A DNA stretch of 64,000 nucleotides, from assembly GCF_018882465.1 (NCBI RefSeq), contig NZ_JACVOK010000001.1:62001-126000 (forward strand). The letters run 5' to 3'. This document shows positions 1-64,000 of the stretch, piece after piece. This DNA is from Polynucleobacter sp. 73C-SIWE (GTDB lineage Bacteria > Pseudomonadota > Gammaproteobacteria > Burkholderiales > Burkholderiaceae). Each line of letters starts with the position of its first letter. The first letter of the stretch is position 1. Below the pieces are notes generated by a model. It was given only the letters and a program-made list of their open reading frames with translations. It did not search any database and was not told the origin of the DNA. A program made the translations under genes and the position numbers.

Positions 1-553
1 CAGCTGGCGTTAAATCACTTTCAGGAACGATTAAATTAATACGATCACCCACATGTGCGCCAACAAGTGCCGCTAGTTGCGCACCCAAGGCAACACCAAA
101 GCCGCCAGGCTTGAGATCATTAATACTGCCAGCAACAAATTGCTTTGGCAGATCAGAAACCTTTCCCTCTTCGCTTGGTGAGATTCCCCGAATGGCGACA
201 CCACGCATGACATTCTCGCGACTGAGCAAGCCTTGAGAACTGACCATGGGGGCAACACCTACGATATGCGGTTGCTCAGCCACTTTAAGCGCAAGTGGCT
301 CCCAGTTTGCCAACCCTTCTGGCGCAGTAATTTCTACATGAGAAAGAACCGACAGCATGCGATCACGAACTTCCTTTTGGAAACCATTCATGACCGAAAG
401 CACCACAATCAAGGAGGCAACGCCTAAGGCGATACCGGCGGTCGAAATTCCGGAGATAAAGGATAAAAAGCCATCGCGCTTGCCAACCGTCTTGCGACGC
501 TTGGATCGGGTGTAGCGTAGGCCAATTTCTAGCTCTATAGGAAGTCTCAACAT
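1..553 (-). CDS. LolC/LolE-family lipoprotein-releasing permease, N-terminal part (runs off the window)
   Basis: The gene begins at ATG 553-551 and stays open to base 1, giving 184 codons of an incomplete protein. The first residues (MLRLPIELEIGLRYTR) are followed by a hydrophobic segment at about residues 29-55 ending in SVMNGFQ, which is the first membrane helix and conserved motif of LolC/LolE permeases. The periplasmic domain then begins. By family knowledge, LolCDE is the inner-membrane ABC complex that releases outer-membrane lipoproteins to LolA. LolC and LolE cannot be told apart from this part. It is divergent from the gene at 600, with only 46 bases between them. Confidence 0.88.
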   Translation of the reverse strand, partial: MLRLPIELEIGLRYTRSKRRKTVGKRDGFLSFISGISTAGIALGVASLIVVLSVMNGFQKEVRDRMLSVLSHVEITAPEGLANWEPLALKVAEQPHIVGVAPMVSSQGLLSRENVMRGVAIRGISPSEEGKVSDLPKQFVAGSINDLKPGGFGVALGAQLAALVGAHVGDRINLIVPESDLTPA

Positions 554-599
554 AGCCACAGTTTAGTGAATTACCAAGGCAAACCAATGGAATATCTAA

Positions 600-1595
600 A
601 TGCCACCTAAAATCAGGGGAATGACTGTAAATTCTGCTACCTCCCCAGCCGCACAAACCAAGCTACGGCGCTTTACCCTGATGCTGTCAGGTGAGGACGC
701 TTTTGACTCTGAGGAAGAGTGTGCAATGGTTGATCGCCCGGTAAAAGGGCTGCCGCATGAGTGTTATTTACTGGGCAAGCTGGTACCACTTGCCCCAGTC
801 TTGCTTTTAGGCCAAACATCACAAGCAGTGAACCCATCAGAAGTCATCGCCTGCCTTCAGCCAGTCCATCTTCACGCCACACGTGACCATCTTATTTTGA
901 TGGGGCAAAACCAGATTGATCTGACGCAAACTGAATCTACCGAACTCCTAAAAACTGCTCTGCCATACATTGAGGAAGATTTTCAAAACCCAATTCAGTT
1001 TCAGGGACAGCATTATTGGTTTATTCCAGCAGGTCCATTTGCAAGCCTAGCTAGCTATAGCATTGATCAAGCACACGGACGTAATATTGATTGGTGGATG
1101 CCACGCGACACTAACGAAGAAGGTATCGCAAAACGCTGGCGCAAGCTCCAAAATGAAATTCAGATGCTCTGGCATATTGGCTCTGTTAATGAGGCACGAG
1201 AGCAACGCGGTATGCCGAGTATCAACTCTTTATGGATTAGTGGAGTAGGTAAATTGAGTGATGTGAAAGCGCCATTAGCAGTTCAACAATCAAATCATCT
1301 CTATGGAGCACATCCTCTACTGGCCGGATTAGCAAAGCTATACAACATTTCCCATTCGGAGGAATTGAATACTCCGGGGCCAGGATCTTTTGCATGGCTA
1401 GATCATCCTGAATCGATATGGCCAATATTGAGTACGGCATTAAACAATCAAGCATTAGATGAAGTACTGATCATTGACTTTCCCAAAGGCAAAACTCGTG
1501 AACGTCTCTATCAAGCTAAAGATCTTTCTAAAAGATCTTGGGCATTCTGGAAAAAAGTAGAGCCACTGACCTGGCAAGAAATCATTTCCTCATGA
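600..1595 (+). CDS. RpfE-like conserved protein upstream of recJ
   Basis: A soluble protein of 331 residues with no signal peptide or membrane segment. The signature INSLWISGVGKL at about residues 208-219 and the position directly before recJ match the RpfE/COG4255-type family, often labelled a phosphoglycerate-mutase-like protein. In Xanthomonas the rpf cluster contains rpfE next to recJ, with prfB and lysS close by, which is the same set as here. The biochemical function is not established. A second possible start is ATG 621. The stop codon overlaps the recJ start (ATGA), so the two are probably translationally coupled. Confidence 0.7.
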   Translation: MPPKIRGMTVNSATSPAAQTKLRRFTLMLSGEDAFDSEEECAMVDRPVKGLPHECYLLGKLVPLAPVLLLGQTSQAVNPSEVIACLQPVHLHATRDHLILMGQNQIDLTQTESTELLKTALPYIEEDFQNPIQFQGQHYWFIPAGPFASLASYSIDQAHGRNIDWWMPRDTNEEGIAKRWRKLQNEIQMLWHIGSVNEAREQRGMPSINSLWISGVGKLSDVKAPLAVQQSNHLYGAHPLLAGLAKLYNISHSEELNTPGPGSFAWLDHPESIWPILSTALNNQALDEVLIIDFPKGKTRERLYQAKDLSKRSWAFWKKVEPLTWQEIISS

Positions 1596-3340
1596 GCCTC
1601 TTTTCTCAACGCCCTTTCTCTGAGCGCACCGCTACCTGGTTACAGCAAAGTGGCCTACATCCCTTGCTGGCGAGACTATATGCAGCACGAGGTCTCGAGT
1701 CTCCTGAAGAGCTATCGCTTGACTTAAAGCAATTGCTCTCGCCAACAGAACTCAAAAATTGCATTAGTACAGCGTTACTACTAGCAGACATTCTTGAAAG
1801 AAAAGAAGCCATCCTCATCGTTGCAGACTACGACTGCGATGGTGCTACCGCTTGTGCTGTCGGCCTGCGGGGCTTACGGATGTTGGGTGGTTCAGAGACT
1901 CCCATTCAGTTTCTGGTGCCCAATCGCTTTACTATGGGATATGGTCTGACGCCCGAGGTAGTTGAGCTTGCGGCCGCACAAAATCCTAAACCTAAATATC
2001 TCATTACGGTTGATAACGGTATCGCAAGTGAATCTGGAGTAGATCGTGCCCGCGAACTAGGCATGGAGGTCATTGTTACTGATCATCATTTGCCTGGCGA
2101 TCAACTTCCTAAAGCAACTGCTATTGTTAATCCCAATCAGCCTGGCTGCAGTTTTCCTAGCAAAGCGCTTGCGGGAGTTGGAGTGATGTTTTACCTATTA
2201 GTAGCCCTGCGTGCAGAGTTACGTCATCGTGGAAAATTTACGAATGAGACACAACCTAAAGTGGAGAATCTATTAGATCTTGTTGCTCTAGGCACTGTTG
2301 CCGATGTAGCGCAACTTGATCGTAATAATCGCGTACTTGTTTCTAATGGCTTAAAACGTATTCGGACCGGCATTTCTCAACCTGGAATACAAGCTTTGTT
2401 TCAAGCGGCAGGACGAGATCCCCGTAAAGCGAATACCTTTGACTTAGGCTTTGCTATTGGCCCCCGCCTCAATGCGGCTGGGCGCTTAGCTGATATGACT
2501 TTAGGCATTCGCTTGCTACTTACTGATAGTACAGATGAAGCCATGACGCTTGCGCAAGAACTTGATCGCATTAATCGCGAACGTCGCGTAATAGAAACCG
2601 GCATGCAAGAAGCGGCACTCGCACATCTTGCAGAAGATCAGCTGGCCGGAACAATGGCGCAACGTACCAGCATCTGTCTTTGGAATCCGGAGTGGCACCA
2701 AGGCGTCGTCGGAATTGTGGCCTCTCGCCTGAAGGAACGCTTTAATCGCCCAGCCATTGTTTTTGCTCCCGATGGCAATACTGGAGAAGAGTTACGTGGA
2801 TCCGGTAGATCATTGACAGGATTTCATTTAAGAGATGCTCTAGATTTAGTATCTAAACGCGAGCCTGGACTCATCCTCAAGTTTGGCGGCCATGCGATGG
2901 CAGCTGGTCTAACGATTCGTAAAGATGATTTTGAAAAATTTGATGCCTGCTTTCAGGAGGTAGCGAATAGCTTATTAAATGATGAAATCCTGGAGCGCCG
3001 ACACCCTCACGATGGTTCTCTACAACCCTCAGAATTCACCCCCGAAATCGGCGACCTGCTTGCCGAAGAAATCTGGGGTCAAGGCTTTCCTCAACCCGTC
3101 TTTTATGGGGAGTTTGAGGTTGCCCAGCAAAGCCTCATGAAAGAAAAACACCTGCGCTTGATGCTGCGTCCCATTGGCTCAGCTCCTGGTAATAAGCCAA
3201 TTACTGCCGTTTGGTTCAACCGCACCCAAAGCCTCCCAGCCAAAGCTAAATTGGCCTACCGGCTAGTCACCGACCGCTATCAAGGACAAGCTCGTGTCCA
3301 GCTCATGGTTGAGGCACATGACGAGAGCGCTGGGACCTAA
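1592..3340 (+). CDS. recJ: Single-stranded-DNA-specific 5'-3' exonuclease RecJ
   Basis: A protein of 582 residues from ATG 1592, chosen because it overlaps the previous stop as ATGA and gives the usual RecJ length; a longer frame upstream would overlap the preceding gene. DHH-family motifs are in order: VADYDCDG near residue 80 (metal-binding Asp), ITVDNGIA, VTDHH, and ALGTVADV. The DHHA1 motif FGGHAMAAG lies about three quarters along, followed by the OB-like C-terminal domain. RecJ degrades single-stranded DNA 5' to 3' in recombination and mismatch repair. Confidence 0.96.
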   Translation: MSLFSQRPFSERTATWLQQSGLHPLLARLYAARGLESPEELSLDLKQLLSPTELKNCISTALLLADILERKEAILIVADYDCDGATACAVGLRGLRMLGGSETPIQFLVPNRFTMGYGLTPEVVELAAAQNPKPKYLITVDNGIASESGVDRARELGMEVIVTDHHLPGDQLPKATAIVNPNQPGCSFPSKALAGVGVMFYLLVALRAELRHRGKFTNETQPKVENLLDLVALGTVADVAQLDRNNRVLVSNGLKRIRTGISQPGIQALFQAAGRDPRKANTFDLGFAIGPRLNAAGRLADMTLGIRLLLTDSTDEAMTLAQELDRINRERRVIETGMQEAALAHLAEDQLAGTMAQRTSICLWNPEWHQGVVGIVASRLKERFNRPAIVFAPDGNTGEELRGSGRSLTGFHLRDALDLVSKREPGLILKFGGHAMAAGLTIRKDDFEKFDACFQEVANSLLNDEILERRHPHDGSLQPSEFTPEIGDLLAEEIWGQGFPQPVFYGEFEVAQQSLMKEKHLRLMLRPIGSAPGNKPITAVWFNRTQSLPAKAKLAYRLVTDRYQGQARVQLMVEAHDESAGT

Positions 3341-3356
3341 AGGTCAAGTGCAATAA

Positions 3357-3374
3357 CCCCCTTATAATTGGGGG
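3357..3374 (+). promoter_or_regulatory. CCCCC/GGGGG hairpin directly before the prfB start
   Basis: Five C (3357-3361) and five G (3370-3374) can pair around the loop TTATAATT, and the G run abuts the prfB ATG at 3375. The loop also reads as a TATAAT -10 hexamer, with no good -35 element at normal distance. The G run is the only Shine-Dalgarno-like sequence, so the hairpin could limit initiation. This is seen in the sequence; the role is inference. Confidence 0.35.
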
Positions 3375-4479
3375 ATGGAAGCTGAACAACTAAACACTAT
3401 TTCAAATACCTTGTCCGATCTGCTCACCCGTGAGCAAGCTCTTCGGGGGTATCTTTGACTTCGAAGTAAAGTCACGCCGCCTTACTGAAGTTAACTCGAT
3501 CCTGGAAGATCCCACCATTTGGGATGACCAAAAGAAAGCCCAGGCACTGGGCAAAGAAAAGAAATTGCTCGATGGCGTGGTTGCTACTCTCACCGATTTA
3601 AATACCAACATCACAAGTGCTCTTGAACTCTTTGATATGGCCAAAGAGGAGAATGATTTCGATACGATTGCTGCTATTGAGCAAGATGTTGAGACTTACA
3701 GCAAGATCATTGGTGATCTGGAGTTCCGCCGCATGTTCCACAACGAGATGGACTCATGCAATTGCTTTATTGATATTCAGGCAGGTGCAGGTGGTACTGA
3801 GGCGTGCGACTGGGCGAGCATGCTTTATCGCCAGTATCTCAAGTATTGTGAACGCAAGGGCTACAAAACAGAAATTCTAGAAGAATCCGATGGCGACGTT
3901 GCTGGCATTAAGAGCGCAACGATCAAAGTTGATGGCGAGTATGCCTATGGCCACCTCCGCTCCGAAACTGGCGTGCATCGTTTGGTACGTAAGTCACCGT
4001 TTGACTCCTCCAATGGGCGCCATACCTCCTTTGCATCCATCTATGTCTACCCAGAGATTGATGACTCTATTGAGATTGAAGTGAATCCTGCAGATATTCG
4101 TACAGATACCTACCGCGCTTCTGGTGCGGGTGGTCAGCATATTAATAAAACTGACTCCGCAGTGCGTCTCACGCATATCCCAACAGGAATTGTGGTGCAA
4201 TGCCAGAACGATCGCAGTCAACACCGCAATCGCGCAGAAGCAATGACGATGCTAAAGTCACGCTTGTACGAACATGAGATGCAAAAGCGTCGCGCCGAAC
4301 AAGACAAGTTAGAAGCAAGTAAAACTGATGTGGGCTGGGGTCACCAGATCCGCTCTTATGTTTTGGATCAAAGCCGCATTAAAGATTTACGTACTAACGT
4401 TGAGATCTCCAATACTCAAAAAGTTCTGGATGGGGATCTTGATGCCTTTATTGAAGCCAGCCTGAAGCAAGGCGTTTAA
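3375..4479 (+). CDS. prfB: Peptide chain release factor 2, with programmed +1 frameshift
   Basis: The gene starts at ATG 3375. Codon 28 is an in-frame TGA (3456-3458), and the rest of the protein is in the +1 frame from GAC 3457. Joined, it makes 367 residues, the normal RF2 length. The RF2 stop-recognition tripeptide SPF (in RKSPFDSS) and the catalytic GGQ (in SGAGGQHIN) are present. RF2 ends translation at UGA and UAA. The frameshift is the known autoregulation: scarce RF2 leaves UGA unread and favours the shift to full-length RF2. lysS follows after 12 bases, the common prfB-lysS pair. Confidence 0.97.
3443..3459 (+). promoter_or_regulatory. RF2 programmed +1 frameshift signal
   Basis: The sequence CGGGGGTATCTTTGAC holds the internal Shine-Dalgarno-like G run, the slippery CTT codon and the UGA stop followed by C. 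It is nearly identical to the E. coli prfB recoding site. CTT at 3453-3455 slips one base so that GAC at 3457 is read. Confidence 0.96.
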
Positions 4480-4491
4480 TTAACGACAAAT

Positions 4492-6033
4492 ATGAACGAC
4501 AAAACTAATCCACCAATTACCGAAGCGGTTGATGAGAACCACATCATTGCGGAGCGCCGTGAAAAACTCGCCAAGCTGCGCGAGAGTGGTATTGCCTTTC
4601 CGAATGATTTTGTTCCCACCCATTTAGCTGCTGATTTGCATACTCACTACGATAGCCTCACTAAAGAAGAGCTTGCTGCAAAGAGGGTTCATGTCAAGAT
4701 TGCTGGTCGTATGGTGCTCAAGCGGGTGATGGGTAAAGTGAGTTTCGCAACCATTCAGGATCGTAGTGGTCAGATTCAGTTCTATATCAGCGATGAACTC
4801 AGTGGTGCCGATACTCATGGCGCCTTTAAGCATTGGGATATGGGTGACTTTATCTCTGCCGAAGGAAACCTCTTTAAGACCAATAAAGGTGAGCTCTCAG
4901 TGGAGTGCGGTAATTTGCGCTTATTGAGTAAGTCTTTGCGTCCATTACCAGATAAATTCCATGGCCTCTCAGATCTAGAGACTAAATATCGTCAGCGTTA
5001 TGTAGATCTTATTGTTAATCCAGAGAGTCGTAATACGTTTAAAGCGCGTAGTAATGCAATTGCCTCATTACGTCGCCACATGCTTGATGCCGACTTTATG
5101 GAAGTAGAAACACCTATGCTGCATCCGATTCCCGGTGGTGCAGCAGCGAAACCCTTCATTACGCACCATAACGCACTCGATATGCAAATGTTCTTGCGTA
5201 TCGCTCCTGAGCTTTACCTCAAGAGATTGGTAGTTGGGGGATTTGAGCGCGTATTTGAAATCAATCGCAACTTCCGTAATGAAGGCGTAAGTCCACGTCA
5301 CAATCCCGAATTTACGATGATGGAGTTCTACGCAGCGTATACCGATTACCGTTGGCTAATGGACTTCACTGAAGGCTTGATTCGTTCGGCAGCAATGGAT
5401 GCTCAAGGTACCGCAGTATTGACCCACCAAGGTCGCGAGTTAGATTTGAGCAAGCCATTCCAGCGGCTCACAATCACTGAAGCAATTCTGAAGTATTGTG
5501 GTCAATCGGGTAAGAGCTATGAAGCAGCCCAACTTGAAGACATCAACTTCATTCGCACTGAATTGAAAAAGGGTGGCGAGAATCCAGATGCCCCTACCCT
5601 TAAGAATGCTGGCATTGGTGCCTTGCAGTTAGCCCTGTTTGAGTTGGTTGCTGAAGAGCATCTCTGGGAGCCAACCTACATCATTGATTACCCAATCGAA
5701 GTCAGTCCACTCGCCAGAGAATCTGATACCCGCCCTGGCATCACTGAGCGCTTTGAGCTTTTTATCACCGGACGCGAAATCGCTAATGGTTTCTCGGAAC
5801 TGAATGATGCTGAAGATCAAGCCAATCGCTTCCGCAAACAAGTAGAGCAAAAAGAAGCTGGTGATGAAGAAGCGATGTACTTTGACCATGACTTCATCCG
5901 TGCCCTAGAGTACGGTATGCCTCCAACTGGTGGTTGCGGTATCGGCATTGACCGTCTAGTAATGCTACTGACAGATGCACCAAACATTCGTGATGTGATT
6001 CTCTTTCCTCATTTGCGTCGCGAGGAAGAGTAG
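4492..6033 (+). CDS. lysS: Lysyl-tRNA synthetase, class II
   Basis: The protein has 513 residues. An N-terminal OB-fold anticodon-binding domain (about residues 70-180, with [23 protein letters not shown]) is followed by a class II catalytic core. Motif 1 lies around [17 protein letters not shown], motif 2 is [15 protein letters not shown], and motif 3 is [13 protein letters not shown] near the C-terminus. It charges tRNA-Lys in the cytoplasm. It sits 12 bases after prfB and is probably co-transcribed with it. Confidence 0.97.
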
Positions 6034-6056
6034 GGTCTTTATTAGGCTTGCCTAGA

Positions 6057-7241
6057 TTAAAGATGCAGCAAGTTGAGAGCCTCCTGCGCGGTCATCACGC
6101 CTTCGTCAGTAGGAACAACCCAAACCTCAACAGAACTTTGTGGTGTACTAATTTTCAAAGTAAGTTCCTTGGTGGCCGCCTGATTTAGCGCTTCATCTAA
6201 CTCAATGCCTAGCCATGCAAATTTCTTACACACTGAAGATCTTAGGGCTGGATCATGTTCACCAATACCTCCGCTAAATGAAATTAAATCAAGACCGCCA
6301 AGGCAGGCAATCATTGCGCCACCCTCACGCATAATTTTGTAGATAAAAAGCTCAATTGCTTCTTTAGCCAGAGGATTAGGGTCACTCTTTAATTTGCGCA
6401 TATCAGCTGAGATGGTAGACACCCCAAGTAAGCCGCTCTTTCTGTAGAGAAGATCTTGCAACTGATCATGGGTATAGCCCCGCTCTACCAAATACATCAA
6501 TACGCCAGCATCTAGTGAGCCGCTGCGAGTACCCATCATGAGGCCATCCAAGGCAGAGAAGCCCATTGTTGTGGCAATACTTTTTCCATCAATCGCAGCA
6601 CACAAACTGGCGCCATTACCAAGGTGCGCCATCAACACTCTATCTCTAGATCTACTGGAGCTCTCAAGCAACTCCCCAACAATGTACTGATAAGAAATTC
6701 CATGAAACCCATAGCGTCTTACGCCCTGATCCGTAATCTCCTTGGGTAAAGCTAGAGAGGTTTCAAGTGGACTCATTGTTTTATGAAATGCCGTATCAAA
6801 ACAGAGTACTTGCGGAATACCTGGAAATACTTGGGAAAAAGCTTTCACACCATCCAAGCTATGAGGCTGATGGAGTGGTGCCAAGGCACTCATAGCCGAT
6901 AATTTTTCTAGAATGGTCTCTGTAGAAACAACCGGCTGAAAAAACTCTGAGCCTCCATGAACAATCCGATGAGAAACGGCTCTGATTGGAGGCAATCCTT
7001 TAATTTCAAGTAATAACTCTTTGAGATGCATTAAGGCAGCGATAAAGGGATCCTGATCCACATCCTCAAAATACTCAGCGTGCTGCACACCTTCGTAGGC
7101 ATAACGCAGTTCTGTTTTTCCACCGGGCTCTAGACCCTCGAAACTCCCGGAGAGGATTGATGGCAGGACAGATCCTTGCTGCGTAGGATAGATTGAAAAC
7201 TTGAGAGAGGAGGAGCCTGCATTAACAGTCAGAATTGCCAT
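6057..7241 (-). CDS. ackA: Acetate kinase
   Basis: The protein has 394 residues from ATG 7241, chosen because AILTVNAGSSSLKFS is the usual AckA N-terminus; a frame extension to a TTG at 7295 would add atypical residues. Family motifs seen are NAGSSSLKF (nucleotide/acetate site), CFDTAFH, HLGNGASL, MGTRSG and SFSGGIGEH. AckA interconverts acetyl phosphate plus ADP with acetate plus ATP. It could draw ATP from the acetyl phosphate made by Xsc at 33009-34817, but it lies outside the sulfonate island and may be a housekeeping gene. It converges with lysS. Confidence 0.94.
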   Translation of the reverse strand: MAILTVNAGSSSLKFSIYPTQQGSVLPSILSGSFEGLEPGGKTELRYAYEGVQHAEYFEDVDQDPFIAALMHLKELLLEIKGLPPIRAVSHRIVHGGSEFFQPVVSTETILEKLSAMSALAPLHQPHSLDGVKAFSQVFPGIPQVLCFDTAFHKTMSPLETSLALPKEITDQGVRRYGFHGISYQYIVGELLESSSRSRDRVLMAHLGNGASLCAAIDGKSIATTMGFSALDGLMMGTRSGSLDAGVLMYLVERGYTHDQLQDLLYRKSGLLGVSTISADMRKLKSDPNPLAKEAIELFIYKIMREGGAMIACLGGLDLISFSGGIGEHDPALRSSVCKKFAWLGIELDEALNQAATKELTLKISTPQSSVEVWVVPTDEGVMTAQEALNLLHL

Positions 7242-7527
7242 AAGAATAGATAGTGTGTTTGATGAAACAAATAAATTAAAACTCAGACTGCTCAAGCGCT
7301 ATAGCAAAAAACACCAAACTGAGGCTAAATAAGGAAATCGATCGATATTGGGCAAGAATCATCCCTAGATGATAGCGAGATCGCCCCTCCCTAAGCCTTA
7401 AACGGGGTTTTATAAGCAAAAGTAGATAACTTATAAGAAGTAAATTGGTGATTGGGCGCTGGATAGCACCTGAATCACTCCAAGATTGAGGATAATTAGG
7501 TTTTTAGATAATTAAAATCAAGCTTTT
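7242..7527. other. Intergenic region between ackA and fpr
   Basis: About 286 bases between two divergent genes, so it should hold promoters for both. I see no RNA gene, no convincing terminator and no clear operator. A loose TTGAGG and AT-rich stretch precede fpr but do not make a convincing sigma70 promoter. Confidence 0.5.
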
Positions 7528-8304
7528 ATGGCAGCCTACAACACCGAAACCGTTCTGACCGTTCACCATTGGAATGACACGCTCTTTAGCTTTACCACCA
7601 CTCGCAATAAGGGTCTGCGCTTTCGCAGTGGCCACTTTTTGATGATTGGCCTTGAGGTTGAAGGTAAGCCTTTAGTTAGGGCTTACAGCGTTGCCAGCCC
7701 AAACTATGAAGAGCATCTGGAATTTTTAAGTATTAAAGTCCAGGATGGTCCACTTACCTCACGCTTACAAAAGATTCAGGTGGGAGATCCTATTCTTGTC
7801 AGTGAAAAATCAGTCGGCACATTAGTGATCGATGATTTAAACCCCGGAAAGCATCTTTATCTATTCAGCACGGGCACTGGTCTTGCGCCATTCATGAGCA
7901 TCATTCGTGACCCTGATACTTATGAGAAGTTTGAGAAAGTGGTTTTAATTCATGGTGTTCGTCTTGTCAGTGAACTAGCCTACGGCGACTACATCAAAAA
8001 TGAACTGACTCAAGATGAATACCTGGGTGAATTAATTCGTGAAAAACTGATCTACTACCCAACGGTAACGAGAGAGGCGTTTAAACACACCGGGCGGCTT
8101 ACTACTGCTATTGAATCTGGTCAGCTCTTTAAAGATATCGGCCTGCCTCCTTTGGATCCAGCAGTAGATAGAGCAATGATTTGTGGCAGCCCATCGATGC
8201 TCAAAGAAACCGCTGAAATGCTAGATGCCAAGGGCTTTAAGGTCTCCCCAAGCCTTGGCCAGCTTGGCGACTACGTATTTGAACGCGCCTTTGTAGAAAA
8301 GTAA
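7528..8304 (+). CDS. fpr: Ferredoxin/flavodoxin-NADP+ reductase
   Basis: The protein has 258 residues, the usual bacterial FNR length. The FAD-binding motif RAYSVASPN is at about residues 49-57, the NADP-binding region begins at FSTGTGLAPFMSI, and a CGSPSML motif is near residue 218. The C-terminus ends ERAFVEK, typical of the bacterial Fpr subclass. It moves electrons between NADPH and ferredoxin or flavodoxin in the cytoplasm. It stands alone, transcribed away from ackA. Confidence 0.93.
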   Translation: MAAYNTETVLTVHHWNDTLFSFTTTRNKGLRFRSGHFLMIGLEVEGKPLVRAYSVASPNYEEHLEFLSIKVQDGPLTSRLQKIQVGDPILVSEKSVGTLVIDDLNPGKHLYLFSTGTGLAPFMSIIRDPDTYEKFEKVVLIHGVRLVSELAYGDYIKNELTQDEYLGELIREKLIYYPTVTREAFKHTGRLTTAIESGQLFKDIGLPPLDPAVDRAMICGSPSMLKETAEMLDAKGFKVSPSLGQLGDYVFERAFVEK

Positions 8305-8344
8305 GGCCCAGACTTTATAGATTCAAAAGTAGTTTAGTTATCGC

Positions 8345-8365
8345 CATATATTCTTTGCGAATATA
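8345..8365. repeat. Short perfect inverted repeat upstream of a small gene
   Basis: Arms ATATATTC (8345-8352) and GAATATAT (8358-8365) with a 5-base spacer lie about 50 bases before the small gene at 8416. It may be an operator or part of its promoter. No regulator family can be assigned. Confidence 0.35.
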
Positions 8366-8415
8366 TAGCAGCCTTGTTACAGTATTACTAACCAATACAG
8401 ATGCAAGGAGCCAAG

Positions 8416-8580
8416 ATGTCACCCGTCAGAGAGCATTACAACCCAGCTATACAGAGTCTGCTACGGGAGCATGATCGCTTACCTCATGATCAGGTTGCCG
8501 AAAGAAAAAGTTTTCAGAGGCAAATTCTTTTCTTAATGAATGCCATTAAAACTGAGGAGTTTGAAGCTTCCTTCTCCTGA
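8416..8580 (+). CDS. Small protein of unknown function, 54 residues
   Basis: I do not recognise this protein. ATG 8416 is chosen because AAGGAG at 8405-8410 sits five bases upstream; an in-frame ATG at 8401 lacks a ribosome site. The product (starting MSPVREHYNPAIQSLL) is soluble, charged and probably mostly helical, with no membrane segment. A strong terminator follows at 8606-8630. A good ribosome site, a clean stop and a dedicated terminator suggest a real gene, but homology cannot be tested here. Confidence 0.55.
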   Translation: MSPVREHYNPAIQSLLREHDRLPHDQVAERKSFQRQILFLMNAIKTEEFEASFS

Positions 8581-8605
8581 TGGTTTAAGTCAAAGATAGA
8601 TATAA

Positions 8606-8630
8606 AAAAACCGCCTCAGTGGCGGTTTTT
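8606..8630. terminator. Rho-independent terminator, possibly bidirectional
   Basis: AAAAACCGCC and GGCGGTTTTT pair perfectly over 10 bases around the loop TCAGT, with a T run on the plus strand and an A run on its left side (T run in the other direction). It ends the small gene at 8416 and may also end the minus-strand small gene at 8677-8823. Confidence 0.9.
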
Positions 8631-8676
8631 ATTTTTCTCAACAACACTCAATCAAGTTATATGAAATTCCAAATGC

Positions 8677-8823
8677 TTAGTCTTCTATTTGAAAGTAAAC
8701 CATTTCAGCGGCTTGACTGTTGTCAGGGCAATTCGCACTCTCAGCTGCGATAAATACTTTTTCTGTAGTCGGCAAAACTGATTCGACCACAGCATCCTGT
8801 GTGTTTTCTGTTGTGTGACCCAT
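8677..8823 (-). CDS. Small acidic protein of unknown function, 48 residues
   Basis: An ORF from ATG 8823 to TAA 8677 preceded by AAGGGG six to seven bases upstream on the minus strand. The product (MGHTTENTQDAVVESV...) is acidic, Thr/Glu/Ala-rich, without a membrane segment or known motif. It lies just downstream of the TauE/SafE gene in the same direction, 105 bases from its stop, so it could be transcribed with the operon that starts at 14618. I cannot assign a function, and chance coding is possible. Confidence 0.4.
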   Translation of the reverse strand: MGHTTENTQDAVVESVLPTTEKVFIAAESANCPDNSQAAEMVYFQIED

Positions 8824-8928
8824 TTAGAACCCCTTCATTTAATCTAAGTCGGCATCTTCATTCAATGAACTTAGAGAATAGAGTTCTTTTATATATCTGA
8901 AAAGAATATAGATTTCATTAGCTTATAT

Positions 8929-9681
8929 CTATTTAAATATAAACAAAAGTAGCAAATTAAAGCCTGCATTCGCAATGAGAAGGAATAAGCAAAGTCGCTT
9001 TAAATCTCTATCAGATACAGCATGGGCCTCCAAAACACCATTAGCCAATCTCATTCCCAACCAGTACACAGGGATAGCCGGTAGGAGGTAGATGAGCCAG
9101 TCTATTCCGCCCCCCATCAAACTGGCGGCAGCAATCGCAAAGACAGAAATGCCAGAAACAAATTGGGACAACAAAGATCGCGTTCTATCAAATGCTTGAT
9201 TAGTTGAATTGAGATAAAGGGCTGCTGGTGGCCCTCCTATTCCACATGAACCCAACAACAATCCAGACAAGCCCCCTGCCAGACCATCCAAAAATCTAGA
9301 GGCGTTTAATTGAATATGCGGCTTAAGGAGTAGATAGCTAGCAAAAAAGAGGATGACTCCACTCGTAGCGGACTTGAGCACAACAAGCGGTATAAATCTG
9401 CTCAACCAAATACCCAGAGGAAGAAAAATGGCTGAAAAAATTAACATATTCCAAAGACGAGATCGGTCTTCTAGATGTAGTTTCCAGTGTCTAGAAAGTA
9501 AAGCTCCCCCAAATACTTCAGCGCACATCACGATCGGAATCAAAAATGGGATTGGGAATACCCACATTAAAAGGGGCGTCATAATGAGCGCCCCACCAAA
9601 CCCACTTAGCCTTCTAATGAAACCGCCAAAAAATGCCGCAAATATCAATAGGCAAATCGCGGCTAGGTTTTCAAAAATCAA
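8929..9681 (-). CDS. TauE/SafE-family permease, probable sulfite exporter
   Basis: The protein has 250 residues with about eight hydrophobic segments and the N-terminal repeat signature GGFIRRLSGFGGALIMTPLL, repeated in the second half around GLAGGLSGLLLGSCGIGGPP. This is the TauE/SafE (DUF81) fold. The start is TTG 9681, overlapping the stop of the ABC ATPase gene (TTGA), so it is probably coupled. Family members export sulfite or sulfoacetate in sulfonate degraders. Its place as last gene of an operon with an ABC importer and a biotin carboxylase module suggests that the imported compound yields sulfite. Substrate is inference. Confidence 0.85.
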   Translation of the reverse strand: MIFENLAAICLLIFAAFFGGFIRRLSGFGGALIMTPLLMWVFPIPFLIPIVMCAEVFGGALLSRHWKLHLEDRSRLWNMLIFSAIFLPLGIWLSRFIPLVVLKSATSGVILFFASYLLLKPHIQLNASRFLDGLAGGLSGLLLGSCGIGGPPAALYLNSTNQAFDRTRSLLSQFVSGISVFAIAAASLMGGGIDWLIYLLPAIPVYWLGMRLANGVLEAHAVSDRDLKRLCLFLLIANAGFNLLLLFIFK

Positions 9682-10454
9682 ACAGCCTCACTGACATCAT
9701 GTTCGCCAGCAATGAGATCCCGAATTTGCCGACGAATCTCTAAATAGGCAGGGGTGTCCTCGACCATTCTGCGTGGCTCTGGAACACGAATAATTTCTTT
9801 CACCCTTCCAGGCCGACGCGTCATCACAACAATGACGTCTGAAAGATTGATCGCCTCTTCAATACTGTGGGTCACCAATACAACCGTCTTAGACTCTTCA
9901 TTCAAAATACGGATCATTTCAGCTTGCATCATTCCGCGATTTTGTGCATCTAGAGCAGCAAATGGTTCATCCATTAACAAAACGGTAGGGTCAACTACAA
10001 GAGCTCTAGCAATAGATACCCGTTGACGCATACCGCCAGATAGTTGATGAGGATAGTGTCCCGTGAATTGGCTTAAGCCAACTAAAGCGGCAAAGCGAGT
10101 AACCACCTTCTCAATCTCGCTCGAGCCCATTCCTTTAATTTTTAAACCAAAAGCAATGTTGTCGTACACGGTTAACCATGGGAATAGCGCATAGTCCTGA
10201 AACACCATCGAGCGATCTGCACCAGGGCCATTTACTAAATTTCCAGCGCATTCGATTCGACCTGAGGTAGGAACCTCGAAACCCGCAATCAAGTTGAGCA
10301 AAGTCGTTTTGCCACAGCCGCTATGACCCAGTATTGAGTAAAACTCGTTCTTATTCACCTCTAAAGAAATATCGTCGAGGGCAAGTACTTCTTGCCCCTT
10401 TGAATTAAGAGATGGAAAAATCTTTTTTACTTTTTCTACTTTTAGTGCAAGCAT
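9678..10454 (-). CDS. ABC transporter ATP-binding protein, nitrate/sulfonate/taurine type
   Basis: The protein has 258 residues. Walker A is GHSGCGKTTL near residue 43, the Q-loop lies in VFQDYALFPW, the signature is LSGGMRQR and Walker B is VLLMDEPFAALD. These features and DLIAGEHD near the C-terminus fit the TauB/SsuB/NrtD class. It powers import with the permease (10480-11253) and the binding protein (11253-12536). Members of this class carry nitrate, taurine, alkanesulfonates or other small anions. In this context an organosulfonate is likely. Confidence 0.92.
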   Translation of the reverse strand: MLALKVEKVKKIFPSLNSKGQEVLALDDISLEVNKNEFYSILGHSGCGKTTLLNLIAGFEVPTSGRIECAGNLVNGPGADRSMVFQDYALFPWLTVYDNIAFGLKIKGMGSSEIEKVVTRFAALVGLSQFTGHYPHQLSGGMRQRVSIARALVVDPTVLLMDEPFAALDAQNRGMMQAEMIRILNEESKTVVLVTHSIEEAINLSDVIVVMTRRPGRVKEIIRVPEPRRMVEDTPAYLEIRRQIRDLIAGEHDVSEAV

Positions 10455-10479
10455 TTTATATTTTTGATTAGATGATCAA

Positions 10480-11253
10480 CTACGAGTTTAAGGATCTAGC
10501 CCAAGGCATGAGAGTCTTAGCGCTATAGCGAATAATGCGATCAATACAAAGACCAATTAGACCAATCGCTAACATTCCAGTCAGAATAAAGTCAGTACGC
10601 AAAACTGTTCTAGCATCATTGATGAGAAATCCAAGGCCGGAATTTGCGCCCACCAATTCTGCTGCCACTAAGGCCATCCAACCAACCCCAAGACCAATAC
10701 GAATACCAGTAGTAATCTGCGGTAGAGCAGCCCTTAGGATAACGCGAGTAATGACGTTCCAATCACCAGCCCCTAAACAGCGTGCAGCGCGTATCAGACT
10801 TGGCTCCACATTCTTTACTGCATCAATGGTATTGAGCAATATAGGAAAAAAGATTCCTAAAAAGATAATGAATTGATTTTGTGTATTACCTACACCAAAC
10901 CACAAGATACTCAGTGGAATCCATGCAATTGGTGGAATAGGTCTCAAAATTTCAATAATTGGATCTACTTGTTCATTGAGCCATTTAAAGCAGCCCATCA
11001 TTATTCCCAGTGGGATGGCCACGCTCGCATAGCAAAAGGCGATAAATTCTCGCCTTAAGCTATCGAGTACGTGCTTCCAAAGTTCACCGGACGAACTTAA
11101 CTCTATGGCACCATTTAAAACACCCGAAGGCGGCGGCAGTAGCGTTGCCTGAGTTTTATCCAAGATAAACCGGCTAGCTAACTCCCAGCTAGCCAGTAAT
11201 ATCGCAAGCAAAACCAAACGCCGAAGTTGGAACATAGAGCGGAGGTAATTCAT
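10480..11253 (-). CDS. ABC transporter permease, nitrate/sulfonate/taurine type
   Basis: A 257-residue membrane protein with about six hydrophobic segments. The EAA-type loop contacting the ATPase is around AARCLGAGDWNVITRVILRAALPQI, and the PIPPIAWIPLSILWFG region is typical of TauC/SsuC permeases. The start codon overlaps the binding-protein stop (TAATG at 11255-11251). It forms the channel of the importer. Confidence 0.92.
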   Translation of the reverse strand: MNYLRSMFQLRRLVLLAILLASWELASRFILDKTQATLLPPPSGVLNGAIELSSSGELWKHVLDSLRREFIAFCYASVAIPLGIMMGCFKWLNEQVDPIIEILRPIPPIAWIPLSILWFGVGNTQNQFIIFLGIFFPILLNTIDAVKNVEPSLIRAARCLGAGDWNVITRVILRAALPQITTGIRIGLGVGWMALVAAELVGANSGLGFLINDARTVLRTDFILTGMLAIGLIGLCIDRIIRYSAKTLMPWARSLNS

Positions 11254-12536
11254 TATTTTTTATACACCTTATTGTCGAATGACCAATCTTTGGTTAAGTC
11301 ACCTTTTTCCGGGAATGGCTGAGGCTTAGTAGTGTTCAACGGAGTTGAATACTTTGGATACGGAATCTTATCCATAGGTGCTGACCAGTTGGCAGGCAGG
11401 AATGGAGGAAGTTTTGGAACCGTCCAGCCAAGCTTTGAGAAAGTATTGTCCATAAAACGCGCATCTACTGCAGTAATAAATGTAGATGCTGAGGTTTTAT
11501 TTTGGATACGTTTATTTTCATATAGCCACTCATAAATTGGCTCATTTGCACGCCCCCAGAACAAAGGAATCGGGTAAAGGTAGGTTGGCTTATCCAGATT
11601 GTTGTACATGTTGATTTGTTCGCGCAGAATTGCAGCTGAGAAATTTTTCAGGTTCGGATCTTCTTGCATCGCCTTCACAGCATCATCCGGATTTTTTCGT
11701 ATCCAAAGAGTCGCTTCAACAATTGCATCGGTAAATGCCTGCACTACGTCTGGCGCATTATCAATGACTTCTTGACGTACGTAAAATGAGGAGCCGTAGA
11801 TGTTGTATGGGTAGCTATCGTTGATGATGCGCGCATTTTTACGCTCTTTCACCATAATGGTTGGCGTTGGATCCCATGGCACGACTGCATCAATACCTTT
11901 TGGCATTGCCATTTGCTCGCCTGGAGGCATATTCTTCAGAATAATATCTTTGCCAATGACAAGTCCGTGAGCTTTGGCTGCTGCCTGTATATAGAACTCA
12001 GCAGAAGAGCCTGTAACCAATCCAATGGTTGCTGGTTCTTTACGATTTTTGAAATCGTCAATCGACTTAATTTTTGAGTCGAGCGGTACTAGCATAGCGT
12101 GCATCAAATTGACGTTGATGATCGCGATGGTTTTAACAGGGACGTTTTTATCGATTAATGTAGTGAATGGGAAGTTTCCACCATTACCAAACTGGAACCG
12201 GCCAGAAATAATCACCTCGTTAATCGCAGGTCCGGATGGGAAAGCCTGAAACTTAGCCTCAATACCTCTTTTAGATAAAAGTCCTGTTTTATCCATGACT
12301 AAATTGATTGTATTTTGACCTGACCATGGCGGCTGGAAAGCAACCTGGAGTGGCCACCAGCCCTTTTCTTTTAGCCAAGCAACGGACTTAGGGGAAATTT
12401 TTTCATATGCATTTTCCGGCCAGCCATAGTTGGTAAATTTAGTGGCATCTTGCGCCATTGATAACATTGGTGCACCCGAGAGCATGGCAACAGCCAGCAC
12501 TGAAAAAATACGACGTGATACGTTAAATTCTTTCAT
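11253..12536 (-). CDS. ABC transporter substrate-binding protein, NitT/TauT type
   Basis: The protein has 427 residues with a Sec signal peptide at its start (SRRIFSVLAVAMLSGAPMLSMAQ, probable cleavage after about residue 29). The mature part has NitT/TauT features such as SGRFQFGNGGNFP and a helix with VKAMQEDPNL. It is about 100 residues longer than typical TauA/SsuA, with a Pro-rich C-terminal tail. AAGGAG precedes the ATG at good spacing. It binds the substrate in the periplasm. The ligand is not known; a sulfonate is likely because the same operon ends in a TauE/SafE permease. Confidence 0.88.
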   Translation of the reverse strand: MKEFNVSRRIFSVLAVAMLSGAPMLSMAQDATKFTNYGWPENAYEKISPKSVAWLKEKGWWPLQVAFQPPWSGQNTINLVMDKTGLLSKRGIEAKFQAFPSGPAINEVIISGRFQFGNGGNFPFTTLIDKNVPVKTIAIINVNLMHAMLVPLDSKIKSIDDFKNRKEPATIGLVTGSSAEFYIQAAAKAHGLVIGKDIILKNMPPGEQMAMPKGIDAVVPWDPTPTIMVKERKNARIINDSYPYNIYGSSFYVRQEVIDNAPDVVQAFTDAIVEATLWIRKNPDDAVKAMQEDPNLKNFSAAILREQINMYNNLDKPTYLYPIPLFWGRANEPIYEWLYENKRIQNKTSASTFITAVDARFMDNTFSKLGWTVPKLPPFLPANWSAPMDKIPYPKYSTPLNTTKPQPFPEKGDLTKDWSFDNKVYKK

Positions 12537-12594
12537 TACGATCTCCTTAATATTGGAATTACCTGCACTGATACCAAACCGCGAACATCTAATA

Positions 12595-14052
12595 CTAACT
12601 ACTGAAGCTTAACTCTATACCGCCTAATTTAGTCCTAATTCTTCTATATTCTTTTTTCATAACCAAATACTTCACCAACTCAGTAAAGGGCTGTAAAGCA
12701 GGTCCTTGCTTTGCAGCTTCTAAAGCACCATCCCGCAATCCTAAAGCCAGATTCTCAGGATAAAAAGTATGAAGACTCAATTGCTCTTTACTAATTGAGC
12801 GACCCCATTTTTTTCTTAAGCCAGGCAACGCAGGCTCAATTAATTCACCAGGTCTGCGAGAGGCGTCGTAATCAACATTAGCACGATCCATTACTTTTGC
12901 ACTCGGTGTGCCAGCTAACCTTCCATAATGTCCTTTGAGATAAAGCTTAATCTCATCGGGAATCGTTTTATAGCGCTCACCCTGCATTACATTCAGAACT
13001 GCTTGAGTCACAATATATTGCGCAAATGGGCTCACCAATATGGGATAGCCTAAGTCTTCACGGACCCGAGCAGTTTCCTCAAGAATTTCTGCCTCTCGGT
13101 GGGAAATGCCCATGGTTGCTAATTGAGCGCGTAAATTGGAGATCATTCCACCCGGAATTTGGTGTTCATATAGCGCCGGATCGTAAGTCGCCTTCTCTCC
13201 ACGAGCAAAGTTATCTCGCGTACAAATCCAATCAAAGTATTCATCAACTTTTTGCAAAGCAGAATGGTCCATCTTTGGAGCTCGGCCAAATTTCTGCGCA
13301 CTGGCATACATATCTAATACTGAAGGTAGTGAGGCACCATTCGCTAGACAATCTGTTGCTACGTAACCATAAGCAAACCCGGCCTTAATAGCCTCCTCAT
13401 ATACCAACGGCGCTAAGCCAGACTGGCAATGAGAGTGTAATTTAATGGGGATACCAGCTGCTGCAGAAACTACAGCAGGAAAAAGAGTGGCGGCTCGCCC
13501 AGGAGTCAGTAGACCAGTTGGGTCTTTCACTGAAATAAAGTCGACGCCTAGTTTCACTAACTCCCGTGTACGCGCAATAAAGTAAGCATCGTCATGCACT
13601 GGGCTTAAGGCATAGGTCAACATGGCATTAATTAACATGCCATTTTTCTTGCCCGCTGCTACCGAAGATTCAATATTACGGTTGTCATTAAGGGCATCAT
13701 AGACAGTGAGTACCCTTACGCCAGACTGAGCCAAGAGCTCGACATTCAGGGCAACAACATCATCTGGAAATAGCTCAAACGTATAAATACTTTGGCCACG
13801 TGTTAATGCATCCGTGGGAGTGCTTAGTTGCTTACTTAAAAACTCTATACGCTTCCAAGGATCTTCGCGCAAGAAGCGCACCATCACGTCAAATACAGCA
13901 CCGCCTAAAATATTGATATAGCCGTACCCAGCCCGATCTATATCGGCTAGGGCTGGATACATATGAGGCGTAGTCATCCGCGTAGACCAAAGGCACTGAT
14001 GCGCATCGCGCAGAGTGACATCAATCATTTCGAATGGTTTTTTGGTGGCCAT
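12595..14052 (-). CDS. Biotin-dependent carboxyltransferase (oxaloacetate decarboxylase alpha / pyruvate carboxylase B type)
   Basis: The protein has 485 residues. A DRE-TIM carboxyltransferase barrel begins with MIDVTLRDAHQCLWSTRM (metal-binding Asp), the lysine thought to be carboxylated is in FISVKDPTGLL, and the metal-binding HxH is in KLHSHCQSG. A PYC_OADA domain follows (about residues 300-460). There is no biotin-carrier domain in the chain; a separate carrier is encoded immediately upstream (stop and start share base 14052). No biotin carboxylase subunit is present in the window. The acceptor may be pyruvate, a ketone or an acyl-CoA; the sequence alone does not decide. Confidence 0.88.
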   Translation of the reverse strand: MATKKPFEMIDVTLRDAHQCLWSTRMTTPHMYPALADIDRAGYGYINILGGAVFDVMVRFLREDPWKRIEFLSKQLSTPTDALTRGQSIYTFELFPDDVVALNVELLAQSGVRVLTVYDALNDNRNIESSVAAGKKNGMLINAMLTYALSPVHDDAYFIARTRELVKLGVDFISVKDPTGLLTPGRAATLFPAVVSAAAGIPIKLHSHCQSGLAPLVYEEAIKAGFAYGYVATDCLANGASLPSVLDMYASAQKFGRAPKMDHSALQKVDEYFDWICTRDNFARGEKATYDPALYEHQIPGGMISNLRAQLATMGISHREAEILEETARVREDLGYPILVSPFAQYIVTQAVLNVMQGERYKTIPDEIKLYLKGHYGRLAGTPSAKVMDRANVDYDASRRPGELIEPALPGLRKKWGRSISKEQLSLHTFYPENLALGLRDGALEAAKQGPALQPFTELVKYLVMKKEYRRIRTKLGGIELSFSS

Positions 14053-14618
14053 TAAGTAAGCTCAATCACCATGAGGGGTTGACCAACTTCAATCGTTGCT
14101 CCATCGTCAACCAAGATACGAATAACCTTCCCGGTACATTCTGCAGGAATGGTATTGAGCAATTTCATTACCTCAACGATGCAGACATCCGTAGTGGGCA
14201 ACACACTATCCCCCACCTCAACAAATGGTGCAGAGCTGGGGCTAGGACGACGATAGAAAGTACCAATCATTGGGCTTGTAATGGCACGCTCTGATGATGA
14301 GAGTGCCAATGAGGATGTGGGTGCAGCCGGAGCAGGAGCACTAGCGGACGTAGGCGTCACTACTTGTGGAGCAACATAAGTACTTGGAGTAAATGCGGTT
14401 TGTGCTCCTACTGAAATCTCAATTTCAAATTCATCGGTCTTATAACCAAAGGTATTGAACGTGCCCGCATCCTTAATGAGGGCAACAATTTCCTTCACCT
14501 GCTTCATTGTGAATTCAGGTGGCACCTTAACTTTAGTTGCAGCTTTTTTGACTGGAACTTTTTTGGAAGGCTTGGTCTTTACTTTCGCTTTAGAGGCGAC
14601 TTTCTTTTTTGTTTGCAC
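14052..14618 (-). CDS. Biotin carboxyl carrier protein, AccB-like
   Basis: The protein has 188 residues: a Lys-rich N-terminus (about residues 1-33), a conserved AccB-like segment (MKQVKEIVALIKD), a Pro/Ala/Ser-rich flexible linker (about 70-110) and a biotinyl domain. The biotin site is Lys152 in VEVMKLL, which carries Val where most family members have Ala before MK. It should carry CO2 to the carboxyltransferase encoded next. It is the first gene of a minus-strand operon ending at the TauE/SafE gene. The carboxylase partner must come from elsewhere, for example AccC of acetyl-CoA carboxylase. Confidence 0.88.
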   Translation of the reverse strand: MQTKKKVASKAKVKTKPSKKVPVKKAATKVKVPPEFTMKQVKEIVALIKDAGTFNTFGYKTDEFEIEISVGAQTAFTPSTYVAPQVVTPTSASAPAPAAPTSSLALSSSERAITSPMIGTFYRRPSPSSAPFVEVGDSVLPTTDVCIVEVMKLLNTIPAECTGKVIRILVDDGATIEVGQPLMVIELT

Positions 14619-14731
14619 TGTCTCGTATTTTTAGTTAATATTTTCTCTAATGAAATTTAAAGTATCATCAGGTGAAATGCTTTAAGGGTAAACACTTAAA
14701 AATGCAAATATCTTCAAATATTCCCTAATAA
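14619..14731. promoter_or_regulatory. Divergent promoter region of the carboxylase/ABC operon and the IclR-BKACE operon
   Basis: AT-rich, 113 bases. An inverted repeat TTTAAG (14681-14686) and CTTAAA (14695-14700) with an 8-base spacer, and two loose copies of TGAAAT followed by TTTAA, are possible sites for the adjacent IclR protein. The GAACA/TGTTC repeat seen at the xsc and sau promoters is not found here, so this module may have its own regulator. Confidence 0.4.
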
Positions 14732-15544
14732 ATGCAAGAAAAGCTCTCCCGCATCACCCCTCCAGCTGAAATCCTGGAAGAATCCGCCAAATCCAGCATG
14801 GCGGAAAAGGTATTACTCATTCTGGAGACCATTGCCCAATCGGAGTTCCCGCTCACCCTAGAGACAATTTCTACCGGCACAGGCTTAGCCAAACCCACTG
14901 CATTTAGATTACTCAATACATTGGTTGCCCAAGGATTTATCGAACGCGACCCGAATGGCAGACGTTTTCAGCCGAGCGCAAAACTGAGAATTATGGGAAT
15001 GAACATTCTTTCTGTAGATTCCGTCCGATCACAGCGTGTAGCAGTCATGAAACGTCTAGTTGAGGAAATTGGTGAAACCTGCAACTTCAATATCTTGGAT
15101 GGCAATAAAGTGATGTACCTCGACCGCGTCGAAACAAGTGCACCTATTCGTCTTCACGTAGATCTTGGTATGCGCGTACCCCTGCACTGCACTGCCAGTG
15201 GAAAATTATTTCTCTCTGGTATGACTGAATTACAGGTTCGGCGCTCACTAGGAAATGAGCCATTCGAGACCTATACGCCAAAAACAATCACAAGCTACAA
15301 CAAGCTATTTTCTGAACTAGAAAAAATTCGTCATGACGGCTACGCCCTTGATGAATCAGCCTTCCTAGAGGGATTCATTGGAATTGCTGTGCCCGTAATC
15401 AATTCAAAAGATAAAACATTTGCCACGATTACGGCACATGGCCCCGCATCGCGTATGCAAGAAAAATCGATTGATTTTTATGTCAAACCACTAAAGCACG
15501 CTGCAAATGATATTCAAAGCAGCCTCTCCGAAACTAGTAATTAA
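14732..15544 (+). CDS. IclR-family transcriptional regulator
   Basis: The protein has 270 residues. A winged helix-turn-helix at about residues 25-90 (ISTGTGLAKPTAFRLLNTL as recognition helix) is followed by an IclR effector-binding domain with GETCNFNIL, VPLHCTASGKLFL and the C-terminal GYALDESAFLEGFIGIAVPV. It is the first gene of a tight operon with the BKACE, GMC and SulP genes (gaps 14, 5 and 5 bases) and divergent from the carboxylase/ABC operon. It probably controls both through the intervening 113 bases. Confidence 0.92.
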   Translation: MQEKLSRITPPAEILEESAKSSMAEKVLLILETIAQSEFPLTLETISTGTGLAKPTAFRLLNTLVAQGFIERDPNGRRFQPSAKLRIMGMNILSVDSVRSQRVAVMKRLVEEIGETCNFNILDGNKVMYLDRVETSAPIRLHVDLGMRVPLHCTASGKLFLSGMTELQVRRSLGNEPFETYTPKTITSYNKLFSELEKIRHDGYALDESAFLEGFIGIAVPVINSKDKTFATITAHGPASRMQEKSIDFYVKPLKHAANDIQSSLSETSN

Positions 15545-15558
15545 TTGATTGGAAACTT

Positions 15559-16389
15559 ATGACAACTCCTGTAATCATCACAGTAGCAATGACTGGCGCA
15601 ATTCCTCGTAAGAAAGATTGTCCAGGACTACCAGTAACCACTAGCGAACAGATTGAAGAAACTCACAAAGCATTTGAAGCGGGAGCCACGCTTGCGCATA
15701 TTCATGTCCGCAACGCAGATGAAACACCGAGTTCAGATCCTAGTTTGTATGCGGCTGTGCAAGAAGGTATTCAAAAACATTGCCCAGGAATGATTATTCA
15801 ATTTTCAACTGGTGGTCGTGGACGCGATCAAACTGCTCGCGGCGGAATGTTATTTCATCGTCCTGATATGGCCTCTCTGGCAACTGGTTCTGTGAACTTT
15901 CCTAATGGTATATACGAAAATCCACCAGAATTTGTTGATGGGCTTGCAAGCGAGATGTTGAAGTATGAAATTAAGCCGGAAATAGAAATCTTTGACCTTG
16001 CCATGCTCTATAACGCGGCAAATTTGATTGAGCGTGGCCTCCTCAAAGCCCCAGCCCATGTGCAATTTGTCATGGGTATTCCCAATGCTATGCCCGCAAG
16101 ACGCTCGATTCTAGAATTCCTCATTTCAGAATTAAAGGCAGTCATGCCTGATGCCACCTGGTGTGCAGCTGGAATTGCGCGCTATCAACTCCCTGTAAAC
16201 GAATGGACCCTCGAATTGGGTGGCCATGTGCGAACTGGTCTTGAAGACAATACGCGCTTTGATAAAACACGGGCTGCAAAAGATAATGCTGAACTAGTAG
16301 CACGGCTTGCTGAGATTGCGCCTTCCTATAACCGAACAGTGGCAACCCCAGCGCAGGCGCGTGAAATTCTAGGATTAAGAAAGCATTAA
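15559..16389 (+). CDS. Beta-keto acid cleavage enzyme (BKACE, DUF849 family)
   Basis: The protein has 276 residues. The Zn-binding HIHVR (HxH) is near residues 51-55, and FSTGGRGRD, ATGSVNFPN, the GIARYQLPVNEW region and GGHVRTGLEDN are all family landmarks. BKACE enzymes condense a beta-keto acid with acetyl-CoA and split it into acetoacetate and a new acyl-CoA; substrates include 3-keto-5-aminohexanoate and dehydrocarnitine. Substrate class cannot be read with certainty. Linkage to a biotin carboxylase module and to SauS makes a sulfonated beta-keto acid worth considering. It follows the IclR gene by 14 bases. Confidence 0.88.
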   Translation: MTTPVIITVAMTGAIPRKKDCPGLPVTTSEQIEETHKAFEAGATLAHIHVRNADETPSSDPSLYAAVQEGIQKHCPGMIIQFSTGGRGRDQTARGGMLFHRPDMASLATGSVNFPNGIYENPPEFVDGLASEMLKYEIKPEIEIFDLAMLYNAANLIERGLLKAPAHVQFVMGIPNAMPARRSILEFLISELKAVMPDATWCAAGIARYQLPVNEWTLELGGHVRTGLEDNTRFDKTRAAKDNAELVARLAEIAPSYNRTVATPAQAREILGLRKH

Positions 16390-16394
16390 TCAGC

Positions 16395-17996
16395 ATGTCA
16401 AATACATCTTTCGATTACATTGTTGTAGGCGGAGGCTCCTCTGGTTGTGTTTTAGCCAGCCGCCTATCTGAGGACCCTAAGAATTCTGTTTGTCTGATTG
16501 AGGCTGGACCCAAAGATCACTCCCCTTGGATTCATCTGCCGATTGGTTATGCCAAAACTATGTGGGATCCCAAGATCAATTGGAAATTTCAAACTGAACC
16601 TGATCCTGGTGTAAATAATCGACAGATTTATTGGCCCAGAGGAAAAACATTAGGTGGCTCTAGTTCAATCAATGGCTTAATTTTTATCCGTGGACAAAAG
16701 GAAGATTACGACACCTGGCGCGATCTCGGAAACCTCGGCTGGGGTTGGGATGATGTGCTGCCCTACTTTAAAAAAGCAGAAGGAAATGATCGCCTCAGCG
16801 AACCATTGCATTCGCAAAAGGGCCCCTTGAAAGCATCATCCATTCCAAAAAAGCATCCACTGGTTGAAGCATTCAAGAAGACAGCCAATGCCTTGGGAGT
16901 CCCAGAAACAGAAGATTTCAACAACTTAACTCAAGAAGGTGTTGGCTACTATCAGTTAACCACCCATAAAGGTTTTCGTTGCAGCACTGCGGTTGCTTAT
17001 TTAAAGCCTGCTAAGAAACGAAATAATTTGGAAATCCTGACAGATAGTCAGGCCTGCAGGGTTATCTTTGAAAATAAAAAGGCTGTAGGAATTGAGATTT
17101 TTCGCAATGGTAGCAAGAGCATATTACGCGCCAATAAAGAAGTCATCCTGAGTACAGGCGCAATTCAGAGTCCGCAGTTATTACAACTATCAGGCGTGGG
17201 CCCAGCCAAACTCTTACAAGAATTTAACATCCCCCTTGTGCATGATTTGCCAGGTGTCGGTGAAAATCTGCAAGACCATCTGCAGCACCGGCTTATTTAT
17301 GAATTAAACCAACCCATCTCAACCAATGATCAACTCTCATCTTGGTTTGGGCAACTCAAAATGGGCTTAGATTGGTTGCTCTTCCGCGGCGGCCCATTAT
17401 CAATTGGCATTAATCAAGGCGGTCTTTTTACCCGCGTGATGAAGGACTCCAAAACGCCTGATATCCAATTTCACCTGGCAACACTCTCCGCAGAAATGGC
17501 TGGAGGCAAGGTTCACCCTTTCTCTGGATTCACCATGTCTGTGTGCCAACTACGTCCTGAGTCTCGGGGCCATGTTCGCATTCAGTCAGCTGATCCACTC
17601 GTGCCTCCTAAAATGTTTGCCAACTATATGTCGACACCTTACGACCGCGAAATTAGTATTGCCGCCGTTAAGTACGCTAGAAAAATTGCGCAGACTGAAC
17701 CACTGCGATCTCTCATCACTCGAGAGGTAAAGCCAAATAACCCGCAGTCAGATGAAGAAATTTTGGAGTTTTGCCGCAATAATGGCGCCACGATTTTCCA
17801 TCCAACTGGCACCTGCCAAATGGGTCCAGATAGCGACCCGATGGCAGTACTTGATTCTTCGTTAAGAGTAAGGGGCGTGCAAGGTCTCAGAGTGGTTGAT
17901 TGCTCAGCAATGCCGACATTGCCATCAGGCAATACCAATTGGCCTGCTGTGATGCTTGCAGAAAGAGCTGCTGACCTTATCTTGGGACGCATTTAA
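16395..17996 (+). CDS. GMC-family FAD alcohol dehydrogenase (choline dehydrogenase-like)
   Basis: The protein has 533 residues. The FAD-binding dinucleotide motif is VVGGGSSGCVLASRL at residues 10-24, followed by GMC signature 1 (GKTLGGSSSINGLIF), signature 2 (GAIQSPQLLQLSGVGP) and the C-terminal catalytic His in FHPTGTCQMG. There is no signal peptide. GMC enzymes oxidise primary or secondary alcohols with FAD. The isethionate dehydrogenase IseJ of Cupriavidus belongs to this family, so isethionate to sulfoacetaldehyde is one candidate reaction. A hydroxy-sulfonate to keto-sulfonate oxidation feeding the carboxylase/BKACE pair is another. Choline itself is not excluded. Confidence 0.88.
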   Translation: MSNTSFDYIVVGGGSSGCVLASRLSEDPKNSVCLIEAGPKDHSPWIHLPIGYAKTMWDPKINWKFQTEPDPGVNNRQIYWPRGKTLGGSSSINGLIFIRGQKEDYDTWRDLGNLGWGWDDVLPYFKKAEGNDRLSEPLHSQKGPLKASSIPKKHPLVEAFKKTANALGVPETEDFNNLTQEGVGYYQLTTHKGFRCSTAVAYLKPAKKRNNLEILTDSQACRVIFENKKAVGIEIFRNGSKSILRANKEVILSTGAIQSPQLLQLSGVGPAKLLQEFNIPLVHDLPGVGENLQDHLQHRLIYELNQPISTNDQLSSWFGQLKMGLDWLLFRGGPLSIGINQGGLFTRVMKDSKTPDIQFHLATLSAEMAGGKVHPFSGFTMSVCQLRPESRGHVRIQSADPLVPPKMFANYMSTPYDREISIAAVKYARKIAQTEPLRSLITREVKPNNPQSDEEILEFCRNNGATIFHPTGTCQMGPDSDPMAVLDSSLRVRGVQGLRVVDCSAMPTLPSGNTNWPAVMLAERAADLILGRI

Positions 17997-18001
17997 TCTC
18001 C

Positions 18002-19273
18002 ATGCGCTGGCAACTACCATTTAGCAAGTGGCTTCCTGAATATCAGACACCAGGAACAATACGGGCAGATATTTTTGCAGGACTGACTGGCGCAATCGTT
18101 GTCATGCCTCAAGGTATTGCGTTTGCATTGCTAGCGGGTATGCCGCCTCACTATGGTCTATACGCAGCCATGATCCCTTGTCTTGTGGCGGCACTATTTG
18201 GCTCAAGTCGCTTAATGGTGACCGGTCCTGCTAATGCGATTTCCCTAACAACAATGGCTTTGATTTCTCCGTTAGCGCTCCCAGAATCAAGTCAATATGT
18301 TGGATATGTTTTAACACTCAGCTTTTTGGTGGGTGTTCTGCAACTTACCCTGGGATTTGCTAAGGCAGGAAAATGGGTTGAGCAAATTCCTCACTCTGTG
18401 ATTGTTGGCTTCACTGTTGGTGCAGCAATCCTGATTATCAATAGTCAACTAGGTACCCTTCTAGGCATCAGCATCCCGAAAGGAATGGGCGTTCCAGAAA
18501 CGCTTAGCGCCGTTACATCTGCACTCTTGAATAATCAATCACAAATGGCAGCTCCAGCCTTAGTACTCTTTACCTTAATTGCCATTCGACTATGGAAACC
18601 GCTAAATCGCTTTTTACCTGCCATGCTTGTCGCTGTTGTACTGGGCAGTATTGCAGCGGTTTTACTTGAAAAATTGATGCCCGGTGTTGCTACCTTTAGA
18701 AAAGTTCAAGATATACCAGGCGCATTCCCACCAATTTCTAGCCCAGATTTAAGTGGTGACACTTTACAAAAGCTATTTAGTGCAGCCCTCATCATGACAC
18801 TGCTGGCATCGACCGAAGCAATGGCAATTGCACGAGCCATTGCATTAAAAACAAAAGATCAATTTAATGCCAACCAAGAATTTATTGGCCAAGGATTGGC
18901 CAATGTATGTGGATCATTTTTTTCTGCCTACCCCGCCAGCGGCTCATTCAATCGCACCGGCGTCAATCTCGCTTCAGGAGCAAAAACACCCCTTTCAGCA
19001 ATTTGCGCGGCAGTTTTTCTCCTGATATTGCTCGCCTTTTTATCACCATTAGCTAAACATATCCCGTACGTAGTCATCGCAGCGCTATTACTGGTGGTTG
19101 CCTGGAACTTAATTGATATAAAACAGATTCGCCATGAATTTCAGATGGGGGCAAGGGAGTGGATACCCATGTTAATTACCGGCATTGGCACAATCACCAT
19201 CCCGCTGGAATGGGCAATACTCTCTGGAATCGTCAGTTCCATACTGATCAGACACTTGAGTCAAAAGACCTAG
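18002..19273 (+). CDS. SulP-family anion permease lacking the STAS domain
   Basis: The protein has 423 residues and about 11-12 hydrophobic segments. SulP hallmarks are VVMPQGIAFALLAGMPPHYGLYAA near residues 33-56 and FGSSRLMVTGPANAISL. The chain ends right after the membrane part (IRHLSQKT), so the cytoplasmic STAS domain that usually brings SulP proteins to about 550 residues is absent. There is no room for a broken remnant: an opposite-strand gene ends five bases later. It could move sulfate or a sulfonate. It is the last gene of the IclR-BKACE-GMC-SulP operon. Confidence 0.9.
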   Translation: MRWQLPFSKWLPEYQTPGTIRADIFAGLTGAIVVMPQGIAFALLAGMPPHYGLYAAMIPCLVAALFGSSRLMVTGPANAISLTTMALISPLALPESSQYVGYVLTLSFLVGVLQLTLGFAKAGKWVEQIPHSVIVGFTVGAAILIINSQLGTLLGISIPKGMGVPETLSAVTSALLNNQSQMAAPALVLFTLIAIRLWKPLNRFLPAMLVAVVLGSIAAVLLEKLMPGVATFRKVQDIPGAFPPISSPDLSGDTLQKLFSAALIMTLLASTEAMAIARAIALKTKDQFNANQEFIGQGLANVCGSFFSAYPASGSFNRTGVNLASGAKTPLSAICAAVFLLILLAFLSPLAKHIPYVVIAALLLVVAWNLIDIKQIRHEFQMGAREWIPMLITGIGTITIPLEWAILSGIVSSILIRHLSQKT

Positions 19274-19278
19274 AAAAA

Positions 19279-20811
19279 TTAGTGCGCCTTTTGTAAATCC
19301 AATAACTTTAAGCGTTGTACTTTGCCTGACGGTCCACGTGGCAGATCTTCCATGAAGAGAATAACTTTGGGAGTTCTAAATTTACCCAACTCTTTTAAGC
19401 AAAATGAGCGCATTTCATCTTCAGAGCATGTGGCGTCTGGCTTGAGAACAATGCAGACCATAATTTCTTGTCCGTAGTTACTATCCGGAATTCCCACTGC
19501 AGCTGCATCCAATACTGCAGGATGTTTTAAAACTGCTTCATCAATTTCGCGGGGCGCAATATTTTCCCCACCCTTAATAATTAATTCTTTCAGACGCCCG
19601 GTGATGAAATAAAAACCATCGTCGTCACGCATACCCAGATCGCCAGTCTTTAGCCAGCCTTCACTATCAAAAGCTTTGACTGTTTCTGACTCCGCTTTGT
19701 AATAAGCATTAAGTACATTACCGCCACGCAGACAAATCTCACCCACAACATTGTTACCCAGAGGATTTCCTTCTGGATCGATTACTTTTGCTTCTACCCC
19801 ACAAGGCTGCCCCGGACTACCATAGCGTCTACTCTCATCATGGGGGTTACAAAAGACCATCGATGCCGATTCGGTCATACCCATGCCTTCAATGACAGTA
19901 ATACCAAATAAGGCTTCAAACTCACGATGATGCTCAGGGGGCAAAGGAGCGGAAGCAGATCGACCAAATCGAATGGACTGCAATTCTTGACGGCTTGGTA
20001 AAGCGCCACCACTCTTAGCAGCATTAATTAAATAGGCGATGATGGTTGGGACCATATTGATCCATGTACAGCGATACTGAATCGCTAAATTCCACCAGCT
20101 CTTCACCGAGAAAGCGTGCGGGGCTACAACCGAGCCACCGGATACAAATGGCGTGATTGTTGAAATCACCTGTCCATTGATATGATAAATCGGCAGCGAA
20201 CTCAACACTGTGTCTGACTGCGTTAATGAATGCCATGCTGCCATAGAGCGAGCAGCATGTAATAAATTAGCATGAGTAAGCAATACCCCCTTGGGAGTTC
20301 CCGTTGTACCTGAGGTATACATCAAGAGCGCAGCTTGCGAAGATTGAACTGAGGGCAATGTTCCAGAAGCGCATTGCATAAACGGTCCTTCAGCCGAATC
20401 TGGATCGAGCTCAATAACCTTGAACTTTCTTTTAGTCTTTTCAAGCGCTAGAAATAAACCTACCTTCTTGTCAGGAGAGTAAAACAATACCTCGATATCG
20501 CTGTGATCTAACACCCAGGCCAGTTGATCAGTTGGCGCTAATAGATTTAAAGGTGTAATGACGCGCCCACATGCCATAGTTGCCAAAAAAACTGTGCTCG
20601 TTTGGCGCCCGTTTTGCATGAAGAGGCCAACGTGACCTTGTGCACTAATTTGCTCTTGCTCTAACCATGTTGAAAAATGGCGCGCTTCTTTTGCGAGCTG
20701 TCCATAAGTCAGGACGGCACTAATCTCTGGGGCAAATAGAAATGCTTTATCAGGTTGAACCGCTTCCCAATGCAACAGTACCTCACCCAAGCTCTTACTT
20801 AAAGCAGTCAT
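19279..20811 (-). CDS. sauT: Acyl-CoA ligase, probable sulfoacetate-CoA ligase SauT
   Basis: The protein has 510 residues of the ANL adenylate-forming family. The P-loop YTSGTTGTPKGV is near residue 165-176, followed by GMGMTESASM, the TGDLG motif, RLKELIIKGGENI and the C-terminal catalytic Lys in PRGPSGKVQR. It activates a carboxylate to its CoA thioester with ATP. The pairing with an acylating sulfoacetaldehyde dehydrogenase 7 bases upstream, in the order known from Cupriavidus sauST, supports sulfoacetate as substrate. By sequence alone it could be another small-acid ligase, such as malonate or oxalate type. Confidence 0.75.
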   Translation of the reverse strand: MTALSKSLGEVLLHWEAVQPDKAFLFAPEISAVLTYGQLAKEARHFSTWLEQEQISAQGHVGLFMQNGRQTSTVFLATMACGRVITPLNLLAPTDQLAWVLDHSDIEVLFYSPDKKVGLFLALEKTKRKFKVIELDPDSAEGPFMQCASGTLPSVQSSQAALLMYTSGTTGTPKGVLLTHANLLHAARSMAAWHSLTQSDTVLSSLPIYHINGQVISTITPFVSGGSVVAPHAFSVKSWWNLAIQYRCTWINMVPTIIAYLINAAKSGGALPSRQELQSIRFGRSASAPLPPEHHREFEALFGITVIEGMGMTESASMVFCNPHDESRRYGSPGQPCGVEAKVIDPEGNPLGNNVVGEICLRGGNVLNAYYKAESETVKAFDSEGWLKTGDLGMRDDDGFYFITGRLKELIIKGGENIAPREIDEAVLKHPAVLDAAAVGIPDSNYGQEIMVCIVLKPDATCSEDEMRSFCLKELGKFRTPKVILFMEDLPRGPSGKVQRLKLLDLQKAH

Positions 20812-20818
20812 ATTCAGC

Positions 20819-22228
20819 TTAAGCCTGTGGATAGCGACTGAAATACTCTTTCAACAAATCCTCAACCTTGGGAACATGCTCCGGAATTGGTCTAACCACT
20901 CTCGTAATATTGAGGTAGTGGCGATAGTTCATATTCTCTGAGAAATTATTCTTACCCCATGTTCCACAACCCATAGATAAAGAAAACGGTAGACCATTCT
21001 CAAAGCTACCACCAGTAGCAATCGCATGAGCCTGGTTCACAATAATTCTGGCGACTGGCAATTGCTGCGCAAGGGCAGCAGCTCTTGATTCTAGGATTTC
21101 ACCACTCTGCGCAGTATGCAAGCCAACGGAATGTCCAGCTCCTTGATAAGCATATACATTGGCAATCAACTCCTTAGCAGCCTCAAAGTCCGCAGCCTTC
21201 CAAATTGTCAGGACTGGGCTTAATTTCTCACCAGAAAAAGGGACCGATAGCCCAAATCCTTGCTCTTCAACCATAAAGAATTTAGTTGATTTTGCCTTTG
21301 GATTTTGTAATTGCGCACGCTCAGCAATCACAGCTGGGCTCTGAGCGGTCAATGTTGAAGTGAGTTTACCATTGTGAAACATCACATTCTCAAGACGCTT
21401 CTTATCTGCAGCATCTAGCATCAAGCCACCTGCCGCTTCAAGCGCACTAATAGCCTTGGCATAAACTTGAGAGCAAATTACTGCCCCATTTTCACTAGAG
21501 CAACTAGTAGCGTTATCAAACGTTTTAGACTGCAATATTTTATTAGCGGCACTAGTGAAATCGGCATGCTCATCAATAATGACTAGAACATTACCAGCTC
21601 CAACACCAAAGGCAGGAGTGCCGCAGGTATAAGCAGCCCGAATATTTGCTTGCGATCCCGTCGCCACAACGAGATCTGCCAGACGCATTAATTCATTAGT
21701 GGAATCTTTGGTAATCGGTGATGGCAGCATCTGCACTAAATCTCTCGGCGCTTTGACTAGATCTAATTGTTGATGCACAAACTCCAGCAAACGTGCGCAA
21801 GTCGAATAACCTTTAGGCGATGGTGCGACTACTACTGCATTACGGCACTTTAAAGCATTTAAGATCTTATTAATGGGTGTGGCGCCAGGGTTCGTTGATG
21901 GCGTAATCGCCGCAACTATGCCTACAGGCCTTGCGTACTCAGTCAAGCCGGTCTTTAAATCTTCAGAAATAACGCCTACTGTTTTGGCATAACTTAAGTC
22001 ACGCACCAAGCCTAAGGTTTTTCTGAAGTTCTTTTTGAACTTGTCTGCTACATCTCCTAAGCCAGTATCTTGAACGGCAAGCTCTGCCAACTCTTGATTT
22101 CGACTTGGCTCAAGAATCGACCAGGCAACCGCCTCAACTACCAAGTTCACCTGAGCTTGCGTGTAGCCCTCAAATATCTTTTGGGCTACACGTCCACGTT
22201 CAACAATTACTTCTACTGGCGTCATCAT
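20819..22228 (-). CDS. sauS: CoA-acylating aldehyde dehydrogenase, probable sulfoacetaldehyde dehydrogenase SauS
   Basis: The protein has 469 residues from ATG 22228 (a second ATG is at 22225). The catalytic Cys is in NATSCSSENG, typical of acylating aldehyde dehydrogenases of the EutE/SauS type, and the cofactor region includes VGIVAAITPSTNPGATP. SauS reduces sulfoacetyl-CoA to sulfoacetaldehyde with NADPH. The gene sits between sauT and a TctC receptor in one minus-strand operon. The xsc gene needed for the next step is at 33009-34817. Confidence 0.82.
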   Translation of the reverse strand: MMTPVEVIVERGRVAQKIFEGYTQAQVNLVVEAVAWSILEPSRNQELAELAVQDTGLGDVADKFKKNFRKTLGLVRDLSYAKTVGVISEDLKTGLTEYARPVGIVAAITPSTNPGATPINKILNALKCRNAVVVAPSPKGYSTCARLLEFVHQQLDLVKAPRDLVQMLPSPITKDSTNELMRLADLVVATGSQANIRAAYTCGTPAFGVGAGNVLVIIDEHADFTSAANKILQSKTFDNATSCSSENGAVICSQVYAKAISALEAAGGLMLDAADKKRLENVMFHNGKLTSTLTAQSPAVIAERAQLQNPKAKSTKFFMVEEQGFGLSVPFSGEKLSPVLTIWKAADFEAAKELIANVYAYQGAGHSVGLHTAQSGEILESRAAALAQQLPVARIIVNQAHAIATGGSFENGLPFSLSMGCGTWGKNNFSENMNYRHYLNITRVVRPIPEHVPKVEDLLKEYFSRYPQA

Positions 22229-22267
22229 CAATACTCTTATGTTTTTTATTTACTGCAATTCTCAAGC

Positions 22268-23254
22268 TTACTCAGCTTTAATCGCCGCATCCTTGGTTAC
22301 TTTTTTCCACTTAACCAATTCAGTTTTAACGATTGCACCCAATTGCGCAGGGGTGCTACCAACTGCCTCGGCACCTTGAGCAATGAGCTTATCTTTTACT
22401 GCTGGCTCGGCCAACACCTTTACTGTGGCTTTGTATAAGACGTCAATGATTGGTTGTGGTGTTTTAGCCGGAACAAACATGGCATACCAAGAATCCACTT
22501 CATAATCTTTAAAACCTAACTCAGCCATAGTTGGTACATCTGGAAAAACCGGGGAGCGTTTCACAGTGGACACTGCCAATGCACGCAGCTTGCCCGCCTT
22601 GACATAGTTAGCCGCAGCAGGAATAGAAACCCAAAGAAGCGGCACTTGACCAGCCATAACATCAGTGACAGCAGGCCCACCCCCGCGATAAGGAATATGC
22701 ATCATCGAAACACCGGCTGATCCAGCCATCATGGCGCCAGCCAAATGACCAGGCGATCCATTGCCTACTGAAGCATATGCAATGGAATCTGGTTTTGCCT
22801 TCGCCATATCAATTACTTCCTTGACAGACTTGGCAGGAAAATCTGGATTGGCTACTAAGATTTGCGGCAAAGATGCAACCAAAGATACCGGTAAAAAATC
22901 CTTCTCAGTATCAAAAGCAAGCTTTGGATAAATTGCAGGATTAATAGTGTGAGATGAAAGGGTAAATAAAACGGTGTAACCATCTGATGGCGCCTTGGCT
23001 GCAATGTCCGTTCCAATGGAACCTCCAGCGCCGCCGCGATTGTCAATAATGACCTGCTGACCAAGGGCCTGACTTAATGGCTCCTGCACAATACGTGCGA
23101 TCACATCAGTACCGCCACCCGGTGGGTAGGGAACAATAAATTTAATGGGCTTATTGGGCCATGACTGTGCTTGAGCAAATTGCCCCCAGCCAAGCGATCC
23201 CATAAAGGCAATGGTTGTTGACAGAACAGCAACTAATAGATTGCTTCTACGCAT
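22268..23254 (-). CDS. TctC/Bug-family periplasmic receptor
   Basis: The protein has 328 residues from ATG 23254, chosen because AGGAGA lies seven bases upstream on the minus strand. A Sec signal peptide (MRRSNLLVAVLSTTIAFMGS... ending FAQAQ) precedes the TctC hallmarks PIKFIVPYPPGGGTDVIARI, IDNRGGAGGSIGTD and HIPYRGGGPAVTDVMAGQ. These receptors bind carboxylates for tripartite tricarboxylate transporters. No TctA/TctB membrane subunits are encoded in the window. Position before sauST suggests sulfoacetate or a related anion as ligand (inference). Confidence 0.92.
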   Translation of the reverse strand: MRRSNLLVAVLSTTIAFMGSLGWGQFAQAQSWPNKPIKFIVPYPPGGGTDVIARIVQEPLSQALGQQVIIDNRGGAGGSIGTDIAAKAPSDGYTVLFTLSSHTINPAIYPKLAFDTEKDFLPVSLVASLPQILVANPDFPAKSVKEVIDMAKAKPDSIAYASVGNGSPGHLAGAMMAGSAGVSMMHIPYRGGGPAVTDVMAGQVPLLWVSIPAAANYVKAGKLRALAVSTVKRSPVFPDVPTMAELGFKDYEVDSWYAMFVPAKTPQPIIDVLYKATVKVLAEPAVKDKLIAQGAEAVGSTPAQLGAIVKTELVKWKKVTKDAAIKAE

Positions 23255-23447
23255 ACCCAATCTCCTGTTTTAGAACTACTGTTTAGACTGATATTAGCTC
23301 TTATTGGCTATTCTAGTCAGCATAAATGATCTTATTAAACGGAACAAGTTGTTTCGTATAAGTAAAAATACTAACATTTTCCCTGGAAAATTCAACCTTG
23401 TTCTATTAGAATGAACAAAATGAAACATTTCATGAGATTTAAGACCC
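23255..23447. promoter_or_regulatory. Divergent promoter region of tctC-sauST and IclR-pta-soeABC with three palindromes
   Basis: Three symmetric elements lie in 193 bases: GGAACAAGTTGTTTC at 23341-23355; a 16-base palindrome at 23376-23391 (ATTTTCC, CT, GGAAAAT); and TTGTTC (23398-23403) with GAACAA (23413-23418). The first shares AAACGGAACA and TTGTT with the xsc upstream site at 34841-34858. The IclR protein encoded at 23448 is the obvious candidate to bind. Confidence 0.6.
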
Positions 23448-24248
23448 ATGCTTGAACTAGACAACATCGAACAGCCAGATATCGCTAAAAGAGATAGTTC
23501 TAGCGAAAACTCTTCCATGCTCAAAGGCGTGGTGATTTTGGAGGCCCTGGCAGCGTTGCAGCAACCTGCCACCCTAGCCCAACTCATGCAAATTACCGGA
23601 ATGCCAAAAGCATCTTTACATAGAACATTAGCTATTTTTGAAGAGGCTGGTTTAGTGGCAAGAGAGCCCGGAGGGCGAACTTATTCACCAGGTGAGCGAC
23701 TGTCTCATCTAGCAATGTCTACCCTGACACATGACAGCGTTTCCGCTATTCGTCATACCATCCTGCGTGGCTTAGTGGCTGATCTGGGCGAAACCTGTAA
23801 CCTAGCTGTATTGAGACGTGGCGAACTGTTTTATTTAGATAGAGTCGAGGCTGACTGGGCCTTGCGTCTTCACCTGCCACCAGGCACAGTACTGCCCCCA
23901 CACTGCAGCGCCAGCGGAAAGCTACTACTCGCATACAAGCCCGCAGATGAGCGCTCCAAGATTTTAGAAAATCTTCCACTTCAACAATTTACCCACAGAA
24001 CCATTACTGATCGCCATCTACTGGAATCGGAGATGGAGAGAATTGTGAGCACTGGTTATGCGGTAGATAACGAAGAGTATGTATTGGGAGTTTCTTGTGT
24101 AGCAGTGCCAGTCAGAGACTCATTAGGTGAGATAGTAGCTGCGATAGCAGTTCATGCAGCAACAGCAAGACTTCCTTTGAATCAGGCAATGGAACATATT
24201 CCCAAGCTTAAAGAAGCTTCTGAGCGTATTTCCCAAACCCTCTCCTAA
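23448..24248 (+). CDS. IclR-family transcriptional regulator of the sulfoacetaldehyde module
   Basis: The protein has 266 residues: a winged helix-turn-helix at about residues 25-90 (LMQITGMPKASLHRTLAIFEE) and an IclR effector domain with GETCNLAVL, LPPHCSASGKLLL and YVLGVSCVAVPV. It is divergent from tctC-sauST and leads the pta-soeABC genes (39-base gap to pta). Shared inverted repeats upstream of itself and of xsc suggest it controls the whole sulfoacetaldehyde/sulfite branch. The inducer is not known. Confidence 0.92.
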   Translation: MLELDNIEQPDIAKRDSSSENSSMLKGVVILEALAALQQPATLAQLMQITGMPKASLHRTLAIFEEAGLVAREPGGRTYSPGERLSHLAMSTLTHDSVSAIRHTILRGLVADLGETCNLAVLRRGELFYLDRVEADWALRLHLPPGTVLPPHCSASGKLLLAYKPADERSKILENLPLQQFTHRTITDRHLLESEMERIVSTGYAVDNEEYVLGVSCVAVPVRDSLGEIVAAIAVHAATARLPLNQAMEHIPKLKEASERISQTLS

Positions 24249-24287
24249 TTAGCGCAGCATTAGAGTCACCTCAGGACAAACCTAAAC

Positions 24288-25196
24288 GTGAAATATCCGC
24301 TCTTAGAAAAAATGATTGAGGAAGCTAAGAGCGATCTACCGCTTGGGGTGGTCTACCCTCTAAGTGCGCCAGCACTAGAAACTGTTTTTGATCTCATTAA
24401 AAGACAATTATGTACTCCAATCCTGATAGGCCCGAAAAAAGAAATCGAAGAACTTGCAGCCATTGAAGAACTCTCTTTAGATGGTATACAGATTGTCGAT
24501 ACACCGAAAGATCCCATCTTAGCAACCAAGAAAGCAGTTGAGATGGTGAAAGAAGGAAAGCTAGCAGTTCTGATGAAGGGATCTCTTCATACTGAAGATC
24601 TGATGGGACCAATTGTGCACCGAGATGGATTACGCACTGATAAACGCGTCAGTCATCTTTTTTTATTTGAACTAGCTCGTTACCACAAGCTACTTGGCGT
24701 CACTGATGCCGTTATCAACATTGCGCCAAATGCTCAACTCAAAAGAGAAATACTAGCCAACAGTTTGGATGCCCTAAAAAGGTTAAGTATTAGTAATGTC
24801 AAAGTGGCAATTATCGCTGCTACCGAAGTAATCAACCCAGCCATGTCCTCCACCACTGATGCAAAAGAGATCGTTGATGAGCATATTGCCCATCCGATTT
24901 TTCCGGATACGATTATTGAAGGTCCATTTGGATTTGATAATGCAATTTCAGCACAGTCAGCAAGAACTAAAGGGATTTATTCAAAGGTCGCTGGGGATCC
25001 CGATCTTTTGTTGATGCCAGATTTACAAGTTGGGAATATTCTGTATAAATCCTTTGTCTATATGGCTGGGGCGGAATGCGCAGGAACCATTCTTGGCGCA
25101 CAAGTTCCAATCACACTGACATCCAGGTCTGATTCTGTTTTTTCTAGAGTGGCATCTACAGCGATGGCCATTCTGCTTGCTAAAAACCCTCAATAG
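24288..25196 (+). CDS. pta: Phosphate acetyltransferase (short Pta / phosphate butyryltransferase family)
   Basis: The protein has 302 residues from GTG 24288; AGGACA lies upstream. Features of the PTA/PTB fold are GVVYPLSAPALE at the start, VLMKGSLHTEDLMGPI in the middle, FPDTIIEGPFGFDNAIS, and the C-terminal DPDLLLMPDLQVGNILYKSFVYM. It is the short form without the DRTGG regulatory domain. It converts acetyl phosphate plus CoA to acetyl-CoA plus phosphate. Together with Xsc this is the standard exit of sulfoacetaldehyde into central metabolism. Confidence 0.85.
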   Translation: MKYPLLEKMIEEAKSDLPLGVVYPLSAPALETVFDLIKRQLCTPILIGPKKEIEELAAIEELSLDGIQIVDTPKDPILATKKAVEMVKEGKLAVLMKGSLHTEDLMGPIVHRDGLRTDKRVSHLFLFELARYHKLLGVTDAVINIAPNAQLKREILANSLDALKRLSISNVKVAIIAATEVINPAMSSTTDAKEIVDEHIAHPIFPDTIIEGPFGFDNAISAQSARTKGIYSKVAGDPDLLLMPDLQVGNILYKSFVYMAGAECAGTILGAQVPITLTSRSDSVFSRVASTAMAILLAKNPQ

Positions 25197-25207
25197 TTGA
25201 GAAGCCT

Positions 25208-28096
25208 ATGTTCAAAATATTTTCTAGCGACCCCGTGCATGACCCAATTAACAAGCAAGCACCAGCAACGGAGATCAAAAAAACTACCTGCTATATGTGC
25301 GCCTGTCGTTGCGGAATTAGAGCGCATCTACGAGATGGAAAATTAGTTTATATCGATGGCAATCCTGAGCACCCTTTAAATCAAGGCGTTATCTGTGCTA
25401 AGGGCGCCTCAGGAATCATGAAACAGAATTCTCCTGCACGCATCACGCAGCCGCTACTTCGTAAGGCTGGCAGCGAAAGAGGTGATGGTGAGTTTGAACC
25501 AATTAGCTGGGAAAAAGCATTTGATATTCTGACTGAGCGTCTTGCCAAAATTCGCACCACTGATCCCAAGAAATTTGCCCTCTTTACTGGTCGCGACCAG
25601 ATGCAAGCTCTTACCGGTTTATTTGCAAGGCAGTTTGGCACGCCGAACTATGCTGCTCATGGAGGCTTCTGCTCTGTCAATATGGCGGCCGGCATGATCT
25701 ATACGATTGGCGGAAGCTTCTGGGAGTTTGGCGGCCCAGATTTAGATCAAGCGAAATTGTTTGTCATGATTGGAACGGCAGAAGATCATCACAGCAACCC
25801 AATGAAGATTGCTTTATCGAAATTCAAACGGGCTGGTGGTCGCTTTATCTCAATCAACCCAGTGAGAACTGGATATTCTGCTATTGCCGATGAATGGATT
25901 CCGATCAAACCGGGTACTGATGGCGCTTTGTTTATGGCCTTGATGCATGAGCTTATTCGCCTTGAAAAATACGACGCCCCATTCTTAAAGCGCTTTAGTA
26001 ACTCAGCGCAATTAGTGTGTATGGATTCGGGACCGGAAGAAGGTTTGTTTCTGTACGACCCTGACTCTGATCCACTGAATACAGATTTACCGCATAACAA
26101 ATATATCTGGGATGAAAAATCCCAAAGTGCGAAACCCTGCTTTGCACCAGGAAGCTCACCTACCCTGCTTGGTGAATATGTGATGGGCCCAGGCCCACAT
26201 CAAGGTAAAAAAGTTGCTCCTGCATTTGAATTACTAAAAAGACAAGTCTGCGAAACTACTCCAGAGTGGGCTGCTGCCATTACCAGTATTCCAGCAGAAC
26301 GGATTCGTAAGCTTGCCCTTGAAATGGCAGACACTGCATTCGGTCAAGAGTTTAAGTTACCTATTCAATGGACTGATTCTTGGGGTGAAAAGCATGACTC
26401 TGTAACTGGTAGGCCAGTTGCTTTCCATGCCATGCGCGGCTTATCTGCTCACTCCAATGGATTCCAGACAACTAGAGGTCTAGCGGTACTGATGTCACTC
26501 TTAGGAACCATTGATCGTCCGGGTGGTTTTAGACACAAAGCTCCCTACCCAAGACAGGTGCCGCCCAATGCGAAACCGCCTTCTTCTGAAAATGATATCA
26601 AGCCAAACACCCCGCTGGCTAAACCTCCGCTGGGATGGCCAACACAGCCAGAAGATTTAGCGTTGGACTCTGATGGCAAACCACTGCGTATTGATAAAGC
26701 ATATTCCTGGGAGCATCCCTTAGCTGCGCACGGTTTAATGCATAACGTGATTACTAACGCTGTTAAAGGTGATCCGTATTCCATTGATACGCTGATGATC
26801 TTCATGGCTAATATGTCCTGGAATTCCACCATGAATACCATGGAGGTTCGCGAACATCTCAATGCAAAAGGTGATGATGGCGAATTTAAGATTCCATTCC
26901 TCGTTGTGTGCGATGCATTCCAATCAGAGATGGTGGATTTTGCAGACCTAGTACTACCTGACACCACCTACCTTGAGCGCCATGATGTGATGAGCATGCT
27001 AGATAGACCAATCTCTGAATTTGATGGTCCTGTTGATTCTGTTCGCATTCCCGTTCTCGAACCCCTAGGCGAGTGCAAACCATTTCAGGAAGTACTGATT
27101 GAGCTGGCTTCTCGCTTAAAGTTTCCTGCATTCACTACCCCAGAGGGGGATCGCAAGTTTAAAGATTACCCAGACTTTATTACCCGCTTCCAAACCACTC
27201 CTGACTCAGGTATTGGCTTCTTAAGTGGTTGGCGTGGCAAAGATGGTGATAAACCACTACGCGGTGAACCTAATCCAAACCAGTGGCAAAAATATGCTGA
27301 GAATAATTGCGTTCACCAATATCACATGCCTCCCGAGCATCAATATATGCGTAACTGGAACAAGGGCTATTTAGACTTCTCAAAGGAGAACGCCCTACGC
27401 CAAAAGAACGATCCAATCATGATTGCGATTTACTCGGATATCCTGCAGCGCTTTAGATTGGCATCCACCGGAAAACGTCCAGGCGCACAACCTCCAGAGC
27501 ATCTGAAGGCGCGTATCTATAAATACTTTGATCCACTACCTTTCTGGTATCCACCACTTGAAGATGAGGCTACTGATCTCACGAAATTTACCCTCAATGC
27601 CATTACCCAACGTCCAATGGCAATGTACCACTCATGGGACTCACAAAACGCCTGGTTAAGACAAATCCATAGTCATAACTATTTGTACGTCAACACCGCT
27701 ACTGCACTCAAGAGTGGTATCGCTGATGGCGCCTGGATGTGGATTGAGTCTCAATGGGGGAAAGTTCGCTGCATGGCAAGACATTCCGAGGCAGTTGACC
27801 CAGGAACAGTATGGACCTGGAATGCGATTGGTAAAGCAGAATCCGCTTGGAGCTTGAGCAACGATGCAGATGAATCTAAAAAAGGATTTCTGCTAAACCA
27901 CCTGATCTCAGAAGAGCTTCCATTGGGAGGCTTTACTGTAAGCAATTCCGATCCGATTACTGGACAGGCTGGATGGTATGACGTCCGTGTGCGACTGGCT
28001 CCAGCCGATGAAAATGAACCAAAAGAAACTTGGCCACAAGTAAAAGCATTTGAAGTCCCCGGAATGGCTCTCAAAAAATCGGGAGAGACAAAATGA
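25208..28096 (+). CDS. soeA: Molybdopterin oxidoreductase, probable sulfite dehydrogenase SoeA
   Basis: The protein has 962 residues of the DMSO reductase family. An N-terminal [4Fe-4S] site (CYMCACRCG then ICAKG, about residues 23-64) precedes the bis-MGD domains and a C-terminal molydopterin-dinucleotide-binding domain beginning near HSHNYLYVN. There is no twin-arginine signal, so the enzyme is cytoplasmic, as in SoeABC of Allochromatium and Ruegeria. Those enzymes oxidise sulfite to sulfate and pass electrons to quinone. Location between pta and the Fe-S and membrane subunits in a sulfonate island supports this. Other CISM substrates such as thiosulfate or polysulfide are less likely here. 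Confidence 0.82.
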   Translation: MFKIFSSDPVHDPINKQAPATEIKKTTCYMCACRCGIRAHLRDGKLVYIDGNPEHPLNQGVICAKGASGIMKQNSPARITQPLLRKAGSERGDGEFEPISWEKAFDILTERLAKIRTTDPKKFALFTGRDQMQALTGLFARQFGTPNYAAHGGFCSVNMAAGMIYTIGGSFWEFGGPDLDQAKLFVMIGTAEDHHSNPMKIALSKFKRAGGRFISINPVRTGYSAIADEWIPIKPGTDGALFMALMHELIRLEKYDAPFLKRFSNSAQLVCMDSGPEEGLFLYDPDSDPLNTDLPHNKYIWDEKSQSAKPCFAPGSSPTLLGEYVMGPGPHQGKKVAPAFELLKRQVCETTPEWAAAITSIPAERIRKLALEMADTAFGQEFKLPIQWTDSWGEKHDSVTGRPVAFHAMRGLSAHSNGFQTTRGLAVLMSLLGTIDRPGGFRHKAPYPRQVPPNAKPPSSENDIKPNTPLAKPPLGWPTQPEDLALDSDGKPLRIDKAYSWEHPLAAHGLMHNVITNAVKGDPYSIDTLMIFMANMSWNSTMNTMEVREHLNAKGDDGEFKIPFLVVCDAFQSEMVDFADLVLPDTTYLERHDVMSMLDRPISEFDGPVDSVRIPVLEPLGECKPFQEVLIELASRLKFPAFTTPEGDRKFKDYPDFITRFQTTPDSGIGFLSGWRGKDGDKPLRGEPNPNQWQKYAENNCVHQYHMPPEHQYMRNWNKGYLDFSKENALRQKNDPIMIAIYSDILQRFRLASTGKRPGAQPPEHLKARIYKYFDPLPFWYPPLEDEATDLTKFTLNAITQRPMAMYHSWDSQNAWLRQIHSHNYLYVNTATALKSGIADGAWMWIESQWGKVRCMARHSEAVDPGTVWTWNAIGKAESAWSLSNDADESKKGFLLNHLISEELPLGGFTVSNSDPITGQAGWYDVRVRLAPADENEPKETWPQVKAFEVPGMALKKSGETK

Positions 28097-28752
28097 GTAA
28101 AAAAAATAAACAGCTAGCTCTCGTTATTGACCTGAATGTATGCGTGGGATGCCATGCTTGCGTTACTTCTTGCAAGGAGTGGAATACTTCTGGCTCAGCA
28201 GGCCCTTTGACTGATCTGAATGCCTATGGCGCCAGTCCAAGTGGAACCTTCTTCAATCGAGTACAAACTTTCGAAGCAGGCACTTTCCCCAACACACAAA
28301 CAGTTCACTTTCCAAAGTCCTGTCTACATTGCGAAGAGCCTCCTTGCGTTCCGGTTTGCCCGACAGGTGCAAGCTATAAACGCAAAGAGGATGGCATTGT
28401 TCTGGTGGACTATGAGAAATGTATCGGCTGCAGCTATTGCTCTTGGGCCTGCCCTTACGGCGCTCGCGAGCTCGATGAAGAGCGTCAAGTGATGACCAAG
28501 TGCACTCTCTGCGTAGATCGAATCTATAGCGAGACTTTGCCAGAGGCTGAGAAGAAGCCTGCCTGCGTTCTAGCCTGCCCTACTAGCGCACGTATTTTTG
28601 GCGATGTCCATGATCCAGAATCTGACGCCAGTAAAGCGATCGAGGAGCGCTCCGGCTATGCACTCATGCCTGAATGGGAAACCCAACCAGCCAATCATTA
28701 TTTACCGCGTTCCATTATGGAAACAATTGATGCAGCAAGGAATGACAAATAA
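28093..28752 (+). CDS. soeB: Four-cluster ferredoxin subunit, probable SoeB
   Basis: The protein has 219 residues with four Cys motifs: CVGCHACVTSCKEW, CLHCEEPPCVPVCPTGA, CIGCSYCSWACPYGA and CTLCVDR with PACVLACP. This is the DmsB/PhsB/SoeB electron-transfer subunit. The start overlaps the soeA stop (ATGA) and the stop overlaps the soeC start (TAATG). It carries electrons from the molybdenum subunit to the membrane subunit. Confidence 0.88.
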   Translation: MSKKNKQLALVIDLNVCVGCHACVTSCKEWNTSGSAGPLTDLNAYGASPSGTFFNRVQTFEAGTFPNTQTVHFPKSCLHCEEPPCVPVCPTGASYKRKEDGIVLVDYEKCIGCSYCSWACPYGARELDEERQVMTKCTLCVDRIYSETLPEAEKKPACVLACPTSARIFGDVHDPESDASKAIEERSGYALMPEWETQPANHYLPRSIMETIDAARNDK

Positions 28753-29687
28753 TGCGTCCACAATTTTCAATTATTTTCTTTACTACCTTGGTCGGAATGG
28801 CTCAAGGCCTGCTATTTTTTATAGCGCTAGCAAACTTGCATAATCAATCTATTCCCAATGCATTTCTCACCAATCTAGCTCTACCAGTTGCTTTTGCTAT
28901 CCTAGCTTTAAGTCTGATTGCCTCATTCTTTCACCTGGGCCACCCTGAGAGAGCATGGCGCGCTGCCATGATGTGGAGAACTTCTTGGCTATCAAGAGAG
29001 GTGATCGCCCTACCGGCAGTCATGGCTGTAACGGTGGTAATTTTCCTTTATGCAGGCTTTGGCGAAGTACCACAGTGGCTATGGATTGTCCTGCTATTTA
29101 CTACGATAGTCCTTTGGGTATGTACCGCCAAAATCTATCAATGTATTCGCTTCATTCAAGAGTGGTCGCATCCTTCCACCTTAACTAACTTTATTCTGCT
29201 GGGCGCAACTTCTGGCTGGATTTTGTTAGAACTACTAATTGCGCTATGGGGCGATACCTCAGCGCAATTGATTGATGCCCCACTCTCTGTCATTGCTTTT
29301 GTATTGTTGTTTCTATCGTTGAGTCTGAAGCTTTGGATTTGGAGCCGCAATCGTAAGCTGAAGCCAAAATCGAACCTGGCGACGGCGACTGGAATTAAGG
29401 GTAATAATATTCGCCAAACTTCGATGGGACTCATGGGTGGCAGTTTTAACACTCGCGAATTCTTTCATCATCAAACAGATAAAGTGATTGCCAATATACG
29501 CAAGATTATTTTGCTTTGTGCCTATGTCATCCCCATGATCTTGATGGCCTATGCGATCACCTCACCTAATTTCTTAGTGATTACATTGGCATTGCTCATT
29601 AACTACCTGGGCTTACTTGCCGAAAGATGGATGTTTTTTGCAGAAGCAAATCATCCCCAAAATTTGTACTATCAAAGAGTCTCTTAA
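28752..29687 (+). CDS. soeC: DmsC-type membrane anchor subunit, probable SoeC
   Basis: The protein has 311 residues with about eight hydrophobic segments and the DmsC-like stretch FFHLGHPERAWRAAMMWRTSWLSREV near residues 61-86. It anchors SoeAB at the inner face of the membrane and delivers electrons to quinone. It is the third gene of soeABC, with a nitroreductase gene 9 bases downstream. Confidence 0.87.
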   Translation: MRPQFSIIFFTTLVGMAQGLLFFIALANLHNQSIPNAFLTNLALPVAFAILALSLIASFFHLGHPERAWRAAMMWRTSWLSREVIALPAVMAVTVVIFLYAGFGEVPQWLWIVLLFTTIVLWVCTAKIYQCIRFIQEWSHPSTLTNFILLGATSGWILLELLIALWGDTSAQLIDAPLSVIAFVLLFLSLSLKLWIWSRNRKLKPKSNLATATGIKGNNIRQTSMGLMGGSFNTREFFHHQTDKVIANIRKIILLCAYVIPMILMAYAITSPNFLVITLALLINYLGLLAERWMFFAEANHPQNLYYQRVS

Positions 29688-29696
29688 GCACAACCG

Positions 29697-30272
29697 ATGC
29701 TCATGGATCAATTTGCCGAACAGCTCATCAATGGCAGAACCCATGTATCTCCTAAAAGACTAGGTAGTCCTGGGCCCAGTACATCCCAAAAAGAGACTAT
29801 TCTCTTGGCGGCTAATGCGGCCCCTGATCACGGCAGAATGGTGCCATGGCGATTCATTGAGATTCAAGAGGGTAGTCGTTCTGCACTTGGGGAGGTCTTC
29901 CGTCAGTGTCTATTAGACCGAGATCAAGCAGCTACTCCAACACAACAACAAGAGGCGCTTGATAAAGCTTCTCGAGGCCCACTGCTCTTGCTAGCCATAG
30001 CAAATTACAAAGAAAGTAATGAAGATATCAGCAAGCAAGAAAAGCTGATATCTCTTGGATGCGCTATTCAAAATATTCTATTGAGCGCTTACGCTTTTGG
30101 ATTTGGCTCCGGATTATCCAGTGGCCGAGCTCTACAAAGTGACCGAGTTAGATCACTATTTAAACTTACAAATGACGAAGAACCAATCTGCTTTATTACG
30201 ATTGGCACTGTATTAAAAAATAAGCCTGGTCGAATCCGGCCAGGCTTATCTGAATACCACTCCATTTTTTAA
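29697..30272 (+). CDS. Nitroreductase-family flavoprotein
   Basis: The protein has 191 residues, close to the YdjA/RutE-like short nitroreductases. The FMN-binding start is LLAANAAPDHGRMVPWRF, and GCAIQNILLSAYAFGFGSGLSSG marks the second half. It likely uses FMN with NAD(P)H. Its role beside soeABC is not known. The 3' end converges with the AcnX small subunit gene (4-base overlap) and holds a hairpin that acts in the other direction. Confidence 0.85.
   Translation: MLMDQFAEQLINGRTHVSPKRLGSPGPSTSQKETILLAANAAPDHGRMVPWRFIEIQEGSRSALGEVFRQCLLDRDQAATPTQQQEALDKASRGPLLLLAIANYKESNEDISKQEKLISLGCAIQNILLSAYAFGFGSGLSSGRALQSDRVRSLFKLTNDEEPICFITIGTVLKNKPGRIRPGLSEYHSIF
30221..30248 (-). terminator. Terminator of the xsc-AcnX operon inside the nitroreductase 3' end
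   Basis: TAAGCCTGG (30221-30229) and CCAGGCTTA (30240-30248) form a perfect 9-base stem with a 10-base loop. On the minus strand it is followed by six T, so it should end the transcript coming from xsc. It lies within the coding end of the nitroreductase gene. Confidence 0.8.
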
Positions 30273-30685
30273 GAACTCCAGAGTACTTCGACTGTTTGGT
30301 TCTTAGTATCAATTCGCAATCTTGCTCCGCTAGCAATAGCCTGTGTAATATCACAATCAAAACCACTTAACATGGGGATGCCAGCATGGGCTGCGCCCTG
30401 AGCTAAGATTGGATTTACAGCATTGAAAATAATCGCTGATGGGCAAAGATCTCTAGACTTCATTTCATAAAGCATCCAGGCGCTTGCTACGCCACCTTTA
30501 GCGGCATCTAGCACCAAAATTTTATCTTTATAGGACTGGCCAAATAGTTTATGAGCAGGTCGTGAAAATACCCCCTTCAGACGATCTAAATCGTAACGAG
30601 CTGAAAATCCATCAGATGCACTGAGGCACTCACCTTCGATACTCTGACCTTGAGCGTGTTTCGCTTTATATATTTTTCCACTCAC
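30269..30685 (-). CDS. Aconitase X small subunit (DUF126)
   Basis: The protein has 138 residues from GTG 30685, chosen because GGGAGA lies six bases upstream and the codon overlaps the large-subunit stop (GTGA). A longer frame to 30718 would begin MCASC and has no ribosome site. The swivelling-domain features of DUF126 are seen: GECLSASDGFSARYDLDRL, KILVLDAAKGGVASAWMLYEM and FNAVNPILAQGAAHAGIPM. With the large subunit it forms a two-chain AcnX hydro-lyase. Confidence 0.85.
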   Translation of the reverse strand: MSGKIYKAKHAQGQSIEGECLSASDGFSARYDLDRLKGVFSRPAHKLFGQSYKDKILVLDAAKGGVASAWMLYEMKSRDLCPSAIIFNAVNPILAQGAAHAGIPMLSGFDCDITQAIASGARLRIDTKNQTVEVLWSS

Positions 30686-31914
30686 TTTAATCTCCCGGTT
30701 ACGGCAGCTTGCACACAATCTTCCATCGATGCCAACATTGGTGTATAGCCATAGCCGCCCAAAATATTAACTATCTTTGCGCTATTCGTTGCCAACACCT
30801 TCCATCCATTTGTCTCGGCAATTTCTCTGGCGTAAGACTGATAGAAGCACATGCCAGAAAATACTGTTCCACCAGCATTCTCAATCATTTCGGTATAGCC
30901 CATACGATCAGAGTCAGGCTTTACCTGAGGACTGGTCATAGCAAGTAAAGGCTTGATAAATTTCTTGCCATTACATAACTCAGCAATACTCTTCATTTCC
31001 ATCAAACTTAATTGCGGAGCTGAAAATACAACTACATCAATCTCCTCTGCAATCCTGTATGAATTTTGCAGCCCCATTACCTCTTCTTTAGTAATGAGAG
31101 CCTCTGGGAGATGTAAATATTCCAGATCGCGCGAGCGCAAGGCTTCAGGAGTCACGCCAAGTACATGAAATAAGGCTGTAGAACCAAAGCTAGCCATAGC
31201 TGCGCCAAAATGCTTCATGGCATCGGATCCAGGATGACCTTCAATCCCTTCAAGTACAGGCACTGACCAATAGTTACCTGATTTTTTACCAATCAATCCA
31301 CCCAGTGCGCCCCATTCATTTAAAGTCTGAGGGGTCCATGAAGTTTTGAAACGATGAGTTGGCTTGCGATGCTCATCTAGGTGATAGCCATAACGCGGAG
31401 TTCTGCCGGTAAGACCTGCTGCTAATGCCGAAGGGCCACCCTCAAAATTGGAGCGCGCACCACAAACGCTATTTGAGTAGATCACAACACCTGTATCGCC
31501 AAATGCTAAATGCTCACCATAAACTGGAGCCATAATTGTTTGGTAGTTAATACAGGTATCCGTCATTGATACCCCCATTTTTACAAAAGCATCGATCGCC
31601 CGTCTCTCCAACTCAAGCATTTTTTCAGTTTGACCCAATTGCTTTGCTTTAGTGAAATCGGTACCTCTTGGATCGGTGATGGTTGGAATGCGAACCATTC
31701 GATCTGCAGTGGAATATTTTGCAAGGCCCTCTAACCACTCAACACCAGCCTCACCCAAACTCTCGGTATCAGCCATGATGTGAGCCTGAGATACAGGAAC
31801 TAAGTCATTGGCTCCAAAAAATTCACCGACCTTAATTTGATGTTGAATTGCTATCTGCCTTACTGGACCAAACTCACCAGCAAGCATTGCCTTTTCTTCT
31901 GCATTCAGTTTCAT
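30682..31914 (-). CDS. Aconitase X catalytic subunit (DUF521)
   Basis: The protein has 410 residues. Probable Fe-S or metal ligand Cys lie in TDTCINY, NSVCGARSNFEGG and FSGMCFYQ, all in the usual AcnX places. Characterised AcnX enzymes include cis-3-hydroxyproline dehydratase in bacteria and phosphomevalonate dehydratase in archaea; many subgroups have no known substrate. Here it lies in the order xsc, tctC, AcnX-L, AcnX-S on one strand with a single terminator. No hydroxyproline gene is nearby. The substrate is unknown; a hydroxy acid related to sulfonates is possible. Confidence 0.87.
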   Translation of the reverse strand: MKLNAEEKAMLAGEFGPVRQIAIQHQIKVGEFFGANDLVPVSQAHIMADTESLGEAGVEWLEGLAKYSTADRMVRIPTITDPRGTDFTKAKQLGQTEKMLELERRAIDAFVKMGVSMTDTCINYQTIMAPVYGEHLAFGDTGVVIYSNSVCGARSNFEGGPSALAAGLTGRTPRYGYHLDEHRKPTHRFKTSWTPQTLNEWGALGGLIGKKSGNYWSVPVLEGIEGHPGSDAMKHFGAAMASFGSTALFHVLGVTPEALRSRDLEYLHLPEALITKEEVMGLQNSYRIAEEIDVVVFSAPQLSLMEMKSIAELCNGKKFIKPLLAMTSPQVKPDSDRMGYTEMIENAGGTVFSGMCFYQSYAREIAETNGWKVLATNSAKIVNILGGYGYTPMLASMEDCVQAAVTGRLK

Positions 31915-31932
31915 TTGTTTTCTTATTTACTA

Positions 31933-32916
31933 TTAATCAACAGTAGCGCCAGAATCACGAACTACTCTAGCCCACTTAGCAATCTCACTAGTTTGGAAGT
32001 TGGCTAAGCTTTCCTTAAAGTCAGTATTTGGTTGAACACCTAAATTACCCAGGCGCTCCTTGAATGCGGCTGATTGTGCAATCTTCTCAGTATCAGCTCT
32101 CAGTTTTTTTGTAATTGGCTCTGGTAATTTAGCCGGAGCAAATAAAGCCCACCATGCAGTTGATTCAAATTGCGGATAACCCAACTCAGCTACAGTAGGC
32201 GTATTTGGCAACAAAGGTGAACGGGTTTTACTCGTCACTGCCAAGGCACGCAACTTGCCTGAGGTGATATGCGGCAATACAGACTGAATTGGATCAAACA
32301 TCAATGGGATTTGATTACCAATGAGGTCAGTTACAGCAGGAGCGCTTCCTTTATAGGGAATATGCTTCAATTTAATCTGGGTAGTAGATTCAAATAGCGC
32401 TGCAGTTAAATGTCCTGGAGTTCCATTTCCAGCAGTTCCATAGGCAATTGTCTCGGGCTTTGATCGAGCCTCTGCAATCAATTCAGCAAGCGTCTTAATA
32501 CGATCACTCGAATTCACCACAATCACTACAGGAGCGGTCGCCACTAAAGCGATAGGCGTGAAATCTCTTGTCATGTCATACGGCAACTGTTTGTAAAGGC
32601 TGCCATTAATTGCATTTGTACCGACAGTGCCCATGAACAAGGTATAACCATCGGGAGCAGACTTAGCAACGAGATCCGCACCAATTGACCCACCAGCTCC
32701 GCCCTTATTCTCAATCACTACTTGTTCCTTAAGACTTTCACCAAGCAATAAGGCTAGTGGTCGAGCAACAATATCAGTTGGACCTCCCGGAGGAAATGGC
32801 ACGATTAAGCGAATCGGCTTAATCGGATAGGCCTGCGCCATTACATTACTTGAAAGCAAAACTAATCCAAAACATACCAAGAAACATTTACAAACTTTTA
32901 TTATTAGGTTATTCAT
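31933..32916 (-). CDS. TctC/Bug-family periplasmic receptor
   Basis: The protein has 327 residues with a Sec signal peptide (to about residue 28, ending NVMAQ) and the motifs IRLIVPFPPGGPTDIVARP, IENKGGAGGSIGAD and HIPYKGSAPAVTDLIGNQ. It lies between xsc and the AcnX genes in one operon. Like the other two receptors here it lacks TctA/TctB partners in the window. Its ligand may be the substrate of AcnX or a sulfonate. Confidence 0.92.
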   Translation of the reverse strand: MNNLIIKVCKCFLVCFGLVLLSSNVMAQAYPIKPIRLIVPFPPGGPTDIVARPLALLLGESLKEQVVIENKGGAGGSIGADLVAKSAPDGYTLFMGTVGTNAINGSLYKQLPYDMTRDFTPIALVATAPVVIVVNSSDRIKTLAELIAEARSKPETIAYGTAGNGTPGHLTAALFESTTQIKLKHIPYKGSAPAVTDLIGNQIPLMFDPIQSVLPHITSGKLRALAVTSKTRSPLLPNTPTVAELGYPQFESTAWWALFAPAKLPEPITKKLRADTEKIAQSAAFKERLGNLGVQPNTDFKESLANFQTSEIAKWARVVRDSGATVD

Positions 32917-33008
32917 CAGTCTGACCCTAGAAAAGTATGGATAGAAATAGTCTAGCGCAAAAGAAAAAGTCCAGTTAAACCGGACTCTCTCTTTATGCTC
33001 ATAACGTC

Positions 33009-34817
33009 TTATACGTAATCTTTGTATTTATCCAGGAAACGTACTGGCTTAGATAAGGCATCGCGGCGGAATGGATCGCCCAGTTCACGAGTACACATAA
33101 TCTCGATGACACAAGTCTTACCTTCCTTCATCTGCATATCAACTGCCTTCTTGAGGGCTGGACCAACCTGATCAAGTTGATCCACTATGATGCCTTCAGC
33201 GCCCATGGATTTCGCAATACCCGCAAAACTTGGGCTATCCAGCTCGCCCGCTACAAAACGGCGATTATAGAAATCTACCTGGTTCTTTTTCTCAGCGCCC
33301 CACTGACGATTATGGAAAACAATCGCAGTAACTGGGATATCGTGTCGCACAGCAGTCAAAATCTCCACCATACTCATTGCCCATGCACCATCTCCGGCAT
33401 AAGCAATTGCGGGACGATCAGGCGCCGCTGCTTTGGCCCCAATAATAGTTGGTAATGCATAACCACAGTTACCGAAACTCATTGGAGCAAAGAAGCTACG
33501 TGGTTTTTCAAAGCGCAGATAGCTATTGGCAACGGAGTTGATATTACCAATATCAGTGGACACCATTACGTCAGCAGGCATTGCTTTTTCAAGCTCGCGT
33601 AAAACTTGACGTGGGTGCAAGTAATGACCTCCTGTTGGAGTCACCTCTTTTTTCTGCTCTTCAATCATGTCTAAGCTGAATGGGTCTTTTTCATGAGTCC
33701 AATCATCTAACTCTTTTTCCCATGCTGCTTTTTCTGCTGCAATCGTTTTTGCACGTTCAGCCTTGCTTGCATCACAGGCTAAGGTCTTACCTTCCAGACG
33801 CTTGGTTAATGCAACTGCAGCAGCCTTAGCATCACCACAAATTCCTACAGAAATTTTCTTCACTAAGCCGAGCATCTTGTTGTCGGCATCGATTTGAATA
33901 ATCTTTGCATTTTTAGGCCAGTAGTCCATACCGTGTTGTGGCAATGTACCAAATGGCCCAAGGCGTGAACCAAGTGCAACCACCACGTCTGCCTGCGAGA
34001 TCAGCTTCATCGCAGCTTTAGAACCCTGATAACCGAGAGGGCCGCACCACAGTGGGTGGCTTGCCGGGAAAGAATCATTGTGTAGATAGCTATTCACTAC
34101 TGGAGCACCAAGGCGCTCAGCAAATGCCTTGCACTCTTCAACGGCATCACCCATTACTACGCCGCCACCAGAAATAATGACTGGGAACTTAGCGTTAGCC
34201 AAGAGCTCAGCTGCCTCATCTAAACTCTTTTCACCACCAGGACCACGATCGAGGCGATTCGGCTGCGGAATCTCTACTTCAATTTCACCATAGAAATAAT
34301 CACGCGGGATATTGAGTTGGGTTGGGCCCATTTCAGATAGAGCGCGATCAAAACAGCGGCCAGTAAATTCAGCCATGCGCTTAGGATTATTTACATGGCC
34401 CTGATATTTTGTGAACTCTTCGAACATTGGCAGTTGATTGGCTTCTTGGAACCCGCCTAAGCCCATGCCCATTGTTCCTGTTTCAGGTGTGATGATCACT
34501 ACTGGGCTGTGTGCCCAATAAGCAGCCGCAATTGCTGTAACGCAGTTGCTAATGCCGGGACCATTTTGTCCAATCACAACACCATGATTACCACTAACGC
34601 GAGCATAGCCATCAGCCATATGCGCCGCACCTTGTTCATGAACAACAGGGATCAAACGAATACCTGCTGGAGCAAAAATATCCATCGCATCCATAAATGC
34701 AGAGCCCATGATTCCAAATATATCCTTCACCTTATTGGCGACCATCGTCTCCACAAATGCTTCAGAAGGGGTCATTTTTTGCGGGCCGGTAGGTAAATTA
34801 GCGCCAGACTTAGACAT
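33009..34817 (-). CDS. xsc: Sulfoacetaldehyde acetyltransferase
   Basis: The protein has 602 residues, the usual Xsc length. It has the thiamine-diphosphate fold: catalytic Glu in PVVHEQGAAHMADGYAR, TPP/Mg motif GDGAWAMSMVEI with FHNRQWG, and the Xsc-type stretches IGQNGPGISN and MGLGGFQEANQ. TAGGAGAG precedes the ATG. Xsc converts sulfoacetaldehyde plus phosphate to acetyl phosphate and sulfite in the cytoplasm. It is the meeting point for sulfoacetate, taurine and isethionate routes. In this window SauS (20819-22228) makes its substrate and Pta (24288-25196) uses its product. Confidence 0.95.
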   Translation of the reverse strand: MSKSGANLPTGPQKMTPSEAFVETMVANKVKDIFGIMGSAFMDAMDIFAPAGIRLIPVVHEQGAAHMADGYARVSGNHGVVIGQNGPGISNCVTAIAAAYWAHSPVVIITPETGTMGMGLGGFQEANQLPMFEEFTKYQGHVNNPKRMAEFTGRCFDRALSEMGPTQLNIPRDYFYGEIEVEIPQPNRLDRGPGGEKSLDEAAELLANAKFPVIISGGGVVMGDAVEECKAFAERLGAPVVNSYLHNDSFPASHPLWCGPLGYQGSKAAMKLISQADVVVALGSRLGPFGTLPQHGMDYWPKNAKIIQIDADNKMLGLVKKISVGICGDAKAAAVALTKRLEGKTLACDASKAERAKTIAAEKAAWEKELDDWTHEKDPFSLDMIEEQKKEVTPTGGHYLHPRQVLRELEKAMPADVMVSTDIGNINSVANSYLRFEKPRSFFAPMSFGNCGYALPTIIGAKAAAPDRPAIAYAGDGAWAMSMVEILTAVRHDIPVTAIVFHNRQWGAEKKNQVDFYNRRFVAGELDSPSFAGIAKSMGAEGIIVDQLDQVGPALKKAVDMQMKEGKTCVIEIMCTRELGDPFRRDALSKPVRFLDKYKDYV

Positions 34818-34840
34818 AAAGCTCTCCTAGGTATTCAATT

Positions 34841-34859
34841 AAACGGAACATTTTGTTCT
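34841..34859. promoter_or_regulatory. Inverted repeat upstream of xsc, probable IclR site
   Basis: GAACA (34846-34850), TTT, TGTTC (34854-34858) is perfectly symmetric and lies about 29 bases before the xsc start. It shares AAACGGAACA and TTGTT with the site at 23337-23355 in the sau/IclR promoter region. Confidence 0.6.
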
Positions 34860-34959
34860 ACAATATTAATAATAATCGCGTATTTTTGGTAAAGTCAAGC
34901 ATATAAACCCCAATATGGAATATATTTGACAACGTATTAAGACTTTTAAAGGCAAGGAA

Positions 34960-35943
34960 ATGGCTGAAAGCACTTCTTCAATTGATTTAATGGGTTTACA
35001 GCCTGAAAAGCAGGTTTCCTTACATGCGGCCTTTCCGGAATGTCGTGGCTTTGCAGATTTTGAGATCCCTGCGTTTATCGAAGCTACAGAGCTAGTGCCC
35101 ACCATTGACCCAAGCTATCAATTGAATCCAGAGGCCACATTAGCGATTCTGGCGGGGTTTGCTTTCAATCGAAGAGTCATGCTGCAAGGCATGCATGGCA
35201 CTGGCAAGTCAACCCACATAGAGCAAGTGGCTGCTCGCCTAAATTGGCCCTGCTTGCGTATTAATTTAGATGGCCAAATCACCCGGATGGATCTGATTGG
35301 CAAGGATGTAATTGCCTTAGAAGATGGCAAACAAATTACCCGCTTTCAAGAGGGGCTCATTCCATGGAGTTTGCAACGCCCTGTTGCACTCATCCTCGAT
35401 GAATATGATGCAGGCCAGCCAGATGTAATGTTTGTTATTCAGAGAATGCTAGAGCGCGAAGGTCGCCTCACCCTACTCGATCAAAACAGAGTGATCAATC
35501 CCAATCCAGCCTTTCGAATCTTTGCTACCAGCAATACCGTTGGACTAGGCAACTGGAATGGTCTATATCAAGGCACACAATTACTAAATCACGGTCAAAT
35601 GGATCGCTGGGATATCGTTGCAGCATTGAACTACCTAGAACCACAGGAAGAGCAAAAGATTTTGCTCGCCAAAGTACCCGAACTCTCTGATGCCCAGGCA
35701 ATGGCAATGATTAGCCTTGCCAATCTCACTAGAAATGGTTTTGCTGCGGGTGATATTTCTACATTAATGTCCACTAGAACACTAATTACCTGGGGAGAAA
35801 ACTGGCGCATCTTTAAAGACTTGCAGATTGCATTCTCGCTTGCATTTTTGAATAAATGTGAATCAGAGGAAAAAGCTTTGGTGGCCGAATACTACCAACG
35901 CTGCTTTGCTAGCGAGCTTGAAATCAGCAATAAATCAAACTAG
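34960..35943 (+). CDS. CobS-like AAA+ ATPase
   Basis: The protein has 327 residues. Walker A is GMHGTGKST near residue 73-81, Walker B is VALILDEYDAG, sensor 1 is in FRIFATSNT and a CobS-specific stretch is LYQGTQLLNHGQMDRWDIVAALNYL. CobS works with CobT and the large subunit CobN as the aerobic cobaltochelatase, but no cobN or other cobalamin gene is in the window. AAA+/VWA pairs also act as remodelling factors for metalloenzymes (CbbQ/CbbO, NorQ/NorD). It is divergent from xsc with 142 bases between. Confidence 0.85.
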   Translation: MAESTSSIDLMGLQPEKQVSLHAAFPECRGFADFEIPAFIEATELVPTIDPSYQLNPEATLAILAGFAFNRRVMLQGMHGTGKSTHIEQVAARLNWPCLRINLDGQITRMDLIGKDVIALEDGKQITRFQEGLIPWSLQRPVALILDEYDAGQPDVMFVIQRMLEREGRLTLLDQNRVINPNPAFRIFATSNTVGLGNWNGLYQGTQLLNHGQMDRWDIVAALNYLEPQEEQKILLAKVPELSDAQAMAMISLANLTRNGFAAGDISTLMSTRTLITWGENWRIFKDLQIAFSLAFLNKCESEEKALVAEYYQRCFASELEISNKSN

Positions 35944-37693
35944 CGCAATCAAGCTTATCTTGAAAACCCAAACCCATCAAGACTTCGAGCAACAACAGCA
36001 ATATGGGGCAATGATTAGATCATTGTCTAGAGAAAAAAGTGCGCTGATTCGGGATTGGCAACTCTTTCACAATGCAGCACCGCTCGAGTCAATCGCTCCA
36101 CACCTCAATCTTGAGAATCTAAAAGCATCCTGGGCTTATCCTCGAGGCATATTGGATGGTATTGGATTGCGTTTGCGTAATTCAGATGCGAGCTTACATG
36201 CTGCACTCGCCCCGGAAGGAATGATTGAATCTCTGATATTTGAGGTTCTAGAACAAATCCGCGTTGAAAGTAACTGTCCTGAGGAGCTCAAGGGATGCCG
36301 CCAAAATACTCAGACTCAATTTATAGCTTGGATACAGCAATTTATTGCTAGTGGTGGCGTTGAAGGAAGTATTGGCCTGCTACTAGCCACCATCTTCTCT
36401 ACCGTGTGGATGAAACTCAACAGTCAACCAATGCCACAGCTAATGCAAGATATTGTGGAGGCTACGAGAGCCGGTATAGCAGAAAACATGGGCCCGCTTT
36501 TAGTCAAACTCAAAGCAAACCGCAATAATCAAGAAGCGTATGCGCAGGTAAGCTACGAGATCATTAAGCTAGTTTCTGGATTGATTGCTGATGAATATCG
36601 TAATAATCCGAGTATCCGCACTAAACGTAAAAATCAAAGCGCTACTCATCTCAAAATTGAATGGGTGCCCCCTCATGCCGGGAAAATTGCAACCGATTTT
36701 AAGAGTCCAGCAAATCACTTAAGTGAGCAGCGTTATCTACTGAAAAAATCACTAGAAAAATATCATATCTACAACTCTAGCTATGACACTGAAGACGAAG
36801 CAAAGGTAAAAATTCGGTCGGCGCAATTGGCGATCTATCAAGATGAGTTAAATCAAGAAATCGCGAAACAAAATATTCCTTGGGCTAAGCTCATTAGAAT
36901 CTATCAGAAAATCTTTTCTAGCCAACTACCAAGACGCTGGCAAACCACTGAGGCAGAGGGATTGCTGGATCGTCGTTATCTTACGCGTGCTGCGACCTCC
37001 CCGCTCCAATCGCCTCTCTACAAGCAACTTGCAACAAACAGCAAAATCAATACTAGAATAACGCTTCTCATCGACTGCTCTGGATCCATGAAAGAGCAAC
37101 GCGTCAAAATTGCAGTATGTGTAGATTCTTTGGTGAGAATATTGGAGCAAGCGGGCATTAAAACGGAGGTGCTTGGTTACAGCACCAGTTCATGGCAGGG
37201 TGGACGACCTTTTAAAGAGTGGCGTAAAAATGGGCAACCCCCAAACCCTGGTCGCCTCAATGAACGAGCTCATTGGATTTTTAAAGATTTCGACACCGGT
37301 TGGAGAAGATCCAGAGCTGGCATAGCAGCTTTATTACGTCCTGAAATTTATACAGAGAGTATTGATGGTGAGGCTCTCATTTGGGCGACTGAACGTTTAC
37401 AAAATAGCAGTGATAATCGATATACCCACAAGACGCTGATTCTATTTTCTGATGGCTGCCCAATGGATCGGGCCACCATTGAAGCGAACGGGGAAGAATT
37501 TTTGAAGAATCATCTTTTACAAGCCATTGCTTGGTGTGAGCAACAGCCCAATCTTCAGCTATGGGGCTGCGGAATTGGGGAAGAATTAAGGTCATACTTT
37601 CCAAACCGCTTAAGCTGGGATCATGAAATACACAATCTCAGTGAAAACCTAATGAATTGGGCTAAAGAATTAAAGAACGTAAAGGCTAAGTAA
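35858..37693 (+). CDS. CobT-like VWA-domain protein
   Basis: A long frame of 611 residues starting at GTG 35858 inside the CobS-like gene. In-frame TTG codons further along could also start it, so the N-terminus is uncertain. Residues LASLKSAINQTSAIKL resemble the N-terminus of CobT. The C-terminal VWA domain has the MIDAS motif DCSGSMKEQR near residue 405 and LFSDGCPMD near residue 530. Partner of the CobS-like ATPase by gene order and overlap. The substrate metalloenzyme is unknown. It converges with the GntR gene (8-base overlap). Confidence 0.82.
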   Translation: MNQRKKLWWPNTTNAALLASLKSAINQTSAIKLILKTQTHQDFEQQQQYGAMIRSLSREKSALIRDWQLFHNAAPLESIAPHLNLENLKASWAYPRGILDGIGLRLRNSDASLHAALAPEGMIESLIFEVLEQIRVESNCPEELKGCRQNTQTQFIAWIQQFIASGGVEGSIGLLLATIFSTVWMKLNSQPMPQLMQDIVEATRAGIAENMGPLLVKLKANRNNQEAYAQVSYEIIKLVSGLIADEYRNNPSIRTKRKNQSATHLKIEWVPPHAGKIATDFKSPANHLSEQRYLLKKSLEKYHIYNSSYDTEDEAKVKIRSAQLAIYQDELNQEIAKQNIPWAKLIRIYQKIFSSQLPRRWQTTEAEGLLDRRYLTRAATSPLQSPLYKQLATNSKINTRITLLIDCSGSMKEQRVKIAVCVDSLVRILEQAGIKTEVLGYSTSSWQGGRPFKEWRKNGQPPNPGRLNERAHWIFKDFDTGWRRSRAGIAALLRPEIYTESIDGEALIWATERLQNSSDNRYTHKTLILFSDGCPMDRATIEANGEEFLKNHLLQAIAWCEQQPNLQLWGCGIGEELRSYFPNRLSWDHEIHNLSENLMNWAKELKNVKAK

Positions 37694-38405
37694 TTAGCTC
37701 ATTGAAGTATTCATGATGAGAAGTATTAAGCGTAGAAATACGCCATTCAATCGGCTCATCTTGAATATCTAAGGCCACTCTACGTATATGAAGCACAGGT
37801 GACTCCGGCTTTAACTTTAACCAAGTAGACATTTGTCTGCCAGCCAACCCAGCCCGCAATCTTTCATTTGTTTTAACTACCGACTGACCGTACCGGACTT
37901 GATAAAGCTGATAAATACTGCCTTCTCGCTTGTCAAAATCAGGACGGGTAAGATTCTTAAAACGCCTCTTATCTAAAGTGATGTGATCAATCATTACGCA
38001 TTCATCCTCTAAATAGAGGCGAGTAACAATTCGCCAAACGGGGGCACCTTCTTTAAGGCTTAACTTAAGAGACTCTTCCTTGCTTGCTTGTGATGATCCA
38101 AAAGAGGCTGTTTCAACACGAGGATATGTTTTTTTATCAGCATCCCAACGGACTACATGGAAAAAATAATACAGTAGGCGTTTTGCATCATGTTCAGCTA
38201 CATAGGTTCCCCTACCTTGACGGCGAACAACAATTCCTTCTGCAACTAACTCATCTACCGCTTTGCGCAGAGTTCCTATAGATACATCTAACTCTTTGGC
38301 TAGATCCTTCTCGGCAGGCAGGGCCTGCCCCATCGGATAACGCCCCCTGACCAGATCTGCAGTGATCTTTTGCTTAACTTCTTCATAAGCGGTCAGGGTT
38401 TTCAT
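37686..38405 (-). CDS. GntR-family regulator with UTRA domain (HutC type)
   Basis: The protein has 239 residues. The winged helix-turn-helix at about residues 8-72 contains MGQALPAEKDLAKELDVSIGTLRKAV and RRQGRGTYVAEH; the UTRA ligand-binding domain follows and includes EDECVMIDHITLDKRRF and MSTWLKLKPESPVLHI. It is the last gene of slcC-comC-suyA-suyB-gntR, 10 bases after suyB, and so probably controls sulfolactate use in response to a pathway intermediate. Confidence 0.92.
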   Translation of the reverse strand: MKTLTAYEEVKQKITADLVRGRYPMGQALPAEKDLAKELDVSIGTLRKAVDELVAEGIVVRRQGRGTYVAEHDAKRLLYYFFHVVRWDADKKTYPRVETASFGSSQASKEESLKLSLKEGAPVWRIVTRLYLEDECVMIDHITLDKRRFKNLTRPDFDKREGSIYQLYQVRYGQSVVKTNERLRAGLAGRQMSTWLKLKPESPVLHIRRVALDIQDEPIEWRISTLNTSHHEYFNELIT

Positions 38406-38415
38406 ACTTTATTTC

Positions 38416-39588
38416 TTATGCAGACTCGTATAAACGGGTCATTACAAACTCACGGTGGCCCAAAATTTCAGCTGCCGTCAATTCACCGTTTGCGGTGCGG
38501 ATCAGTGCATCGAGAAGCTTCTCACCTGCTGTGTCCAAGTTTTCTTCGCGACGCAAGATGCCAGAAACATCAACGTCAATGTGCTCAGACATTGTTCGTA
38601 CAGTTTTTGGATTAGCGCACAACTTGATCACTGGAAGAATTGGATTACCAATCACGTTACCTTGCCCAGTTGGGAAGAAGTGAGCAGCAAAACCTGCAGC
38701 AGCACATAAAGTCACCATCTCAGCAGCTGCTGAAGATGAGTCCATGAAATGCAAGCCAGGAATAGTTGGAGTTTCAGCCTTATCAAGCACCCCATCCACA
38801 ACACATTTCTTACCAATTTTCTGGATATTGCCCAATGCCTTCTCTTCGATGGTGGTAAGACCACCAGCAATATTGCCTTTAGTTGGCTGTGAATCGGATA
38901 AGTCGCTCGTTTTATTCTTCTCAACAACATCTTGATAGCGATCAAACATGGCGCGGAATTTTTTCTTAACCTCTGGTGTACGGCAACGTGCCTCAACTAA
39001 GTGTTCGCCACCTGTTAGCTCAGTAGTTTCACCAAATACCAAAGTTGAACCAATGTCATAGAGCTTATCAAAAGCGTTTCCTACAGTTGGATTGGATGCA
39101 CAACCAGAAGTAGTGTCAGATTCGCCGCACTTAGTAGAAACCCATAGCTCTGATAAAGGAGCAGAGACTCGCTGTTGCTTAGAGGCATGCTTCATCATGG
39201 AGTAAGCAGCTTTGCTAGCGCTAGCAATAGTTGCTGTATCGCCATTACCCTCAATCCAGAAACCTTCAACTGGCTTACCTGAAGCCTTAATACCATCAAC
39301 CACAATCTTGGTCCACTGTGGCTCAATACCAATCACCACTACGCCAGCTACGTTAGGATTGCAGCCAGCGCCAATCAAGGTTCTGAAGTGAAGCTCTAAG
39401 TCTGCACCGAACTGAAGGCGACCGTAAGGATGTGGAATGGCAATGGTGCCTTTAATATTATTAGCAACTGCTTCGCAGGCTGCATTCGATAGGTCATCCA
39501 ACGGCAAAATAACGACATGGTTACGAATACCCATACGTCCATTTTCACGGCGGTAGCCCATAAAAGTTGCTTCTTTTAAATTAATCAT
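38416..39588 (-). CDS. suyB: Sulfolactate sulfo-lyase, large (beta) subunit
   Basis: The protein has 390 residues of the altronate/galactarate dehydratase C-terminal family. [48 protein letters not shown] and [19 protein letters not shown] match that family, and the split from a small SAF-domain subunit and the neighbours slcC and comC identify it as SuyB. An alternative start is ATG 39561; 39588 is preferred for AAGAGAGA upstream. SuyAB releases sulfite from (R)-sulfolactate and forms pyruvate. Confidence 0.9.
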
Positions 39589-39628
39589 TTTTTATCTCTC
39601 TTAATATCGTAGTGAATACTCGTATCGA

Positions 39629-39910
39629 TTACCAACGCTTAGTCTTAACATTTTGAACATGGGTATGCTCACCTTTTTTGATAGGAGCAACTACCTTACC
39701 GATATCTACGCCATACTTAATGATGGTGTCGCCGGTTTTCATGTCTTGCAGAGCAATCTTATGGCCAATTGGAATATCACTCTCAGATTTGATATTGACA
39801 GTACTATCACCATCCATTACCCAACCAATTAAATCAGTACCAGCCTTTACGCCCTCTACCACGACAACGCCAACTACGTCTCCTGGTTCATGCACGACAA
39901 AATGAATCAT
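39629..39910 (-). CDS. suyA: Sulfolactate sulfo-lyase, small (alpha) subunit
   Basis: The protein has 93 residues of the UxaA N-terminal/SAF type: MIHFVVHEPGDVVGVVVVEG at the start, then GWVMDGDSTVNIKSESDIPIGHKIAL and GVDIGKVVAPIKKGEHTHVQNVKTKRW at the end. It is the usual small partner of SuyB, 40 bases upstream of suyB and 30 bases after comC. Confidence 0.9.
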   Translation of the reverse strand: MIHFVVHEPGDVVGVVVVEGVKAGTDLIGWVMDGDSTVNIKSESDIPIGHKIALQDMKTGDTIIKYGVDIGKVVAPIKKGEHTHVQNVKTKRW

Positions 39911-39940
39911 TTCTTTCTCCTTAAAAATCCTGTTTGAATA

Positions 39941-40951
39941 CTACCCATTCCATGACTGACGAATGCCAGTCTGAATTTCTTCTAAAACAACATCAGAAAC
40001 ATTGACGCCCTCTTTAAAGCCCGCCGCCCTTTGCTTAAAACGCCTACGTCCTGGGATACGAGTACCAGCATCTGCCGCTAAAGTTTTTAAAAAGCCTTGT
40101 ATCTTGTTTGCAAATACTTGTCTACCTGCTAATCCTGGATCAAAAGTCAATAAGAGCTGGCCAATACGTGGTCGATTTCCCTTGGCGTCAAAAAATGAAT
40201 CCGCCTCATAAGAAAATCTACTGCCCGACAAACCAACAACTAATAATTCGATCATGAGTGCCAATAGCGCCCCTTTATCACCACCAAGCGGAACCATCAA
40301 ACCTTTCAGCCCTTCGTTGGGATCAGTAGTCGGCTTGCCTTGAGCATTTAGAGCCCAGCCTTCAGGAATAGACTCCCCTTTTTTGGCAGCAACCAGTAAT
40401 TTTCCACGAGCAACCGCAGACAAAGACATATCAATTACCAAGGGGTCTTGATTGTCAATCGGAAAAGCTGCCGCTAATGGATTCGTGCCGAACAAAGCCT
40501 TACTTCCGCCAACCATCGGCATGGCAGCAGGCGTATTACCAAACAATAACGAGATATAACCTGCTCGAGCAGCAGCTTCGGCAAAATGCCCGGCAACCCC
40601 AAAGTGATGGCTATTGGTTACGGCAACTAGGCCCACACCAGTTTTAGAGGCTAGATTTACTGATAAATCGGTTGCAAAGCGTAAGGCTGGAAATGCAAGT
40701 CCATCACAAGCATCCACTAGCGCAGCAGAGGCCTTAAAAGGACGCACTTTAATTTTAGGATCAAGCTCTACACGACGATTTTTTGCATGTCCCGCGTATT
40801 GAGAAACTCGAGCTAAACCATGGGAAGCCAAACCATCTAATTCCGCAAGAGCTAAAAACTGTGCAGTTTCAAATGCTGCTTTCCCCCCTATCCCAGCGGC
40901 TTGTAGACCTGAAGACGCTAATTGAACCATCTTTTCATAGGACAAGTTCAT
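39941..40951 (-). CDS. comC: Sulfolactate dehydrogenase of the LDH2/MDH2 family
   Basis: The protein has 336 residues. NSHHFGVAGHFAEAAARAG, FGTNPLAAAFP and GGDKGALLALMIELL are hallmarks of the malate/L-sulfolactate dehydrogenase (LDH2) family. By family knowledge ComC interconverts (R)-sulfolactate and sulfopyruvate with NAD(P)H. Its start overlaps the slcC stop (ATGA). Gene order slcC-comC-suyAB supports the racemising role known from Chromohalobacter. Confidence 0.88.
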   Translation of the reverse strand: MNLSYEKMVQLASSGLQAAGIGGKAAFETAQFLALAELDGLASHGLARVSQYAGHAKNRRVELDPKIKVRPFKASAALVDACDGLAFPALRFATDLSVNLASKTGVGLVAVTNSHHFGVAGHFAEAAARAGYISLLFGNTPAAMPMVGGSKALFGTNPLAAAFPIDNQDPLVIDMSLSAVARGKLLVAAKKGESIPEGWALNAQGKPTTDPNEGLKGLMVPLGGDKGALLALMIELLVVGLSGSRFSYEADSFFDAKGNRPRIGQLLLTFDPGLAGRQVFANKIQGFLKTLAADAGTRIPGRRRFKQRAAGFKEGVNVSDVVLEEIQTGIRQSWNG

Positions 40952-41883
40952 TTCAAAGCTCCTAAATACCGATTCACTTCATCGGCAATCATTTGGCTAA
41001 CACGCTCATTACTTTCATGCGTTACACCCGCAATATGCGGTGTCAGAATGAGGTTCTCAATTCCCTCGAAATGGCTTAAATCCTTAGCAGGCTCGGAAGA
41101 AAAAACATCGATTGCCGCACCGCCGATACGTCCTGAGCGAAGTCGATCTGCAAGCGCCAACTCATCAACAATCCCACCGCGAGCCGTATTAATCAGACAG
41201 GCACCCTCTTTCATCTGATCAAGCGTTACCGCATTAAATAAATTCTTGGTTTCAGGTAAATACGGAAGATGTAAAGAAACTGCATGACTTCTAGAGAGTA
41301 ATTCACTTAGTGTGAGTAGGGGTACTGAATATTCCTCAAGTTTTACAGCATCGTCAGACAACATCGGGTCGTAAGCGATACATTGCAAACCAAAGGCATG
41401 TGCTTTTTTAGCTACCACCCTACCAATACTGCCAAAACCGACAATCCCTAAGGTTTGACCCAAAAATTCGTGATATCCGGAAAAGCGAGGGCGTGGCCAC
41501 TCGCCCTTAAGGGTTGCCATCGTTGCAGGTATAAATCCACGAGTTAATGCGACTGCAGCCCCAACTACGTATTCAGCGACCGACTCAGCATTCGCGCCTG
41601 TAGCAGGAATCACTTTAATGTTACGTTTGGCGCAAGCTGGCAGTTCAATATTCTCTAGTCCAACTCCAAGACGTCCCACAACCTTCAATACTGGAGATGC
41701 ATTCAGGACTTCCTCATTTACCTGGGTCAGATTGCGAACTACAAGCGCATCAATATTTTGCACAGCAGCAATCAGAGCTGGCCTATCCTTATATAAGTCA
41801 GGCTCGTAAATGACGTCGTGCCTAGAGCACAGGGTATCTAGGGCTTGACTAGTGATGAACTCAGAGATCAAAATAGTAGACAT
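40948..41883 (-). CDS. slcC: (S)-Sulfolactate dehydrogenase, D-2-hydroxyacid dehydrogenase family
   Basis: The protein has 311 residues from ATG 41883 (STILISEFIT...). In-frame starts at 41889 and 41931 are possible; none has a strong ribosome site. The NAD-binding motif is GFGSIGRVVAKKA, and the catalytic Arg, Glu and His lie in INTARGG, IDVFSSEP and LTPHIAG. SlcC oxidises (S)-sulfolactate to sulfopyruvate. It is the first gene of the sulfolactate operon, divergent from a TctC receptor gene. Confidence 0.88.
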   Translation of the reverse strand: MSTILISEFITSQALDTLCSRHDVIYEPDLYKDRPALIAAVQNIDALVVRNLTQVNEEVLNASPVLKVVGRLGVGLENIELPACAKRNIKVIPATGANAESVAEYVVGAAVALTRGFIPATMATLKGEWPRPRFSGYHEFLGQTLGIVGFGSIGRVVAKKAHAFGLQCIAYDPMLSDDAVKLEEYSVPLLTLSELLSRSHAVSLHLPYLPETKNLFNAVTLDQMKEGACLINTARGGIVDELALADRLRSGRIGGAAIDVFSSEPAKDLSHFEGIENLILTPHIAGVTHESNERVSQMIADEVNRYLGALK

Positions 41884-41949
41884 ATCCATATCATATAGAT
41901 GATTTAGATCACTTGCAAGTAGCGGTACCATTTTTAAGAAAAAGATAGG

Positions 41950-41987
41950 CTTATTTCATTTAAATGATGTCCTTAAAATGAAATAAG
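41950..41987. promoter_or_regulatory. Perfect 12-base inverted repeat between slcC and tctC
   Basis: CTTATTTCATTT (41950-41961) and AAATGAAATAAG (41976-41987) are exact reverse complements with a 14-base spacer; CATTTAAATG at 41957-41966 is a smaller palindrome inside it. It is about 38 bases before the tctC start and 67 before the slcC start, as expected for an operator of the divergent pair, perhaps for the GntR protein. Confidence 0.65.
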
Positions 41988-42024
41988 AGATAAGATAAAA
42001 AACATGAATAAAAATAGGAGGAGC

Positions 42025-43017
42025 ATGATGTTTAAGAAAGAATTTATTACCACCATAAAGTCCTTGTTAATCGGCGCAGGGGTATTGGTAAGTTTGATTT
42101 CCCCTTCAACGTCTCAAGCTCAGAGCTGGCCAGATAAACCAGTGAAATTAATTATTCCCTTTGCCCCTGGAGGCACTACCGATATTCTTGGAAGAATTTT
42201 GGCGCAGCAAATGACTACCATTCTCGGTCAAAATGTGATCGTTGAAAATAAAGGTGGTGCAGGCGGCAATATTGGTGCTGAAATAGTTGCCAACTCACCT
42301 CCTAATGGCTATACGCTGTTGCTCTCATCTGGCAGCATGCCGACTGTAAATCCATTTTTATATAAAAAGCTTCCTTTAAATTATGCTACTGATCTAACCT
42401 ACATTACTGCTGTTGCAGGCGGACCAATGCTGGTATCAGTTAGCCCAAATTTACCAGTAACTAATTTAAAAGAGCTAATTGCATTAGCAAAAACCAAAGA
42501 TCTAACCTTTGGCTCAGCAGGGATTGGCAGCCAAGTCCATATGGCAGGTGAAAATTTCACATACTCAGCTGGAATTGCTGCAACGCACGTTCCATACAAA
42601 GGCGAGGCTCCGGCCATCAATGACTTGGTCTCCGGTCAAATTGACTTCATGGTTGGAAACTTACCGGCAGCAGCTGGATTTGCTAAAGCAGGAAAAATTA
42701 AGCCTTTGGCAATAACAAGCAGTAAACGAGTGGTTCAGTTACCCGATGTTCCAACTGTTTCTGAAGCAGCTATACCTGGATTTGTGAATGTTGGCTGGTA
42801 CGCATTAGCTGCACCATCAGGGACTCCGAAGGCTATCATAGATAAAATTTATGCTGCGACTCAAAAAGCACTTGAATCAGATGCAATGCGTAAGAGCTTA
42901 GACATTAATGGTCTTACTCCAATTGCAAATACGCCTAAAGAGTTAGAAGCTCAAATCAAAAATGAGTCTGCAGCCTGGGAAAAAGTGATCAAGGCTCGTA
43001 ATATTGCCGCCCAATAA
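42025..43017 (+). CDS. TctC/Bug-family periplasmic receptor
   Basis: The protein has 330 residues from ATG 42025 (or 42028), chosen because AGGAGG at 42016-42021 lies just upstream; an in-frame ATG at 42004 would add NKNRRS and has no ribosome site. A Sec signal ends near STSQAQS, followed by VKLIIPFAPGGTTDILGRI, VENKGGAGGNIGAE and HVPYKGEAPAINDLVSGQ. It is divergent from the sulfolactate operon, so sulfolactate is the likely ligand (inference). No TctA/TctB genes lie nearby. Confidence 0.92.
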   Translation: MMFKKEFITTIKSLLIGAGVLVSLISPSTSQAQSWPDKPVKLIIPFAPGGTTDILGRILAQQMTTILGQNVIVENKGGAGGNIGAEIVANSPPNGYTLLLSSGSMPTVNPFLYKKLPLNYATDLTYITAVAGGPMLVSVSPNLPVTNLKELIALAKTKDLTFGSAGIGSQVHMAGENFTYSAGIAATHVPYKGEAPAINDLVSGQIDFMVGNLPAAAGFAKAGKIKPLAITSSKRVVQLPDVPTVSEAAIPGFVNVGWYALAAPSGTPKAIIDKIYAATQKALESDAMRKSLDINGLTPIANTPKELEAQIKNESAAWEKVIKARNIAAQ

Positions 43018-43026
43018 GTTTTGCTC

Positions 43027-43051
43027 AGGAGCCCTTTAAATGAGGGTTCCT
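43027..43051 (+). terminator. Terminator-like hairpin after tctC
   Basis: AGGAGCCCT and AGGGTTCCT can pair with one G-T pair around TTAAATG. The following bases (AACTTTGC) give only a weak T tail. It may serve both the plus-strand tctC and the convergent permease gene. Confidence 0.4.
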
Positions 43052-43081
43052 AACTTTGCACCTAAACCTAGGTAGCGCACT

Positions 43082-43834
43082 CTAAACTAGCTGACGCATC
43101 AGTAATGTAGTTCCTGAAAAAAGTAGTATGGAACCATAAGCTACTCGCATTGCTGAATTGCTTAATCTCGCATGCATATGAGAACCAGCCCATATACCTA
43201 AAAAAGTTGCAGGCATCAAACAGATTGCCAATCCAAATACTGGCCAACTTAATAAGAGCCCGGTAGCGACCATAAGACAAAGTCGTAAAAAAGTCAGAAT
43301 AAAAATAGCAAATGCCATCGTTGACCTCAGTGCTCTAGGATCGGCGATCCTAAGCCCAAGATAGGATGCGTATATAGCTCCGCCTGTTGCAAAAAGCGCT
43401 GTAAATATCCCCCCAAAAAATCCAAATGGAGCGGCCCACCATCTATTAATTGCTTTATGTAACTCTCGATTTCTTTGCCAAAGCACTCGCGCACCATTGA
43501 TTGCCGCAAAGACCCCAAGGGTAACTAATAGAGGAGCACTCGGAGCTTGAAGTAAAACTAGACCCCCCACAACAATACCTATCAATGTAAAGGGAAATAA
43601 CCACTTCAATTCTTTCATATCCGCATTACTTGAATTTTTCTTACCTAGATATAAAGAGCCGCAAATATCAATCATGACCATCATCGGCACTACGGACTTT
43701 AGTGGGTAAATCTGGACAAGTAAAGGAACTGCAACAATAGATGATCCGAACCCAGATACTCCAAAAATAAAATATGCGCCAAAGATAACTATTGCAGCTA
43801 AAAAAAATGGCAGCGGTTCTATGAACTCAAAAAT
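43082..43834 (-). CDS. TauE/SafE-family permease with no standard start codon
   Basis: The reading frame is open upstream to a TGA at 43844-43846. Between it and the GTG at 43690 the codons clearly encode the first TauE/SafE repeat (IFGVSGFGSSIVAVPLL), so the gene must start above 43690, but there is no ATG, GTG or TTG. The best candidate is ATT 43834, two bases after the stop of the flavoprotein gene and a few bases after GAGG, giving 250 residues, the family norm. CTG or ATA are alternatives, or a sequence error. The product should be a membrane anion exporter, perhaps for sulfite. Confidence 0.72.
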   Translation of the reverse strand: MFEFIEPLPFFLAAIVIFGAYFIFGVSGFGSSIVAVPLLVQIYPLKSVVPMMVMIDICGSLYLGKKNSSNADMKELKWLFPFTLIGIVVGGLVLLQAPSAPLLVTLGVFAAINGARVLWQRNRELHKAINRWWAAPFGFFGGIFTALFATGGAIYASYLGLRIADPRALRSTMAFAIFILTFLRLCLMVATGLLLSWPVFGLAICLMPATFLGIWAGSHMHARLSNSAMRVAYGSILLFSGTTLLMRQLV

Positions 43835-43836
43835 AA

Positions 43837-45558
43837 CTAAGCCTCAACAAGAATAGTTTGGCCAGGCTTAATCATCGTAAATTGCACGGGACGATTTTCA
43901 ATTTTTAAGTCTTGATGATTGAAATGAACGGCTGTGTAATAAGAGTCTTCAAGAGATCCCGGCTCCGGGAAATCATCGCGATAGTGAGCGCCCCTAGAAT
44001 TCTCGCGAGCTATAGCCGCCTCAGTGACGGCCTGACTCACCAGAATCAGATTTTGTAAATTCATCCAATCTTGCCAAGTATTACTGTATTCCCGTTGGAT
44101 ATCGCCCACTCCAATTTGGTTTAATTTGGCAGCCAATTGCTTGAGAGTTTGGCGCGCACGCAATAAGCCTTCCTTGTTTCTAGAGATGCCAACATCATCC
44201 CACATACACTCTGCGAGCTCATCTCGGATTGCCTCAATATCACCGGGTATCTTCTTCAATGGCGCTTCATGCTCTTGAATACTTGCCGCTACTTCATCCA
44301 TATTACATTCGCTCAGCTGCCGTGAAGAAACCCAATGGGCCATTGACTCCCCTGCAATGCCACCAAATACTGTTGAGTTGGCAACACCATTACCGCCCAA
44401 ACGATTAGCACCATGCACCCCACCAGTATCTTCGCCTGCCGCAAATAGACCAGGAAGATCAGTGCTGCAATCTTTCTTAAAAACTAGACCACCCATCATG
44501 TAATGGGCTGTTGGCACAACCTCTACCAAATCTTTGGTCAGATCAAAACCACTATCGGCACAACGTTCAACCATGCCCTTAAATAGTTTTCGCACATTCT
44601 CTGGGCCTAAATGGCTCATTTGGATATACACACCACCATTGGGGGTTGCACGTCCAGCGCGGATTTCTGAATTGATGGATCTAGAAACAATATCTCTTGT
44701 AGCGCGTTCATTGCGTGGATCATAGTTGCCCATAAAGCGCTCTTGATTGCCATTCAGTAAATAGCCACCAGCTCCACGCAAGCCCTCCTCTATGACTGTC
44801 CCCGTCATACGAGTCCCAGGCCCAGCTAATAAGCCAGTTGGATGAAATTGCACCATCTCCATATCCCGCAAAATGAGCCCAGCACGCAACGCCATTGCTA
44901 AACCATCGCAACTCTTATCACCTGATGGAGTATGGTACTTGTACATTGTGGGGCCGCCACCCGTAGCCAGTAAAACTGCTTTGGCCCGCACTAATACAAA
45001 TTGACCAGTTTGCATATTAAGCATCAAAACGCCTGCAAGTGATTTGCCGTCTTTGCTATGAATTAATTCAATTGCGCGATGCTCTTCAAGGCGGTTGATT
45101 CCCCTAGCCCATACTTGCTCAGCTAAGCGATTAATAATCTCAATACCTGTTAAGTCACCCTTGTGAACAGTGCGATCAAATGTTTGACCAGCAAATGCCT
45201 TTTGATGAACCGTACCATCCGGATTACGATCAAAAAAACAACCGAGTTCATTTTCTAGCTCATGAATTCGCTCAACTGCTTTACTGACTAGTGTCCACGC
45301 AAGCTCTTGGTCAGAGAGCCATTTACCGCCCTCGATCGTGTCCATAAAATGGCGCTCTACGGAATCTCCTTCTGCCAAAGCGACGTTGTAACCACCCTGC
45401 ACCATTCGTGTACAACCACATTTACCTAATAAACCTTTGACAGCAATCGTGATATTTAGGTTAGGGTTTGCTTGATGAGCATGCAAGGCAGCAAAGAGAC
45501 CTGCACCGCCAGAACCCAGAATCAAAATATCCGTATCGATTGTTGGAATAGTACTCAT
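43837..45558 (-). CDS. SDH/FRD-family flavoprotein subunit with Cys at the flavin-linking position
   Basis: The protein has 573 residues. FAD-binding ILGSGGAGLFAALHA is at residues 12-26; dicarboxylate-site motifs are QFHPTG, LRGAGGYLLN with ERFM, ATRDIVSRSI and PTAHYMMGG. Where SDH/FRD flavoproteins have His-Thr before the AQGG motif, this one reads CGCTRMVQGG, with Cys in place of the flavin-linking His. FAD is therefore probably not bound through His. It is the last large subunit of an operon with sdhB-like and membrane genes and a split class I hydro-lyase. Fumarate reduction or oxidation of another dicarboxylate is possible. Confidence 0.85.
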   Translation of the reverse strand: MSTIPTIDTDILILGSGGAGLFAALHAHQANPNLNITIAVKGLLGKCGCTRMVQGGYNVALAEGDSVERHFMDTIEGGKWLSDQELAWTLVSKAVERIHELENELGCFFDRNPDGTVHQKAFAGQTFDRTVHKGDLTGIEIINRLAEQVWARGINRLEEHRAIELIHSKDGKSLAGVLMLNMQTGQFVLVRAKAVLLATGGGPTMYKYHTPSGDKSCDGLAMALRAGLILRDMEMVQFHPTGLLAGPGTRMTGTVIEEGLRGAGGYLLNGNQERFMGNYDPRNERATRDIVSRSINSEIRAGRATPNGGVYIQMSHLGPENVRKLFKGMVERCADSGFDLTKDLVEVVPTAHYMMGGLVFKKDCSTDLPGLFAAGEDTGGVHGANRLGGNGVANSTVFGGIAGESMAHWVSSRQLSECNMDEVAASIQEHEAPLKKIPGDIEAIRDELAECMWDDVGISRNKEGLLRARQTLKQLAAKLNQIGVGDIQREYSNTWQDWMNLQNLILVSQAVTEAAIARENSRGAHYRDDFPEPGSLEDSYYTAVHFNHQDLKIENRPVQFTMIKPGQTILVEA

Positions 45559-46166
45559 GAAATAATTCCAAGGCTTTTAAGTACCGCTTCTTTTTTACTA
45601 GCAACATCACTCTTTACTTCCTGATAGATGCTGCCACCATGACTATCCATTGCAACTAGTAGTGGGCCAAAATCCCCAATCTTGAAGCGCCATAAAGACT
45701 CTGGATTAAGATCATCCATATCAACATCTTCAATCTGCTCGATCCAAGTTGTTTCTAGGGCAGCGGTACCACCAATAATCGCTAAATAAACCCCGCCCAG
45801 CTCTTTGAATGCATCTGCCGAGCCCTCACGCATACCCCCTTTACCCACAATCATACGAACACCATTCTCAGCCATCAAAGGGCGAGTAAAACGCTCCATA
45901 CGATCTGAAGTGGTTGTACCAATACAAATAGGCTCATATCCCGCAGGAAACTCATGACTCACGGGTACTTTGCGAACATTCGGTGCAGTATGGATAACTG
46001 CATGACCACTCAAATCAAAGCGCGTCTTACGCCCATGATCAAACATATGAATTTGAGTAGCATCACGAATACCAAACAATGTATTTTGTAAAGTCACGGT
46101 ATCGTTGATGCGAAGCTTACGAATATCCGCTTCACTCACTGGCGTTGCAAGGTTGTAGTGTGCCAT
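45555..46166 (-). CDS. Class I fumarase/tartrate dehydratase-type hydro-lyase, beta subunit
   Basis: The protein has 203 residues from ATG 46166 (MAHYNLATPVSEADIRKL), chosen because it follows the alpha-subunit stop by 10 bases; an upstream extension would overlap the alpha gene. Family features are HMFDHGRKTRFDL, PICIGTTTSDRMERF and GKGGMREGSADAF. This is the FumA C-terminal domain as a separate chain, the size of TtdB. With the alpha subunit it could be fumarase, mesaconase or L-tartrate dehydratase. Confidence 0.88.
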   Translation of the reverse strand: MAHYNLATPVSEADIRKLRINDTVTLQNTLFGIRDATQIHMFDHGRKTRFDLSGHAVIHTAPNVRKVPVSHEFPAGYEPICIGTTTSDRMERFTRPLMAENGVRMIVGKGGMREGSADAFKELGGVYLAIIGGTAALETTWIEQIEDVDMDDLNPESLWRFKIGDFGPLLVAMDSHGGSIYQEVKSDVASKKEAVLKSLGIIS

Positions 46167-46176
46167 CGTCGTTTTC

Positions 46177-47052
46177 CTAAAATCCGTAGGTAACGCCAGC
46201 AGGCGTAAAAGTTGCACGTGCTCTGCGTGCTGAATGGCACTGCATATTGACAGCCACGGGATTCAATGTAATGTGCGTATGAGCCAGCTCAACCTGCACT
46301 GCAAATGCAGTTCCATCACCACCTAGACCTTGTGGACCAATTCCGAGTTGATTTACAGCAATGCTGAGCTCCTTCTCCAGCTTAGCCCCTTCTTCATCGC
46401 TACACACGCTACCCAACTCACGAGTTGCCGCGCGCTTTGCCATGGCTACACATTGATCAGAGGTGCCCCCGATCCCAACACCGACAATGGTTGGTGGGCA
46501 TGTCTTACCTCCAGCAGAAACAATACTCTCAATCACAAATGCCTTGATACCATTAATGCCATCTGCAGGTATTGCCATTTTTAAAAAGGAATTATTTTCC
46601 GAACCACTTCCCTTTGGCACCATTTCAATTTCAACTGATTCTGCTTTATCAAAAAAATCAAAGTGAATTGCTGGCATATCAATGCCGCAAGAGGTGTGAT
46701 TATTTTTGCGAGTAATGGGATGTACGACTGAGGATCTGAGTGGATACTCCCGAGTGGCACATTCGCAACCTTTACGAATAGCTGCCTTTAATGCCATGCC
46801 ATCAAATTGCACATTACTACCAATTTTCACGTTGTAGATCGGCAGGCCTGTATCTTGGCAAAGGAGATTATCTTCACGCTCTGCCACTGAGATATTAGTG
46901 ATCATTGTCTTTAGAACCACCTGAGCACGTCCATCTGTCTCAGCTTTATCCAGTCTATCAATACCGGCCTTAATGTCATCAGGCAAAACCTTCAAGGCTC
47001 GAATATAGAGCTCCTTACAAGCCTCTTCGACTAAATCCATTTGTAATTGCAT
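46177..47052 (-). CDS. Class I fumarase/tartrate dehydratase-type hydro-lyase, alpha subunit
   Basis: The protein has 291 residues, the size of TtdA. Fe-S ligand candidates are Cys in DNLLCQDTGLPIY, GKTCPPTIVGVGIGGTSDQC and NMQCHSARRARA. HPITRKNNHTSCGIDMP is also typical. It carries the [4Fe-4S] active site for reversible hydration of a dicarboxylate. Combination with an SDH-like complex suggests succinate-fumarate-malate type chemistry on succinate or an analogue. Confidence 0.88.
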   Translation of the reverse strand: MQLQMDLVEEACKELYIRALKVLPDDIKAGIDRLDKAETDGRAQVVLKTMITNISVAEREDNLLCQDTGLPIYNVKIGSNVQFDGMALKAAIRKGCECATREYPLRSSVVHPITRKNNHTSCGIDMPAIHFDFFDKAESVEIEMVPKGSGSENNSFLKMAIPADGINGIKAFVIESIVSAGGKTCPPTIVGVGIGGTSDQCVAMAKRAATRELGSVCSDEEGAKLEKELSIAVNQLGIGPQGLGGDGTAFAVQVELAHTHITLNPVAVNMQCHSARRARATFTPAGVTYGF

Positions 47053-47062
47053 ATCAACCTAA

Positions 47063-47422
47063 TCAATTAGCAAAATATAAAAATAGGATTCCGCAAGTAA
47101 TCGCGAACAAAATAGAGAGCTGAATCCAGCCCTTACGCAAACCCTTCCATGGTCCAAACTCAATCATTAACAAACGTATACCGCCTGCCAAATGAACGGC
47201 CAGCATAATCACTAGGGCCCATTCGCCAAACTTAAATACCCACATGTCAGTCAAAGTAAGCGATTTCTCAAAGCCCTCTGCACCTCGCAAGGATTGAGAA
47301 AGCATCAGAAAGTGCAGTGGAATAAAGCATGCCAATAACAAGCCAGAAAAGCGATGGCATGCATAAGCAAAATAAGATAAGTGGGTTTTGGCGCGGTAAT
47401 CTAATTTTGGTCTGGAGCTCAT
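47063..47422 (-). CDS. SDH/FRD membrane subunit, SdhC-like cytochrome b type
   Basis: The protein has 119 residues from ATG 47422, which overlaps the upstream stop (ATGA). The start PKLDYRAKTHLSYFAYACHR and three hydrophobic segments, with His in ACHRFSGLLL, LHFLML and AVHLAGGIRLL as possible haem ligands, fit SdhC/D-type subunits. It should anchor the complex and react with quinone. Confidence 0.8.
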   Translation of the reverse strand: MSSRPKLDYRAKTHLSYFAYACHRFSGLLLACFIPLHFLMLSQSLRGAEGFEKSLTLTDMWVFKFGEWALVIMLAVHLAGGIRLLMIEFGPWKGLRKGWIQLSILFAITCGILFLYFAN

Positions 47423-47769
47423 ACCTGACCTCCTGTAAAAACACCAATGACAGCCATAGTGCCTAGAACCAAAATTAGCAAAGCCAAAATCCAAGACAAA
47501 GGTCTAGCCAAACCACTCTTTGGAAAGGTCTCCTGCAATATATTGGCAAGACCAATTGGTGCATGGACAAAACATGCGAGGACAAACACTTCATAAAAAA
47601 TAGCAAATAGTACATTGCCTTGAGTGCGACCCAGTATCTCCTGAGCGCTTAAGCCACCTCTAATGGCATAAAAAATAATCAGCAAATGAATCGCAACACA
47701 AATCCCAAGCACCATGGCGCTAATTCTCTGTGCATACCAAAGCTTTGCCTGCAATACTCCAGCGCTCAT
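47419..47769 (-). CDS. SDH/FRD membrane subunit
   Basis: The protein has 116 residues with three hydrophobic segments; QRISAMVLGICVAIHLLII and FVHAPIGLANIL hold His candidates for haem or quinone sites. The start overlaps the sdhB-like stop (ATGA). It is the second anchor of the complex. Confidence 0.8.
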   Translation of the reverse strand: MSAGVLQAKLWYAQRISAMVLGICVAIHLLIIFYAIRGGLSAQEILGRTQGNVLFAIFYEVFVLACFVHAPIGLANILQETFPKSGLARPLSWILALLILVLGTMAVIGVFTGGQV

Positions 47770-48503
47770 AACTTACCCCACTTACTTCCACGTATTGCAG
47801 CCTTGGAAACCAGCTTTTTCAAGCCAGCAATACTTGCAGTTGGCTCGATAGCCTTGGGGCAACGCTCAGTACAAGATCCTTGCGTATGACATGCGTGGCA
47901 ACCAGCATCCCCTGCTACTGCACTCATACGCTCTAGCTGTTGAATATCCCTCACATCATTCGTTAAGGTCCAAGCACGATTGAGCGCTGCTGGTCCAAGA
48001 TAATTTGGTCTAGATTCAACTACCTCACAAGAAGCATAACAAACACCGCAACCGATGCACTCAATTCCAGCATTGGCTAGTTGGCGCTCTTTTGAACTTG
48101 GCTCTACCTTTGCAAAATCGTCAAGACGTGTTTTGTCTCCTTTAAAGAATCCAACCGCCCCTTTCCACTTATTAAAAAACTCTCGCATATCCGTTGCGAG
48201 ATCTTTAATAACAGGTAAGTTATTTAGAGGGGCAATTTCTAATGAATCTCCCTCAAGAATTTTCGAGACGTGAGTACGGCAAGTCCAACGAGCTACTCCA
48301 TTAACAGTCATTGCGCATGAACCACACATGCCAACTCGGCAAGCAAAGCGATAGCTCAGGGTGGGGTCCAGCTTTCTTTGGATATAAGTCACCACATCCA
48401 AAACTGTTTGATTGGGGTTACGTGGGACTAAGTACTCAACAAACTCCCCTTCTTGGGAGCCGCGCCATACCCGTACTTTTAGATCAGTATTAGACATATT
48501 CAC
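47766..48503 (-). CDS. SDH/FRD iron-sulfur subunit, SdhB-like
   Basis: The protein has 245 residues. The 2Fe-2S site is CRVGMCGSCAMTVNG with a later Cys in WTCRTHV; the 4Fe-4S and 3Fe-4S sites are CIGCGVCYASC, CHACHTQGSC and ERCPKAIEP. It passes electrons between the flavoprotein (43837-45558) and the membrane subunits. It is the first gene of the operon. The order B-anchor-anchor-hydrolyase-A is unlike the usual sdhCDAB. Confidence 0.92.
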   Translation of the reverse strand: MNMSNTDLKVRVWRGSQEGEFVEYLVPRNPNQTVLDVVTYIQRKLDPTLSYRFACRVGMCGSCAMTVNGVARWTCRTHVSKILEGDSLEIAPLNNLPVIKDLATDMREFFNKWKGAVGFFKGDKTRLDDFAKVEPSSKERQLANAGIECIGCGVCYASCEVVESRPNYLGPAALNRAWTLTNDVRDIQQLERMSAVAGDAGCHACHTQGSCTERCPKAIEPTASIAGLKKLVSKAAIRGSKWGKL

Positions 48504-48542
48504 ATTATATGGATAGATAGTAAAAAATAAATCGAATTAATT

Positions 48543-48572
48543 TTTCTTTGAGATAAAGAAATTATTTATAAT
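48543..48572. promoter_or_regulatory. LysR-type operator and TATAAT box before the LysR gene
   Basis: TTTCTTT (48543-48549) and AAAGAAA (48555-48561) are exact inverted arms with a 5-base spacer, in the divergent region between the sdhB-like and LysR genes. TATAAT at 48567-48572 lies only seven bases before the LysR ATG, with TTCTTT 17 bases upstream as a poor -35, so the LysR transcript may have a very short leader. Confidence 0.5.
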
Positions 48573-48579
48573 AAAACTC

Positions 48580-49473
48580 ATGTCTAGTATCAAAACCCTC
48601 AAAAACTTCTTGGCGATAACTCGTCATAAAAGTGTTGCAGCTGCTGCTCGAGAAATTGGGCTTACCGCGGCTGCAGCAGGCCAGCAGATACAACAGCTAG
48701 AAAAAGAAATAGGGCTAGAGCTATTTGATCGAACCAAACGCTCTCTTGCCTTAAATACTCACGGTAGATCTTTGATTGAGCCTATCCAAGAAATTGTGGC
48801 TCGTTATGAGGCTCTTCGCTCAAATATACAATCTAATCTCAGCGGAACCATTGTCTTAGGTGCTTTGGTTTCTTCATTAATGGGCGCATTTGGAAAAACT
48901 CTAAATGAGATAAAACACAACTATCCAGAGCTAGAGATAAAATTAATTGCAGGCTTATCAAGCAACTTCTTGGATCAGCTTCTTGAAGGCACTCTTGATG
49001 CAGCAATTGTGACTGAATCACCCTATACCCTACCCCAAAACCTCCAATGGACTGAGCTCTACAAGGAGCCCATGATTTTGATTTATCCAAACACCACGCC
49101 TAGCAGAAAAAAAGATCTTAAAAATATCGATCCTAATCTGCCATTTATTCGCTTTGAGAGAAATACATGGACCGGCCATCTTGTCGACCAAACTATCAAG
49201 TCCAATAAGCTATCCATTCAAGATGGCATGGAATTAAATTCTGTAGAGGCTATTATTGAACTCGTTAGACAAGGTCTTGGCTATTCTATCGTTCCTCAGT
49301 TAGCCAATATTTCATGGGCCAACGATCGGCAACTCAGAATTCAGGAGCTCCCAGGAAAAACCATCTACAGGAAAGTTGGTCTTCTTGAGCGCAAAAAACA
49401 CATACGTCAAAACGTCACCCAAGTTATCAAACAACACTTTTTATTAGGTACGTCAAAAAAACTGAAGCCCTAA
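48580..49473 (+). CDS. LysR-family transcriptional regulator
   Basis: The protein has 297 residues: an N-terminal helix-turn-helix (about residues 1-60, SVAAAAREIGLTAAAAGQQIQQLE) and a periplasmic-binding-protein-like effector domain. Divergent transcription from the SDH-like/hydro-lyase operon, 76 bases apart, makes it the likely regulator of that operon. Confidence 0.92.
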   Translation: MSSIKTLKNFLAITRHKSVAAAAREIGLTAAAAGQQIQQLEKEIGLELFDRTKRSLALNTHGRSLIEPIQEIVARYEALRSNIQSNLSGTIVLGALVSSLMGAFGKTLNEIKHNYPELEIKLIAGLSSNFLDQLLEGTLDAAIVTESPYTLPQNLQWTELYKEPMILIYPNTTPSRKKDLKNIDPNLPFIRFERNTWTGHLVDQTIKSNKLSIQDGMELNSVEAIIELVRQGLGYSIVPQLANISWANDRQLRIQELPGKTIYRKVGLLERKKHIRQNVTQVIKQHFLLGTSKKLKP

Positions 49474-49478
49474 AGAAA

Positions 49479-49500
49479 AAGCCACCCCGAAGGATGGCTT
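49479..49500. terminator. Terminator with UUCG tetraloop between the LysR gene and the isc operon
   Basis: On the minus strand AAGCCATCC and GGGTGGCTT pair around TTCG, followed by TTTTTC, a strong terminator for the isc operon 119 bases downstream of fdx. In the plus direction the stem also forms but the tail is weak. Confidence 0.8.
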
Positions 49501-49618
49501 GAAAGAGATTTTGGAGGTACTACTTAAAGAACAAACTACAAGTTAATATTAGTCTTCTCAAAATCTCATCTTTCTACTGATTGCCTCATTAAGAGCCATA
49601 TTGCTCCAATTTGGTGCA

Positions 49619-49957
49619 TTAATGATTCTCTTTAGCATGATTAATTGAGTACTTCGGTATCTCAATCACGAGATCCTGTTTAGCAACAATGGCTTGGCAA
49701 GATAAACGGGATTGGGGATTTAAGCCCCAAGCACGATCAAGCATATCTTCTTCGTTCTCATCTGGTGAGTTCAGACTCTGAAAGCCCTCTTTAACGATGA
49801 CATGACAAGTTGTGCAAGCACAGACCATATCACAAGCATGCTCAATTGGAATGTCATTCTCTAATAGCGCTTCACAAATCGATGTGCCTGGCGCTACTTC
49901 AACAACGGCACCCTCTGGACAATACTCACTATGAGGTAAAACAACGATTTGAGTCAT
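49619..49957 (-). CDS. fdx: ISC-type [2Fe-2S] ferredoxin
   Basis: The protein has 112 residues. Cluster ligands are in CDMVCACTTCHVIV and SRLSCQAIV, in ISC-ferredoxin spacing. It supplies electrons for cluster assembly on IscU. It is the last gene of the isc operon; no iscX was found in the 118 bases before the terminator. Confidence 0.94.
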   Translation of the reverse strand: MTQIVVLPHSEYCPEGAVVEVAPGTSICEALLENDIPIEHACDMVCACTTCHVIVKEGFQSLNSPDENEEDMLDRAWGLNPQSRLSCQAIVAKQDLVIEIPKYSINHAKENH

Positions 49958-50000
49958 GATTCTTTTCTATTTATAGGATGTTGATTATGTATTTATTGTT

Positions 50001-51866
50001 TCAGATCTCTGCAACATTCTTACCAGACAATGCTTTCTGAATGCTGGCATTCATACGCATTTGTGCAAACTCATCGGTAGCCTTAGCAGCATGATCAACT
50101 GCCTTACGTAAAATTGCACTCTCTTTTTCTTCGTTCAAAATCTTTTGCAGAGTTGCCATCTCTTGGTCAATTACAACCTGCTCTTCTTTATTCAGTAATG
50201 CGCGGTCGGCATCAAGCGCTGTTTGCACTGCATCTAATAAACGCTGTGCATTCACTTGCTCTTCACGCAATGATCGAGTCAAGAGGTCTTCTTTAGCTGA
50301 TGCAAAGCCATCTTGCAACATACGCGTAATTTCAGAATCTGTCAGGCCATAAGAAGGCTTAATATCGATTGAAGCCTGAACGCCAGAGCCCTGCTCCATC
50401 GCGCTGACAGACAATAGGCCATCCGCATCCACCTGGAAAGTCACCCGTATACGTGCTGCACCCGCAGCCATTGCTGGGATACCACGTAATTCAAACTTAC
50501 CTAATGAGCGACAGTCTTGGGCAAGCTCGCGCTCACCCTGCACTACTTGAATTGCTAATGCAGTTTGGCCATCTTTAAAGGTGGTGAAATCTTGGGCTCT
50601 AGCTACTGGAATTGGTGTATTGCGTGGAATAATTTTTTCAACTAAACCGCCCATAGTTTCAACACCAAGGGAAAGTGGAATGACATCTAATAAGAGCCAT
50701 TCATCGTCTTTGCTTTGATTGCCCGCTAGTAAGTCAGCTTGCATGGCGGCACCAAGCGCAACTACTTGATCAGGATTGAGATTGTTGAGTGGTTGCGCAC
50801 CAAATAACTCGCCGACAGAACGCTGCACATTTGGCATGCGAGTGGAGCCTCCCACCATCACCACACCTTTAACATCTTCAGCTTTCAAGCCTGCATCACG
50901 TAAAGCTTTTTTACAGGCCGTTAAAGTCTTCACAACGAGGTTCTGGGTGATTTCGAAGAACTGCGCCTGACTAACACCAACATTGACTACCGTACCATCT
51001 GCCAAAGTCTCATGAACGCGGGCTAAGGGGTTATGACTCAGCAATTCTTTTGCATGCTTACACGCTTGCAAAAGAGTGCGATGATCATGAATAGAGAGTG
51101 GAGGTAGTTTTGCCTGCTCGATGACCCAGCAATACAAGCGGTGATCAAAGTCATCACCCCCCAAAGCCGAATCGCCACCAGTCGAAAGAACTTCAAAGAC
51201 TCCTCTACTCATTCGCAGAATGGAGATATCAAAGGTGCCGCCACCTAAGTCATAAACAGCATAGACACCCTCAGAAGCATTATCCAAGCCATATGCAATG
51301 GCAGCAGCAGTAGGCTCATTGAGCAACCTCAGAACTTCAATACCCGCCAACTTAGCCGCATCCTTAGTAGCTTGGCGTTGCGCGTCATCAAAATAAGCAG
51401 GTACTGTAATCACCGCACCAACAATCTCATCAGATACAGAATCTTCCGCTAGCTGACGCAGACGCGCCAAGATTTCTGCCGAAACCTCGATGGGGCTTTT
51501 ATCTCCAGCAGCAGTTCTCAATTTGAGCATGCCGGGCTGGTCAACAAAATCATAAGGGGTGCTCTCGATATGATCCACATCTTGCACGCCTCGCCCCATA
51601 AAACGCTTTACAGAAACAATCGTGTTCTTTGGATCAATCACGACACTCTCAAGCGCTTCGAAGCCAGCCTCTGTTCTACCATTTGGTAGGTAGCGCACAA
51701 CCGAAGGAAGCAATTCTCTTCCTTGGGCATCAGGCAACACTTTAGGCAAAGCGTCTCGTACGATAGCAACGAGTGAATTGGTGGTCCCCAAATCAATCCC
51801 AACCGCAATCCTACGCTGATGGGGCGCTAGCGATTTTCCGGGTTCAGAGATTTGTAATAAAGCCAT
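50001..51866 (-). CDS. hscA: Fe-S assembly chaperone HscA
   Basis: The protein has 621 residues of the Hsp70 family: [15 protein letters not shown] at about residues 23-37, [13 protein letters not shown], and [14 protein letters not shown], with a substrate-binding domain after about residue 400. Position between hscB and fdx identifies HscA. It binds the LPPVK motif of IscU and promotes cluster release. Confidence 0.95.
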
Positions 51867-51878
51867 AAAAGTTCAATT

Positions 51879-52433
51879 TTAATGCGAGTGCAAACTAGGC
51901 CAAGCCGCAATAGCGTCATCAAGCTCAACAGCAAACTTATCAATAAAGAGTAGGCCTCTTAAAAGTTCAGCTGCACGTTGGTAATTTTTAGCGCCATCGA
52001 TCGCTTGTGCGATTTCAGAGAGGGTTTCCTGCTTAGAAGATTGGACCTCATCCATGAGTTCCTCTAGGGCTTGCAAATCTTCGGCCTGCTCATCAAGATT
52101 CTCACGCCACTCCATCTGCTTCATCAGAAAGGCAGCCGGCATTGCGGTATTCGTTTCAAGTTTGGCATCTACACCATTCAGTTGACAGATATAAAGGCCA
52201 CGTTGCACTGGGTTCTTGAGAGTTTGAAAAGCAGTATTTGCCAAGGTCGCCATTTGCATTGCCAAGCGCTGCTCTGAATCACTACCGCGTGCATGGCGGT
52301 CAGGATGAACTTCTTTCTGAATTGCCAGATAAGCCTGATCCAAAGCAGGCAAATCGATTGTGAATTGCTGAGTTAGACCAAAGAAGCGAAAGTAATCGTC
52401 AGACGCGGAAAGATTCGCCACAACCACACTCAT
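51879..52433 (-). CDS. hscB: Fe-S assembly co-chaperone HscB
   Basis: The protein has 184 residues: a J-domain with HPDRH near residues 43-47 (canonical HPD) and a C-terminal helical domain that binds IscU. Its first 35 bases overlap the iscA end in another frame. It delivers IscU to HscA. Confidence 0.92.
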
Positions 52434-52722
52434 CTTTTACGTTAGGATTTTGAAACTTAAAGCCTTCATTCAAACCCTCACGTACAAAGTCTAGCTCTGT
52501 CCCATCCAAATACGCCAAGCTCTTTGGATCAACAAATACTTTGATGCCATTAGACTCAAATACTTGATCTTCAGCGGCAGGCTCATCGACATACTCCAAT
52601 TGATAAGCCAAACCAGAGCAACCTGTAGTGCGCACACCCAAACGCAAACCACACCCCTTACCGCGCTTTTCTAAATTGCGGTTAACGTGTGCAGCTGCTT
52701 TGTCAGTTAAGGTAATTGCCAT
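52399..52722 (-). CDS. iscA: A-type iron-sulfur carrier IscA
   Basis: The protein has 107 residues with the three conserved Cys in [10 protein letters not shown] and DECGCGESF. It carries Fe-S clusters to target proteins. It is 5 bases after iscU. Confidence 0.95.
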
Positions 52723-52727
52723 AGTTT

Positions 52728-53114
52728 TTATTGAGCCGGATGCTTTTCTTTGTAATCAGCAACCGCTGCCTTGATAGCGTCTTCAGCCAAGATAGAGCAG
52801 TGAATCTTCACGGGTGGCAAAGCCAACTCTTCAGCAATCAAAGAGTTCTTGATCTCTAAAGCCTGATCCAAGGTCTTACCCTTAACCCACTCGGTTACCA
52901 GTGAGGAAGAGGCAATTGCTGAGCCGCAGCCATAAGTCTTGAACTTAGCATCTTCAATCACGCCTTGATCATTTACGCGGATTTGTAATTTCATGACGTC
53001 GCCACAAGCTGGCGCACCAACCATACCGGTACCTACACTTTCATCACCCTTCTCAAAAGAACCTACGTTACGGGGGTTCTCATAATGGTCGATTACTTTT
53101 TCACTATATGCCAT
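52728..53114 (-). CDS. iscU: Iron-sulfur scaffold IscU
   Basis: The protein has 128 residues. Scaffold Cys lie in [21 protein letters not shown] and [10 protein letters not shown], and LPPVK just before the last is the HscA-binding motif. It assembles Fe-S clusters with sulfur from IscS. Confidence 0.97.
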
Positions 53115-53142
53115 GGTATTTCCTCTTTAATCCTTCAAATTC

Positions 53143-54402
53143 TTAATGTGCCGCCCACTGAATCGTGCTTAAGTCGATTCCGTCTTTAAACATTTCCCAC
53201 AATGGTGAGAGTTCGCGTAACTTCGCAATCTTTTCTTTCACCAGCTTGATTGTGAAATCGACCTCCTCTTCAGTCGTAAAACGGCCGAGAGTAAAACGAA
53301 TTGAGCTATGAGCTAGTTCATCATTACGTCCTAAGGCACGCAATACATAAGAAGGCTCTAATGAAGCTGATGTACAAGCGGATCCAGATGAGATTGCCAA
53401 ATCTTTCAGGGCCATCAACATTGACTCACCCTCAACATAGTTAAAACTGATATTGAGGTTATGGGGCACACGATCATCCATGTCACCGTTCACATAAACT
53501 TCTTCAATATCTTTCAAGCCTGCCAAGAGACGATCGCGCAACGCACGAATACGCTTATTTTCTTCAACCATCTCAATGCGAGCAATGCGGAATGCCTCGC
53601 CCATGCCGACAATTTGATGAACCGCTAGGGTTCCAGAACGCATGCCGCGCTCATGACCACCACCATGAATCTGAGCCTCAATCCGAATGCGAGGCTTGCG
53701 ACGCACAAACAACGCGCCAATCCCTTTTGGGCCATAAGTCTTGTGAGCAGAAAAACTCATTAGGTCGACCTTGGTCTTCTCTAAATCGATTTCTACCTTG
53801 CCCGTAGCTTGAGCAGCATCCACATGCAAAATCACACCGCGCGAACGGCATAAGTCACCAATCGCTGGAATATCTTGCACGACACCGATTTCATTATTGA
53901 CGTACATCACTGATGCCAAAATCGTGCCTGGCTTCATTGCCGTTTCTAGCTGCGCGAAGTCAATTAAGCCATTCGGCAAAACATCTAAGTAAGTTACCTC
54001 ATAACCTTCACGCTCAAGCTCGCGACAGGTATCTAAAGTAGCCTTGTGCTCGGTCTTAACAGTAATGATGTGATTGCCACGATCTTTATAGAAGTGCGCT
54101 GCACCCTTCAATGCCAAATTAATACTTTCAGTAGCGCCACTGGTAAACACAATCTCTCTTGGATCTGCATGAACGAGTTGCGCCACTTCTGAACGCGCCC
54201 ATTCAACCGCCTCTTCAGCAGCCCAGCCATAAGCATGGCTACGTGATGCCGCATTGCCAAACTGCTCACGCAAGTAGGGCAACATTTTGTCGACTACACG
54301 TGGATCAATCGGTGTTGTAGCTGAGTAGTCCATATACACCGGGAAGTGCTCAGGACTAAACATCGGAACCGGCTGAATTGGAAGGTCTTGTGGTGCGTTC
54401 AT
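53143..54402 (-). CDS. iscS: Cysteine desulfurase IscS
   Basis: The protein has 419 residues, a little longer at the N-terminus than E. coli IscS. PLP Lys is in [12 protein letters not shown], and the mobile Cys loop is [35 protein letters not shown] starts the conserved part. It takes sulfur from cysteine and hands it to IscU. Confidence 0.97.
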
Positions 54403-54431
54403 GATTGACTTATTTTGATGAATTACTTTTT

Positions 54432-55001
54432 TTAACTTTGGCGCGCCAAATTAAATACAGAATTAATTAATGGGGCTTTAGGTGCAACTTCTTTTTTCGC
54501 AGCAAGTGCTGGCGCTGTTTTTTCAGCTTTAGCACTTTCAACTTTGATTTTCTTTTGACGCATATCTTGAATAACAACACCACGTCCTTCTTGTTGCTGA
54601 ACTAGATTAAGCAAACTCACTGAGCTGAGATACTCAACCATCTTCAAATTCAGATTACTCCAAAGATCATGAGTCATACAGTGACCATGCTGATCTTCAT
54701 CACTATGGCAGTTACCTTTACCGCCACACTGAGTTGCATCTAAGGGCTCATCCACAGCAACAATAATGTCGGCAACACTAATTTCATGAGGCTTGCGCGC
54801 GAGTGTGTACCCGCCTCCAGGCCCACGAGTGCTCTCAACAATGTTGAAGCGACGTAATTTGCCGAACAATTGCTCTAAATAGGAAAGGGAGATTTTTTGT
54901 CTTTGGCTAATTCCAGCCAAAGTTACAGGGCCATGCGCTTCGCGCAGGGCTAAATCGATCATTGCGGTTACTGCAAAACGGCCTTTAGTTGTAAGTCTCA
55001 T
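54432..55001 (-). CDS. iscR: Rrf2-family Fe-S regulator IscR
   Basis: The protein has 189 residues. The winged helix-turn-helix ([35 protein letters not shown]) is followed by the cluster-binding Cys in TQCGGKGNC and HCMTHDLW, with a longer gap between second and third Cys than in E. coli IscR. The Lys/Ala-rich C-terminus is variable. With a [2Fe-2S] cluster it represses the isc operon. A matching site lies upstream at 55052-55076. Confidence 0.95.
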
Positions 55002-55051
55002 ATGTCACCTTGGTAATGGATTGTTATGGACAGCTCATGGTCGGCAGGGTA

Positions 55052-55076
55052 ATACCCGACCATTCCACTCAACTTT
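55052..55076 (-). promoter_or_regulatory. Predicted type 1 IscR binding site upstream of iscR
   Basis: Read on the minus strand, this 25-base stretch begins AAAGTTGAG and ends GGTCGGGTAT, agreeing by my count at 18 of 25 positions with the type 1 IscR consensus as I recall it (ATAGTTGAC...TAGTCGGGTAT). It lies 51 bases before the iscR start, as expected for autoregulation. An overlapping inverted repeat (ATGGTCGG 55037-55044, CCGACCAT 55056-55063) is also present. Confidence 0.7.
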
Positions 55077-55139
55077 ACCATATAACCTAGCAAACTGCTC
55101 GGGAATTATCCCAGAAAACCCTTCTGGAATCCAGTAAAT

Positions 55140-57296
55140 TTAAGCCACAAAGTCTCTAGACCTGGCCCCAAAGGCCATTTCTTTGACTTTTGTTAGGCGA
55201 TCACGGGTGCTGGCAGCCTTCTCAAACTCCAGATTTTTGGCTTCGGCATTCATTTGCTTCTCTAGACGCTTGATTTCACCAACCAGGTCTTTCTCGCTCA
55301 TATCCTCATAGCGAGCCCGCTCCTGCTCCACCTGCATCTCCTGGCGCTTCTCTTTGACGTCATAGACGCCATCAATAATGTCCTTAATGCGCTTTTGAAC
55401 CCCTTTTGGCTCAATACCATGTAACTTATTAAAGGCAATTTGCTTGGTACGACGTCTTTCCGTCTCCCCCATGGCGCGTTTCATGGAATCAGTCACCCGA
55501 TCGGCATACAGAATCGCTTTGCCTCGGACATTTCGTGCTGCGCGTCCGATGGTCTGAATCAAGCTGCGTTCAGAACGCAAGAAGCCCTCCTTGTCGGCAT
55601 CCAAAATTGCCACCAAAGAAACTTCTGGAATATCCAAACCTTCGCGCAGTAAATTGATGCCCACCAAGACATCGAAGACGCCTAAACGAAGATCGCGCAA
55701 AATTTCTACGCGCTCTACCGTATCAATATCGGAGTGCACATAACGTACCTTCACACCATTATCAGAAAGATAGTCTGTTAATTGCTCTGCCATACGCTTA
55801 GTCAGAACCGTCACTAAAACACGCTCGCCTACTTTGACGCGCTCATGAATCTGACTCAGCAAATCATCAACCTGTGTACTTGCAGGTAATACTTCAATTT
55901 CTGGATCAACTAATCCAGTAGGTCTTGCAACTTGCTCAACCACTTGGCCTTGATGCGTATTCTCATAATCAGCTGGTGTAGCGGAAACAAAAATGGTTTG
56001 ACGCATCTTCGTTTCAAACTCGGTAAATTTGAGTGGGCGATTATCCATTGCCGAAGGCAGACGGAAACCAAATTCAACTAAGGTATGTTTGCGCGATTTA
56101 TCGCCGTTATACATGGCATTCAGCTGCCCAATCAGAACATGGCTCTCATCCAAGAACATCAGGGCATCATTGGGCAGATAGTCGACCAAGGTCGGCGGGG
56201 CCTCGCCTGGAGCAGCCCCCGAGAGGTGGCGGGAGTAGTTCTCAATGCCCTTACAGAAACCCAATTCGTTGAGCATCTCTAAATCAAAACGGGTACGCTG
56301 TTCTAAGCGTTGCGCCTCAACCAGTTTTCCATCTTTGACAAACTCATCTAAACGAGTGCGTAACTCCGTCTTAATGGTTTCAATTGCTTTGAGAACAGTG
56401 TCTCGCGGAGTGACGTAGTGCGAACTTGGGTAAACAGTAAAACGTGGAATCTTTTGGCGAATCTTGCCAGTGAGCGGATCAAAAAATTGCAAGCTCTCAA
56501 CCACATCATCAAATAATTCAACACGCACTGCTAACTCATTATGCTCAGCGGGGAAAATATCAATCGTATCTCCACGTACTCGAAATACACCACGCTTGAA
56601 ATCAGTTTCATTGCGATCGTATTGCATAGCGATCAGTCGCATCAAAATATCGCGCTGACTCATCTTGTCGCCAGGACGCAGAGTCATCACCATACTGTGA
56701 TAGTCGCCAGGATTACCGATACCGTAAATTGCAGACACTGTTGCAACGATGATCACATCGCGACGCTCTAACAAACTTTTCGTAGCAGATAAACGCATCT
56801 GTTCGATATGTTCATTAATCGAAGAGTCTTTTTCAATAAAGAGGTCGCGCTGAGGAACATAGGCTTCAGGCTGGTAATAGTCGTAGTAACTAACAAAATA
56901 CTCGACGGCATTTTTGGGGAAAAACTCTCTAAATTCGCTGTAAAGCTGAGCGGCCAGAGTCTTATTTGGAGCAAAAATAATTGCCGGACGACCAGTTCTG
57001 GCAATCACATTGGCCATGGTGAAGGTCTTTCCAGACCCCGTGACGCCCAAGAGGGTTTGAAAGGTTAATCCGTCTTCAATACCCTCTACCAAGGCCTCAA
57101 TCGCCTGAGGCTGGTCTCCAGCAGGGGTAAATGGCTGATAAAGCTGGTAGGGAGAGTCCGGAAAACTGACAAATTTAGCCGGGTCTAGGTCGTGGCCTGC
57201 CTCGCCCAATGGGTCGGCAATAGGCTTTTTTAGATCTTCTTTGACTGCAGAATTTGTGGCAATTTTGGGGGACTTAGGGGGCATCTCGGCTATCAT
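55140..57296 (-). CDS. uvrB: Excinuclease ABC subunit B
   Basis: The protein has 718 residues from ATG 57296 (a second start, ATG 57284, is possible). Walker A is GVTGSGKT, the damage-verification hairpin is [12 protein letters not shown], the DEAD-type box is FLDESHV, and helicase motifs V and VI are in [11 protein letters not shown] and [13 protein letters not shown] domain ends the chain. UvrB verifies DNA damage in nucleotide excision repair. It has an N-terminal extension of about 45 residues relative to E. coli UvrB. Confidence 0.96.
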
Positions 57297-57455
57297 TTCA
57301 TCTGTGAGATTTCTTCACAGCGAATTTTGTACAAACAATGATTTTGCCGTTTTTATTTAGAAATAGTTGACTCTGGCCCCCAAAACCGACAATTAAGCTT
57401 AATTTAACGTCATTAAATAGTAAAAATATCCTTAAACCACCTTTTCCGACCTCAA
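57297..57455. promoter_or_regulatory. Divergent region between uvrB and the aminotransferase gene
   Basis: It should hold both promoters. CTGTGA (57302-57307) and TCACAG (57315-57320) form an inverted repeat next to the uvrB start, but the CTGT and ACAG ends are 11 bases apart, not the 8 of a LexA box. No other clear site is seen. Confidence 0.35.
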
Positions 57456-58655
57456 ATGACCCTGTTTGCCTCAGTCCAGCTAGCCCCTAAAGATCCTATT
57501 TTTGGCCTCACAGAAGCCTATGTTGCAGACCAACGTCCTGACAAAGTAAACCTCGGTGTTGGTGTGTATTACACAGATGAAGGCAAGGTGCCTTTACTGA
57601 AAGCAGTGATTAAAGCTGAAGAGGCGGTAGTTGCAAAGCAATCACCTCGTAGCTACATCCCAATTGAAGGTCCGAATCCCTATAACAGCGCAGTACAAAA
57701 CTTATTGTTTGGAGCAGACTCTGCTCTGATTAAAGATGGTCGCGTTGTAACAGCTGAATGTTTAGGTGGTACGGGCGCATTGCGCGTTGGTGCTGACTTC
57801 ATTAAACGCCTCAACTTAAATGCACCTTGTGCCATTAGTAATCCAACATGGGAAAACCATCGCGGTATTTTTGAATCTGCTGGCTTTGAGGTGGTCGAAT
57901 ACAACTACTTCGATGGCAAGACCCGCGGCGTTGATTTTGATGGCATGGTGAAGTCTCTGGAATCTTTCCCAAAGAACACAACCGTTCTTTTACATGCTTG
58001 CTGTCACAACCCAACTGGTGCAGATATTACTGAAGCCCAGTGGCATCAAGTCATTGATATCTGCAAGAACAAAGGGTTAATTCCATTCTTGGATATGGCC
58101 TATCAAGGCTTTGCATCTGGGATTGAGCAAGACGGTATCGCCGTTCGACTTTTTGCTCAGTCTGGCATGTCCTTCTTCGTATCAAGCTCTTTCTCTAAAT
58201 CATTTTCACTATATGGTGAGCGTGTAGGTGCTTTGTCGATCGTGACCCAAAGTAAAGATGAATCTACTCGCGTGCTCTCGCAATTAAAGCGCGTCATCCG
58301 TACTAATTATTCCAACCCTCCAACTCACGGCGCTGCAATTGCTGCTGCCGTTTTGAACTCTCCAGAGTTGCGCAAGCTCTGGGAGGATGAGTTGGCAGAA
58401 ATGCGTGATCGCATTAAATCAATGCGTCATGGTCTCGTTGAAAAACTCGCTGCTGCTGGTGTAAAGCAAGACTTTGCTTTTATTGAACAGCAACGTGGAA
58501 TGTTTTCTTACTCAGGTCTAACAGCTGAGCAAGTTGAACGCTTACAGAAGGAAGATGGCATTTACGCACTTTCTACTGGACGTATTTGTGTCGCGGCTCT
58601 CAATACCAAAAATATTGATAAAGTGGCCAAAGCAATCGCCCGCGTATTGGCCTAA
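57456..58655 (+). CDS. Aspartate/aromatic amino acid aminotransferase
   Basis: The protein has 399 residues of aminotransferase class I, AspC/TyrB type: LGVGVYYTDEGKVP near the start, CCHNPTGAD in the middle, PLP Lys in SSSFSKSFSLYGERVG and the substrate Arg region GRICVAALN near the end. It moves amino groups between aromatic or acidic amino acids and 2-oxoglutarate. AspC and TyrB specificity cannot be separated safely. Confidence 0.92.
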   Translation: MTLFASVQLAPKDPIFGLTEAYVADQRPDKVNLGVGVYYTDEGKVPLLKAVIKAEEAVVAKQSPRSYIPIEGPNPYNSAVQNLLFGADSALIKDGRVVTAECLGGTGALRVGADFIKRLNLNAPCAISNPTWENHRGIFESAGFEVVEYNYFDGKTRGVDFDGMVKSLESFPKNTTVLLHACCHNPTGADITEAQWHQVIDICKNKGLIPFLDMAYQGFASGIEQDGIAVRLFAQSGMSFFVSSSFSKSFSLYGERVGALSIVTQSKDESTRVLSQLKRVIRTNYSNPPTHGAAIAAAVLNSPELRKLWEDELAEMRDRIKSMRHGLVEKLAAAGVKQDFAFIEQQRGMFSYSGLTAEQVERLQKEDGIYALSTGRICVAALNTKNIDKVAKAIARVLA

Positions 58656-58695
58656 AAAGCACAATAGGCGGCTATAAAGAATTACAGGAGGTAAT

Positions 58696-59988
58696 ATGCT
58701 GTATCAGTTACACGAGTTCCAAAAGGCCTTACTTCAACCCATGAGCTCATGGGCACGCGCTGCATCTGAGGCTTTTATCAATGCCTCTAATCCAGCATCT
58801 AAGGTTCCAGGATCTGAGCGTTTAGCTGCCAGCTATGAACTCCTTTACCGCTTAGGCAAGGACTATAAAAAACCAGAATTTGGTATTCGCGCTGTTAAGG
58901 CACATGGTCAGGAAGTGGCGATCCATGAAAGAACTATCGTTGCAAAACCTTTTTGCAATCTGGTTCGCTTCAAGCGCTTTTCTGATGATGTAGAAACCAT
59001 CAAGCACCTCAAAGATGATCCAGTGGTACTAGTAGTAGCTCCCATGTCTGGGCACCACGCTACTCTGTTACGCGATACAGTGCGCACTCTTTTGCAAGAT
59101 CATAAGGTGTACATTACCGATTGGATTGATGCGCGCAATGTTCCCGTTGAAGATGGCGAATTTGGTCTTGACGACTATGTTCACTACATTCAAGAATTTA
59201 TCCGTGTCATTGGCGCTCAAGATTTGCACGTCATTTCTGTTTGTCAGCCAACTGTCCCAACCTTGGGCGCCATTTCCCTGATGGCTAGTGCTGGTGAAGC
59301 AACCCCAGCCTCCATGATCATGATGGGTGGTCCAATTGATGCGCGCAAATCACCTACTGCTGTGAATAACTTAGCGGAGCAGAAATCGCACGAATGGTTT
59401 GAGAGTCATGTGATTTATAAAGTGCCTCCAACCTATCCTGGTGCTGGTCGTCGTGTTTATCCAGGCTTCTTACAGCACACTGGCTTTATTGCCATGAACC
59501 CACAAAACCATCTGCAATCACATTGGGACTACTTCCAAAACCTCGTGCGTGGTGACGAGCAAGATACTGATGCACATATCCGTTTCTACGACGAATACAA
59601 CGCAGTTCTAGATCTAGATGCGAAGTTTTACCTTGACACCATCAAGACCGTTTTCCAAGACTATGCTTTGCCGAATGGTACCTGGCAAGTGGCTGGTGAT
59701 CTTGTTAAACCACATGACATTAAACACACTGCCCTACTAACTGTAGAGGGTGAGCTTGATGATATATCTGGAAGTGGTCAAACCCGTTCGGCTCACGGCT
59801 TGTGTACTGGTATCCCAAAAGAACATAAAGATCACTACGAAGTTACTGGCGCTGGCCACTATGGCATCTTTGCCGGTCGTCGTTGGCGCGATAAGGTTTA
59901 TCCAAAGATCAAAAACTTTATCCGCGATCACCAAGGTGTACATAAAAAAAGTAAGGCGAGACCTCCTAAACTAGAAGGTTCTAACTAG
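58696..59988 (+). CDS. phaZ: Intracellular polyhydroxyalkanoate depolymerase
   Basis: The protein has 430 residues, typical of the intracellular PhaZ family, beginning MLYQLHEFQKALLQPMSSWA. The lipase-box-like motif with catalytic Cys is SVCQPT near residue 182-187. AGGAGGT at 58686-58692 is a perfect ribosome site. It breaks down PHB granules. A strong terminator follows at 59999-60025. Confidence 0.93.
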   Translation: MLYQLHEFQKALLQPMSSWARAASEAFINASNPASKVPGSERLAASYELLYRLGKDYKKPEFGIRAVKAHGQEVAIHERTIVAKPFCNLVRFKRFSDDVETIKHLKDDPVVLVVAPMSGHHATLLRDTVRTLLQDHKVYITDWIDARNVPVEDGEFGLDDYVHYIQEFIRVIGAQDLHVISVCQPTVPTLGAISLMASAGEATPASMIMMGGPIDARKSPTAVNNLAEQKSHEWFESHVIYKVPPTYPGAGRRVYPGFLQHTGFIAMNPQNHLQSHWDYFQNLVRGDEQDTDAHIRFYDEYNAVLDLDAKFYLDTIKTVFQDYALPNGTWQVAGDLVKPHDIKHTALLTVEGELDDISGSGQTRSAHGLCTGIPKEHKDHYEVTGAGHYGIFAGRRWRDKVYPKIKNFIRDHQGVHKKSKARPPKLEGSN

Positions 59989-59998
59989 GTATCAATGG

Positions 59999-60025
59999 GT
60001 GAGGGCTGAGGCCCTCACTTTTTTT
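59999..60025 (+). terminator. Rho-independent terminator after phaZ
   Basis: GTGAGGGC (59999-60006) and GCCCTCAC (60011-60018) form a perfect 8-base stem with loop TGAG, followed by seven T. It separates phaZ from the rnfB-nth genes. Confidence 0.92.
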
Positions 60026-60040
60026 AGCCAATCTCCAGCA

Positions 60041-60733
60041 ATGAAAATCACACAAGCGAATGAACTCTCTAATCGCTTGGAGGATGCCCTACCTCAAACC
60101 CAATGTACTAAATGCGGCTATCCAGATTGCCGAGGCTATGCTGAGGCAATGGCCAGCGGTGAAGCTTTACCAAACCGTTGCCCACCTGGCGGTATTGAGG
60201 GGATCCAACGGCTTAGTAAAATTCTGGTGCCGATTTATCCACAAGATGCATTCGATTTAAATCCCACTGTTGATTCTGAGTGTGGAGTTGAGCGCCCCAG
60301 ACCAGTAGCGTTAATTGACCCACAAAAATGCATTGGCTGCACCCTTTGTATTCAGGCATGTCCGGTCGATGCCATTGTGGGCGCATCAAAACAAATGCAT
60401 GTTGTTTTAACTGAGTGGTGCACGGGTTGTGATCTTTGCATTCCACCATGCCCCGTTGATTGCATCAGCATGATTGATGTTACAGATAATAAAACCGGTT
60501 GGAATGCCTGGTCACAAGATCTAGCCGATATCTCACGTCAGCGCTATCACGACCGAGAGCAACGCCTCGATAGAGAGCAAAAAGATAATGACGAACGCTT
60601 GGCTAAAAAAGCTGCCGCTAAGTTAATTGCAGTGAATGCCGATAAGCCGACATCAGATGAGCAGTTAAAAGAACAAGAACGTAAGCGCGCCATCATTGCT
60701 GCTGCAATCGCGCGTGCTCAGCAAAAGAAATAA
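60041..60733 (+). CDS. rnfB: RnfB-like ferredoxin protein without membrane anchor
   Basis: The protein has 230 residues from ATG 60041, chosen because the upstream frame runs through the phaZ terminator. An N-terminal Fe-S domain (CTKCGYPDCRGYAEAM and NRCPPGG) is followed by two [4Fe-4S] sites (CIGCTLCIQACPVDA, CTGCDLCIPPCPVDC) and a charged helical tail. The N-terminal membrane helix of true RnfB and other rnf genes are absent, so it is probably a soluble electron carrier. It overlaps nth (TAATG). Confidence 0.85.
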   Translation: MKITQANELSNRLEDALPQTQCTKCGYPDCRGYAEAMASGEALPNRCPPGGIEGIQRLSKILVPIYPQDAFDLNPTVDSECGVERPRPVALIDPQKCIGCTLCIQACPVDAIVGASKQMHVVLTEWCTGCDLCIPPCPVDCISMIDVTDNKTGWNAWSQDLADISRQRYHDREQRLDREQKDNDERLAKKAAAKLIAVNADKPTSDEQLKEQERKRAIIAAAIARAQQKK

Positions 60734-61389
60734 TGAACCCCGAAAAAAGGCGCGCGTTCTTTGAGCAACTCAAAGCGAACAATCCTAAACCGACCACAGA
60801 ACTTGAATACAGCTCACCATTTGAGTTACTGATCGCAGTATTGCTATCCGCCCAAGCAACTGACATATCAGTCAATAAGGGTACCCGTAAGCTATTTAAG
60901 ATTGCCAACACCCCTCAAGCCCTGTTAGATTTGGGCGAAGAAGGGGTAAAGCCATATATTCAGCACATTGGTTTATTTAACTCTAAGGGCAGACATATAC
61001 AAGAGACTTGCCGCCTCTTGCTTGAAAAACATCACGGTAAGGTTCCACAAACCCGCGAAGAATTAGAGGCCTTGCCAGGTGTTGGTAGAAAAACTGCCAA
61101 CGTCATTCTGAATACTGCATTTGGGCAGCCTACGATTGCTGTTGATACGCACATCTTTAGAGTCTCGAATCGTACCGGTTTAGCCCCTGGTAAAGATGTT
61201 GTAAAAGTTGAGGAGCAGCTATTGAAGCGTGTTCCCAAAGAATTTCTACTAGATGCTCATCATTGGCTTATTTTGCACGGTAGATATACTTGTAAAGCCC
61301 GGAACCCAGATTGTGCTCAATGCATTGTTGAGCCTTTATGCGGCTTTAAACAAAAAACAGGAAAAGGGAAAGTACGTGGCGATATTTAA
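60733..61389 (+). CDS. nth: Endonuclease III
   Basis: The protein has 218 residues. The helix-hairpin-helix LPGVGRKTANV contains the catalytic Lys, the catalytic Asp is in VDTHIFRV, and the Fe-S ligands are CKARNPDCAQC with PLCGF. It removes oxidised pyrimidines in base excision repair. It overlaps the stop of rnfB and the start of the DUF1841 gene. Confidence 0.96.
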   Translation: MNPEKRRAFFEQLKANNPKPTTELEYSSPFELLIAVLLSAQATDISVNKGTRKLFKIANTPQALLDLGEEGVKPYIQHIGLFNSKGRHIQETCRLLLEKHHGKVPQTREELEALPGVGRKTANVILNTAFGQPTIAVDTHIFRVSNRTGLAPGKDVVKVEEQLLKRVPKEFLLDAHHWLILHGRYTCKARNPDCAQCIVEPLCGFKQKTGKGKVRGDI

Positions 61390-61807
61390 TCCAACTCGAG
61401 AAGAAGTGCGTCGCTTTTTCTGCGATGTCTGGAAAAAGAAAACTGCGGGCCAGATTTTGGATCCAATGGAAACGCTTGCTAGCGATTGGATGGTGGAGCA
61501 CCCCGAATACCACGTATTACTTGCGGATCCTGAAGGTGCATTAGCCCAAGACTACACGCCTGAGCGCGGCGAGACGAACCCCTTCCTCCATCTGTCAATG
61601 CATCTATCGATTAGCGAGCAGATATCAATCGATCAGCCGCCCGGCATTAAAGAGATTGCAGACAAGCTATCCCAAAAACTAGGATCCATGCATGAAGCAC
61701 AACATCTCATCATGGAATGCTTAGGGCAAGCGATGTGGGAAGCGCAACGTGAAGGTGGGCAGCTCAGCCCTGACAAATACCTCGAGGCATTAAAAAAGCT
61801 CGTTTAA
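61376..61807 (+). CDS. DUF1841-family protein
   Basis: The protein has 143 residues from GTG 61376, chosen because the residues FNPTREEVRRFFCDVW match the family start and an A/G-rich ribosome site (GGAAAAGGGAAAG) precedes it; the frame extends further up only inside nth. Other features are LDPMETLASDWMVEHPEYH, NPFLHLSMHLSISEQ and AQHLIMECLGQAMWEAQREG. The function is unknown. It overlaps nth by 14 bases. Confidence 0.85.
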   Translation: MAIFNPTREEVRRFFCDVWKKKTAGQILDPMETLASDWMVEHPEYHVLLADPEGALAQDYTPERGETNPFLHLSMHLSISEQISIDQPPGIKEIADKLSQKLGSMHEAQHLIMECLGQAMWEAQREGGQLSPDKYLEALKKLV

Positions 61808-62244
61808 ATCAGGGATGCGATTTCTGCCTTGATTGCATCTGACAATTGAGATGCTTTTCTTGTGCGCTCTAGCAATACAGATGCTGGAGTTTCTTGTGCC
61901 CGCTTGGACCAAGCTGACCCCGGGAAAAAGGCATCGTCTTTATATCTAGGAATAACATGCCAATGAAGATGCGGCACCATATTGCCTAAGGCGGCAAGAT
62001 TGATTTTGTCTGGATGCATCACATGGCGTATAGCCTCTTCAACAGCAAAGACCAGTGTCATCAGATGCTCGCGCTCGCCATAAGTCAGATCGGTCATCTC
62101 AGGAACATGTCGATTCCAGATCACCCTACAAAAACCAGGCAAGTCCGAATCATTTACGAGAATGACACGGCAGTCATCTCCACGCCAAATTAACTGACCC
62201 TCTTCGGGCTTTAGATCTTCTTTACAAAGTGTGCAATTTGCCAT
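61804..62244 (-). CDS. HIT-family protein
   Basis: The protein has 146 residues with the histidine triad in HLHWHVIPR near residue 92-100 and an N-terminal CTLC zinc-type pair. Likely a nucleotide hydrolase or transferase of the HIT superfamily; substrate unknown. It converges with the DUF1841 gene (4-base overlap). Confidence 0.9.
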   Translation of the reverse strand: MANCTLCKEDLKPEEGQLIWRGDDCRVILVNDSDLPGFCRVIWNRHVPEMTDLTYGEREHLMTLVFAVEEAIRHVMHPDKINLAALGNMVPHLHWHVIPRYKDDAFFPGSAWSKRAQETPASVLLERTRKASQLSDAIKAEIASLI

Positions 62245-62264
62245 GGGGAGAATGTATACGAAAA

Positions 62265-62303
62265 CGGCATCTAAGTCACCCTTGTGGGGTAATTTAGATG
62301 CCG
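62265..62303 (-). terminator. Hairpin between aceA and the HIT gene
   Basis: CGGCATCTAA (62265-62274) and TTAGATGCCG (62294-62303) are exact inverted arms; the 19-base loop can form an inner ACCC/GGGT pair. On the minus strand TTTTCG follows, a modest T tail, so it probably ends the aceA transcript. Confidence 0.6.
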
Positions 62304-62358
62304 CGGCAGTATGGGCTTATTTTTTACTGCGCTGCTACTACAAACTACTTAGGGATTC

Positions 62359-63657
62359 TTAATGGAACTGCTCTTCTTCAGTAGAGCCAGTCAATGCTGT
62401 TACAGAAGACTTACCACCTTGAATTACGGTAGTCACGTCATCAAAGTAACCCGTACCAACCTCTTGCTGATGTGAAACGAATGTATAGCCACGATCACGA
62501 GCAGCAAATTCTGGCTCTTGAACTTTTTCAATATATGCAGTCATACCACGCTGCATATAGTCTTGAGCCAAGTCGAACATGTTGTACCACATAGAGTGGA
62601 TGCCAGCCAATGTGATGAATTGATACTTGTAACCCATTGCACCTAATTCACGCTGGAACTTCGCAATAGTTGCGTCATCCAAGTTCTTCTTCCAGTTGAA
62701 AGATGGTGAGCAGTTATAGGCCAACATCTTGCCTGGGAACTTCGCACGAATTGCTTCAGCAAATTTACGAGCAAACTCGAGATCAGGCGTACCTGTTTCG
62801 CACCAAACCATATCAGCGTAAGCGGCATATGCCAAACCACGTGAGATTGCTTGATCCAAGCCCTTACGTGTTTTGTAGAAGCCTTCTGCTGTGCGCTCGC
62901 CCGTCAAGAACGGCTTGTCATTCGCATCATAATCAGAAGTCAACAAGTCAGCAGCCTCAGCATCAGTACGAGCCAAGATGATAGTTGGAACACCCATGAC
63001 GTCAGCAGCTAAACGTGCGGAGATCAATTTTTGTACAGATTCAGTGGTTGGTAACAATACCTTGCCACCCAAGTGACCGCATTTCTTTACTGAAGATAAC
63101 TGATCTTCGAAGTGAACACCGGCAGCACCTTGCTTGATTAATGCTTTGCTTAATTCGAATGCATTCAATACACCACCGAAACCGGCTTCAGCATCAGCAA
63201 CAATTGGAGCAAAATACTCGATGTAACCTGCATCACCTTTATTAATACCTTTAGCAGTCTGAATTTCGTCAGCGCGCTGGAATGAGTTATTAATACGCTC
63301 AACCATCTTAGGAACCGAATCAACTGGATATAAAGATTGATCTGGATACATAGCAGCATAGGAGTTACCATCTGCAGCTACTTGCCAACCAGATAAGTAA
63401 ATTGCCTGTACGCCAGCCTTCACTTGTTGCATTGCCTGACCACCAGTCAAGGCACCTAAACAGTTTACGTAAGCTTCGTTGTTTACCAGCTCCCATAGAC
63501 GTTCTGCGCCATGTTTAGCAAGAGTGTGCTCAATCTTCAATGAGCCACGCAAACGTACAACGTCTTCCGCTGTATAGCCACGGGTAATACCTTTCCAACG
63601 TGGGTTGGTATCCCAATCCTTTTGAATTGCTGCAATTTCTGCTTTGCGATCTGCCAT
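62359..63657 (-). CDS. aceA: Isocitrate lyase
   Basis: The protein has 432 residues. The catalytic loop [11 protein letters not shown] is near residue 191-201, and [10 protein letters not shown] and [14 protein letters not shown] are also family motifs. It splits isocitrate to glyoxylate and succinate in the glyoxylate shunt, which fits growth on the acetyl-CoA made from sulfoacetaldehyde or PHB. No malate synthase gene is in the window. Confidence 0.96.
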
Positions 63658-64000
63658 GTTTTTCTCCCTAAGTTAAACAAGTACTTCAAATTTTTGGACC
63701 TTAAAGACTTCTTCAAGTCTTATGTCTTATATAAGAGTTTAGACAGTTAGGAAAAGCAAGCAAGCGTTATTTAAGAGCTAGATAAAAATAATTAAATCAT
63801 TAAAAACAAGGGTTTAAATTCAATTTTTTATATTGTGGAATTAAGGTTCACTGATTGGAATGAAGCAAGCTGCAAGTTATTGCAGGGCATTTTACGCAGC
63901 GTAATGACTTTTCACATTATGAAAAGTCATGGGACTATCAAGCGGATTTAGGTCGGGAGCTGGAGGAGACCTTAAAGACAGTCGGAATAATGGTGAGTTG
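63658..64000. other. Region upstream of aceA, no gene assigned
   Basis: About 343 bases. The part next to aceA is AT-rich and should hold its promoter. An exact inverted repeat lies at 63904-63930. The last 100 bases have an open plus-strand frame and an ATG at 63990, possibly the start of a gene that runs off the window, but this cannot be judged. Confidence 0.5.
63904..63930. repeat. Perfect 11-base inverted repeat upstream of aceA
   Basis: ATGACTTTTCA (63904-63914) and TGAAAAGTCAT (63920-63930) are exact reverse complements with a 5-base spacer. It could be an operator or an RNA hairpin. It lies about 250 bases before the aceA start. No T run follows on either strand. Confidence 0.55.

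Follow-up and report, generated by a model that had tools for sequence, protein, structure and literature searches.

The aconitase X (AcnX) enzyme encoded in the window, the whole 64-kb stretch of freshwater Polynucleobacter DNA that was analysed, belongs to a well-bounded AcnX clade with a rebuilt active site, and its genes are located, together with that of a TctC-type receptor, downstream of xsc and among further genes for sulfonate breakdown. Given this placement, AcnX would likely serve to channel another sulfonated acid into the pathway. We infer from sequence that the module would consist of a receptor and a hydro-lyase feeding an imported sulfonated acid into the sulfolactate/sulfoacetaldehyde node, a reading of activity and substrate to which we give about an even chance of being right. 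In the available parts of PMC10040528 and PMC8184944, two reactions alone are described for aconitase X, bacterial types IIc–IIf being of unknown function. No paper characterising an AcnX enzyme of the present type was found in the literature searched, and an open-access search of titles and abstract openings, with a minority of full texts, revealed no tie between aconitase X and sulfonates among the papers listed; in PMC5144071, where aconitase and sulfonate do occur together, the sulfonate is merely an NMR standard.

On the minus strand, xsc is followed by the genes for the TctC receptor, the AcnX large chain and the AcnX small chain, with gaps of 92, 18 and −4 nt (Table 1). The earlier note had described these genes as co-directional and closely spaced, which coordinates, gaps and profile matches bear out; the single terminator with which it closed the unit was not recovered, no minus-strand terminator-like site being found 3′ of the small-chain gene, whose stop overlaps that of a convergent nitroreductase gene by 4 nt. 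Judging from spacing, xsc, TctC and AcnX may form one transcript. According to the junction sequence, the large-chain stop and the small-chain start share GTGA, a 4-nt overlap, and because the two AcnX frames overlap in this manner, GTG 30685 is most likely the small-chain start, rather than that of a longer TTG frame. Within the genus Polynucleobacter, dN/dS values of 0.011–0.027 for the large chain, obtained with close relatives of estimable dS (many dS values being near saturation), indicate strong purifying selection. Regarding the receptor, of the elements of a tripartite tricarboxylate transporter the TctC domain (PF03401) is present and an adjacent TctA permease is not, none being found in the window and the two TctA matches of the genome falling outside it. 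TctC proteins adjoining AcnX in other Betaproteobacteria are mostly 54–69% identical to that of the window (43% in L192), those adjoining AcnX in Alphaproteobacteria, at 35–42% identity, are not closely related, and other TctC proteins within the surveyed loci mostly show 33–44%.

Table 1. Features of the window, with residues aligned to the Thermococcus kodakarensis (Tk) and At enzymes.
Feature	Position	Strand	Basis
xsc, sulfoacetaldehyde acetyltransferase, first gene of the unit	33009..34817	-	TIGR03457 1069.7 bits, cut-off 676.4
TctC-type receptor of the AcnX module, orphan	31933..32916	-	PF03401 230 bits
AcnX large (catalytic) chain, 410 aa	30682..31914	-	PF04412 382 bits, cut-off 31.5
AcnX small (swivel) chain, GTG start	30269..30685	-	PF01989 89 bits, cut-off 27
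Asp81 (replacing Asn of types I, IIa, IIb) and Arg83 (clade-only)	31666..31674	-	alignment
Cys121, first cluster ligand (Tk Cys110)	31552..31554	-	alignment
Asp140-Thr141-Gly142, replacing Glu-Ser-Ser (Tk) / Glu-Ser-Asn (At)	31489..31497	-	alignment
Cys356, second cluster ligand (Tk Cys342)	30847..30849	-	alignment
Lys380, conserved catalytic lysine (Tk Lys361, At Lys530)	30775..30777	-	alignment
Lys-Gly-Gly of small chain, Gly replacing general-base Ser (Tk Ser62, At Ser70)	30491..30499	-	alignment
Neighbouring sulfolactate set: SuyB-, SuyA-, ComC- and SlcC-like	38416..41931	-	GD_AH domains, 2-Hacid_dh
SauS, acylating sulfoacetaldehyde dehydrogenase	20819..22231	-	NF047625 733 bits, cut-off 600
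Pta-like gene and three-subunit molybdoenzyme	24288..29687	+	

Both chains match their aconitase X family profiles above the gathering scores. The closest solved structure to the large chain is 7cnr (E 1.4e-59), and the small chain matches 7cnr_B (E 1.6e-12). When the predicted large-chain model (mean pLDDT 77.6, confidence being low over 118–156, an active-site stretch) was compared with Foldseek, 7cnr_A was retrieved (E 1e-30, TM 0.78), then other AcnX, homoaconitase and aconitase, the predicted fold being thus that of aconitase X. Subgroup phylogeny places the pair outside the hydroxyproline clade, in one clade that comprises 63 of the 96 tree rows, all of them carrying Asp-Thr-Gly (D-T-G), on a branch of length 1.52 and support 100/100 that is also separate from the phosphomevalonate enzymes; its records are titled Alpha-, Beta- and Gammaproteobacteria.

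Across this clade the catalytic Ser is replaced by Gly, Glu-Ser-Ser/Asn by Asp-Thr-Gly and the carboxylate-site Tyr by Ile, and one Arg is clade-only, while two cluster cysteines and the catalytic lysine are kept. The small-chain motif reads KGG[VI]A in 130/130 clade rows and [KR]GS in the 34/34 other rows with letters (168 aligned rows, 4 of them gapped at the motif, repeated sequences included). Position 83 of the large chain is Arg in 145/145 D-T-G rows and in 0/64 others, and position 81 is Asp in all but 3 of those 145. A third cluster-ligand cysteine is absent from both known positions in the large-chain alignment; Cys151, considered for this role, was rejected as it is not conserved among 70%-identical relatives. 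The Glu near the cluster, highly conserved among all AcnX enzymes according to the available part of PMC10040528, is Asp in the window enzyme and the whole D-T-G clade, and the clade lacks residues essential in studied members, Ser70, Tyr534 and Cys510 mutants of an AcnX being described as nearly inactive in that of PMC8184944. Since the serine base is gone and the carboxylate site is reshaped, chemistry and substrate should differ from those of both characterised AcnX enzymes. Active-site residues and phylogeny thus make it very unlikely that the known substrates, cis-3-hydroxyproline and phosphomevalonate, would fit, in agreement with what the earlier note had supposed.

Regarding the remaining sulfonate genes of the window, the names SuyB-, SuyA- and SlcC-like are those that we presume for frames of the sulfolactate set, the SuyA-like one having no match in a Pfam scan and the ComC-like one reaching 216 bits with NF040650, under the cut-off of 500. 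An AMP-forming CoA-ligase gene adjoins SauS, the three-subunit molybdoenzyme is taken by us to be a Soe-like sulfite dehydrogenase, and TTT-type receptors adjoin the sulfonate sub-clusters. No hydroxyproline genes were recognised among the window proteins scanned by profiles.

The linkage of AcnX to xsc, first noted from this genome, is not confined to it, a neighbourhood survey having detected it in 15 Polynucleobacter genomes and at loci elsewhere. In these 15 genomes, all inside one branch of the genus tree, xsc immediately precedes the module, save for a LysR gene that intervenes in 4. Across the genus, xsc scores above cut-off in 27 of 35 AcnX genomes versus 14 of 151 without AcnX (p 1.7e-15, the genomes being related and non-independent). 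An intact xsc locus without the module is found in 5/5 AcnX-negative sister genomes examined, and AcnX occurs without xsc in some genomes of the set; the 100% complete G390 has two modules, SuyB and no xsc over cut-off. The module LysR is absent in 11/15 xsc-adjacent cases versus 0/8 LysR-type stand-alone modules (p 0.001), a difference that becomes 11/15 versus 3/11 (p 0.045) when LysR-less stand-alone copies with upstream sequence seen are included, and p 0.14 when three more copies are assumed from 77%-identical relatives.

Outside Polynucleobacter, the order xsc-AcnXL-AcnXS-TauE-Pta is found in two Pseudomonadota MAGs (L166, its xsc being over cut-off, and L176), TctC-AcnX follows TauE, ComC-, SlcC-, SuyB- and SuyA-like genes and GntR in a Lautropia MAG (L128), and SauS over cut-off lies 6.5 kb from a clade AcnX in L170. 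L166, L170 and Polynucleobacter represent separate branches of the clade tree, each with AcnX near xsc or sau genes. AcnX also lies 19–24 kb from xsc in two further Burkholderiaceae genera, and clade AcnX is at most 25 kb from xsc in 4/10 non-Polynucleobacter family genomes with both, these four belonging to two genera, versus 0/38 for other AcnX (p 0.001). The Cupriavidus G002 AcnX locus contains a sulfopyruvate/phosphonopyruvate-decarboxylase-like pair, below cut-offs, and GlcDEF-like genes. Overall, a sulfonate marker (an Xsc match of at least 40%, a match to SauS or SuyB, or TauE-Pta) is present in the flanks of 6/77 non-Polynucleobacter clade loci (L128, L166, L167, L170, L176 and L189) and in none of the other 71, many flanks being short, yet many long ones lacking markers as well. 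This count leaves out L041 (43% identical), the window and the Polynucleobacter loci, and does not take as markers the Xsc-like matches of L172 (35%) and L187 (25%), the SuyB-like one of L133 (31%) or TauE alone (L127, L187).

Some associations were set aside. Co-occurrence of AcnX and xsc outside Polynucleobacter (9/11 clade genomes, G004, 43% identical, being omitted) was rejected as uninformative because xsc, present in 118/299 family genomes, is almost universal in some genera; a phylum sample of 398 genomes contained 2 clade AcnX, each in a genome with xsc, too few to weigh. The association with SuyB (7/10 clade genomes versus 24/76 controls from the four genera concerned, at least 74% identity) was dropped as weak (stratified p 0.08). 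A MocR regulator upstream of the L166 xsc and the L189 AcnX had been read from a cut frame, the L166 piece having no Pfam match.

Considering that (i) most relatives are markerless in the flanks covered, (ii) AcnX occurs without xsc, and (iii) xsc occurs without AcnX, the imported acid may be a non-sulfonated one. TctC-AcnX would then handle an ordinary carboxylic acid as a mobile unit, often with its own LysR, placed beside xsc by chance and kept by hitch-hiking in a catabolic island, a possibility that we take seriously while judging it rather more likely wrong than right. Stand-alone LysR-TctC-AcnXL-AcnXS modules in Polynucleobacter favour it, as do FrdA-SdhB-fumarase-type genes recurring near clade AcnX (L136, L152, L158, L179, L188, L193) and carboxylate-typical carriers (TctC 21, DctM 2, CitMHS 2) among 129 neighbour proteins (132 minus two of L040 and one of L123), lists that are approximate because frames were picked by amino-acid make-up. 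On the contrary, the same neighbours include anion exporters (TauE 4, CLC 3, SulP 2), which argue against an ordinary acid together with the recurrence of AcnX beside xsc/sau genes in separate branches, the suy-like genes of L128 and the excess of xsc proximity.

It is very improbable that AcnX would be a sulfo-lyase rather than a hydro-lyase, its Fe-S site aiding the departure of sulfite from a beta-sulfo acid, a reaction that SuyAB carries out with a different fold. The absence of the serine base from the clade would suit such a role, as would the anion exporters nearby, TauE being directly 3′ of AcnX in L166 and L176 and having a close relative in L189; nonetheless, sulfite elimination should also take a proton from the next carbon and still need a base, all aconitase-superfamily reactions described in the available part of PMC8184944 move water, and sulfite can already be released by the xsc or SuyAB of these clusters. 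Finally, a sequence-drifted cis-3-hydroxyproline or phosphomevalonate dehydratase is scarcely credible: homology to both is detectable over nearly the full length, but their landmark residues are absent throughout the separate 100/100 clade, the window AcnX reaches 185 bits with NF051439 against a cut-off of 700, and an AcnX with hydroxyproline-type residues coexists with a clade copy in G072, G100 and G287.

In the preferred reading, a receptor and hydro-lyase serving sulfonate breakdown, the orphan periplasmic TctC receptor would take up an anionic acid, the two-chain Fe-S hydro-lyase would add water to it or remove water from it, and the product would enter the sulfolactate/sulfoacetaldehyde node of the surrounding cluster, sulfite being released there. 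Asp81 could serve as the new base. Arg83 lies two residues away from where the archaeal enzyme has its Asn ligand for the phosphate of mevalonate 5-phosphate, and it could bind a sulfonate or a second carboxylate. More broadly, the clade might be the first organosulfonate branch of the aconitase superfamily, with Asp81 as base and a sulfonate-binding Arg83, interconverting 3-sulfoacrylate with 3-sulfolactate, or a closely homologous pair (e.g., 4-sulfocrotonate and 3-hydroxy-4-sulfobutanoate), as a missing hydration step from 3-sulfopropionate-type sulfonates to SuyAB/Xsc, a proposal that we consider unlikely as a whole. The most likely single candidate would be the reversible hydration of 3-sulfoacrylate to 3-sulfolactate, by itself something of a long shot; a 3-sulfopropionate–sulfoacrylate–sulfolactate route is reported for Roseovarius nubinhibens in the available part of PMC11489063. 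A GMC-BKACE-SauS-Xsc route for 3-hydroxy-4-sulfobutanoate was kept merely as a source of an alternative substrate: BKACE is present in AcnX-negative genomes (next to a GMC gene in 4/5 AcnX-negative, xsc-positive ones) and is therefore not tied to AcnX, its paralogues lying 10 kb (G390) and 6 kb (G337) from AcnX, outside the same operon. The position of AcnX by xsc, suy-like and sau genes yields a handful of sulfonated substrates open to testing, along with a matched receptor; if this reading is correct, aquatic sulfur cycling would gain a further entry route for sulfonates, and the enzyme would reveal how catalysis proceeds at an aconitase-type site that lacks its serine base.

Among known systems, the Xsc/SauS/SuyAB pathways and the SlcHFG sulfolactate TTT transporter (PMC5812351) resemble the window in its xsc and sauS, both above curated cut-offs, and differ in that AcnX is not mentioned in the material available on these pathways and the window receptor is an orphan. 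Types IIc–IIf, set beside the window enzyme by their descriptions in the available parts of PMC8184944 and PMC10040528 rather than by sequences, are likewise bacterial, two-chain and without landmark residues of known functions, whereas the Glu described as highly conserved among AcnX enzymes is Asp here. The cis-3-hydroxyproline dehydratase (At) shares fold and domain set, and type IIa has, as here, two cluster cysteines only (available part of PMC8184944), but Ser70, Glu292-Ser293-Asn294, Asn233, Asp203 and Tyr534 of the At enzyme are all replaced. With respect to the type IIb phosphomevalonate dehydratase of T. kodakarensis (7CNR/7CNS), the third cluster cysteine, Ser62, Thr63, Glu129-Ser130-Ser131, Asn79 and Tyr365 are all replaced, Ala standing at Cys283, Gly at the Ser62 base and Asp at the Asn79 phosphate ligand; nonetheless, separate small and large chains, the fold and equivalents of Cys110, Cys342 and Lys361 are shared, and the substrate of the window enzyme may plausibly also carry an anionic group at its distal end.

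Genes xsc, TctC and those of both chains of aconitase X (AcnX; AcnXL, large catalytic chain; AcnXS, small swivel chain) lie on one strand of the 2.0 Mb genome carrying the window, with successive spacings of 92 nt and 18 nt and a final 4-nt overlap. Coordinates and family matches thus bear out the arrangement described in the earlier note; the terminator it claimed for the unit was not found. The AcnXL-AcnXS junction reads GTGA, so that the listed GTG is most likely the AcnXS start. The closest named relatives of the window AcnX are from Polynucleobacter (99% identity for the P. hirudinilacicola copy), and AcnXL dN/dS values against close relatives are 0.011-0.027, where estimable.

Features of the window with positions, strands and family matches
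Feature	Position (nt)	Strand	Match
xsc	33009-34817	minus	TIGR03457, 1069.7 bits (cut-off 676.4)
TctC receptor	31933-32916	minus	PF03401
AcnXL	30682-31914	minus	PF04412, 382 bits
AcnXS	3' of AcnXL, probable start GTG 30685	minus	PF01989, 89 bits
IclR-BKACE-GMC oxidoreductase-SulP operon	14732-19273	plus	BKACE: NF053568, 447 bits (cut-off 350)
CobS/CbbQ-like AAA ATPase, CobT-like VWA protein	34960-37693	plus	
Succinate-dehydrogenase-like flavoprotein, two fumarase subunits, SdhC/D/B-like genes	43837-48503	minus	

The active-site changes of this AcnX are, in the alignments, the mark of a clade rather than of one gene. Asp-Thr-Gly (D-T-G) occurs in 145 of 209 rows of the wider alignment, a set including repeat fetches, and all 145 carry Arg at the position of Arg83, against 0/64 of the others. 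In the small-chain alignment (168 rows, four with a gap at the site), KGG[VI]A is found in 130/130 clade rows and [KR]GS in the 34 other rows with letters. Of the 96 rows left in the tree after thinning, 63 have D-T-G and make up one side of a branch with 100/100 support and a length of 1.52, and hydroxyproline-type residues fall in a separate clade with many Burkholderiaceae copies among its members. The subgroup phylogeny proposed earlier therefore places the window pair outside the hydroxyproline-type clade, and residues and branch together argue, as far as sequence can, against both known AcnX functions (cis-3-hydroxyproline and phosphomevalonate dehydration), supporting the view that the known substrates do not fit.

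The window amounts to a sulfonate cluster. One member, SauS, scores 733 bits (curated cut-off 600), and beside its gene stand those for a CoA-ligase, a TctC receptor and a regulator of the IclR type; a Pta-like gene comes next, with the genes of a molybdoenzyme of three subunits, which we take to be Soe-like. Past xsc, domain matches indicate genes presumed to be SuyB-, SuyA-, ComC- and SlcC-like, together with a further TctC and a TauE exporter. Each of three sub-clusters (sauS, xsc-AcnX and suy) thus has a TctC receptor next to it.

Further genes accompany this cluster. The BKACE operon is tight (gaps of 14, 5 and 5 nt), and BKACE, lying near SauS, may cleave a sulfonated beta-keto acid; the GMC protein of the operon shares 53-64% identity with GMCs linked to AcnX and with one linked to xsc, and 50% with another xsc-linked type. 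The CobS/CbbQ-like and CobT-like pair adjoins xsc, as it lies close to xsc in 6/10 other Burkholderiaceae loci (L243, L250, L252-L255; absent near xsc in L229, L245, L248 and L251). CbbQ/CbbO is the maturation or activation pair of Rubisco, and by analogy this pair could serve Xsc. The Sdh/fumarase-like set adjoins the suy cluster, TctC and TauE, and might convert 3-sulfopropionate through sulfoacrylate to sulfolactate; near clade AcnX in L136, L152, L158, L179, L188 and L193, flavoproteins sharing 61-71% identity with this one occur together with SdhB and/or fumarase-type genes.

Among 186 Polynucleobacter genomes, xsc over the cut-off was detected in 41, AcnX in 35 and both in 27. AcnX lies directly downstream of xsc in 15 (14 by coordinates, among them G418 with an xsc fragment, and G396 by an xsc end on a short contig), G325 being left out as a sixteenth for having xsc, TctC and AcnXL in pieces. 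These xsc-adjacent copies all lie within a single branch (support 1.000), and the linkage is not limited to this genome. At L241 (G325:C1:1492001-1512000), xsc, SauS, SoeA, SoeB, TctC and AcnXL all seem split, by joint decay or assembly error. In the AcnX-negative genomes inspected (5/5), xsc runs directly into a convergent nitroreductase and the remaining cluster is alike, indicating that the TctC-AcnXL-AcnXS module is accessory, having been either inserted or lost. A divergent LysR gene accompanies eight stand-alone modules in seven genomes and is kept at four of the 15 xsc-adjacent ones, the 11 absences forming about five groups on the tree. Since stand-alone copies of G344, G441 and G253 also miss it, absence amounts to 11/15 xsc-adjacent versus 3/11 stand-alone copies (p 0.045, or 0.14 when three unseen relatives are assumed alike), which gives a hint of take-over by xsc regulation. 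G390 carries the LysR-bearing module twice, in a duplicated stretch (L239, L240), one copy being followed by TctC-, TctB- and TctA-like genes (TctA 517 bits).

The sulfonate link recurs outside Polynucleobacter. L166 contains xsc (937 bits, over cut-off), AcnXL, AcnXS, TauE and a Pta start cut by the contig end; L176 an xsc end, AcnXL, AcnXS, TauE and Pta; and L189 AcnXL, AcnXS, a TauE-like frame and Pta, with no adjacent xsc. In L128, from a Lautropia MAG, TauE, ComC-, SlcC-, SuyB- (74%) and SuyA-like (66%) genes and GntR precede the whole module, and SauS matches lie at most 8 kb from AcnX in L167 and L170 (the latter over cut-off). Clade AcnX is 19-24 kb from xsc in 4/10 non-Polynucleobacter family-sample genomes with both, the four representing two genera, versus 0/38 for other AcnX types (p 0.001). 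The neighborhood survey thus found the xsc-AcnX link in Polynucleobacter, L166, L176 and two other family genera. Among 129 near-neighbor proteins from 72 loci, TctC is the commonest (21), ahead of UTRA/GntR regulators (5 and 4), TauE (4), CLC channels, aldo/keto reductases, MFS and LysR (3 each), and SulP and others (2). In Alphaproteobacteria, the surroundings of clade AcnX repeatedly include a protein of ~750-790 residues, annotated DUF3604 in L193 and recognized by likeness in L152, L159, L173 and L179. Putative sulfatase-like proteins recur there in L137, L141, L159, L168, L184 and L185.

These same surveys make a non-sulfonated acid a live rival as substrate of TctC-AcnX, one to which we give appreciable weight, though short of even. 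Only the six loci just named (L128, L166, L167, L170, L176 and L189) among 77 non-Polynucleobacter clade loci have a sulfonate marker in their flanks (Xsc match of at least 40%, SauS or SuyB match, or TauE-Pta). Moreover, xsc over the cut-off is missing from 8/35 AcnX-bearing Polynucleobacter genomes; G418, G396 and G325 hold fragments, leaving G337, G379, G390, G436 and G438 (only G390 and G379 near-complete), and outside the genus G166 and G037 lack it too. SuyB is present in G390 and G166, and G379 and G037 have neither gene. The finding is real and recurrent, and a role of clade AcnX in sulfonate use is probable.

An orphan receptor gene and two-chain Fe-S-type hydro-lyase genes stay together: AcnX-adjacent TctC proteins of Betaproteobacteria are mostly 54-69% identical to the window receptor, above other TctC in the loci, and those of Alphaproteobacteria only 35-42%. 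The receptor would hand an anionic acid to one of the two TctA-type carriers encoded elsewhere in the genome, and AcnXLS would add or remove water from it at the cluster, Lys380 and Asp140 presumably acting at the substrate hydroxyl, Asp81 being a possible base and Arg83 perhaps holding the distal anionic group. The product may enter the sulfolactate/sulfoacetaldehyde node. A pair resembling sulfopyruvate or phosphonopyruvate decarboxylase occurs at the AcnX loci of G002 (below cut-offs) and G266 (by likeness), with a GlcDEF-like set in G002 and GlcDEF-type genes annotated beside AcnX in strain NT-26, so that a chain sulfolactate-sulfopyruvate-sulfoacetaldehyde-Xsc can be drawn. The best single candidate pair, 3-sulfoacrylate/3-sulfolactate, is in itself unlikely, and the paralogous fumarase of the window could hydrate sulfoacrylate instead. 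A 3-sulfopropionate-sulfoacrylate-sulfolactate route is given, from a thesis, in PMC11489063, whose passage on it leaves the hydration enzyme unnamed.

This AcnX clade is apparently uncharacterised: it belongs to a known enzyme family, but its active site has been rebuilt. The nearest solved structures are the archaeal type IIb (E 1.4e-59) and Agrobacterium type I (E 4e-33) enzymes, and Foldseek on the predicted model, poor at AcnXL residues 118-156, ranks both on top, followed by homoaconitase and aconitase. Compared with the active-site residues placed by Watanabe and co-workers (PMC8184944), the window AcnXL retains C121 and C356 as cluster cysteines and K380 as the catalytic lysine, whereas the third type IIb cluster cysteine is Ala, Glu-Ser-Ser/Asn becomes Asp-Thr-Gly, the Asn touching that Glu (and in IIb also the substrate phosphate) is Asp, the carboxylate-site Tyr is Ile, and the general-base Ser of the small chain is Gly in AcnXS.
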